From NCBI GenBank assembly GCA_012799905.1, contig JAAZKI010000111.1, positions 1 to 37,241 of the forward strand: a stretch of 37,241 nt of DNA, written 5' to 3'. Position numbers and translations under genes: made by a program. The stretch is from Lentisphaerota bacterium. Its GTDB lineage: Bacteria > Verrucomicrobiota > Lentisphaeria > Oligosphaerales > Oligosphaeraceae. This document shows positions 1 through 37,241 of this stretch, piece by piece (the first letter of the stretch is position 1; every line of letters starts with the position of its first letter). The notes under the pieces were generated by a model. It did not search any database, was not told where the DNA came from, and saw nothing but the letters and a program-made list of their open reading frames with translations.

Positions 1-243
1 TATCGGGTCTGTATGCGAGCCATTGCTCACAATCGCGAAGCCACGCGCCAGCCGCAGGCAGTTATACGCGATATACGGATTCTTCTGAATGTCGTTTTCA
101 AAGCCCGGCTTAGGGACAATCGCAATCGCTCGCTCCAGAATTTTCGCCTCGCGATTGGGAAAAGACCGCGACGACACCCGATACAGCCCTGCCCCGCGGC
201 CAGAACGAGTCCGCCCCACGGCAACGATGCGTCCTACATACAT
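1..243 (-). CDS. purO: IMP cyclohydrolase, archaeal PurO type, 5' part
   Basis: This reading frame is open from an ATG at 243 to the left edge, giving 81 residues, so the gene is cut by the window. The product starts [12 protein letters not shown] and continues with [20 protein letters not shown] and [10 protein letters not shown]. These blocks match what I remember of Methanothermobacter PurO (MTH1020), which turns FAICAR into IMP in the last step of purine synthesis. A strong ribosome binding site, AGGAGG, lies six bases upstream of the ATG. Most bacteria use bifunctional PurH instead, so finding PurO here is uncommon. IMP made by this enzyme would feed GuaB, encoded at 29187-30683. The N-terminal match is clear; whether the rest of the gene is intact cannot be seen. 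Confidence 0.9.
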
Positions 244-372
244 GACATCCTCCTAATCATACTTTGCCTAAAAACCTGAAACCACCGTAATGCGTCACTT
301 AACGCTAAAAGCGCGAAACAGACGGCAAGCTGATGCTTGAACTACATACGATGCCGCTGCCGCCGTCCACAA

Positions 373-491
373 CGTCCACCATGTCCACAACGTCCACATC
401 CTTTTGCGCCGTAGGCGCTTAACCATGCTTAACCCCAGGCTTCAGCCTGGGGGGGCATACCCCCAAAACTGGCGCCTCGTAGAGGCGCTAC
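373..491 (+). repeat. Dispersed three-hairpin repeat module, copy 1
   Basis: The stretch 244-724 has no gene except for its signals; its main content is this module. It begins with repeated GTCCAC triplets, then has a hairpin with stem GCGCC and loop GTA (406-418), a hairpin with stem CCCCAGGC and loop TTCA (433-452), and a hairpin with stem GCGCCTC and loop GTA (472-488) ending in CTAC. A second copy lies at 16572-16683 with different stem bases but the same loops and linkers. The module is non-coding. It resembles bacterial REP-type repeats in plan, but I do not recognise it as a named family. Confidence 0.75.
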
Positions 492-548
492 AGAAGACTG
501 TCCCACTACAAAACACCTAAAGTCACCCGGCTCCTGCCTGAATCTAAC

Positions 549-576
549 TTGCAATCAACCGGATAAAACATATATT
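549..576 (+). promoter_or_regulatory. Possible sigma-70 promoter for the 725 gene
   Basis: TTGCAA (549-554) and TATATT (571-576) are 16 bases apart in a locally AT-rich patch. They would give a leader of about 140 bases before the ATG at 725. The match to consensus is 4 of 6 and 5 of 6. This is inference from sequence only. Confidence 0.35.
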
Positions 577-724
577 AATATAGTTGTTTGAACCAAATTT
601 GACACCCTGTTTACTTAAGCGACAGCCGCCGGCCGCCGCTTTGACACAGTTGTCCTCCTCTCTGGAATAGCCCTCTGGGCTGACAAAAGCGTTTTTGCCA
701 TCATCCTTAAGGAATCTTGCCTCC

Positions 725-2698
725 ATGAATACGTTGCCCCGCTATCTTTTCTCCTGCCCAACCGCTGTCTTATTGGCTCTCCTGCTGTGGCTGCCATGCC
801 GGTCAGCAGAAGCCGCCAGCGTCGCGCAGGCCACTGCCGCCCTGGATAACCCAGTCGGTGTCACCATCACCAAAATGGAATATTGGAAATACAAGCTGGA
901 AAAAGAAGATGACGGCGAGCAAATCTATTATTGGTTTATCGAAGACGAGGCGGGCAACTACATCTATACCACCAGCAATGGCAACAAAAAATGGTCCGTG
1001 CTTAGCAAAACCGCCGACACTACGACCCCGGCTGTTGGCGGCTCCTGCCTCTACAGCACCGGCGTCGAAGACGGCGCCGCCGCACGCCTCTTCCTTAAAG
1101 TTCGCGGGCCAGGCACACTCTCTTATCTCGTCAAAACCTCCTGTGACGACTCAGATTCCTTTAATGCCTATGTGGATGACATAAATATGTATGATGAGTG
1201 GCAAAGCGCAACAGGATATGGTGAAGAATACACCTGGGATGAAATGGAATTAAACATTGACGGTGGCTTGGCCGAAAGCGGCGCTTACGCAGGAACCCCC
1301 TTCCATGAAATCGTCTTCGAATACTTTAAAAACGAACCGGAATATGACGGCAAAAAGAAAATTCCCGACGGGCCGGAAAAAGACGATAACCCGGATTACA
1401 AAGAAGAACTCAAATACTTCAAGGACCGCATCTGGATTGACCACGTCGTCTGGACGCCGGAGCCGGTGGACATCGCCCTGTCGCCCAATCCTAATCCGAT
1501 CAATGAGGAAGAACCGCCGGAAGAGGCGGCCCTCCGCGGCGTATTCATCAACGAGCGGACTGTCAACATCGCCAGCAACGCAAAAGACGATTTCGGCTAC
1601 TATATCCGCTATACGACCGATGGCACGACGCCGACGGCCGACAGCCCTGTCTACGTCGTCGAAGACGGCATCCTCCTCACCGAAACCTGCACGGTCAAAG
1701 CCAAGGTGTTTGACGACATTGCCACTGGGACGCCAACCGCCGTCGAGCCGGAAATCATGGTCTCCGGCACATTCCAGGCCCAGGCCGCAGCGCCAGTCCT
1801 GGCAGTTGACTTAGACGCCTCCACGCACGACAGCATTCTCTGCACCGCAGCCACAACTACGCCTGACGCCGTCATCTTCTATACCTTGACGCCGGACGCC
1901 GCCCCGGACACGCCGTGGCCAGAAGGCGGCCTGGTCGTCACCAAGCCAAGCCAAATCCGCGCCATCGCCAGAAGAGCCAACACCCTGGACAGCGACATTG
2001 CCAGTCTTGAGGTCATCCAAGCCGAACCGCCGACTATCACCGCAAAAGCAAACGGACAGCTGCTGCATCCGCGAGCCCAGGCCTACACGCGCGGCGACAC
2101 TCTGACCATCACCATCACCGCGCCCAGCGGCAACGCCATCTACATGACTTCAACCGATCCGGCCTGGAAAACATACACCGGATCATTCCCCTTCAACGCG
2201 GGCACCATCCAAACTCGCAGCACCAGCCGGGGCACCCTGGCCAGCGCACCAGTGCAGGCAACCTTCCAACCCGCCAATCCCGACCAATCCTTCACCTTCG
2301 GCACCCCCGATAACCATGACAGCGACTTCGCTCTCCAGTACGGCTGGAACCTGATCGGAATGCCGATCAGCCCAACCCAGGAAGCCATGACCGCGCTTCG
2401 AGAAACATGGCAGGCCGTGTTCGCGGTCGACTCAACGACTAAAACCCTCTGTCGCCCAGACTGGATCGCGCAAGGCGAAGGATTCTGGCTCTACTGCGAC
2501 CAGGATACGCAGACCCTGATAATCAATGGCGCCGTTCTTGAAGACACCGACCTGAATGCTGCCAAGGGCTGGCGCCTGCTCACGCCGGCTCTCGACGCTG
2601 AACCTATCCACGACGCCTGGCACTGGCTGACAGACGAAGGCGCTTATCACCAGCAGGAGCTGGCCCCGGGCCAAGGCGGCTGGAAATACTCACCCTAA
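725..2698 (+). CDS. Secreted protein with chitobiase-type Ig-like domains and a GWNL C-terminal domain
   Basis: This 657-residue product starts with a signal peptide: basic MNTLPR, then a long leucine-rich core and an AEA cleavage site near residue 30. An upstream in-frame ATG at 695 would put ten extra polar residues before it, so I prefer 725, which has AAGGA upstream. Residues about 270-350 (YIRYTTDGTTPT, VKAKVFDD) and 355-430 (IFYTLTPDA, QIRAIARR) look like the small Ig-like domain at the C terminus of chitobiases (CHB_HEX_C); 435-515 may be a third, weaker copy. No catalytic domain is visible. Residues 538-657 (GWNLIGMP, GEGFWLYC, final GGWKYSP) resemble the end of the 1744-residue protein at 7141. 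A role on the cell surface or outside the cell is inferred. The N-terminal 240 residues, acidic and aromatic, are unrecognised. Confidence 0.75.
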   Translation: MNTLPRYLFSCPTAVLLALLLWLPCRSAEAASVAQATAALDNPVGVTITKMEYWKYKLEKEDDGEQIYYWFIEDEAGNYIYTTSNGNKKWSVLSKTADTTTPAVGGSCLYSTGVEDGAAARLFLKVRGPGTLSYLVKTSCDDSDSFNAYVDDINMYDEWQSATGYGEEYTWDEMELNIDGGLAESGAYAGTPFHEIVFEYFKNEPEYDGKKKIPDGPEKDDNPDYKEELKYFKDRIWIDHVVWTPEPVDIALSPNPNPINEEEPPEEAALRGVFINERTVNIASNAKDDFGYYIRYTTDGTTPTADSPVYVVEDGILLTETCTVKAKVFDDIATGTPTAVEPEIMVSGTFQAQAAAPVLAVDLDASTHDSILCTAATTTPDAVIFYTLTPDAAPDTPWPEGGLVVTKPSQIRAIARRANTLDSDIASLEVIQAEPPTITAKANGQLLHPRAQAYTRGDTLTITITAPSGNAIYMTSTDPAWKTYTGSFPFNAGTIQTRSTSRGTLASAPVQATFQPANPDQSFTFGTPDNHDSDFALQYGWNLIGMPISPTQEAMTALRETWQAVFAVDSTTKTLCRPDWIAQGEGFWLYCDQDTQTLIINGAVLEDTDLNAAKGWRLLTPALDAEPIHDAWHWLTDEGAYHQQELAPGQGGWKYSP

Positions 2699-2718
2699 AC
2701 ACCACATTTATAATTCAT

Positions 2719-2793
2719 AGGCGAGGGGCGAGCCGTGGCTGCCTGGGCGCTGTTGTTTTATCTCCGTCCAGTGCCCAGGCTTTAGCTCGGGGC
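2719..2793 (+). repeat. Dispersed hairpin repeat with GGGGCGA unit, copy A
   Basis: GGGGCGA-like heptamers are followed by GGGCGCTGTTGTTTTA, then CTCCGTCCAGTG and a hairpin with stem CCCAGGC, loop TTTA and a partly degraded right arm (2774-2791). Copy B at 13770-13846 has the same order of parts and almost the same flanks, but a different and better-paired stem. The rest of 2699-3214 holds an AT-rich promoter region and a long leader for the next gene. Confidence 0.7.
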
Positions 2794-2974
2794 GATGGCC
2801 CGTAACCCAAAAAAAGCGCATCACAGGCAAAAAAACCCAAAAGTTCGTTTGCATTGCCCGTTATACAGGATAAATTATTTGTTTGTACTTAAAAACTCGT
2901 GATATCTGTTGGCCTTGAGGTTGCTTCACCTCTACTTTTTCACCTGCCAACGTGATTTTTTTTCTAAACGACGT

Positions 2975-3002
2975 TTGACATTCATTTTTAGGTGTATATT
3001 GT
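2975..3002 (+). promoter_or_regulatory. Likely sigma-70 promoter of the 3215 gene
   Basis: A perfect TTGACA (2975-2980) is followed 16 bases later by TATTGT (2997-3002), or 14 bases later by TATATT (2995-3000). The surrounding 2860-3010 is clearly AT-richer than the genes. A start near 3009 would give a leader of about 205 bases. That leader contains TCCTCC (3052-3057) able to pair with GGAGGA (3089-3094), so it may be structured. Confidence 0.5.
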
Positions 3003-3214
3003 ATCTGTGTTTTTCCTGAACGCTGGTGCTCTTGGCTTGGCTAGGTGTTTATCCTCCCTACCGCGCCAGGGGGATCGCAGGCATGAAAGGAGGAATAGGG
3101 AAGGAAAAATTGCAAAATCAGTTGATTTTTTAGTATTAGCACTCAATTAAGGTTCCAAGGGAAAATGGCCGGTCAACGGCCAGAGTAAAAAGGTCGAAGA
3201 AAGGATTTAACACA

Positions 3215-4243
3215 ATGAAGAAACTTCTCGCCACTATGTTGATGGGTGTGGTTGCTGTAGCGGCCATCGCCCAGACCGCGGTCTACGATTACAAGGCCAC
3301 GTTCAAGCGCATTGACCCAATCTACAAACTGCGCACCATTGATCCCGACGGCTCGGGCCCGCTCAGCAAGGCCCAGTACGTCACCGAAAGCTATGGCATC
3401 AAGAGCGACACCATCACCGGTTATGTCGTCCTGCCCATTTGCCAGGAATGCAAGGACGGCATCCTGGAGAGCTCCACGGACTTCACGGTCACCGACACTG
3501 ACTTCACCCCGTTTGCCTACCTCACCCGCAAGGGCGACACGCTGACCAAGAAGAACATGGATGGTGACACGGTCACGGCCAAATACGTGGCCAAGGTTCC
3601 GGTTGAAGCCAAGGCTGCCATCTTCAAATCCACGGTTTACACTGTTACGATGACCGGCTCTTCGGACCCGGCGGTCGCCGTTCCGAAAACCATGTCGGCC
3701 TGGATGACCCTGGACTATGCGATTCCGACTGCCTCCGGCGCCTTCTTGAACCCCGGCCATGTCATTGCCAAGGCTGCCAGCAGTGATGCTGCCAACTTGC
3801 TGATCTATGGCTTCCTCGGCTTGGACAACAACTACGGCAATGCGGACGTCTACGACGTCTATGATGTCAGCGAAGGCTATGTCGTCAACAAGGGCTTCGG
3901 CACCGCCAAAGTCGTCACCACCACGACCAAAGGCTCGATCGGCGTCTGCTCGGCTGACCCCGGCTCCACCTCTTCCTGCAACGTCATCACCAGCATCAGC
4001 GGCTCCACGGCTGGCGAATTCGGCTACCAGGGCCCCTGCGGCACGACCCCGATGTGGGACCTGTGCGAAGTCAGCAACGATGGCGTGGTCAACTACGCTC
4101 CGATCGCCGGCACCTGGACCTTGAAGTACAACAAGTCCATGACCAGCAAGGGTGACACGGCTGCCCAGGAAGACGCCATCAAGGCCAAACTTGGCTGGGC
4201 AAGCGCCACGCAGCTGGAAGCCTCCAGCGCGCCCACGAGGTAA
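3215..4243 (+). CDS. Secreted protein of unknown family, probably highly expressed
   Basis: The 342-residue product has a classic signal peptide (MKKLLATMLMGVVAVAAIAQ). AAAGGA precedes the ATG at a good distance. The mature part is rich in Thr, Ser, Ala, Val and Gly, with beta-strand-like alternation, acidic YDVYDV runs, and six to seven cysteines including a CQEC pair near residue 75. I do not recognise the family. Most lysines use AAG, whereas nearby genes mostly use AAA. Together with a near-consensus promoter, a long leader and a strong terminator right behind it, this suggests a single-gene unit making an abundant envelope or extracellular protein. High expression is inference; the signal peptide and terminator are seen directly. 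Confidence 0.8.
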   Translation: MKKLLATMLMGVVAVAAIAQTAVYDYKATFKRIDPIYKLRTIDPDGSGPLSKAQYVTESYGIKSDTITGYVVLPICQECKDGILESSTDFTVTDTDFTPFAYLTRKGDTLTKKNMDGDTVTAKYVAKVPVEAKAAIFKSTVYTVTMTGSSDPAVAVPKTMSAWMTLDYAIPTASGAFLNPGHVIAKAASSDAANLLIYGFLGLDNNYGNADVYDVYDVSEGYVVNKGFGTAKVVTTTTKGSIGVCSADPGSTSSCNVITSISGSTAGEFGYQGPCGTTPMWDLCEVSNDGVVNYAPIAGTWTLKYNKSMTSKGDTAAQEDAIKAKLGWASATQLEASSAPTR

Positions 4244-4291
4244 TCACAAAAGAACCAAAAAGTAATTCGCGCTAGAAGCGTGGATGATTGC

Positions 4292-4333
4292 AAAAGGCCT
4301 TTGCGAGCAAAAGTTCGCAAAGGCCTTTTTTTT
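4292..4333 (+). terminator. Strong rho-independent terminator
   Basis: A perfect 15-base-pair stem runs from 4292-4306 (AAAAGGCCTTTGCGA) to 4315-4329, with an 8-base loop, and the right arm leads into a run of eight T. It lies 50 bases after the stop codon of the 3215 gene and should end its transcript. Confidence 0.92.
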
Positions 4334-4390
4334 AATCAAAATGTAAGATTTTTTGTCAACGTGCAAAATGCCGCAAGGAGCACGCAACAG

Positions 4391-4567
4391 TACGTAGTTC
4401 AAGCTTCAGCTTGCCGTACGTAGTTCAACCTTCAGCTTGCCGTATGTACCTCGCTTGCACGAGCATGTAGTTCAAACTTTAGTTTGCTGTATGTCCCGCA
4501 GGCTTTAGCCTGCCGTACGTAGTTCAACCTTCAGGTTGCCGCATGTAGTACAGGCTTCAGCCTGCCG
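4391..4567 (+). repeat. Array of covarying TTYA-loop hairpins
   Basis: About seven units of roughly 26 bases, most starting GTACGTAGTTCA or ATGTAGT and ending GCCG. Hairpins with stem and loop: CAAGC-TTCA (4400-4413), CAACC-TTCA with one mismatch (4426-4439), CAAAC-TTTA (4473-4486), GCAGGC-TTTA (4498-4513), CAACC-TTCA (4525-4538), CAGGC-TTCA (4551-4564). A deviant unit, CTCG-CTTGCA-CGAG, lies at 4450-4465. The stems change in a paired way while the loop and the closing C-G pair stay. GTAG before the stem is also the foot tetranucleotide of REP elements. The array fills the gene-free stretch 4334-4737. Confidence 0.85.
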
Positions 4568-4737
4568 TTTGGCTCACTCCAGGTCGCTAACTGGCTTCAC
4601 GCACGCAAGCCATGCAACCTTTGCCTATCCGCATAGTCTAATTAAACTGCTTCTGCTTCGCCGCCCTGAAGTTGCGCCTGCTTTGGCTATCCCTATTCTC
4701 CGTCATGTCCTCCCACTCTTTTCCAGGTACACCATTC

Positions 4738-5664
4738 ATGAACAAAAAAAACCGCCTTGTCGCCGTTCTTCTGACGGTCGCCCTGCTTCTGCTGGCATTT
4801 CTGCTGGCACACTCCTCACGCCAGGCAAAGCCCGTAACGACGCCAGCGGCAAGCAACGCCGCTGCTGAGGCCGAAAGCGATGCCGCAACAAGCAGCACCG
4901 CCGCCACCCTCGCTGCCGAGGGTCACTCTACAACAGCGGCCAAGGCAACGCCAGCGTATATAAAACTCGGGGCGCCACTAGCCAACTCCCCGGAAGAACA
5001 AGCCGTTCTCGTCGAATTGCAAGATTTGATGGACGACGCTGGCCGGCATTCAGAGGCCAAAGCCAAAGCCATAGCGATGGCAGCCTCGGGGTCTGACCTG
5101 CAACAGATCGCTGCTGTCAACGCCTTGCGCTGGATTGGCGGTTCGGACGCTAAGAAAACACTTACCCAACTGATGGGCAGCGCCGGCGAAGAAGTGTCTG
5201 GCGAAGCCCTGCGTGCTCTCACCCATCTGCTTACTGAGGATCTGGTGGCGGAACGCCCTGACCCCTTTGATCCGGCGCTATGGAAAGATGCCATCCAGAA
5301 CGCCTACAACGATGCCGAGCGTGAATCCCTTTTCGTGCTGCTAAGCGCACATCCACCTAAGGATGTCGTCCCAGTTCTTCTTGACCTGCAAGAAAGCAAA
5401 GACAACAGCTTAGCCGAATTGGCCACTGAATACCTCGAAACCAACACCAACGGAACGGAAATCCTGAACCGCGAACAAGGCGAAGAATGGCTGGCAGAAC
5501 ACCTGCAAGAACAGGAAAACATTAAGACAGAGGAAGAGTTGGAAAAGGAACGCGACGCCGCCACCAACCCCCAGGACCTGCCGCGTTTCGCTGAACTGAA
5601 ACGAATACTGGCCGAAGAAGCGGCAAAGGCAGAAAATACCGAAAACGCTGAAAAAAAAGATTAA
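4738..5664 (+). CDS. Membrane-anchored protein with HEAT-like helical repeats
   Basis: This 308-residue product starts MNKKNRLVAVLLTV, a basic tip and one hydrophobic helix (residues 6-24) that anchors it or acts as an uncleaved signal. An upstream in-frame start at 4672 is possible but adds an unlikely extra hydrophobic stretch. Residues 30-70 are an Ala/Thr-rich linker. Residues about 85-230 contain helical pairs such as NALRWIGGSDAKKTLTQLM and GEALRALTHLLTEDL that look like HEAT or armadillo repeats, which usually bind other proteins. The tail (240-308) is strongly acidic and probably coiled coil. It ends six bases before the SurA-like gene, so the two are probably cotranscribed and may act together in the periplasm. 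The exact function is unknown. Confidence 0.75.
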   Translation: MNKKNRLVAVLLTVALLLLAFLLAHSSRQAKPVTTPAASNAAAEAESDAATSSTAATLAAEGHSTTAAKATPAYIKLGAPLANSPEEQAVLVELQDLMDDAGRHSEAKAKAIAMAASGSDLQQIAAVNALRWIGGSDAKKTLTQLMGSAGEEVSGEALRALTHLLTEDLVAERPDPFDPALWKDAIQNAYNDAERESLFVLLSAHPPKDVVPVLLDLQESKDNSLAELATEYLETNTNGTEILNREQGEEWLAEHLQEQENIKTEEELEKERDAATNPQDLPRFAELKRILAEEAAKAENTENAEKKD

Positions 5665-5670
5665 TCGTTT

Positions 5671-6828
5671 ATGATCCCGAATATTCATTGGTGGTATGCC
5701 AGGCCTGTTCAGACGCCTTGCCGACAGGCGCTATGGTTCCTGCTGATGCTGTTGGCGGCAATGACTCTACCAGCTCCGAAAGCAGTCTGCCAAGCCGCTG
5801 CGACGGCTCCGCCAGCGCTGCCGCAAGAGGCTGCCGACGGGGCAGACCAGCAGCCCCAGCCCACGGCTCCGCGCCTAAGCATCACCCAAATCATGGCCGG
5901 CCTGCAAAAGCAGGACATCGCCCTGCAAGTGGGGAGCATGTCTCTGACCTGGGAAGAATTGCAGCCGCTAGTCAAAAAATCTCCTGTAGCGGATTCTGAA
6001 AGTGCCAAGACCGCCGAGGAAAACTACGAACAGAGGGTGCGCGCCCTGCTGCGGCGCCTGGCCATCCGCGGCCTGTTTCTGCAAGAAGTCCGCGCTCGCA
6101 GTCTCACCGTGAGCGCAGAAGAAAAACAAGCCAATTTGCAAGAGCTCCAGAAAGGCCTGAAAGAGGGAGCAAGCAATATGAGCGTCGATGACTTCCTCTC
6201 CAAATTCAGCACTTCCGAAAGCACCCTGTTGGCCCTGACTGTCGATGACGCCCAGAAAATCGTCAAATTTGGCAACCAGCTGTTTGCCTTGATTACAATC
6301 AACGACGCTGAAATCGAACAGCAGCGCCGCCGTGACCAGGGAATGCGTGACTTGCTGAAGCGACAAAATGAACAGCGCCGACAGCAACTGCGCGAATTGC
6401 TGGAAGACCCCGACCTCAAAACCGACGAAGGCTTTGCCAAAGCAGCACGACGCATATCTGAAGGCGTCGAAGCCAGGCAAGGCGGTGAGTTGAACATGCT
6501 TTTCACCCGCGACGAACTGGCCAAAATCAACCACCTTGACGCGTTCACCCTCACGACCGGGCAGACTTCCGGTCTTCTGGAAACTCCGACCGCGTTCCGA
6601 ATCATGCGCGTCCTGGCCGAAGTTCCGCAGGAAAAGGACGGCGAACCGCCGCGTCTCCGCGTCGCCCAGCTGCTGTTCATGAAATTTCCCGAGGAAGACA
6701 TCACGATTGAGGAAACAAGAGAGAAAATCCTCCTCGAAAAGAAAAAACAGGTTATAGACACGGCTGGTCGGGCGCTGTGCCAGCGCTACCCAGTCTCCAC
6801 GCCGATTTTTCCACAGGGTCTATGGTAA
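5671..6828 (+). CDS. SurA-like periplasmic peptidyl-prolyl cis-trans isomerase
   Basis: This 385-residue product has a signal peptide (hydrophobic core ALWFLLMLLAAMTL, cut near residue 40 after VCQA). Residues about 75-190 are helical, like the chaperone part of SurA. Residues about 240-330 match the parvulin/PpiC pattern: EGFAKAARRISEG, then QGGELNMLFTRDEL, FTLTTGQTSGLLET and a final hydrophobic RIMRVLAE strand. Such proteins help outer-membrane and secreted proteins fold. The gene follows the HEAT-like protein within six bases. Parvulin active-site residues are poorly conserved in many SurA domains, and I cannot say whether this one is catalytically active. No strong ribosome binding site is seen, consistent with translational coupling. 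Confidence 0.8.
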   Translation: MIPNIHWWYARPVQTPCRQALWFLLMLLAAMTLPAPKAVCQAAATAPPALPQEAADGADQQPQPTAPRLSITQIMAGLQKQDIALQVGSMSLTWEELQPLVKKSPVADSESAKTAEENYEQRVRALLRRLAIRGLFLQEVRARSLTVSAEEKQANLQELQKGLKEGASNMSVDDFLSKFSTSESTLLALTVDDAQKIVKFGNQLFALITINDAEIEQQRRRDQGMRDLLKRQNEQRRQQLRELLEDPDLKTDEGFAKAARRISEGVEARQGGELNMLFTRDELAKINHLDAFTLTTGQTSGLLETPTAFRIMRVLAEVPQEKDGEPPRLRVAQLLFMKFPEEDITIEETREKILLEKKKQVIDTAGRALCQRYPVSTPIFPQGLW

Positions 6829-7140
6829 ATCAAGCCGCTCACTGCTATATTACAACAAGTTGCACAACCGCCTATACCTATATGCTCGCGTCGGACGCCT
6901 ATCCTATGCCAAGCCACAACCCAGCCGCGCCAAACCATGGCGTCCGGCATTGCGTGCAAACGCCGGAGTGAGGACTGCCCCGTAGACACCCTCAGACCGG
7001 CGCCGGCATTGTCGCGTCCATTACAGAAGGGCATACCCTCTCATCCCCCTTGAGCCGCGCTGCTGGCCTGAGCGCGAGATTGCCAAGCCCTGATAGCTCG
7101 CACCTTTCACGTACGTTCACAAACTGCTGAGGTTTTCTTC
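6829..7140 (+). other. Gene-free stretch, no clear content
   Basis: The stretch has no convincing reading frame, terminator or repeat of the families seen elsewhere in the window. Near the end GAGG (7127-7130) serves as ribosome binding site for the ATG at 7141. A promoter for the next gene is expected here but no convincing -35/-10 pair stands out. Confidence 0.5.
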
Positions 7141-10100
7141 ATGCGCATGCCATCCTCCTCTCGCCGCCTATGTGCGAACCTTGCCATCCTGTTGCTCATC
7201 TTCGCCGGAATACCTACGCTGTTTTCACAAGCCGCCTGGGGGACTTGGCACACCGGCAGCAACACGCTGGCAGCCGCCAAGAAAATGGCCCGAGACAGCA
7301 ACCGCCCACTCCTCGTCGTCGCCGGCGCAATCAACTGCGCCCATTGCGAAACCCTGGAAGAAAACGTCCTGCACACGGCGGAAATGCACAATTTCGCCTA
7401 CAACAACAAGGTCGTCCTCTTCGAATGCCGCGATCTGCAAAAGCTCAGCGACCGCCTACATGTAAACTACGGCAAAGCCTGCGGCATGTCAAAGACTTAT
7501 CCGTACTCTTTTCTCTTCCGCGTCAACCCAGACGCGGACGTGACCAATGTCAACTGGAAGTCCCTGGACCCCTCAGAAGTCACCCTGCTGACGGTGGCAT
7601 CCGGCCCATACGCCGGCAGCAAGAGCGGGTTCACTTACGCCGCCGCCAAATCGATCAACGGCATCCGCATCGAAAACGAGGCGAATTGGAAGGCTTCAAC
7701 GTATATTGAGGTACTGAAGAGCTACTTCCCGAATCAGCAGTGGGCGACTATCGTCCCCCCGGCTGGCGGCGACGATCCACCGCCCGGCGGCGACGACCCA
7801 CCGCCCGGAGGTGACGATCCACCTCCCGGCGGTGATGACCCGCCTCCGGGTGGCGACGACCCGCCGATAGGCCCTATTGATGACAGCCTTTGGGGCGGCA
7901 TCTGGCTGCAGACTAATCAACTCGCCCAGGCCAAAGCCTATGCCCTCGCCAACAACCGCCCGCTCCTCGTCGTCGCCGGCGCCATCAACTGCGCCCATTG
8001 TGACAGCCTGGAAAGAATGGTTCTGCACACAGCGGAATTCCGCAACTACGCCAAAGAAAAGAAAATCGTGCTTTTCGAATGCCGTGACCTACAAAAGCTC
8101 AGCGACCGCCTGAGCGTGAACTACGGCAAAGCCTGCGGCATGTCAAAGACTTATCCGTACTCTTTCCTCTTCACCGTCAACCCCGGCGCTGACCTGACTA
8201 CTTCCGATTGGAAATCCCTGGACCCCTCTGAAGTCACCCTGCTGACGATTGCGTCCGGCTTCTATGCCGGCAACAAGAGCGGGTTCAACTATGCCGCCGT
8301 CAAATCAATTAACGGCATCAAGCTTGAAGCCGAAGCGAATTGGAAGGCGGCGACGTATATCGCCGTCCTGGAGTCCTTCTTCCCGAACCAGCAATGGGCG
8401 ACGATCAATCCGCCGGCCGCGCCGCCGCTGTCCGGCTACGAAAACGCCATCAACCTGGGAAGGATACCCAGCCTGGAGTATCCCCCGGCGACTGCCTCCA
8501 AGTGGATCACCTATTCAGTCAACCAGTCGCTGACGACAGCCGTCAACGAAAGATGGTACAAATTCACCGGCGACCTGAACAAGCGCTATGTCTTTTCCGC
8601 CAAGGACATCATCAATGCCAACCCGGGCGTCAATATCACGTTTACGCTCTATGCCAGCACGCTGGTCAACGGCGTCAGCACGCCCAAAACCCCGGCTCTG
8701 AAAACAGTCACTTCCCTTGGCTTTGACGCACTGGACCGCGGCATCCAAGTTGACATGTCGACCGGAACCGCCACCAACCTGACTTTCCTGCTGCGAATCA
8801 AACATGACGACAGCGCCCCGATGAACGATATGTTCTACACCCTGAAGGTGCACGAGGCTCAACGAGCGCCAGCGCCGGGAACCGTCACCAACCCGCATTG
8901 GGCCGGCGCCGTTCCAGGTCAATGGACCATGGACCGCACTGCCGCCGAGGCTCAATCCCTGATTGACGGCAAGCCAATCATCTACTTGTTCAGCGGCCTC
9001 CTCTGGTGCCCGTACTGCGTGGGCTTAGACCACAACGTTCTGCAAACGCCCGCCTTCGCAGCGGCAACCGCCAATGCCTACCTGGTCGCCCTCGATAACC
9101 GCGACCGCTATGGCAACGGACCATCCCTGCTCCGCGATAACACGACCGGTGGTTACCTGGAAACCAATAGCATTGACGAGAACGAGGCCGAGGCCAAGCT
9201 GGAAGACAATATCGCGGTGCAGAATGCCCTGGCCTTGCCCACGGCAACGGCATGGGGACCGGGCGACGCCTGGAAAAAAATCGGCTATCCGACGCTGGTC
9301 TACTGCGTCCCAACGGCGGGGGGCACCCGCGCGACATTCAATGGCCTGGCAACCGTCGGCCGAATTTCCGGCGACTATGAAGCCGACTCGGTCATCGCTA
9401 AGTTGAACGACTTGGCCATCATGGCGGCAGACGGCTTTGTCGAGGACAACACCTTTGCCAGCCTGAGCACCCAGGAGATCGGCACGGATTCTCCGGTCAA
9501 CTCCCGCATCGGCGGCAGCCTGATCGCGGCTGACTGGTGGCAATTCACGGTCTCGCCGGACATGGCAGCCGCCTTCACCGCCCAGAGTGACAATCCGCCT
9601 GCTGAAGCCATGATCACCTTGACGGTCTACAGCGAAGACGGTCTGACCGCCCTGAAAACCTTGACCGCACCGGCCAACGTCGCCGCTCGCCTGGATTTCG
9701 CGCCGCCGATGTCGACCGGCGGGACGTTCTGGCTGCGAGTCAGCGCGACCGGCGCCAATGCGAGTTTCGCCTATACGCTCACTTTCGCAGAAGCCAGCCT
9801 CAACTACAAACTGGCCATGGCAACCGAAGAAATCTACGTCTCCCGACGCCACGAGGAGGCAACTGTCACAGTCCGCATCATTGAGCAAAAAGCCAACGAC
9901 CAGGATATACGCTTCCGCTACCGGGTCATCGCCGCCCCCGAAAACGCCCTAAATGAATTTTACTTCACTGCAACCGACTGGAGCGAAGTGACCATACCGC
10001 ATGCTGACAAGCCAGCCGGAGAAATAAATCTGACCGCGGCTTACCATATTCCCGCCGAAGTCCCGCTCTGGACCGACAGCCGTGATTTCATCATCGAAAT

Positions 10101-12375
10101 TGACGCCGTCGCCGGTGGCAATGCCCAGGTTGACGGGACTGCGTCCAGAACCATAGTCAAAGTCATGTCCACCACGGTCTTCGCGCCACGTCCAACCGTC
10201 ACCAGCTTCGATCTGATCAAAGACGTCCCAGTCAGCGGACTGGTCTTCCCGGTCTGCGTTGGCGGCACAGCTAACAACGTCCTCCTGCCTGGGGCAGACG
10301 CAGCCCTGCCAGCCGGCCTGAATGTCGAATGGGTGGATGACCCGGCTCAACCCCGCATCGTCATCAGCGGTGCGCCGACCGAGCTGGACGCCGTCGGCAA
10401 AACAGTCCGCCTGGGCCTCTTCACGGATATCGACCACGTCGACAACTTGGATGTGCACTTCACGGTCAGCGACATGCCGCCCTCGGGCAGCATAACGGCA
10501 TTTGCAGGCTATCTGACCAGCATGCTTGACGACACCGCCGCCCGCGCCATCCGCGGCGATATCAAAATAGACAACGATTTGAATGGCCCGATCGGCAAAA
10601 TCACCCTACGCGTCGCCACCCAGGACACCGCCGCTCCGGTCGAGTTTGAATCAGAAAAATGGACGAGCTACTCCCCTGCCGCCGGCAACCTCGTGCTTGA
10701 CTTGGTCGATAACGGCACTGGCGCCAAGTTGCTTCTGTACGTAGCTCCTGATGGCAACATCTGCGGCACCTATACCTCCCCCCAGGCGATTCCTTATTCC
10801 ATCCATGCGGCGGCCCGTTCCGACATTCCGGAGGAATATGAAGGCTACTACACGGTCGCCCTGCGGGAATTGAACGAGGACGATACCTATAATTTCCATG
10901 GATGGCTGCAAGTCGACGTCAACGCTGCCGGCGTCGTCACCTATCAGGGTGAAATGATTGACGGCACGGCGATTGGCCCGCAAACGACCTATATTACGCC
11001 CAGCGTCAACATTGATGTGGCGCCCGATAAAAAACCCTATGGAGACCTGATTTTCTTCCAGCCCCTGTACTGGTCGGAAGAGCTGGGCAAATTCAGCGGC
11101 CGCCTGGCCGGTCGCCTGGTCATCTTCCCCAAGACCGACCGCGAGGGCGAAGGCATCAACGACGCTTGGATTTCCGCTTGCTATGGCAATGAAGTCGACA
11201 ACCCCATCTGGGAAAAATCCGCCCACGACTATGTCTGTCTTGACCCCTGCGGCACCGTCTTTGACTCAACCTGCTCAGTAGCGGCGCAGGTTGACCCGGA
11301 CTCCGAGTCGCCGTACTTCTATTTCAACGTCCAGACGCCTGCTGCGCCGGGAATTGTCATCCCGGATCACATCCTGCTGGAGGAAATCCCCGCCACCCCT
11401 GCCATGACGATTGCTGCAGAAGGAATCCTGGCGGCAGAACTAAGCGACTTGGCATACAACAAGGACACCGGCGTCCTCACTGGAACCATCAACGTGCTGA
11501 ATGCAGCCAATGGCAGCGCCCTCAACAGAACCGAATGCGCCATCCGCGGCATTCTGACCCCGATCACCTCAGACTGCTGCCGAGAAACCGCTGACCTGGC
11601 AGTCGGCTACGGCTATTTCGACCACCAGAACGCCACCTATATCATCACCCTGAACGCGACAGCTGTCCTGGCGGCCGAAGCGCCAACCCTCGTTGACCTG
11701 GAAGGCCAAGCCGGCCCTGACTTCAATGTCGTATTCCAAAAGGCGGCTGTCAGCCTGACGATTGACGCACCAACCCAGAAAGTCCTCCGCCGAGAAACCG
11801 ACCTAGATGGAAACACCAGTCTATTCCTGTATGACTGGACTGACGAGTATGAAACAAACAAGGAGTTCACGCTCCCCACCCTCAGGCAGGAATTCGTCGG
11901 CCTGGAAGACGGCAAGGCCGAAAGCGACATCCTGGCCATTCCCCTGACGCCAGCCGAAGCGGTCGCCACTTTTGCTGTGCCGGATGCAGACGGCAATGTC
12001 CCGGACGGCGCCATCGCTGTCCAGCCTGGCTGGAATCTGCTCGGCGTTCCCTGGGACATCAAACTGGCGGCCGACTATGTTCCCGGCCCCGGCTGGAAGG
12101 CCTGCGATCCGATCCAGAACGCATTTGTCCCAGCCAGCGCCCTGGAGACCGGCGCCGCCTATTGGATTTTCATCAAAGACAACACCCTGCCTTTCGACAT
12201 TCCCGGACTCTTGCTAATGCAGCCGACGCCAATGCCGCCGGATGCCCCCGCCGAATGGCGCTGCATTGCCGATCCAGGCCAAGGCACGCGCTGGTTCTGG
12301 GTGGATGGACAGTTCACCACCGATCCACCGGAACAGCCGAAGTGGCAAGGCGTATGGCACTATCCTGACCACTAA
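7141..12375 (+). CDS. Giant secreted protein with three thioredoxin-like CxxC domains
   Basis: This 1744-residue product has a signal peptide (hydrophobic core LAILLLIFAGIPTLF). Domains: thioredoxin-like 1 (about 35-205, C66-A-H-C69); a linker of five GGDDPPP repeats (about 207-243); thioredoxin-like 2 (about 250-422, C284-A-H-C287), nearly identical to the first; a PPC-like beta domain (about 430-580); thioredoxin-like 3 (about 585-760, C623-P-Y-C626, cis-Pro region KKIGYPTLVY); a second PPC-like domain (about 765-890); then several Ig-like beta domains; and a C-terminal GWNLLGVP domain (about 1625-1744) shared with the 725 protein. It could reduce or rearrange disulfides outside the cytoplasm. 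The membrane redox protein at 13890 could supply electrons. Substrates are unknown. The family as a whole is unrecognised; the CxxC folds are clear. Confidence 0.85.
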   Translation: MRMPSSSRRLCANLAILLLIFAGIPTLFSQAAWGTWHTGSNTLAAAKKMARDSNRPLLVVAGAINCAHCETLEENVLHTAEMHNFAYNNKVVLFECRDLQKLSDRLHVNYGKACGMSKTYPYSFLFRVNPDADVTNVNWKSLDPSEVTLLTVASGPYAGSKSGFTYAAAKSINGIRIENEANWKASTYIEVLKSYFPNQQWATIVPPAGGDDPPPGGDDPPPGGDDPPPGGDDPPPGGDDPPIGPIDDSLWGGIWLQTNQLAQAKAYALANNRPLLVVAGAINCAHCDSLERMVLHTAEFRNYAKEKKIVLFECRDLQKLSDRLSVNYGKACGMSKTYPYSFLFTVNPGADLTTSDWKSLDPSEVTLLTIASGFYAGNKSGFNYAAVKSINGIKLEAEANWKAATYIAVLESFFPNQQWATINPPAAPPLSGYENAINLGRIPSLEYPPATASKWITYSVNQSLTTAVNERWYKFTGDLNKRYVFSAKDIINANPGVNITFTLYASTLVNGVSTPKTPALKTVTSLGFDALDRGIQVDMSTGTATNLTFLLRIKHDDSAPMNDMFYTLKVHEAQRAPAPGTVTNPHWAGAVPGQWTMDRTAAEAQSLIDGKPIIYLFSGLLWCPYCVGLDHNVLQTPAFAAATANAYLVALDNRDRYGNGPSLLRDNTTGGYLETNSIDENEAEAKLEDNIAVQNALALPTATAWGPGDAWKKIGYPTLVYCVPTAGGTRATFNGLATVGRISGDYEADSVIAKLNDLAIMAADGFVEDNTFASLSTQEIGTDSPVNSRIGGSLIAADWWQFTVSPDMAAAFTAQSDNPPAEAMITLTVYSEDGLTALKTLTAPANVAARLDFAPPMSTGGTFWLRVSATGANASFAYTLTFAEASLNYKLAMATEEIYVSRRHEEATVTVRIIEQKANDQDIRFRYRVIAAPENALNEFYFTATDWSEVTIPHADKPAGEINLTAAYHIPAEVPLWTDSRDFIIEIDAVAGGNAQVDGTASRTIVKVMSTTVFAPRPTVTSFDLIKDVPVSGLVFPVCVGGTANNVLLPGADAALPAGLNVEWVDDPAQPRIVISGAPTELDAVGKTVRLGLFTDIDHVDNLDVHFTVSDMPPSGSITAFAGYLTSMLDDTAARAIRGDIKIDNDLNGPIGKITLRVATQDTAAPVEFESEKWTSYSPAAGNLVLDLVDNGTGAKLLLYVAPDGNICGTYTSPQAIPYSIHAAARSDIPEEYEGYYTVALRELNEDDTYNFHGWLQVDVNAAGVVTYQGEMIDGTAIGPQTTYITPSVNIDVAPDKKPYGDLIFFQPLYWSEELGKFSGRLAGRLVIFPKTDREGEGINDAWISACYGNEVDNPIWEKSAHDYVCLDPCGTVFDSTCSVAAQVDPDSESPYFYFNVQTPAAPGIVIPDHILLEEIPATPAMTIAAEGILAAELSDLAYNKDTGVLTGTINVLNAANGSALNRTECAIRGILTPITSDCCRETADLAVGYGYFDHQNATYIITLNATAVLAAEAPTLVDLEGQAGPDFNVVFQKAAVSLTIDAPTQKVLRRETDLDGNTSLFLYDWTDEYETNKEFTLPTLRQEFVGLEDGKAESDILAIPLTPAEAVATFAVPDADGNVPDGAIAVQPGWNLLGVPWDIKLAADYVPGPGWKACDPIQNAFVPASALETGAAYWIFIKDNTLPFDIPGLLLMQPTPMPPDAPAEWRCIADPGQGTRWFWVDGQFTTDPPEQPKWQGVWHYPDH
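7763..7866 (+). repeat. 21-bp tandem repeat encoding the GGDDPPP linker
   Basis: Five copies of a 21-base unit, with synonymous differences between copies, encode the Gly-Asp-Pro linker between the first two thioredoxin-like domains of the 7141 protein. Such repeats can change copy number by slippage, which would change linker length without breaking the frame. Confidence 0.9.
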
Positions 12376-12514
12376 TCCGCAGATGGACAATAAGTAGCGG
12401 CCAGCCGCTGCGGAGCGAGAGCACTGGAGCAGATGCAACGGGTCGGACGAAGCCCAGTCGCTGCCCTCCCGCGTCGATGACCGCCATCAGACACATACCC
12501 AAGGAACAACCTCA

Positions 12515-13735
12515 ATGCCCCCTGTCATATTGCGCCTACTGACCAGTCTTATCGTCTTGCCCCTGCTGGCTACCGCTATCTTAGCCCAAGACGCGGCAGC
12601 GCCCCCTGCTGATGCCCAAGACCTGGTCGAACAACAGGAACAGGCCGCACAATCGCCAACGGAAAAACCGACTTCCACAAAAACCCCGCCGCTGCAACTG
12701 CCGGACAATGCTGATGAAGTCAACCTGGGCAAACTGATGGACCGGGAGCGCCGCCAGTTCACGGTGAAATTGCGCCATGCTGGCGACAAGCCGCTTGCCA
12801 TTCGCTTTGTCCGCAGCACCTGTCCTTGCATCGAAATCGTCAACGCTCCTCAGCCATTCACCCTGGCGCCCGGAGCGGAGATGACAATTGAGGCCATCCT
12901 CAAAGCCAATGTCCTGTCAGTGAAGCCGTTCGCTCGCCTGATTATGGTCAATGTCGAGAATTACGATCCCTATTTTGTCAAAATCGTCGGCGACATCGCC
13001 AAAAATGTCAGTTTTGATCCAGCTCCGGTAATTCAGCTGGGCAACTTTATCGGTCTGACGACATCCTGGACCCGCACCATAACCTTGAAGTTCGACTTTC
13101 CCGAGGGCAAGCAGATTGTGCTGGAGCAGCCTGAGGAAAACAAGCTTTTCAACTTAACCCTGTCGTCTCCGGCACCCAACACCTTCACAGTCGCGGCCAC
13201 GCCCAAACTGCCGCTGCCGGCCGGCAAGTTGAATGAAATCATCACCCTGCCCACACGGGGCATCGACGGCTATGGCCCGGTTCAAATCGCCTTCCGCGGC
13301 ACTGTCACCGGCTGGGATGTGACCGTCGATGAGCGTATTATCAACGTCGACACAACCCCAATCGAACCGGGTAAAGGACACACCGCTGAACTGAGCATCA
13401 TCCCGCGCAGCGAAGCGCCGCCATCCCGCAGCATTGCACGACGCTTTGGCGGCGGCAGACACACCAAAAAGGACGACCGAGTAGCGGAAAACCACGTTGA
13501 AAACGAAGAGCAGGCAGCCGGAGAGATGAAAAGAAAAGCCACTTGGCAAGACATTGCCAAGACCATCACAGCGAACCTTCCTACAGGCTGCACCATGGAA
13601 ATCACTCCGGAAGACACCTGCATCAAACTGCGCCTAAACTTTCCTGAACAATTTTTCGCCCAACGGAAAAGGTATTCAGCCAGCGTCATGCAAGACAAAA
13701 AAGTCATTGGCCGCCTAGTCATCGTCGGCAAGTGA
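12515..13735 (+). CDS. Secreted DUF1573-domain protein
   Basis: This 406-residue product has a signal peptide (MPPVILRLLTSLIVLPLLATAILAQ) followed by a Gln/Pro-rich linker. Residues about 68-160 match DUF1573: VNLGKLMDRERRQFTVKLRH, then the cysteine motif STCPCIEI and LAPGAEMTIEAIL. DUF1573 is an Ig-like domain of unknown role, common in envelope proteins of Bacteroidetes, Planctomycetes and relatives. A second half (about 170-400) is beta-rich with a basic patch near residue 310 and is unrecognised. AAGGA precedes the ATG. The gene sits between the thioredoxin-repeat protein and the CcdA-like protein, which suggests a shared envelope role; its CPC motif could be a redox or metal site, but that is speculation. 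Confidence 0.8.
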   Translation: MPPVILRLLTSLIVLPLLATAILAQDAAAPPADAQDLVEQQEQAAQSPTEKPTSTKTPPLQLPDNADEVNLGKLMDRERRQFTVKLRHAGDKPLAIRFVRSTCPCIEIVNAPQPFTLAPGAEMTIEAILKANVLSVKPFARLIMVNVENYDPYFVKIVGDIAKNVSFDPAPVIQLGNFIGLTTSWTRTITLKFDFPEGKQIVLEQPEENKLFNLTLSSPAPNTFTVAATPKLPLPAGKLNEIITLPTRGIDGYGPVQIAFRGTVTGWDVTVDERIINVDTTPIEPGKGHTAELSIIPRSEAPPSRSIARRFGGGRHTKKDDRVAENHVENEEQAAGEMKRKATWQDIAKTITANLPTGCTMEITPEDTCIKLRLNFPEQFFAQRKRYSASVMQDKKVIGRLVIVGK

Positions 13736-13766
13736 AGCCCGCCTGCGGCAAGATTAGGGGCTTTTT
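13735..13766 (+). terminator. Possible terminator after the DUF1573 gene
   Basis: AAGCCC (13735-13740) can pair with GGGCTT (13758-13763) over a 17-base loop, and the right arm continues as five T. The stem is short, so it may be weak. It overlaps the start of the next repeat, which in its other copy is also preceded by GGGCTTTTT. Confidence 0.4.
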
Positions 13767-13769
13767 CTA

Positions 13770-13846
13770 GGGGCGAGGGGCGAGGGGCGAGGGGCGAGGG
13801 GCGCTGTTGTTTTACCTCCGTTCAGTGCCCGGGCTTTAGCCCGGGG
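13770..13846 (+). repeat. Dispersed hairpin repeat with GGGGCGA tandem units, copy B
   Basis: Four full GGGGCGA heptamers plus a partial one (13770-13803) lead into GCTGTTGTTTTA, CTCCGTTCAGTG and a hairpin with stem CCCGGGC and loop TTTA (13828-13845). This repeats the plan of copy A at 2719-2793 with compensating changes in the stem. Confidence 0.8.
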
Positions 13847-13889
13847 CGACATTCCATCCGTGGTTCTTTTTCTGTAAATTCTCTAGATT

Positions 13890-15476
13890 ATGCCGCGTCC
13901 TTTAGCGAAAACCCTCCTTTGCCTTGCTCTGGCAATTTTTTCCCTCTCCGGCTTTTCCAGCCTGGCGGCTGAGCGCAGCTGGGTGGCTATATTCGGCACG
14001 GCTGATTGCGAAGACTGCGCGGCCGTCAAACGTCAATGGCAGGAAGAACTCACCGCGCCGGAAGACCCGGTGCTCATTTTCCTGGACATCGCGCATCCGC
14101 CCAACTATCGGCGCTTGGAACAAATCGAAGCCGCCTTGAAAATTCCGGCCCAAGGCGCGTCATTTCCCATTTTTCTGGTCGGCAACCGGCTGATCGACAA
14201 TATTGACGCCTTCTATGAGCTGGGAGACGAGCTTTTCGAACTGGCCACTGTCCAGCCGTCAGACCCAGCGGTTCAGGCGGTCACTAAACCGCTGGCGACT
14301 GCCGCAGCCACAGCCAGCGCCCCGGTCGTCGATCTGCTCTGCCCGGAGGATGCATCCACGCCGGCAACGACAGCTGCGGCGACGACGATAGTCACCCCGC
14401 GCCTTCTCTATTTCTTCCAGAAAAACTGTAAAAAATGCTCGCGCCAGGAAAAAGAGCTGGAGCTTCTCTTAGCCGATTTGCCGGAATTGACAATTGATCG
14501 TTTTGACGTTGCCACGCTCGATGGCCTGGCCATTCTGCGCCGAGCCATGAATCATTTCCGGCTTCCCACCGACGACACCCGCAACCTGGCGCCAATGCTC
14601 TGCTGGCAGGATGGCTTCATCACCGGTCGACTGGCCGACGCCGCTGAACTCAAAAAAGCCCTGGCGCGTTACCGCGAACCCTACGAGACCTTCTGGCAAG
14701 CGCCCGTCAGCGACGCGGAACGGCAAGCCGAAAAAAACCTCCAGCAACGCCGCCTGGGCAAAGGAGCCATCGGTCTCATCATCAGCGCCGGTCTTATCGA
14801 CGGCTTCAACCCCTGCGCCTTCGCCACCTCGATCTTCCTGCTCAGTTACCTGCTGTACCTGAAACGGCGCCCCCGCGACATCGCCCTGGTCGGAGCATTC
14901 TTCTGCCTGGGCGTCTTCCTGACCTACGTCCTGTTCGGCGTCGGACTGTCCTTTCTCATCGATATCCTCAACCGAGCCGCCTGGATGAAAACTATCATTT
15001 ACGGCGGGCTGGGAATCGCCGGCGTCATCCTCGCGATCGGCCACCTGCGCGACGCCCTGCGCTACCGACGCACCGGAAAAACAAAAGACATGGCTTTAGG
15101 GCTGGACAAGCAGACCCACCAGCGCATCCACACCTGGATCAAGCGCCTGACCGACCATAAATCCTGGCTGATGATACCGGCCGCTCTGCTGCTCGGCGCC
15201 ATCGTCTCCAGCATGGAACTGGCCTGCACCGGCCAAATCTATCTGCCCACGCTTGCCGCCATCAATGCCGACGGCATCAACCTCCGAGCCGTGCTGCTGC
15301 TGCTGCTCTACAATTTCTTCTTCATTCTGCCGCTGGCCATCATCACTGCCTTGGCGGTGATGGGCGTCGGCGCCCAGCCGGTCGCAGCCTGGGCCCGCAA
15401 GAACGTCGTTGCCACTAAGGTCGCCATGGCGGTTTTGTTTGCCTGCCTGGCCGTACTGATGTTCTCGCTGATTTGA
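13890..15476 (+). CDS. Double thioredoxin domain fused to a CcdA/DsbD-like transmembrane electron carrier
   Basis: The 528-residue product has a signal peptide (about 1-26). It is followed by a thioredoxin-like domain with C40-E-D-C43, a linker, and a second one with C180-K-K-C183. About six to seven membrane helices fill 287-528. The membrane part carries the two cysteines expected of CcdA/DsbD: C309 in GFNPCAFAT and C446 in ELACTGQIYLP, each with its proline or glycine context. DsbD and CcdA carry electrons from cytoplasmic thioredoxin through this cysteine pair to periplasmic partners. Here both extra domains precede the membrane part; DsbD instead has an N-terminal Ig-like domain and a C-terminal thioredoxin. 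The likely clients are neighbouring secreted CxxC proteins. The domain reading is strong and the client link is inferred. Confidence 0.88.
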   Translation: MPRPLAKTLLCLALAIFSLSGFSSLAAERSWVAIFGTADCEDCAAVKRQWQEELTAPEDPVLIFLDIAHPPNYRRLEQIEAALKIPAQGASFPIFLVGNRLIDNIDAFYELGDELFELATVQPSDPAVQAVTKPLATAAATASAPVVDLLCPEDASTPATTAAATTIVTPRLLYFFQKNCKKCSRQEKELELLLADLPELTIDRFDVATLDGLAILRRAMNHFRLPTDDTRNLAPMLCWQDGFITGRLADAAELKKALARYREPYETFWQAPVSDAERQAEKNLQQRRLGKGAIGLIISAGLIDGFNPCAFATSIFLLSYLLYLKRRPRDIALVGAFFCLGVFLTYVLFGVGLSFLIDILNRAAWMKTIIYGGLGIAGVILAIGHLRDALRYRRTGKTKDMALGLDKQTHQRIHTWIKRLTDHKSWLMIPAALLLGAIVSSMELACTGQIYLPTLAAINADGINLRAVLLLLLYNFFFILPLAIITALAVMGVGAQPVAAWARKNVVATKVAMAVLFACLAVLMFSLI

Positions 15477-15505
15477 CCTTCCCGGGCACTTCCTGAGCCT
15501 CCTGG

Positions 15506-16231
15506 TCAATGAACTGAGCCGCCGGCAGCTCCAATGCAATCGGGGAAGTCCTGGCACTGCCATTGCTCCCAATAACGCCGCATCGGCTTGCCGCAGGCAG
15601 GACACGGAGGGACGACGCAGGCGACCCGCAGCCATTCGCCCCGACTCGTTTCCAACCAGTCCTCCACCACCGTCAAGGCAGCGCCGACATGACGCTGGCG
15701 ATAGCCGGCCAACTCCGTCGCCAGCGCGGCCAAACCCTGCTTAGTCAGCACCAGCAAGGCATTGGCGACTTCGAGCCGGTCCATGCTCTCCAGCCAGAAA
15801 GCCAGGCGTCGGCGCAAAATCTGCACGTAATGCCAACAAGCCTGCTCCGGCAATTCGCCGTCGTCGCAGACAGGCGCATACGTCGATGACGCCAGCCGCA
15901 TATAGGCAGCCGACTGGCAACTCCATGGCAATGCGCCGCCGTCAATAAGAAACATCTCCCATTCGCCAAGAAGCAAAGTCATCTGGCGATAACCGGCAGC
16001 GAGACACATGACTTCTGCATCAGCATCAGACAGCTGACGCTGAATGACCTCCAGCACGGATTGCCAAGCCTGCCGAGCCAACGCGGTCAAAGAACGCGAC
16101 CGAACAGCTTCCGACGGCGACGTGAAACGCTGGCAAAACGACAACGTGCCTAAATGAAGGACCGTTGCCAACGCCGCGCTACGAAGCAAATAATAACTGC
16201 ACTGATACTCTGGTCTGAGGCCAGCTTCCAT
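15506..16231 (-). CDS. Four-helix-bundle suffix-type protein with topoisomerase-like zinc ribbon
   Basis: This 241-residue product is mostly helical. Its first half (VLHLGTLSFCQRF, then RQAWQSVLEVIQRQL and LGEWEMFL) follows the pattern of the four-helix-bundle proteins related to the 23S rRNA intervening-sequence protein. The stretch LEVANALLVLTKQGLAAL resembles the suffix domain described for a subgroup of them. The C terminus has CPACGKPM, then QCQDFPDC, a zinc ribbon like those at the end of bacterial topoisomerase I. The function of these proteins is unknown; nucleic-acid binding is plausible from the ribbon. I chose ATG at 16231, which has AGGCGG close upstream; a GTG start at 16282 would add 17 residues. 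The gene converges on the CcdA-like gene and ends 29 bases from it. Confidence 0.7.
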   Translation of the reverse strand: MEAGLRPEYQCSYYLLRSAALATVLHLGTLSFCQRFTSPSEAVRSRSLTALARQAWQSVLEVIQRQLSDADAEVMCLAAGYRQMTLLLGEWEMFLIDGGALPWSCQSAAYMRLASSTYAPVCDDGELPEQACWHYVQILRRRLAFWLESMDRLEVANALLVLTKQGLAALATELAGYRQRHVGAALTVVEDWLETSRGEWLRVACVVPPCPACGKPMRRYWEQWQCQDFPDCIGAAGGSVH

Positions 16232-16405
16232 ATACCGCCTGCCGTGCCATACGTGAATTCGATAACTCCAGACGAACAACACGTAAAATATAGCGCAAAC
16301 AGACGAAAGAGCAAAGAAAAAATATTCGTAACAAGCTCACTATCATAACGTTGCATACAGAATCACGAGCTTTGCAACGGCTGCATGGAAAAGCGGCTTT
16401 TTTTA

Positions 16406-16530
16406 GGGGCGAGGGGCGAGCGGCGAGCGGCGAGCGGCGAGGGGCGAGGGCTTTTTTTAGGGGCGAGGGGCGAGCGGCGAGGGGCGAGGGGCGAGCGGCG
16501 AGCGGCGAGGGGCGAGCGGCGAGCGGCGAG
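16406..16530 (+). repeat. Two blocks of 7-bp GGGGCGA/GCGGCGA tandem repeats
   Basis: Block one has six heptamers and block two has ten. Each unit is GGGGCGA or GCGGCGA, and each block follows the same GGCTTTTTTTA leader. The second block looks like a duplication of the first including the leader. The same heptamer occurs at 2724-2733 and 13770-13803, and inverted near 25620-25640. A reading frame runs through it but encodes only a Gly/Glu/Arg/Ala repeat and is not taken as a gene. Confidence 0.85.
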
Positions 16531-16571
16531 ATGAGGGTGCCTAGGACTACACGCCGCAGCCTCTAGCCACC

Positions 16572-16683
16572 ACGTCCACCATGTCCACATCTATTTGCGC
16601 CGTAAGCGTTTAACCATACTTAACCCCAGGCTTTAGCCTGGGGATAGGCGTACCCCCAAAATGGTGCCCAGTAGGGGCACTAC
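16572..16683 (+). repeat. Dispersed hairpin repeat module, copy 2
   Basis: This is homologous to 373-491. It has GTCCACCATGTCCAC, a degraded GCGCCGTAAGCG hairpin, a CCCCAGGC hairpin with loop TTTA (16624-16643) and a GTGCCC hairpin with loop AGTAG (16664-16680) followed by TAC. Compared with copy 1 the last stem has changed on both arms. Together with the heptamer blocks it fills the gene-free stretch 16232-16755. Confidence 0.8.
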
Positions 16684-16755
16684 TAGGCGTCTATCAGCAC
16701 AATCACTGTGCCAAATCTCCCTTTCTGTCACAGGATTTCACAGATTGGCCCTATT

Positions 16756-16977
16756 TTAGACGTCATCCAAATATTCCCACATTTCATTTTGAAGCAGCCA
16801 GATCGGGTCGGCATTGCGGCGGATGAAATCCTCGATTTCCGCTTCCTCTTTTGCCGAGGGTTCGCGTCTCACCCTTTTTTGCTTACCGTTCAAAAAGACA
16901 ATCATGAATTCTTGGCGGTATTTATCTCTGGCAGCGCGCTGTTCGGCTGTTAATTTCTTTTTCGGTTTTTTACTCAT
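16756..16977 (-). CDS. Small charged protein following the AAA+ ATPase
   Basis: The 73-residue product starts MSKKPKKKLTAEQRAARDKYRQEF; it has a very basic N-terminal third and an acidic C-terminal third that ends EMWEYLDDV. No signal peptide or membrane helix is present. It begins 15 bases after the stop codon of the giant ATPase gene on the same strand, so the two are very likely cotranscribed. A GTG at 16983 would add two residues. I do not recognise the family. A role as partner or regulator of the ATPase is inferred only from position. Confidence 0.65.
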   Translation of the reverse strand: MSKKPKKKLTAEQRAARDKYRQEFMIVFLNGKQKRVRREPSAKEEAEIEDFIRRNADPIWLLQNEMWEYLDDV

Positions 16978-16992
16978 ACCCACCGTCCTGCC

Positions 16993-19900
16993 TCAACCTC
17001 GTTTTTGGAGGAATTCCTGGAACCTGGCGAATGATTCGCCTTGTTCGCGGACAGCGTCCAACAGGGGAATAAGAGCCTCCAGGATCAAAATCTGCCGTTC
17101 CCAGGCTTTGGCGTATTCCGGCGGCATGACCGCCTTGAGTTCAGTCGGGGCTTCCGCGCCCGTCTTGACGCTTTGCATTGCCTGCGCCAAAGACGCCAAA
17201 TCCACGCGCTGATTCTGCATGGCGTCAGCCAAAGGCGCCAGGTCAAGCCGCTGGTTCTGCAAAGCGTCAACCAAAGGCGCCAGGTCAATCCGCTGATTCT
17301 GCAAGGCGTCAACCAAAGGCGCCAAATCAATCCGCTGATTCTGCAAAGCAGTCACCAGCGGCGTCAAGTCGATTTTCAGATTGTCCTCGCTCTGCGCCTT
17401 TGACTGGCGCGTAGCCAGAACTTCGCCAAGGCGGTCAGCGGCCTGGGCAAAGCCGCTGTCCAACGAACTGCGGACCTGCCCCAGACCAGCGCTGAACGCC
17501 GATAATTGCGCCATGAGCCGTCCAAAATCATTCGCATCATCCAAGCCGGAGAGATTCTTCCGCCGGGTGAATTCGGCCTTGATGTCGTCCCAGCGCAGTT
17601 TTTCCGCGGGCGTCAGGCATTGCATGATTTCCTTGGCCTTGAGCAGATTGCTTTCCGCGCCGGTGGTCAGGGTCTGGGCCTCATTGCGGTAATGGTCAAG
17701 GATGACCTGGTCGACTTCCTGCTCGCTCATGATTGGGAATATCTTTTCCGCCATGCGGTTCATGTTGCGGTACGAGCCTTGCAGTCGGAACGGCGGTTCA
17801 GTGCGATACTCGTCCTGCTGCGCCGCCGAATAAATATACTGCTGGTTGACCTTGAGCACGATATCCCGCACCCGGAGCAAATGCCTGACCGTCTTGACGA
17901 CGTCATCCAGCTCGCCGGGCGCATAAGATTCCACGAAGGAAACGCCTTCGATGCCGCCGCGCTCAGCGGCCAGCGCGAAGTTGGCCATGTCTGCCAGATT
18001 GCCGCCCTGGTTGTTCCAAGCCGCCAAAACCGGATTGGAGGTCATGGCGTTTTCCAGGAAACTGAGCGCAAAGACCTCGGCATGAGCCTGGCTGATGTCG
18101 CCGAGATTGTAGGTGTCAGCGCGGTTCGCCAGCATGTCCGGCACTTTGAACACGCCGCCGCTTTCCGTATAGGGATTGCCGGCCATGACGACCGCGACCT
18201 TCTTGCCGCGCAAATCATACGTCCTCGCCTGGCCATCAATAACGCCCTCAATCTTGCGCTGAGCGTCGCACAAAGAAATGAACTTCTGCAAGAATTCCGG
18301 ATTCAGGTGCTGGATATCGTCGAGGTAGATCATCACATTATTGCCCATGGCGAAGGCGAGATTCAATTTATGCAGTTCTTCGCGGGCGGTCGCATTCGGC
18401 GCCTCAGCCGGGTCCAAAGAAAGAACTCGGTGGCCGATGGCCGGGCCATTGACTTTCATAAAGGCCAGACCCAAGCGCTCCGCGACATATTCCATCAAAG
18501 TAGTCTTGCCATAACCGGGCGGCGAAATAAGCAGCAACAGCCCCATTTGATCACTGCGCCGACGCGGCCCAGCGGCACCCATCTGCTTGGCAAAATTAGC
18601 GCCGATAAAACGCAAATAGACCTCGCTGAGCAAGCGATTGCGGACAAAGCCGCCCATGGTGCGAGCCTTGAACTCCGACAAACGCAGACGCTGGCGGCGC
18701 GCTTCCAGCAGTTTGCCGCGGAGGTGCTGATAATCGCGGAAGCGCGGCGCCTGCCGAGAACGGAAGTCTTCCAAGCGCAACAGGAAGGTATCAAGCTGCC
18801 ACGTCAGTTTCCCCTCCTGCACCAGCGGGTGCACTCCGCGCAGACCGCTGACCGTGGAGCTGACTGCGGCTGACATGCCGTCAGCCAGCAGCATCTTCGG
18901 GCCGGCGCTGACCAAGGTCGTCATCTCCCAGGCAAAATGACTATCAGCGGCTTTGTTCCGGTGTTCCAGGAATGCTGTCACCCAGTCGTAGGCCAAGGCG
19001 ATGCGCGCGCCTGGCGACGACAGCGACGACAGGGTCTGCTCAAAACGCTTTTCCGCGTGATGCTCCCGCAGGACGCTACGGAATTCTTCAGCTAGGGCGA
19101 CCGCCTCCGCCGTCATGGTAAACCGCAGCTCCTCCTGGTCCTGAAGCTCATAAAAAAGATATTCCGCCGCCTGGTCCAGAGCCGCCGCTGGAAATGGCAG
19201 CCGGGCCAGTTCCGAAAATTCAGTCAGCAATTTCTTCAAGTCCGTGACATAGACCGAATGGATTTCCTGCTGTTCGAACATAACAGCGCGCTCGCCAAAG
19301 CTGCGCAGGCGTTCGCGCCAGGCGTTTTTCCGGTCAGTGTCTGGATGAAAGCACCAGCACAGCACAGCCCAAGACCGGCCAGCGCTGGCATAGCGCAGCA
19401 GCCCGCAGCGGTCATGCAAGATGATCAGCTCACGCAGAATCAGCGCGGCGTCATAATCATGGACGCCGCGTTCGTAGCCCTCGTCATAGCGCTGCGCCGC
19501 CTCGACACGCACCAGTTCAACCAGCTCTCCTGGCGCACCGGCGTCTGCCCCGCGTTGGCTTGGAATTGCCAGTTGCCGCAAGCTGTCCAGGGTCAAACCG
19601 CGTTCGCCATGCTGAGCCCGGCGGAAGATGTCATAGGCAAGGAATTCGGCGCGATAGACGTCCGGAGCTTCGCTCGGGAGCGTCCTAGTCCACATATCCC
19701 GGCAGGCGGCCAGCTCGGGGTCGCGCACCGACTCGCTGAAATCCGTACCGGTCAAATGCAGGCAGAGTTCGCCTTCGCGCACAATTGTCGTCAATTCGAG
19801 AGGCTGCTTGTTGACATGGAATTGGTGTTCGCCCAAGGTCACGGCTGAGCCGTCAGGCGTAAAGATATCTTGCCGGTCTCGCTGTTGTCGCAGCAGGGCT

Positions 19901-22413
19901 TCCCGGGCGGCCTTGAATTGTCCGTCAAGGTCATCAGCCTTGACCGATTCCTCCATCTGGCGCAGTTTGGTCACGCAGTCGATGAATTTCATCGCCATCG
20001 CGTCAGTCTGGAAGCACGCCGAGATGGCTGCTGGTTCGGTCAACGACTCGGCCCTGGCCTGAATCCCCTTCAGGATGCGGAGGGCCGTTGTCTGGAGGCG
20101 CTGAGCATGAGCCTGGCGTTCATCGTCAAGCTGTTGCTTGCGGGCATTGAAGGCGGCGACGATTTCCTCGCGCTTGTCCGTCAAGCGGGTCAAAAATTCA
20201 TCATACTCGGAAAATCTGCCTTCCAGTTCCTCCAGGGTGATCATAACCCTGGTCAGGAATTCATCGCATTTGGCCGGTGTGTCGGACATGCCGATGAGGT
20301 TGGCGACGCTCTGGGACAGGAGCTTGAACTGCGCCGCGAATTCCACCCGGGCTTCCTCTTGGCCGAGTTCGCGGAAGCGGTGAAGTTGGGCTGCGCGCAG
20401 GCGATTGACGCCGGCATAGACGTCAGTGATGTTATTGATAATGTCGGCTGCCCGAACCGGGTCATCCATCTGCAAATTATTGACGACCTCGGTAAGCAAA
20501 TCCAGGCGGACTGCCAGCGCATCCAGTTCTTCCTGGATAGGCTTGAGATCAGCCCCGCGAACGGCATTTTTCTGCCGCTCGTCCAATTCGGCCAACGCTT
20601 CGACATAGACCCGCAGGGCGTCATCGTCGCCGAGGCAATCAAGGCAAGCCGAGGCAATCTGCTGGTTGAGTTCTGCCAGCCGCGCCTCCAGTTCGTCGAC
20701 CTTATCCTGGTCAGCATAGCGAAGATTGCGCAGCGCCACGGTCTGCCCGCGCTGGATACGAAGCCGGTCAAGGGCGCGGATATAGTCGTCAATGCCGCTG
20801 CTGGCAGCGCTGGCAGCCAGCTCTGACTCCAGGTTGCGCACGGCCTCGGCGCTGGCTTCCAGCTGACGCACATGATCAGCTCGGATGCGCAGCACTTTTT
20901 CGTATTCGCCGACAGCGGCGATGGCGGTGGTGCGGATGTCCTGGACGACTTTCTTCAGGTCGCCGGCTTCGTCATGTCCGAGCCAGTGATACGCATCCAG
21001 CATACGGCGGGAAGCCCGGATCAGCTCCTGGTAGACCCCGAGCGTGATGGTGTCATGACGAATCAGGCGGCTCAGGCCATAGCCTTCGGCAATGCCTCGC
21101 ACCAGGTCGCGATTGCCGATTTTCGACAAATAGCACTCGGTCCGAGCCGGCGCCTGGAAGCTGTCAGCGCAATACGGCGTCTGCCAGATTTGCATCGGGT
21201 GATGCAGCCGCGGTTCGTCGTCTGGCGCTGAAAACACGACCATCCGGCCATTATCGAACAAACAGTAGCCGTGGCAATTCAACGGCGCTGACAGATGCTT
21301 GGCAATGATGTTATAGGACAGCATGACATGCCATCCTTGCTGCGGCTGGTAGAACACATACAGGAAATCCTCGCCATTTGGGGAGCGGATGCATTCCAGG
21401 AACTGCATATCCTCGGCCGGCCCGTCAAATTCCCGCAGTGTCCCATCGGCCAGATAGCAGCCGCGTGGGAAGACCAGGCCCTGGTTCTCCGGCAGACGCA
21501 CACAGGCGTAGGCGATGGCATCGACGCGCCGAACCTTGCCGGTATGCTTGTTATAGATGAAATGGCGCCAGTGCTCCTCCCGGTATGGACGTATGCGCAG
21601 CAGCAGCAACGCATCGACCCAGGCAAATTGGATGACAGCGTCGTCCAGGCCCTGGTCGCGATCCTCGACCGGTTCCGACAGAATGCCCTCGCTGGTGTTA
21701 GTGTTGTTCTCGGCTTTGATCGTCAAATCGCCGCGAATGCACTCCACATACAGCGTGTTGTCGATATTGATATGTGGATGAGCGCCAGTGACATGGTGTT
21801 CGCGCGTCGCCGTCTGCCAGACCTGGGTCTGCTGCGGCGGAAGCAGGTAGTCGGAATCGCCATGATCATCCAGATAAGTCAGCCCGCCCTGGTCGCTCAA
21901 GGCAAAACGGAAGACTTTGACATCCTGGCAAGATGCCCCGTTCTGGAAAACGAGAAGAAGCTGCCCAGGGCGCTTCCAGAATTGCAGGAAGCGAGCCGTC
22001 TTATAGTAGCGGTACAGCTCCTTGAAGTCCTTAACAAAACGCGGGTCGTCAAACAGCTGCGTTGGTGCGGGGCGCAGCGCTTCGCCGTCAAACAAGTGGG
22101 TGCTGAAAACGTCCTCAAGCTCAATCTCCGCTCCACGTCTGACGCCGACGTTGTAGCCGAGGACAAGTTGATTGCCGATGCTGACAAGGTCGCGGGGCAC
22201 GCAGTTTTTGGCCGTGGTCACGCGATCATCGCCGACGAGCTGGCTGTCCTGACCGCCGAATAATTCCCGGCGACGACTGTTAAGGCCGCTCAGACGCCGA
22301 TTCAATTCGGCATCAAGGCTGAGCAGACGCTGGCGCAGGATATCGTACGAGCCGCTGGACAGTTCCGCGTCTTCAACGGCGACCTGGGCGACGGTCTGAT
22401 TTTGCTCAGTCAT
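16993..22413 (-). CDS. Giant DUF3686-type AAA+ ATPase, putative DNA repair or stress ATPase
   Basis: This 1806-residue product has no signal peptide. Residues about 30-440 resemble the DUF3686 region of proteins annotated as ATPases involved in DNA repair, with beta-propeller-like blocks such as LLLVFQNG and FLYVFYQPQ. Residues about 450-870 are long coiled coil. Residues about 1270-1540 hold a AAA+ module: Walker A PPGYGKTT near 1295, Walker B NVMIYLDDIQ near 1360, and a sensor-like VVMAGNPYTESG. The C terminus (about 1675-1750) has five 14-residue repeats of the type IDLAPLVDALQNQR. I chose ATG at 22413; GTG at 22434 is possible. Its neighbours are an InaA-like kinase fold and a small charged protein. 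The AAA+ part is certain; the DNA repair role rests on family naming I recall and is unproven. Confidence 0.85.
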   Translation of the reverse strand: MTEQNQTVAQVAVEDAELSSGSYDILRQRLLSLDAELNRRLSGLNSRRRELFGGQDSQLVGDDRVTTAKNCVPRDLVSIGNQLVLGYNVGVRRGAEIELEDVFSTHLFDGEALRPAPTQLFDDPRFVKDFKELYRYYKTARFLQFWKRPGQLLLVFQNGASCQDVKVFRFALSDQGGLTYLDDHGDSDYLLPPQQTQVWQTATREHHVTGAHPHINIDNTLYVECIRGDLTIKAENNTNTSEGILSEPVEDRDQGLDDAVIQFAWVDALLLLRIRPYREEHWRHFIYNKHTGKVRRVDAIAYACVRLPENQGLVFPRGCYLADGTLREFDGPAEDMQFLECIRSPNGEDFLYVFYQPQQGWHVMLSYNIIAKHLSAPLNCHGYCLFDNGRMVVFSAPDDEPRLHHPMQIWQTPYCADSFQAPARTECYLSKIGNRDLVRGIAEGYGLSRLIRHDTITLGVYQELIRASRRMLDAYHWLGHDEAGDLKKVVQDIRTTAIAAVGEYEKVLRIRADHVRQLEASAEAVRNLESELAASAASSGIDDYIRALDRLRIQRGQTVALRNLRYADQDKVDELEARLAELNQQIASACLDCLGDDDALRVYVEALAELDERQKNAVRGADLKPIQEELDALAVRLDLLTEVVNNLQMDDPVRAADIINNITDVYAGVNRLRAAQLHRFRELGQEEARVEFAAQFKLLSQSVANLIGMSDTPAKCDEFLTRVMITLEELEGRFSEYDEFLTRLTDKREEIVAAFNARKQQLDDERQAHAQRLQTTALRILKGIQARAESLTEPAAISACFQTDAMAMKFIDCVTKLRQMEESVKADDLDGQFKAAREALLRQQRDRQDIFTPDGSAVTLGEHQFHVNKQPLELTTIVREGELCLHLTGTDFSESVRDPELAACRDMWTRTLPSEAPDVYRAEFLAYDIFRRAQHGERGLTLDSLRQLAIPSQRGADAGAPGELVELVRVEAAQRYDEGYERGVHDYDAALILRELIILHDRCGLLRYASAGRSWAVLCWCFHPDTDRKNAWRERLRSFGERAVMFEQQEIHSVYVTDLKKLLTEFSELARLPFPAAALDQAAEYLFYELQDQEELRFTMTAEAVALAEEFRSVLREHHAEKRFEQTLSSLSSPGARIALAYDWVTAFLEHRNKAADSHFAWEMTTLVSAGPKMLLADGMSAAVSSTVSGLRGVHPLVQEGKLTWQLDTFLLRLEDFRSRQAPRFRDYQHLRGKLLEARRQRLRLSEFKARTMGGFVRNRLLSEVYLRFIGANFAKQMGAAGPRRRSDQMGLLLLISPPGYGKTTLMEYVAERLGLAFMKVNGPAIGHRVLSLDPAEAPNATAREELHKLNLAFAMGNNVMIYLDDIQHLNPEFLQKFISLCDAQRKIEGVIDGQARTYDLRGKKVAVVMAGNPYTESGGVFKVPDMLANRADTYNLGDISQAHAEVFALSFLENAMTSNPVLAAWNNQGGNLADMANFALAAERGGIEGVSFVESYAPGELDDVVKTVRHLLRVRDIVLKVNQQYIYSAAQQDEYRTEPPFRLQGSYRNMNRMAEKIFPIMSEQEVDQVILDHYRNEAQTLTTGAESNLLKAKEIMQCLTPAEKLRWDDIKAEFTRRKNLSGLDDANDFGRLMAQLSAFSAGLGQVRSSLDSGFAQAADRLGEVLATRQSKAQSEDNLKIDLTPLVTALQNQRIDLAPLVDALQNQRIDLAPLVDALQNQRLDLAPLADAMQNQRVDLASLAQAMQSVKTGAEAPTELKAVMPPEYAKAWERQILILEALIPLLDAVREQGESFARFQEFLQKRG
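17165..17375 (-). repeat. 42-bp tandem repeat inside the AAA+ ATPase gene
   Basis: About five in-frame copies of a 42-base unit encode 14-residue helical repeats with core DLAPLVDALQNQR. Inner copies are nearly identical and outer ones have drifted, as expected from unequal exchange with decay at the edges. The regular Leu and Gln spacing suggests an amphipathic helix or coiled coil that could bind partners or set oligomer state. Confidence 0.9.
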
Positions 22414-22524
22414 AGCTCCCCCATCTATTCTCACGCCGAACTGCTCAACGGCAAAGGCGGCTACTCACATCCGGACTCATGCTGCTTTGCGCCTTTCGCT
22501 TTATGCCCACCACGCCCCCATTGT

Positions 22525-23364
22525 TCACGACGAGGCGGCAATCATTGCCTCCCACAACGTATCCACCGTGTAGGACGTGCATCGGTTGCTCTCCAGATAG
22601 TGTGCGCAGTATTCTTTGATTTCTTGCGTCGTGGGGCGCAGATCAATGAACAGGGTCACTAAATCAAGGGCGATGGCTTTCCGCATAGATATCTTAGGCC
22701 TGAACTGACAGTGGGAAACATCCAGCCAATAAAGCTGCGGATTATCCTCCGGACTGTCCCGGTCAATCAAAATCTTACGCGCATGAAAAGCGGAATGATA
22801 GCAGCCGCAGGCGTGAGCCTTGCCGATGTGCTCCATGCATTTGAGGCTGAAGCCGCGCCGGAGCCGCGATCGCTCCCACCAGTCTTTGCCAGGAACCAGG
22901 ATCGACGCGTCCACCGTGTTGGGGATAAATTTCGTCACGATGTAGCCGCCAGCCAGCCGGCCCCAACGACGCATCTCACCGCAGGCTAAGACGTCCGGCA
23001 CCGGAATCTCCAGGCTGCGCAGCGCAGCAAAATTCGCAGCCTCTTGGACGGCCGGAGAATAAATGCCAAAATTTTTGCTAAAGGACGGTGTGGAGATAAA
23101 AAATTTATACAGGATGTCAATCCCGCCGAGATACTCCGGAATTGGGAGGCGCCAGACTTCTTTGCCTGGCGTGTCGGAAAGATATTGCCCGCGGCGGATT
23201 TCGGCTTGATTGTCGAGCAGCCACTGATGTCCCTCCCGGAATGTCGGCACTGACCAATGCCAGGTGCGAAAGCGCGACGGCCGCATGACCTGCACCTGTT
23301 CGTCCCGGCTGGCACAGCCCAGGCGGTTCATGCGCTTGGTGTCATATTGCTGCTGCTCGCTCAT
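22525..23364 (-). CDS. Lipopolysaccharide kinase (InaA/Kdo-kinase-like) fold protein
   Basis: The 279-residue product follows the Kdo/WaaP kinase plan: a phosphate-loop-like N-terminal part, YIVTKFIPNTVDA in the hinge region, then KAHACGCYHSAFHARKIL near residues 182-200 and YWLDVSHCQF near 213-222. In active kinases of this family the third position of the HxD motif is an aspartate; here it is alanine (HSA), while the later metal-binding aspartate in LDV is kept. E. coli InaA, as I recall it, also lacks that aspartate (HGCC), so this protein is closest to InaA. It may act on a lipid A or core sugar or may be a pseudokinase. It lies between the DUF493-like gene (34 bases upstream) and the giant ATPase (111 bases downstream), probably one transcript. 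Confidence 0.75.
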   Translation of the reverse strand: MSEQQQYDTKRMNRLGCASRDEQVQVMRPSRFRTWHWSVPTFREGHQWLLDNQAEIRRGQYLSDTPGKEVWRLPIPEYLGGIDILYKFFISTPSFSKNFGIYSPAVQEAANFAALRSLEIPVPDVLACGEMRRWGRLAGGYIVTKFIPNTVDASILVPGKDWWERSRLRRGFSLKCMEHIGKAHACGCYHSAFHARKILIDRDSPEDNPQLYWLDVSHCQFRPKISMRKAIALDLVTLFIDLRPTTQEIKEYCAHYLESNRCTSYTVDTLWEAMIAASS

Positions 23365-23398
23365 AAAAACAAAACCGCTCGCCTGTCTTTTGGTTTAA

Positions 23399-23659
23399 TT
23401 AAATAAGCATTTTCAATCCGGGCAGGCTCTCTAACATGGTGAAAAGCTTCCGCAAGGTCGCCAAGTCTGGGACGACGGCGCTCACCTGCCAGGTCACATA
23501 ACGCGCGCTGGACGACTTTCTCCCCGGTGCGATCGTGGCCCCGCCCAAGCCCAAAGCAAGGTATATCCGCTTCACCGCGGCCTCGACATCCGCAGCCTCA
23601 GCGTGCATCAAGAGCCGGCCGTGCCACTGCACCGGAAATTGCATCAACTCCGAATCCAT
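23399..23659 (-). CDS. DUF493/YbeD-like small protein
   Basis: This 86-residue product fits the small ferredoxin-like DUF493 (YbeD) fold: a FPVQWHGRLLMHA strand near the start, a helix AAVKRIYLAL, an SARYVTWQVSAVV strand, a helix LRKLFTMLESLPG and a final KMLI strand. The domain is a possible regulatory or binding module and its role is unknown. ATG at 23659 has AAGG about ten bases upstream; GTG at 23668 would add three residues. It is the first gene of the minus-strand group that continues with the InaA-like kinase. Confidence 0.7.
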   Translation of the reverse strand: MDSELMQFPVQWHGRLLMHAEAADVEAAVKRIYLALGLGGATIAPGRKSSSARYVTWQVSAVVPDLATLRKLFTMLESLPGLKMLI

Positions 23660-23721
23660 ATTCGACACACCTTATGCCTGAAAAACCGGCGCTTTGAGCC
23701 GAAAGAGATGTGGGTAGCGCA

Positions 23722-23758
23722 AGGGGGAGGAAGGGGCCAGCAGCCCTTTCCTCCCCCT
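23722..23758 (-). terminator. GC-rich hairpin between two minus-strand genes, possible terminator
   Basis: AGGGGGAGGAAGGG (23722-23735) pairs with CCCTTTCCTCCCCCT (23744-23758) with one bulged base and an 8-base loop. It lies about 105 bases after the stop codon of the 23864 gene and before the 23659 gene. No T run follows on the minus strand, so it may be a pause site or processing site, not an intrinsic terminator. Confidence 0.4.
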
Positions 23759-23863
23759 CGCAAAACCAAACTATACTTTTCGGATGGGCTCAAACGAGGC
23801 GCATTGGCGCACAACAACGCCGGTGAACGAGCCCTGAGATGAAATCCGTCTGCTCAGGTGCGC

Positions 23864-24634
23864 TTATCTCTTTTTAAACAGCTCGCCATACTTGGTGGCG
23901 ACCTCAGCCAAGTTTTCGGGCGTTACCAGCAAATAGCGCTTGTTGAAAGCCTCTTCCATATTCGACGGAACTGGCTTGTCATCGTATTCGGCATCCGGCT
24001 TGTAAGTGACAGCAGCGACAATCATCTTGCCCTGAATGGCAGGACCGTACTCATAGACGCTGCCGCCGGCAATGGCGACTTTCTTGCCTTTCAGGCGGGC
24101 GAGGCCGCCGGCCGGCAGGCCGATGCAGGTGATGACCATGTCATAATCGGCGTTGGCGCCTTTCAGGATGTCGTCCATCGCCCTGGCTGTGTACCAGGTT
24201 TCCATGGGCTCCATCATTTCGCCTTCGGGGCCTTCCGCATTCTCCATCTTGGGCACTGCCGGAGCGACTTCGGCGACGATGGTGACAGCGCTGCCCAGGC
24301 CATCCTTCAGACCTTCGAGCATGGGATTCGGACGGGTGCCGTCATTGAAGGGGTCATTGATAATGATGACCTTGGCGCCAGCGTGATTCTGCGCGATGTA
24401 CTGACCCAACTTGCGGGTCTGGATTTTCTGGAATTCGACTTCACGCTCCTGGGCCTTCTTGGCGCCTGAGCCGCTCAGGTTGCTCACCGTGCTCCATAGA
24501 GCCGCCACAATAGCGATGATAGCACAAATGATGGCCACGGGCTGACCCCAGGCCGCGCCTTGCTTCTGCTTGTTCATGGCCACAAAGGCAACGATACCGG
24601 CGACAATCATCACAATAATTTGAACCATATTCAT
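23864..24634 (-). CDS. Membrane-anchored protein of unknown function with two N-terminal helices
   Basis: The 256-residue product has membrane helices at about residues 3-20 (VQIIVMIVAGIVAFVAM) and 32-53 (AIICAIIAIVAALWSTV). A Lys/Glu-rich stretch follows, then a soluble domain. That domain has alternating strands such as AKVIIINDPF, YDMVITCIG, GKKVAIAGG and MIVAAVTYK, the look of a Rossmann-like or periplasmic-binding-protein-like fold, but no family is recognised. AAGGGAG precedes the ATG. The two helices with a short basic loop between them suggest that the soluble domain faces the cytoplasm, which is inference. It appears to be a single-gene unit. Confidence 0.75.
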   Translation of the reverse strand: MNMVQIIVMIVAGIVAFVAMNKQKQGAAWGQPVAIICAIIAIVAALWSTVSNLSGSGAKKAQEREVEFQKIQTRKLGQYIAQNHAGAKVIIINDPFNDGTRPNPMLEGLKDGLGSAVTIVAEVAPAVPKMENAEGPEGEMMEPMETWYTARAMDDILKGANADYDMVITCIGLPAGGLARLKGKKVAIAGGSVYEYGPAIQGKMIVAAVTYKPDAEYDDKPVPSNMEEAFNKRYLLVTPENLAEVATKYGELFKKR

Positions 24635-25099
24635 GATAAAGACTCCCTTTCAGCTGTTGGTTCAACGTTGCCCGGCGCCTTTGCTTGCACACGACGCCGG
24701 ATACCTTAACAACATAACAAGATAATTTTTTATTGCAAGAAAACTTTCAAACTAATAGAAGTTACATCATATTAGATAGAGCGCAAGCGACCGACGATAA
24801 AAAAGCGCCTACCTCGCCCCAGTTTCTCCTTTCATTTTCCCCTGCTGGGCGCTGGCAGGAGGCCTTTCCTTTCTCACAATGCATTGAAAGGAAGCACCTT
24901 ACAAGAAAAAAACAATTTCACTCCACCGTTTCGGCGCTGGTATCGGCCAAAAGCGCCTCAAGGTCATACCAAATACAATGATTTCCCTAAATCAAATTGC
25001 AAGCAGAAAAACTTATTCTTTCTGAAATTATTGCGGTATTTCCGTCGTTTTTTTCATATCAGCGCCGGAAAAACGCCCTGTCCAAGGAGAAGTAACGTC
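24635..25099 (+). promoter_or_regulatory. Divergent intergenic region between the 24634 gene and gcvH
   Basis: The region serves two genes pointing away from each other. On the minus strand a weak promoter is possible (TTGCAA and TATGTT, 16 bases apart, between 24706 and 24738). On the plus strand 24960-25060 is AT-rich and may hold the gcvH promoter. I looked for a glycine riboswitch ahead of gcvH and did not find its conserved core. No reading frame is convincing. Confidence 0.4.
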
Positions 25100-25474
25100 A
25101 TGAAGCATTACAGCGAAGAGCACCAATGGGTGCAAGTCGATGGTGACACAGTCACGGTCGGCATCTCGGCCTTTGCCGCCGAGGAGCTCGGCGAGGTCAA
25201 TTTCGTCGAACTGCCTGAACCAGGCGCCGCGATCACTGCTGGCGACACCCTCTGCGTGGTGGAATCCGTCAAAGCCGCCTCAGATGTCATCGCGCCGGTC
25301 AGCGGACGGGTCGTCGAAATAAATGCCAGTCTGACCGAAAACCCAGGTCAGCTGAACGACAGCCCGGAAAAAGATGGCTGGATTTGCCGACTTTGCCAAG
25401 TCCCGGCCGACGAACTAGCCGCCTTGATGGACGAAAAAAACTACCAGCGCTTCCTGCACGGCGACAAACCGTAA
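25100..25474 (+). CDS. gcvH: Glycine cleavage system H protein
   Basis: This 124-residue protein is of normal GcvH length. MKHYSEEHQWV at the start and the lipoylation motif VESVKAASDVIAPVSG (lipoyl lysine K58) are diagnostic, followed by EINASLTENPGQLNDSPEKDGW. GcvH carries the aminomethyl group between the P, T and L proteins during glycine breakdown, and can also be a lipoyl donor. AAGGAGA lies about nine bases before the ATG, which fixes this start; the frame is open further upstream to 24884, but that part is not protein-like. No other gcv gene is next to it. It stands alone ahead of the rpmH cluster, so it either works with genes elsewhere or serves in lipoate handling. Confidence 0.95.
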   Translation: MKHYSEEHQWVQVDGDTVTVGISAFAAEELGEVNFVELPEPGAAITAGDTLCVVESVKAASDVIAPVSGRVVEINASLTENPGQLNDSPEKDGWICRLCQVPADELAALMDEKNYQRFLHGDKP

Positions 25475-25574
25475 GCAGAATTGCAGGCGCAAAGGGCATG
25501 ACTGCAAGCATGACATAATTTTGCTGGCTGGAAGCCTATGGAGGACACGCGGCGAAAGCTCCATTGTCCATTAA

Positions 25575-25650
25575 AGTCCACTTCCGTCCAGTGTCGGCAC
25601 TTTAGTGCCAGACGCACCGCTCCTCGCCCCTCGTCCCTAAGAAAAGTCCC
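25575..25650 (+). repeat. Dispersed hairpin repeat with inverted heptamers, copy C
   Basis: TTCCGTCCAGTG, the flank also found in copies A and B, leads into a hairpin with stem GTC-GGCAC, loop TTTA and right arm GTGCC-A-GAC (25593-25612). Beyond it TCGCCCC-type heptamers, the reverse complement of GGGGCGA, run to about 25640 and fade into degenerate units. It fills part of the gene-free stretch 25475-25927; the rest has no gene and only weak promoter candidates for rpmH. Confidence 0.65.
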
Positions 25651-25927
25651 TCGTATCACTCGCTGTCCGCTTACTCGCTCTGGACAAAATTCCCTTTGGC
25701 AAGTTGCGTCCGGCAAATCATGGATTATGTTAGAAGACTCTAACTCAGAGGTTAGCCGAAGAGTCTCGACTGGCATTTTTTCACAAACTATGCTTTTTGG
25801 ACGCTTTCTCACTCATTCCATGCCTGGCAGCGCTGTTAGCAAGCGTTGTTGGGGCGGACTTGGATCAATAATCGCATATTAACTGCAACCTATAAGCGCA
25901 AACCTATAAGCGCAAAGGAACACAACC

Positions 25928-26062
25928 ATGAAAAGAACCTTCCAACCGCATTCTCTGCCGCGCAAACGCAAAATGGGCTTCCGAGCCCGCATGGCCACCC
26001 GCAGCGGCCGCAAAATCCTGGCCAATCGTCGCCGGATCGGACGCAAGCGCCTGGCCCTGTAA
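25928..26062 (+). CDS. rpmH: 50S ribosomal protein L34
   Basis: This 44-residue, very basic protein reads [18 protein letters not shown] and ends [11 protein letters not shown], a full-length match to bacterial L34. AAAGGA lies about eight bases before the ATG. L34 is part of the large ribosomal subunit. It opens the conserved rpmH-rnpA-yidD-yidC-jag cluster, followed after 22 bases by rnpA. No dnaA gene is found upstream in this window, although rpmH borders dnaA in many bacteria. Confidence 0.97.
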
Positions 26063-26084
26063 AACAGGACAGGCTGGCCAGGCC

Positions 26085-26534
26085 ATGAGCACCCCAAGCC
26101 ACCGCTCCCCACCTCGCCGCCATCCGGCCTTTGGCCGCGACGCCCGCCTGCGGGCTAAATGGCAGTTTGACGCGATGCGGGCCAGCACCGACAAACAAGT
26201 CGGCAAATTCTGCGTGCTCATTGCTGTCAAGACGCCGCCTGACAACCAGCGCAGGGCGGCGTTTTCCATTTCTCGGCGCTACAGTCCGCTGGCGGTGAAA
26301 CGCAATCGCGCCCGTCGGCTGTTCCGAGAGACCTATCGCCAGCTGTATCCGGCCTTACCGCCGGTATGGCTGCTTTTCATTCCCCGCCACGCCCTTCAAA
26401 AAGCCAAATTGGCGGACGTTATCGGCGATGTCCGCCGCCTGGTTGAACGGCTGGGTTTAGGCAAACTGGCGCTTCCCCAAGAGGCGCCGGGAGATAAAGA
26501 CCATGTCCAAGTCACCCCACCTGCTTCTCCGTGA
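26085..26534 (+). CDS. rnpA: Ribonuclease P protein component
   Basis: The 149-residue product has the family signature KRNRARRLFRETYR at about residues 72-85, preceded by the FCVLIAVK strand and the SRRYSPLAV loop. RnpA binds the RNase P RNA and helps it cut the 5' leaders from tRNA precursors. The length is normal to slightly long, with a basic Arg/Pro-rich N-terminal extension and a short C-terminal tail. The gene overlaps yidD by 32 bases, typical for this cluster and a sign of coupled translation. Confidence 0.95.
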   Translation: MSTPSHRSPPRRHPAFGRDARLRAKWQFDAMRASTDKQVGKFCVLIAVKTPPDNQRRAAFSISRRYSPLAVKRNRARRLFRETYRQLYPALPPVWLLFIPRHALQKAKLADVIGDVRRLVERLGLGKLALPQEAPGDKDHVQVTPPASP

Positions 26535-26778
26535 CCTGCTGGTCGGCATCATCACATTCTACCAACGCTATTTGTCCCGGCTCAAAGGGCCTTGCTGCCG
26601 CTTTCAGCCAAACTGCTCCGAGTACGCCCGACAGGCCCTGCTGGCCCACGGCGTCATGCATGGCATCGCCTTGACCGCATGGCGCCTCTGCCGATGCCAG
26701 CCCCTGTATCGCGGTTCGGTTTACGACCCCGTCCCACCACCCGGAAAAACGGATTCCCAACACCGTGAAATACGATAA
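26503..26778 (+). CDS. yidD: Membrane protein insertion efficiency factor YidD
   Basis: This 91-residue protein has the YidD signature: LVGIITFYQRYLSRLKGPCCRFQPNCSEYA with its conserved cysteines, then ARQALLAHGVMHGIALTAWRLCRCQPLYRGSVYDPVPP. YidD is a small membrane-associated protein that helps YidC and Sec insert membrane proteins. It overlaps rnpA upstream (32 bases) and yidC downstream (14 bases). Confidence 0.95.
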   Translation: MSKSPHLLLRDLLVGIITFYQRYLSRLKGPCCRFQPNCSEYARQALLAHGVMHGIALTAWRLCRCQPLYRGSVYDPVPPPGKTDSQHREIR

Positions 26779-28528
26779 AGTCACCATCATCGGCGTCACC
26801 GTCTGCCTCCTGGTATTCTTTCTCGCGGTCTATTTTCAGCCCAGACCAACCAGGCCAATGCCGCAGCCGGACGCCGCTGCACAGCAGGGGGATGTAACCA
26901 CCCCCGCCCCCGAAGCAACCACGCCGGCCGCGCCGGTCATGGCGCCAGCGCCCCTCGACCTGCGGACTCCATGGCCAGCCCCGTCCCAGCCGCCCGTCGC
27001 CTTAGTCCGGCCAGACGAAGCCGTCGCCATGGTCGCGCCCGACGGCGGTGGGATGACGGAAGTCATCCTTGACCAGTATCTCCAGGACAAGCCGGAGCGA
27101 GGTCAGCAGACGCCGCCTGAGAAAGTCGTCCTCGGGCATCATGACTATCCGTTCCTGGCATTGGTCCCGGACCCAGCCGGCCTGGCTCTAGATTCCGACG
27201 CGACCGTAACCAGCCAGACTGAAACCGAGCTGACCATCACCCGCCAGACCTTAGACAACCGGCTGCAAGTCACCGAGACCTGGGCCGCCTTCCCGGCAGA
27301 AACCTACGAATGGCGCTATACCGTCACGGTCTCCAACCTTGGCGACTCGGCGCAGCTGCTGCCAGGAATTCGACTGGAAGCCGGCGCCCTGCCGCCGTCC
27401 GTCTCGCCAAACCGCAAGGCCAGCCGCGGCGAAGCAGCCGGCGGCGCCGCCATCGGCCTGTTCAACGGATCAAAAACGCGTTCAACCAAAACGCGTTCCT
27501 TTAACCTTAAATCCATCAGCAAGCTGAGCCTGGAAAAACAGCACGAGCTGGCGATGCAGCCGACGCGCTGGACCGCTGTCCATTCCAAGTATTTCCTGTT
27601 TGCTCTCTGGAGCCTGGACCAGCCCTTAGTCGGCGTCGACGCCTCGGCAGTCCCGTCCATTCACCAGGAAGGCGTCCCCACCCAGGAATACGGCCGTTGC
27701 CGCCTCCGGGCCGTCTTGTCCGCGCCAGTCACCTTGCCGCCCGGGGAAAGCAAGACCTGGACGGTCGGCGCCTATGCCGGGCCCAAGAACTACCACCGCC
27801 TCAATGGCATGAAAAACGGCCTTGACACCATCATGGACATGAACCGCTTCTTCTTCTGGCGGCCGGCCTGGATGGGATTTTTGAGCCGTGTGCTCCTGGA
27901 TGGCATGGTCTGGATCAGCAGCCTGTTTCCCGCCAGCACCGGCTGGGGCATGGGCATCATCTGCCTGACGCTCCTGGTCAAACTCCTGTTCTGGCCCCTG
28001 TCTCATAAGAGCACCGTGTCCATGCGTCGGATGCAGGCTCTGCAACCCCAGTTGAAAGAAATGCGGGAAAAATACAAAGACGACCCGACCAAGTTATACC
28101 GCAAGCAACAGGAGTTGTTCAAAGAGCACAAAGTCAGTCAATTCGGCGGGTGCCTGCCCATGCTGTTCCAAATCCCGGTTTTCTTCGCCCTGTTCAACAC
28201 CTTCCGCAACGCTGTCGAACTGCGGCACGCCGGCTTTCTCTGGGCGGTTGACCTTTCCATGCCCGACACCCTGGCTTTTTCGCCGTCCTTCTTGCCTATC
28301 CGCCCCCTCGCCCTCCTGATGGGCGCCGCTATGTTCTGGCAGCAGAAAATCACTCCGTCGGCTGATCCGCAACAGGCCAAAATGATGAACATGATGACGA
28401 TCTTCTTCATGGTTCTGTTCTATGGCATGCCATCCGCACTTACCCTGTATATGACGGTCAATTATATCCTGGGAATCCTCCAGACCATCATCACACGCAA
28501 ATTGGAGACGAGAAAGCAGCCAGCCTGA
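26765..28528 (+). CDS. yidC: Membrane protein insertase YidC
   Basis: The 587-residue product has an N-terminal anchor helix (about 7-22), a Pro/Ala-rich linker, a large periplasmic beta domain (about 80-360) and a C-terminal YidC/Oxa1 domain (about 365-575). The core includes GWGMGIICLTLLVKLLFWPLS, the cytoplasmic MRRMQALQPQLKEMREKYKDD loop and GGCLPMLFQIPVFFALFNTF. This Gram-negative layout matches E. coli YidC in length. It inserts proteins into the inner membrane alone or with Sec. Translation probably starts at GTG 26765, because the frame overlaps yidD and the GTG is directly followed by the anchor helix. Confidence 0.96.
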   Translation: MKYDKVTIIGVTVCLLVFFLAVYFQPRPTRPMPQPDAAAQQGDVTTPAPEATTPAAPVMAPAPLDLRTPWPAPSQPPVALVRPDEAVAMVAPDGGGMTEVILDQYLQDKPERGQQTPPEKVVLGHHDYPFLALVPDPAGLALDSDATVTSQTETELTITRQTLDNRLQVTETWAAFPAETYEWRYTVTVSNLGDSAQLLPGIRLEAGALPPSVSPNRKASRGEAAGGAAIGLFNGSKTRSTKTRSFNLKSISKLSLEKQHELAMQPTRWTAVHSKYFLFALWSLDQPLVGVDASAVPSIHQEGVPTQEYGRCRLRAVLSAPVTLPPGESKTWTVGAYAGPKNYHRLNGMKNGLDTIMDMNRFFFWRPAWMGFLSRVLLDGMVWISSLFPASTGWGMGIICLTLLVKLLFWPLSHKSTVSMRRMQALQPQLKEMREKYKDDPTKLYRKQQELFKEHKVSQFGGCLPMLFQIPVFFALFNTFRNAVELRHAGFLWAVDLSMPDTLAFSPSFLPIRPLALLMGAAMFWQQKITPSADPQQAKMMNMMTIFFMVLFYGMPSALTLYMTVNYILGILQTIITRKLETRKQPA

Positions 28529-28565
28529 CCGCCCTGCCTTCTCCGCCAGAAAGAGACTGCCGAAC

Positions 28566-29090
28566 ATGGATAATAGCACCATACGCGACCAAGCCATAAA
28601 CATCTTGACGGAATTGCTGCAACGCCTTGACATCACAGCTCAAATCCAGCCAAGCGAGGACGACGATTGCAAAATCGACATCAAGTCCGACGAGGGGGGA
28701 CGGCTGATCGGACGCAAAGGCCAATACCTGGAAAGCCTGGAACTGGTCATGAATCGCATTCTTCGACGCCAGTTCGCCGACGAGCCGGCAACGCCCTGGA
28801 TCATACTTGACGTTGACGGCTACTGCGTGCCAAAGCCCTCCGCTGACAATGGCGAGGGACGACGCAGACGCCGCGGCTTTGACACCGAGCGCTTCGAAAC
28901 CATGGCCTTGGACGCAGCCAAGGAAGTCAAGCGCTGGGGTTCACCCCGAACCCTGGGGCCATACCGGCCTGGCGAACGCCGCATCATTCATCTCACCCTG
29001 CGCGACGACCCGGAAGTCGAAACAATCAGCGAACCCGAAGCCGACGCCAACGGCTGCAAACGAATCACCATCCGCAAAAAACAATCCTGA
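28566..29090 (+). CDS. jag: Jag/KhpB-type RNA-binding protein (KH and R3H domains)
   Basis: This 174-residue product has a KH domain (about 25-80) with the GRKG loop in GGRLIGRKGQYLESLELVMNRIL, a linker, and an R3H domain (about 95-160) with ALDAAKEVKRWGSPRTLGPYRPGERRIIHL. The N-terminal Jag domain of many family members is absent. KhpB (Jag, EloR) binds RNA and affects cell elongation in Gram-positives; in other phyla it is mostly known as the gene next to yidC. Here it follows yidC by 37 bases. It is probably cotranscribed with yidC. Confidence 0.92.
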   Translation: MDNSTIRDQAINILTELLQRLDITAQIQPSEDDDCKIDIKSDEGGRLIGRKGQYLESLELVMNRILRRQFADEPATPWIILDVDGYCVPKPSADNGEGRRRRRGFDTERFETMALDAAKEVKRWGSPRTLGPYRPGERRIIHLTLRDDPEVETISEPEADANGCKRITIRKKQS

Positions 29091-29186
29091 CGCCGGCGAG
29101 GAAGCCAAAAATCGAGGCGACGCCTCCCAGCCGCCCTGACTAATAGTGACGGCCGTGACCACGCTCAATCATAAGGGTCCACCACG

Positions 29187-30683
29187 ATGATCAATGACTA
29201 CATGCGAACATTCATGGATTCTCAGGGCTATGAAGCGCTGACTTTCAACGATGTCACGCTGGAGACGCGCTACGCCGACTTTCTGCCGGCCGAAGCCAAT
29301 ATCTCCAGCCTGTTCTCGCGCAACATCAGCCTGAACGCACCGTTTGTCAGCGCGGCCATGGACACTGTGACCGAAGCGAACATGGCCATCGAAATGGCTA
29401 AAAACGGCGGCATCGGCGTCATCCACAAGAACCTCACCCCCCAGCAGCAGGCGGAACAAGCATCCAGGGTCAAACAGTACCTGCACGGACTTATTCCGAA
29501 ACCGGTCGTGTTCCACCAACACATCAAGGTCTCGGAACTGATCGCCATCAAGGAAGAGCAAAATTACAACTTCAGCGGCTTCCCCATCCTGGATGACCAG
29601 GACCGCGTCGTCGGCATCCTGACCTCGCGTGACCTCAAGTACCTGACCAACTACGACATGCCGGTGCAGGAAGTGATGACCAAAGACCTGGTCATCGGCA
29701 AGCCGACCACAAGCATGGAAGAAGCCTTCGAAATTATGCGACGCAACAAGGTCGGCAAACTGCCCATCATTGACAAGGATGGACGTCTATGCGGACTCTA
29801 CAGCTTCCACGACGTCAGCACCCTCCTCAAAAACGTCGAACCCAATTTTAACCGTGACGCCAAGCACCGCCTGCGCGTCGCCGCCGCCGTCGGCCCGTAT
29901 GATTGGGAGCGCATTGCTGCCCTGGCCGAGGTTGAGACCGACGCCCTGGTGCTGGATACTGCCCACGGCCACTCCAAGGGCGTCATTGAGACGCTCCGTC
30001 AGCTGAAAAAAGACTATCCGCAGATCGACATCGTCGCCGGCAACGTCTGCACCAGCGAAGGCGCTGCCGCCCTTTGCGAGGCCGGGGCAGACGCGGTCAA
30101 GGTCGGCATCGGCCCCGGGTCGATCTGCACCACCCGCGTTGTCGCCGGCGTCGGCGTACCGCAGCTGACCTCGATCTACAATGCTGCCAAGGCGGTCAGC
30201 AACGATGTTCCCATCATCGCTGACGGCGGGATCGAGCATTCCGGCGATGTCGCCAAGGCCATCGCCATCGGCGCCAGCTGCGTCATGATGGGCTCGGCCC
30301 TGGCCGGAACCGAGGAATGCCCCGGCGAACGCATCCTCCACCAAGGCCGCACCTATGTCATCTACCGCGGCATGGGCAGCCTCGACGCCATGCGCAAAGG
30401 CAAAGGCAGCCGGGAACGCTACGGCGTCGACACCGAAGCGGCCACGGAAAAGCTCGTGCCGCAGGGTATTGAAGGAATGATTCCCTATCGCGGATTTGTC
30501 GCCGACGTTTTGAACCAGTATATTGGAGGTCTGCACTTTGCCTTGGGTTACTGCGGCGCCCGCACCATTGCTGAGATGCAGAAGAACGCGCGCTTTGTGC
30601 GGGTCAGCAGCGCCGGCCTGCATGAAGCGCACCCGCACAATGTCATCGTCCAGAAAGATGCCCCGAACTACCGGGCGACCTGA
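29187..30683 (+). CDS. guaB: Inosine-5'-monophosphate dehydrogenase
   Basis: The 498-residue product is a full-length IMPDH. The N-terminal part [12 protein letters not shown] starts the TIM barrel; two CBS domains lie at about 110-225. The catalytic loop is [17 protein letters not shown] with catalytic Cys314, followed by [20 protein letters not shown] and the flap residues of the RERYGVD region. It oxidises IMP to XMP with NAD, the committed step to GMP. ATG at 29187 gives normal length; an in-frame ATG five codons later is an alternative. It replaces the mnmE gene that follows jag in many bacteria. The IMP it uses would be made by PurO, encoded at the other end of the window. Confidence 0.97.
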
Positions 30684-30752
30684 CCGCAGTCCGGAGCATC
30701 AACCATAGGCGGCCAGGTGACGGACGGCCGCCGGAACCGGGAAAGAAAAATC

Positions 30753-31763
30753 ATGCCCTCTCTACAGCTGATGATACTGACCGTCCTGCTGCTGACTCTC
30801 CTCGCGCCGGCAGCCTGGCTGGCGCTGCTTCTGGTGCTGTTCGTCTGCCGTCGGTTTCCCCTCTGGCTGGAAGCCAAGGCCGCCGGCCTCAACGTCAGTT
30901 TCCTTGACCTCGTGATGATCTATTTGAAAAAACTGTCGCCGGAAGCCATCGTCGGCTGCCTCAAGGTGATGCGCAAAGCCGGCTTGGACGTCAGCATCGC
31001 TGACCTGGAGTCGCACCAGCTGGCCGGCGGCCACCTGGATCGGCTGCAAGACGCCTCCATCGCAGTCAACAAAGCCGGCCTGAACCTCACTTTCCGCGAC
31101 ATGGCCGCCATTGACCTGGCCGGGCGAGACATCCGCGAAGCCGTGGACAGCCATGTCAACCCCAAAGTCCTTATCTGCCCGCCCCAGACCCGCGGCAGCC
31201 AGGGGCACAACGCGATCACCGCCGTGGCCAGGGATGGCATCCGCCTCGCTGTCCGAGCCAAGGTTACAGTACGCACCAGAATTGACCGCCTGGTCGGAGC
31301 GGCCGGCGAAGCGACGATTATCGCCCGAGTCGACGAAGGCATTGTCGCCGCCATCGGCAGAGCCGAAAGCCATCGCGACATCCTGGCACAGCCCGAAATT
31401 ATCTCCCAGGCCATTCTGGACCACGGACTCGACAGCGCGACCTGCTTTGAAATCATATCGGTCGACATTGCCGACGTAGACGTGCAAGATAATGTCGCGG
31501 CCCGCTTGCAAACCGTCAAGGCCGAGGCAGACAAACGCATCGCCCGGGCCAAGGCCGAGGAGCGACGCGCCGCCGCCATCGCCACCCAGCAGGAAATGCA
31601 ATCACGCACCGTGGGCATGCAAGTCAAGGTGACAGAGGCGAGAGCCGAACTCCCTTTGGCCGTGGCCACCGCCTGCCAAGACCAGAACCTCGGCAACCCG
31701 CAGCCCTTCCAACATCTGCTGCCCAGTCCAAGACGATGGCAGTCAAAACCACAACCAATCTGA
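30753..31763 (+). CDS. floA: Flotillin-like protein FloA
   Basis: This 336-residue product begins with a hydrophobic hairpin (about 5-30), followed by a conserved FloA region: PLWLEAKAAGLNVSFLDLVMIYLKK, then LDRLQDASIAVNKAGLNLTFRDMAAIDLAGRDIREAV and the SPFH-like core up to about 255. A charged Ala/Glu/Arg coiled coil follows. FloA marks ordered membrane domains and helps organise membrane proteins. The last 40 residues differ from the usual NLGIMDYY tail: NLG is kept but the rest is Gln/Pro/Arg-rich. I prefer ATG 30753, with GGGAAAG upstream; GTG 30717 would add 12 polar residues. It follows guaB by 69 bases. Confidence 0.92.
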   Translation: MPSLQLMILTVLLLTLLAPAAWLALLLVLFVCRRFPLWLEAKAAGLNVSFLDLVMIYLKKLSPEAIVGCLKVMRKAGLDVSIADLESHQLAGGHLDRLQDASIAVNKAGLNLTFRDMAAIDLAGRDIREAVDSHVNPKVLICPPQTRGSQGHNAITAVARDGIRLAVRAKVTVRTRIDRLVGAAGEATIIARVDEGIVAAIGRAESHRDILAQPEIISQAILDHGLDSATCFEIISVDIADVDVQDNVAARLQTVKAEADKRIARAKAEERRAAAIATQQEMQSRTVGMQVKVTEARAELPLAVATACQDQNLGNPQPFQHLLPSPRRWQSKPQPI

Positions 31764-31850
31764 TAAATAATTTTCCCCCAAATAACCCCAAATAACTACA
31801 TTTCCAGCCAAAAATCACCATCTCTCGAAAAAAAAAATAAACTTGGCACC

Positions 31851-31879
31851 TTGATTTAAAGATAGTTTGAACGTATGGT
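31851..31879 (+). promoter_or_regulatory. Possible promoter of the pilus-like operon
   Basis: TTGATT (31851-31856) and TATGGT (31874-31879) are 17 bases apart in the AT-rich gap between floA and the 31977 gene. Each matches consensus in 4 of 6 positions. The location, about 90 bases before the first gene of the operon, is sensible but the match is weak. Confidence 0.3.
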
Positions 31880-31976
31880 ATCCGGCGCGACATTTTTTTT
31901 CATGAAATAACTCTATCCGGGCGCCGTCATCGTCGGCGACGCGTCGGCAACCAGTGAAAAAGACAGGGAGAATTTC

Positions 31977-32597
31977 ATGTCAACCATCCGATTACGCCTC
32001 AGCTTTCGACTCGTTCTGCTGACCAGCCTGCTCCTGCTGGCCGCGGTGACTGACGCCCAGGCGCAGCGTAACCGTACCGAGGGCAGCATCAGCAAACTGA
32101 AATGTTATAATGAACGGACTCCGTCCTTCCCGGCCTCCAACCAAGGCAACAAGGGCTCGCGTGACGACTGGTGCCGAATCGACCTCGAATTCGAAACTAA
32201 GACCGGCGCCAACGAAGGGTGGATCGATGAAATTGAGATCAAATGGTCTGTCCTCGCAGAGGTGCCAGCCGAAAAAAGAGCCATTTTCATGACCCTTTCT
32301 ACGTTCTACACCGATGTTGAAGACGGCAAACATAATGCCTGCGTTTATATTAAGCCAAAATTCTTCAAGCGCTATCTGAAATCCAATCGGCCGGTGCTCA
32401 ACCGCCTCAGCCTGTATGCCGAAATTCTGGTTGATGGCCAGGTCATCGCCCGCCAAGAGGTCAAATCCTCCAACCGAGTTCCAAATAACTGGTACCGGCA
32501 CCGGGGTGGCCTCTCCAATGAACTGCTGCCCAAGCGCCTCACCCCGTTCGCTCATTTCGACTATGACTACTACGAACACGAAAAAGTCACTCCCTGA
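31977..32597 (+). CDS. Amuc_1102-like secreted protein of a PVC pilus-like system
   Basis: The 206-residue product has a signal peptide (core LVLLTSLLLLAAV, cut after AQA near residue 29). The mature part is beta-rich: GSISKLKCYNERTPSF, WCRIDLEFETKTG, WIDEIEIKWSVL and LSLYAEILVDGQVIARQE look like strands of an Ig-like or sandwich fold. It is the first gene of a run whose second to fourth genes match PilM, PilO/Amuc_1100 and Amuc_1099. By length and position it corresponds to Amuc_1102. GGGAG lies upstream of the ATG. The assignment rests mainly on gene order recalled from Akkermansia; I cannot align the sequences here. Confidence 0.65.
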   Translation: MSTIRLRLSFRLVLLTSLLLLAAVTDAQAQRNRTEGSISKLKCYNERTPSFPASNQGNKGSRDDWCRIDLEFETKTGANEGWIDEIEIKWSVLAEVPAEKRAIFMTLSTFYTDVEDGKHNACVYIKPKFFKRYLKSNRPVLNRLSLYAEILVDGQVIARQEVKSSNRVPNNWYRHRGGLSNELLPKRLTPFAHFDYDYYEHEKVTP

Positions 32598-32611
32598 ATC
32601 GTCGCTAACAA

Positions 32612-32629
32612 CCTGCCAAGCCAGGCAGG
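32612..32629 (+). other. Small intergenic hairpin between the first two pilus genes
   Basis: CCTGCC (32612-32617) and GGCAGG (32624-32629) form a perfect 6-base-pair stem with a 6-base loop, without a following T run. It sits between the first two genes of the operon and could modulate or stabilise the transcript. It does not have the TTYA loop of the dispersed family. Confidence 0.45.
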
Positions 32630-32656
32630 ACAAAGCAGTAAGCGGAAAATGACATC

Positions 32657-34732
32657 ATGGCTAAAGAAGAACGAATCCTGGCGATAGACATCGGGGCAAC
32701 CAGCATTAAGCTGTGCGAGTTCGTCTATTCAGCTGAACAGACGATCAGCCTCGCTCTGTTCGCCCAGCGCGAATACGAAGAGGAGTTGTCCGAAGGCACC
32801 CGCATGGGCGTGGTCGCCGGACTCCTGCGCCAGATGCTGGCCGAAAGCGGCTTCCAAGCGCGCCGGGCTCTTATCTGCATGTCTGGACAGTCCGCCCTGA
32901 TGCGGTTCAGCCGCATCCTGACCATGAATTACGACCGGAAGCAAATCCGCCAGCTGGCCGAATTCGAGGCGACCCAGAACATCCCGTTCCCGATTGAGGA
33001 AGTCATCTGGGACTACCAGCTCATCACTGGCCAGGACGAGGAGAGCCTGGACCTGATGTCAATCGTCATCAAGAACGAAATCGTTGAACAATTCACCGCC
33101 GCTGTTACCCAAGTCGGCTGCACCCCCATCCTGGTTGACGTGGCGCCGGCGGCCTGCTACAACGCCATGCGCGCCAACGGCCTAGGCCAAGACGAATGTG
33201 TCATGGTTCTCAACATCGGCGGTCGCAGCACCAACCTGCTGTTCGCTGAAGGCGAGCGCTTCTACGCCCGCACCATCCCCATTGCCGGGCACTCAATCAC
33301 CCAGCAGATTTCCAAAGAATTTGGCATCGGGTTGCCCGAGGCCGAAGAATTGAAGCGGCACCATGGCTTTGTCGCCCTCGGCGGCGCATACGCTGAACCG
33401 GAATCGGAAACCGCCGCCAACGTCTCCAAAATCATCCGCAACGTCATGGCCCGCTTGCATGGCGAAATCGCCCGCTCGATCAATTACTACCGAGTTCAGC
33501 ACAAAGGGCAACGCCCAACCAAAATGTACTTGACCGGCGGCAGTTCAATTTTGTCATATTGCGACATCTTCTTCGCCGAAAAACTAAACATCCCAGTGGA
33601 ATACTTCAACCCGTTCCAGGTCGTCAACCTGCTGCCGACCGTGGACCGGCAACGGTTGCAAGAAGTGGCTCATATGTTCAGCGAGACTATCGGCCTCGGA
33701 CTGCGCTACGGCACCCAATGCCCAATCGAACTGAGCCTGATCCCCATCACCCTGCGCCGTCAGCAAAACCTGGCCAAGAAAAAACCCTACCTGGCCGGAA
33801 CCATCGCTGCTTTCCTGATGATCCTCGTGGTGATCTGGTTCGGCATCCTGCAACGCACTGACCTCTATGCCGCCAACAACAATCAACTCAAAAGCTTGCA
33901 CGAAAAGACGCAACCGCTCAAGCAGAGAATTGAACAGGCCCGCAGTGAAGCAGGCCAGAAAAAATCGCAGTACGAAGCCATCGGCAGCCTCCTGCTCCAA
34001 CAGGCTAAATGGTCCAGTATCCTCAATGAAATCTATCGCCTTAAGCCCGACGACCTCTGGATCAGTGAACTAAGGCCAATCTACGGCGAAGTCAAGCCGC
34101 ATGTGCCAGTCAGCGTTGCCGGCGATGCCATCGCAGTTGGCGGCGGCGGATTCGGCGGCCCCGGCGGTGAAGAGGGCGGCATGTTCGGAGGCGATATGTT
34201 CGGCGCCCCAGCCGGTGATTTCGGCGGAGGACCCGGCGGAGGCGATATGTTCGGAGGAGGAGGCGATATGTTTGGCGGATTCGGCGGAGGAGGCGCTGAA
34301 GCCGCCGGCAACGTCGTCAATATCGGCGGCCTGACTATCTGCGGCAGCAGCCTGCTTCCTGACAAAAATAAGGTCGCTTTCACCCTCGGCAAGGAAATAC
34401 CCTTCCCGTTTGAGGTTGACAAGAACGAGCCGGAGCCGGAACCGAGTCCTGACGGCGAAGAAGGCGAAGCCGCCAAACAGCCCGTAGACCGCAACGCCAA
34501 AATCATGGCAGCCGTCCAAAAATATGGCACTACCCCTGAATTGGCCTTCGTCACCGCTCTGCGTCACTCCCTGCTTTTCGATGCTGATGAGACGATGACC
34601 ACCATCACCTTCTACAAAACTTCCAGCACCATCAAAAACTTCTGCGTTTTCAAAATACAGGTAAAATTCACCATGCCGGTGGAATTCTACCAGGTCAAAG
34701 GCAAATCCACCCCGCCCGGACGGCGAATGTGA
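32657..34732 (+). CDS. PilM-PilN fusion protein of a type IV pilus-like complex
   Basis: In this 691-residue product, residues 1-370 are an actin-like PilM domain: LAIDIGATSIKLCEF (phosphate 1), VLNIGGRSTNLLF (phosphate 2, near 185) and MYLTGGSSI (adenosine, near 292), with QNIPFPIEEVIWDY as seen in PilM. One membrane helix follows (about 377-398), then a coiled-coil and PilN-like periplasmic part (399-490 and 553-691). It is interrupted by a Gly/Phe/Met/Asp-rich tract at about 493-552 with GGDMFGG repeats. PilM and PilN are separate proteins in most type IV pilus systems, so this is a fusion, like Amuc_1101 as I recall it. It should sit in the inner membrane, ATP-binding part inside, and connect to the PilO-like protein encoded next. 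Confidence 0.85.
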   Translation: MAKEERILAIDIGATSIKLCEFVYSAEQTISLALFAQREYEEELSEGTRMGVVAGLLRQMLAESGFQARRALICMSGQSALMRFSRILTMNYDRKQIRQLAEFEATQNIPFPIEEVIWDYQLITGQDEESLDLMSIVIKNEIVEQFTAAVTQVGCTPILVDVAPAACYNAMRANGLGQDECVMVLNIGGRSTNLLFAEGERFYARTIPIAGHSITQQISKEFGIGLPEAEELKRHHGFVALGGAYAEPESETAANVSKIIRNVMARLHGEIARSINYYRVQHKGQRPTKMYLTGGSSILSYCDIFFAEKLNIPVEYFNPFQVVNLLPTVDRQRLQEVAHMFSETIGLGLRYGTQCPIELSLIPITLRRQQNLAKKKPYLAGTIAAFLMILVVIWFGILQRTDLYAANNNQLKSLHEKTQPLKQRIEQARSEAGQKKSQYEAIGSLLLQQAKWSSILNEIYRLKPDDLWISELRPIYGEVKPHVPVSVAGDAIAVGGGGFGGPGGEEGGMFGGDMFGAPAGDFGGGPGGGDMFGGGGDMFGGFGGGGAEAAGNVVNIGGLTICGSSLLPDKNKVAFTLGKEIPFPFEVDKNEPEPEPSPDGEEGEAAKQPVDRNAKIMAAVQKYGTTPELAFVTALRHSLLFDADETMTTITFYKTSSTIKNFCVFKIQVKFTMPVEFYQVKGKSTPPGRRM

Positions 34733-34859
34733 CCGTCCCTGACTATACCCGAATTGACGGCCAACGCCAGCCGCCCTAAAACCAATGGAAAACGTTCCTT
34801 CCCAGCACAAGGCGCTGCCAACGGCGGTAAGCCGTAAAACAGCCTGACAAGGACAGGAT

Positions 34860-35891
34860 ATGGATTTAATCAAAAAAAACTGGGGATTCCTCGCTTATGC
34901 GGTCATCTGCCTGGCCGTAGGCATCGTGCTGATTGCGCAATGCGTTCGCGCTGGCAAGACGCTCAAGGAAGCCAAGAGCCAGCACCAGCAAGAAATGGAT
35001 TTCTTCGACGGCGTCAAGAAAGCCAACCTGAAGCTGTCGCCGGAAAATATCAACCTTGCGGAGCAAAACAAAAAACTCGCAGAAGAGCAATTCCAAGCCT
35101 TCGTGGAACGACTGAAAAAGCAATATCACCTGCAAGTCACCCTCCCTCGCGACCCGATTGAAGCAGTACGCACTCTGCGTGATGAAATCGCTGCAATCCG
35201 GAGAAAGCTGGACGAAAAAGGCATCGCCTATAACCAATCAGCCGCCTATTTCACCTTTGACTACTATGCCAAACTTGACACCCTCCCCCCAGTCAGTGAC
35301 CTGCCGAAAATTTTCCGACATTTAAAGTTGATCAAAGTCGTCATCGAGACCGTCATGGAAGCAGAACTGCTGTCGATAGACGCTATCACCCGGCCGCTCA
35401 ATATGCAAGTTATGCAGGAAGACCTCTATACCTACACCCCGATTGAAATCAATGTCACCGGAACCGTGAACAATACCCAGAAATTCATCAACCTGATGAA
35501 CTCGAACAAAAACTGCCTGTTCTTCCTGCGCGAATTGGAAATCATAGCGCCGGACGAGTTGACCGATGTGGGCGCACCCCTGAAAGACTCCATCTCCCTC
35601 TCCAGCTCGACCATGGGCATGGGCGGAGGCATGGGCATGGGCGGAGGGGGAGAGGACTTTGAAGCCATGGGCATGAGGCCGGGCCCACAACGCCCAGGCG
35701 GACGCCAATTCCAACGAGCCCCAGACATGATGGCCGGAGAAATAGGCCAGCTAGATAACAGAACCACTGCCGGAGCCACCATGGTCGGCCCGCCGCCGAA
35801 ACGCCAGGACCTCCTGGTCTTCAAGCCTAAGCTGGTTTCCTGGCGCATTCGGTTTGACATGGTTGACTTCAACCTGGAAACGGAGGAATAG
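34860..35891 (+). CDS. PilO-like protein, Amuc_1100 type
   Basis: This 343-residue product has an N-terminal membrane helix (about 9-27), a coiled coil (about 33-110), then a ferredoxin-like PilO-type region. Conserved-looking stretches are DLPKIFRHLKLIKVVIETVMEAELLSIDAITRP and TYTPIEINVTGTVNNTQKFINLMNS. It ends in a low-complexity Gly/Met/Pro/Arg-rich tract (about 250-290) and a final beta strand WRIRFDMVDFNLE. Amuc_1100 of Akkermansia is a well-studied PilO-like envelope protein of similar size and is encoded at the same position in its operon. AAGGA precedes the ATG. The 127-base gap after the PilM gene shows no terminator. Membership in the PilO fold is strong; the Amuc_1100 name is inferred from order and layout. 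Confidence 0.75.
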   Translation: MDLIKKNWGFLAYAVICLAVGIVLIAQCVRAGKTLKEAKSQHQQEMDFFDGVKKANLKLSPENINLAEQNKKLAEEQFQAFVERLKKQYHLQVTLPRDPIEAVRTLRDEIAAIRRKLDEKGIAYNQSAAYFTFDYYAKLDTLPPVSDLPKIFRHLKLIKVVIETVMEAELLSIDAITRPLNMQVMQEDLYTYTPIEINVTGTVNNTQKFINLMNSNKNCLFFLRELEIIAPDELTDVGAPLKDSISLSSSTMGMGGGMGMGGGGEDFEAMGMRPGPQRPGGRQFQRAPDMMAGEIGQLDNRTTAGATMVGPPPKRQDLLVFKPKLVSWRIRFDMVDFNLETEE

Positions 35892-35894
35892 ACT

Positions 35895-37109
35895 TTGGAA
35901 TTCCTGCTGCGCCATTATGAAAAAATAATCCTAAGCCTGACCCTGCTCCTCTTGCTGGGGGGCATCTTTCTGGTCATGGTCATGTTCGGGGAAACCAGGG
36001 ATAAGCTGGCCGAGGAATGGCGACTGGCTCAAAACCAAGCCAGCGGCGGAGGACTCGTCGAACTGCTCGACCCATCTAAGTTCACTGCCGAAGCCAACTT
36101 GACCGACTCACGTAAGATTCTGGCCATCAACGCCCAAAGCCGAGAAGACCGAAAAGGCTCCCTGCTTGAGCCAAACCGCTACATCAAATGCAGCAAGCCA
36201 GACTGCATGTACCTGATCCCCCTGTCCAGCGATGTCTGCCCGTTCTGTGCTACAACCCAGCCGGAACTAGGCAAAGACGCCGGTGAAGGCGATGATTCCG
36301 ACAATGACGGAATGCCAGACCTGTTCGAACAAAGGTACGCCTTCCTTAATCCCTATAACCCGGCTGACGCCACCCAGGACTATGACAATGACGGATTCCT
36401 CAACATAGAGGAATACAGGGCCGGAACCGCGCTTGATGACCCAGACTCGTTCCCGCCACTCGGCAACCTGCTCCGATTCGTCAGAATCTTCCGCCGACCG
36501 CTGCCGATCACACTACGCTCGGTTGACGAAGGACGCTCCGATGACAAAACCAAGTGGGACGTCAGCGTCAGCGTCTGGGACAATACACGCCGTCGAAACG
36601 TGACCAGAACCATCCGCATCGGCGACAAAGCCAACGACTTCGAACTCCTGGACATCTTCCGGGAAGGAACCGGCGCAGCAGCCGTATACCAAGTTGATGT
36701 CTGTCCGGCCGACCAAAAAGATGACGTCTATCGCCTAAGTCAAGGCAAAACCGAATTAAACAAGGCAACCACCGTCCAAATGGTCTACCTGGCCTCGCGC
36801 CAACGCGAACATGCCCGCACAATCCTCCAACGCTTCAGTATGTTCCGCAACGTTGGAGACGAATTCCCCCTCGCCAAGCGCAAATCCACCGGCCCGCTCG
36901 TGGAATACTACCGCCTGAAAGCAGCTGACGAAGCCGCTAAAACAGTCGTCATCGAGCAACTTGACCAGGCCAAAGGAAACCCCGTGGCGGAAATCACCCT
37001 GTCGCCGATCAACCCGGCAGCTGACTTCATCAGCGCTGGCGCCGCCGGCAATATCATGGGCGGCGGCGACCCCATGAGGGAAGGCCCAGGAGAAGGCTTT
37101 ATGCCCTAA
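35895..37109 (+). CDS. Amuc_1099-like envelope protein with zinc ribbon and calcium-binding repeats
   Basis: The 404-residue product has one N-terminal membrane helix (about 10-31). Residues 99-118 have a C-x4-C-x10-C-x2-C pattern ending CPFC, a zinc-ribbon-like knuckle. Residues 133-175 carry two calcium-binding loops of the thrombospondin-3/EF-hand type, DSDNDGMPD and DYDNDGFLN. The remainder is beta-rich and unrecognised, and the C terminus is Gly/Met-rich (GGGDPMREGPGEGF). Translation starts at TTG 35895 three bases after the previous stop, with GGAGG upstream, so it is translationally coupled to the PilO-like gene. It corresponds by position and layout to Amuc_1099. A secretin gene (Amuc_1098/PilQ-like) would be expected next, outside the window. 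Confidence 0.75.
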   Translation: MEFLLRHYEKIILSLTLLLLLGGIFLVMVMFGETRDKLAEEWRLAQNQASGGGLVELLDPSKFTAEANLTDSRKILAINAQSREDRKGSLLEPNRYIKCSKPDCMYLIPLSSDVCPFCATTQPELGKDAGEGDDSDNDGMPDLFEQRYAFLNPYNPADATQDYDNDGFLNIEEYRAGTALDDPDSFPPLGNLLRFVRIFRRPLPITLRSVDEGRSDDKTKWDVSVSVWDNTRRRNVTRTIRIGDKANDFELLDIFREGTGAAAVYQVDVCPADQKDDVYRLSQGKTELNKATTVQMVYLASRQREHARTILQRFSMFRNVGDEFPLAKRKSTGPLVEYYRLKAADEAAKTVVIEQLDQAKGNPVAEITLSPINPAADFISAGAAGNIMGGGDPMREGPGEGFMP

Positions 37110-37215
37110 CCCAAACCATAATCGCAACCACACAACCAAAAACATTTGCCGACATCGGCTGACGACAACCTGCCCCAAGTACACCAACAACCATCACATA
37201 ATCCCAATAAAAGAA

Positions 37216-37229
37216 GTGCGCTTGCGCAC
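37216..37229 (+). other. Palindrome at the right edge
   Basis: GTGCGC and GCGCAC form a perfect 6-base stem with a TT loop in the gap after the Amuc_1099-like gene. No T run follows within the window, so it is not a clear terminator. The remaining sequence 37110-37241 has no gene. Confidence 0.4.
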
Positions 37230-37241
37230 GGCGCCAGGCAA

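Follow-up and report, generated by a model that had tools for sequence, protein, structure and literature searches.

A divergent Lentisphaerota ortholog of the Akkermansia MUL2 operon, probably the envelope part of a type IV pilus machine

The closest described counterpart of the locus reported here is the Akkermansia operon Amuc_1102-1098. A collinear locus has already been published as MUL2 in Verrucomicrobiales, in a survey that also covered neighbouring orders (PMC13174399). The MUL genes, which encode pili and a periplasmic complex, are reported to be required for the accumulation of mucin products in Akkermansia (PMC12418764). Uptake of fucoidan is described for marine Akkermansiaceae in which the MUL2 locus is syntenic (PMC13174399). 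One product of the operon, Amuc_1100, has been studied mostly as a host-signalling and therapeutic protein. The system as such is known, and the operon described here is a new, divergent member of it. In the literature searched, we found no paper that names the motor of the system or describes the five-gene operon from Lentisphaerota; the new elements are the recovered secretin, an apparently vertical, phylum-wide distribution, and a specific, likely motor partner.

The window, i.e. the whole stretch of 37,241 nucleotides that was analysed, spans the complete contig C113, one of 614 in this genome (4.37 Mb). By its named relatives, the organism adjoins ‘Lentisphaerae bacterium ADurb.Bin082’, in the family of Oligosphaera ethanolica, Lentisphaerota. 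Near the right end of the window, four open reading frames of 206, 691, 343, and 404 amino acids lie head-to-tail on the + strand, as do all features given below. Their NCBIfam matches follow the order Amuc_1102, 1101, 1100, and 1099, so that the collinearity proposed in an earlier note on this DNA holds. At the level of sequence, homology, gene order, and the secretin described below mark the locus as the counterpart, by orthology, of Akkermansia Amuc_1102-1098 (MUL2) in Lentisphaerota. Only the 1102 homologue passes its curated NCBIfam cut-off, and the other three proteins and the secretin score below their equivalog cut-offs; identical function is, therefore, not guaranteed.

The first gene (31977..32597) encodes a secreted, beta-rich protein of 206 amino acids, as the earlier note had described it. 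It matches Amuc_1102_rel (NF042424; E 8.5e-18, 64.6 bits, cut-off 55), and a profile built from 20 such proteins of Lentisphaerota matches the solved Amuc_1102 structure (PDB 7dsz, E 1.1e-20). Its signal is signal-peptidase-I-like, with AQA|Q at about residue 30; an A-x-[AG]-Q-like site is found in 65 of 75 relatives, and a prepilin motif in none of the 75. MUL2A, the Akkermansia counterpart, has been termed pilin-like in structure (PMC13174399). Given this signal and the lack of a prepilin motif among the relatives, a pilin is disfavoured, and the 1102 homologue is probably a secreted accessory of the cage or the surface rather than a filament subunit.

The second gene (32657..34732) encodes the Amuc_1101 (MUL2B) homologue, 691 amino acids with a PilM domain and a PilN-like extension. 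The match to Amuc_1101_fam (NF045709) is strong (E 8.3e-123, 411 bits) but below the cut-off of 650, which none of the 41 scanned genomes of the genus, family, and order reaches. The actin-like, cytoplasmic PilM domain covers residues 10-350 (32684..33706; Pfam PilM_2, PF11104, E 4.6e-33), the protein exceeds the cut-off of the PilM model TIGR01175 (151 bits against 133, E 3.8e-44), and its profile matches the PilM structures 3jc8 (3.2e-46) and 2ych (2.9e-36). In the PilM-PilN fusion of the earlier note, the second half is termed PilN-like because of a hydrophobic stretch (about residues 379-397; 33791..33847), read from the sequence as the junction between PilM and the periplasmic PilN-like part, together with gene order and a weak, sub-threshold match to T2SSM (residues 383-465, E 0.006).

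The 343-residue product of the third gene (34860..35891) consists of an N-terminal membrane helix, a coiled coil, and a PilO-like domain. Its direct match to Amuc_1100_fam (NF038287) has an E of 6e-12 (45.6 bits, cut-off 180), and a profile of 20 1100-like proteins matches the Amuc_1100 structures 6lad and 6kny (E ~1.5e-12). The ten best Foldseek matches of the predicted model (mean pLDDT 75) are all Amuc_1100 (E 3.5e-10 to 5.7e-9, TMt 0.69-0.81), and the next pilus-protein fold is that of Pseudomonas aeruginosa PilO (2rjz, probability 0.99), in agreement with the PilO-like character proposed earlier. We, therefore, regard the protein as a predicted membrane-anchored, PilO-like machine part.

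The fourth gene (35895..37109) has a TTG start 3 bp past the stop of the third and encodes, in the PilP position, a protein of 404 amino acids with an N-terminal membrane helix. Similarity to Amuc_1099 is seen both directly (Amuc_1099_fam, NF042425, E 9e-12, 45.2 bits, cut-off 50) and in an hhalign comparison of 24 relatives with the Akkermansia protein (E 3.2e-12). The alignment shows zinc-ribbon-like cysteines at C99, C104, C115, and C118 (36189..36248) and two DxDxDG calcium-type loops at residues 134-145 and 162-173 (36294..36413), with D134, D138, G139, E145, D162, D164, D166, and E173 near-invariant. The zinc-ribbon-like pattern recurs in 58 of 72 relatives; 70 of the 72 have at least one calcium-type loop and 49 have two. 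Thus, the description of this protein by its ribbon and loops, correct here, does not carry over to Akkermansia 1099, which has one loop and lacks the ribbon; by these alignments, the zinc ribbon and second loop are Lentisphaerota features, with losses. The model (pLDDT 81) resembles no solved structure, PilP folds included, and the profile does not match the PilP-position protein of another pilus-like operon of the same genome, on contig C431, so that identification as PilP is unsupported on either count. By its position, the 1099 homologue may nevertheless play a PilP-like role as a bridge to the secretin.

Upstream of the operon, guaB precedes a gene for a flotillin-like FloA (30717..31763; Pfam FloA E 1.1e-101). 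Among the 62 named loci with enough preceding sequence to judge, 22 have floA directly 5' of the 1102 gene; it is a recurrent neighbour, not a proven part of the operon. A scan for promoters and terminators gave nothing exceeding chance.

Beyond the fourth gene, 132 bp remain (37110..37241), leading, by alignment to the same-genus sister genome G001, toward an Amuc_1098-type secretin gene. The contig stops there, and the window with it, which is why no secretin is visible in the window. The earlier note had staked its reading on profile similarity of the 343- and 404-residue proteins to Amuc_1100 and Amuc_1099, seen above, and on a downstream secretin. The latter is present on contig C390 (L006:1-2559), which opens inside an 852-residue Amuc_1098-family frame that has lost its start (NF042912, E 3.6e-103, 346 bits, cut-off 750, profile positions 26-804 of 805). 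In G001, the five genes run unbroken and are followed by the gene that adjoins the secretin on C390. The window end aligns to the G001 locus (L038) up to position 8549 and C390 from 8783, with the 1098 gene starting at 8613; the assembly gap between the two contigs is, thus, about 234 bp and contains the start of the secretin gene. The protein has a TPR-plus-secretin layout, also known from Akkermansia PilQ (PMC4960237), and a PilQ homologue was previously noted in Lentisphaera araneosa (PMC4960237). Tandem 1098 secretins occur in 31 of 80 named loci, with three copies in Lentisphaera marina. The secretins of contigs C431 and C437 were rejected as partners, since both are parts of other operons and much poorer matches to Amuc_1098.

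The C390 secretin matches GspD (7.3e-46) no less well than PilQ (1.3e-38), and this bears on the question of type II style protein secretion, in which the PilM-N-O-like complex and the secretin would export enzymes via a short pseudopilus. Type IV pili and type II secretion systems have these parts in common, and the genomes hold many pseudopilin-like genes. However, the actin-like domain of the 1101 homologue lies over the PilM cut-off with PilM as its best structure matches, PilO is the next fold after Amuc_1100 for the third protein, and a separate gspD/gspE locus is found on contig C437. The partner motor cluster described next, moreover, includes a PilT retraction ATPase, which type II secretion systems lack. 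On this balance, we consider a secretion system unlikely.

The ORF contents bear out the statement that no pilin or motor ATPase gene lies among the four genes, but this holds only locally, since a motor cluster, pilB1-pilB2-pilT-pilC, is present on contig C196 of the same genome. No genes for PilM, PilN, PilO, or a secretin lie beside it. All six other genomes with a fully read cluster (G064, G008, G172, G118, G330, and G151) have the orthologous tandem pilB pair and pilC, with or without pilT. G064 can be recognized as an Akkermansia genome because of near-exact matches of its Amuc_1100 and Amuc_1102 to PDB chains, and a prepilin gene lies directly 3' of its pilC. This genome and those of three genus-mates, all complete, each encode PilM (the 1101 protein) and PilC once and have just one tandem pair of PilB proteins. 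Both loci must then serve one machine, unless one of them is idle; for Akkermansia, this elimination makes it almost certain that the pilB/pilC motor works with the MUL2-type envelope complex. By orthology, the C196 motor likely drives the complex encoded in the window. The pairing is less forced than in Akkermansia, as additional PilM-like systems (C431, C583) and ATPases are encoded in the window genome. This genome also has about 75 N_methyl prepilin matches over the cut-off, compared with 7 in Akkermansia. The pairing also points to particular distant motor genes as targets for tests.

Taken together, we propose, with a probability of about 0.72, that the operon encodes the envelope part of a type IV pilus machine whose motor is encoded on C196 and whose filaments come from the prepilin pool, and that this machine serves attachment and the pulling-in of polymers. 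The 1101 homologue would form a cytoplasmic PilM ring fused to a PilN-like membrane partner or tether; the PilO-like 1100 homologue, perhaps with the 1099 homologue, would build a periplasmic cage; the latter protein may connect this cage to the 1098 secretin, the presumed outer-membrane gate. PilB1 and PilB2 would extend, and PilT retract, a filament drawn from the large prepilin pool, and extension and retraction would allow the cell to attach to large polymers at its surface and pull them in. This capture and uptake function is probable by analogy, given the Akkermansia genetics and the marine relatives.

Another arrangement would be a static adhesin or surface-attachment complex, lacking filament dynamics, with the 1102 homologue as the exposed binding protein. 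Both the 1102 and 1100 homologues are exported envelope proteins, antibodies to Amuc_1100 label the outside of Akkermansia cells (PMC5332112), and the published MUL2 proposals emphasise attachment (PMC13174399). Nonetheless, a static adhesin would have no use for a secretin or for a PilM partner in the cytoplasm, and the PilB and PilT motors are kept across the same genomes; we judge such a complex quite unlikely and retain the dynamic pilus as the preferred reading.

The surroundings of pilC add a more speculative element. Downstream of pilC in the window genome, G001, G008, G027, and G028 (one order, three families) come genes for two TPR proteins, the first giant and the second small, and then for ExbB and two ExbD proteins. 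Akkermansia has a separate ExbB-ExbD-ExbD-TPR locus, in a position that we take to be the MUL1 locus, and the ExbB of this locus is, within Akkermansia, the closest match to the motor-linked ExbB (E 1e-26, compared with 8e-17 or worse). Homology of the Lentisphaerota giant TPR protein to the 1077-residue TPR protein of Akkermansia is unsupported (probability 52% over 94 columns in hhalign). A single machine in Lentisphaerota could combine the pilus with a proton-driven importer in the periplasm; the retracting pilus would then hand captured polymer to an Exb-powered periplasmic relay. The Agl-Glt gliding motor of Myxococcus has the same parts, one ExbB-like and two ExbD-like proteins with TPR proteins, so that import is only one reading of the Exb block, and we regard the combined machine as a tentative, rather improbable extension. 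If true, it would join the separately described mucin-utilization loci of Akkermansia, and polymer import would be the ancestral use of this system in the phylum.

The distribution of the operon speaks to its age. All five genes are found in order in 58 of 80 named loci, the rest being mostly cut by contig ends. The 1101 gene is detected at E <= 1e-30 in 336 of the 384 genomes of the GTDB phylum (172 of 192 genera), although the weakest of the 336 could be paralogue matches. A maximum-likelihood tree of 60 1101 sequences separates a Lentisphaerota side from a verrucomicrobial side (support 99/98); its rooting is unsure, given only one outgroup with a very long branch. The tree gives no support to horizontal transfer from or to Akkermansia, and the operon looks vertically inherited. 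With the organism placed in Lentisphaerota, this phylum-wide occurrence and clean split support the earlier note's supposition that the system arose before the gut-adapted Akkermansia lineage.

These data also bear on the idea that the main role of the operon is signalling to an animal host. Amuc_1100 does bind and activate TLR2 (PMC5332112, PMC10688800), but the operon is near-universal in the phylum, is present in the marine isolate Lentisphaera marina and in other non-host records, and has as its 1100 product what is predicted to be a membrane-anchored machine part. Host signalling as the main role is, in our view, very improbable. Phylum-wide inheritance and a pilus motor elsewhere in the genome indicate instead that the effects on a gut host probably arose late, as a by-product: with the operon as a core pilus part passed on vertically throughout the phylum, non-gut Lentisphaerota included, the host effect would be incidental to the pilus.

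Compared with the known systems, the window locus and C390 agree with Akkermansia Amuc_1098-1102 in all five families, their order, and their strand, and also in the PilM fusion, the PilO-like fold, and a secretin with N-terminal TPRs. Identity is low, however, with the 1101 protein at 411 bits (cut-off 650) and the 1100 protein sharing the fold at ~45 bits; the window 1099 protein differs from its Akkermansia counterpart in having a zinc ribbon and one more calcium loop, and guaB-floA lies upstream where Akkermansia has other genes. With the type IVa pilus operon pilM-N-O-P-Q, the locus has in common the PilM domain, the PilO fold, the secretin, and the order M-N-O-x-Q, but it fuses the M and N parts, begins with an extra gene for the secreted 1102 protein, and carries in the PilP position a protein of no detected PilP similarity. 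The secretin-PilMN-PilO-P-PilB operon on C431 (L005) of the same genome encodes the same kind of envelope complex, again with a fused PilM, but has its own ATPase, no 1102 gene, and another gene order, and it is only distantly related, scoring 105 bits on the Amuc_1101 model, against 411 in the window.

Throughout the phylum, pilC is preceded by a tandem pair of divergent PilB-type extension ATPases. In the window's genome, the two genes lie on contig C196 (L150, 10918-14457, minus strand; counterparts at L187, L190, L191, L192, L193, and L213), the Walker A motifs are intact in both products, and the pair may form a two-part extension motor.

Together with the genes after pilC, this motor cluster spans positions 1-14457 of the contig (minus strand), with counterparts at L212, L214, L216, and L224. 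At these five loci, the genes after pilC encode two TPR proteins, first a giant one (1365-1505 aa) and then one of ~250 aa, followed by ExbB and two ExbD proteins; the block usually also includes a ~500-aa protein (weak squalene-cyclase/TED-like matches). The TPR-ExbB-ExbD-ExbD arrangement behind pilC is kept in three families, all of one order. A second PilM-type operon in the window's genome (secretin-PilMN-PilO-PilP-position-PilB; contig C431 [L005], 324-7669) encodes its own ATPase.

Amuc_1098-type secretins are tandemly duplicated at many of the Lentisphaerota pilus-operon loci L106-L147 (e.g. L126, 12788-19416); Lentisphaera marina has three in tandem; the secretin is single in the Oligosphaeraceae around the window.

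Ahead of the pilus operon are yidC, a KH-R3H (Jag/KhpB-like) gene, guaB, and the flotillin-like floA (window 26765-31763). The guaB-floA pair is a recurrent neighbour of the operon across Lentisphaerota, with floA immediately upstream in 22 of 62 loci. Elsewhere in the window, a minus-strand gene (16993-22434) adjoins a Kdo/WaaP-like kinase gene (22525-23364); its 1813-aa product carries DUF3686 and DUF7902 as well as AAA ATPase domains.

Prepilin-like N_methyl proteins above the cut-off number about 75 in the window's genome, versus 7 in Akkermansia.
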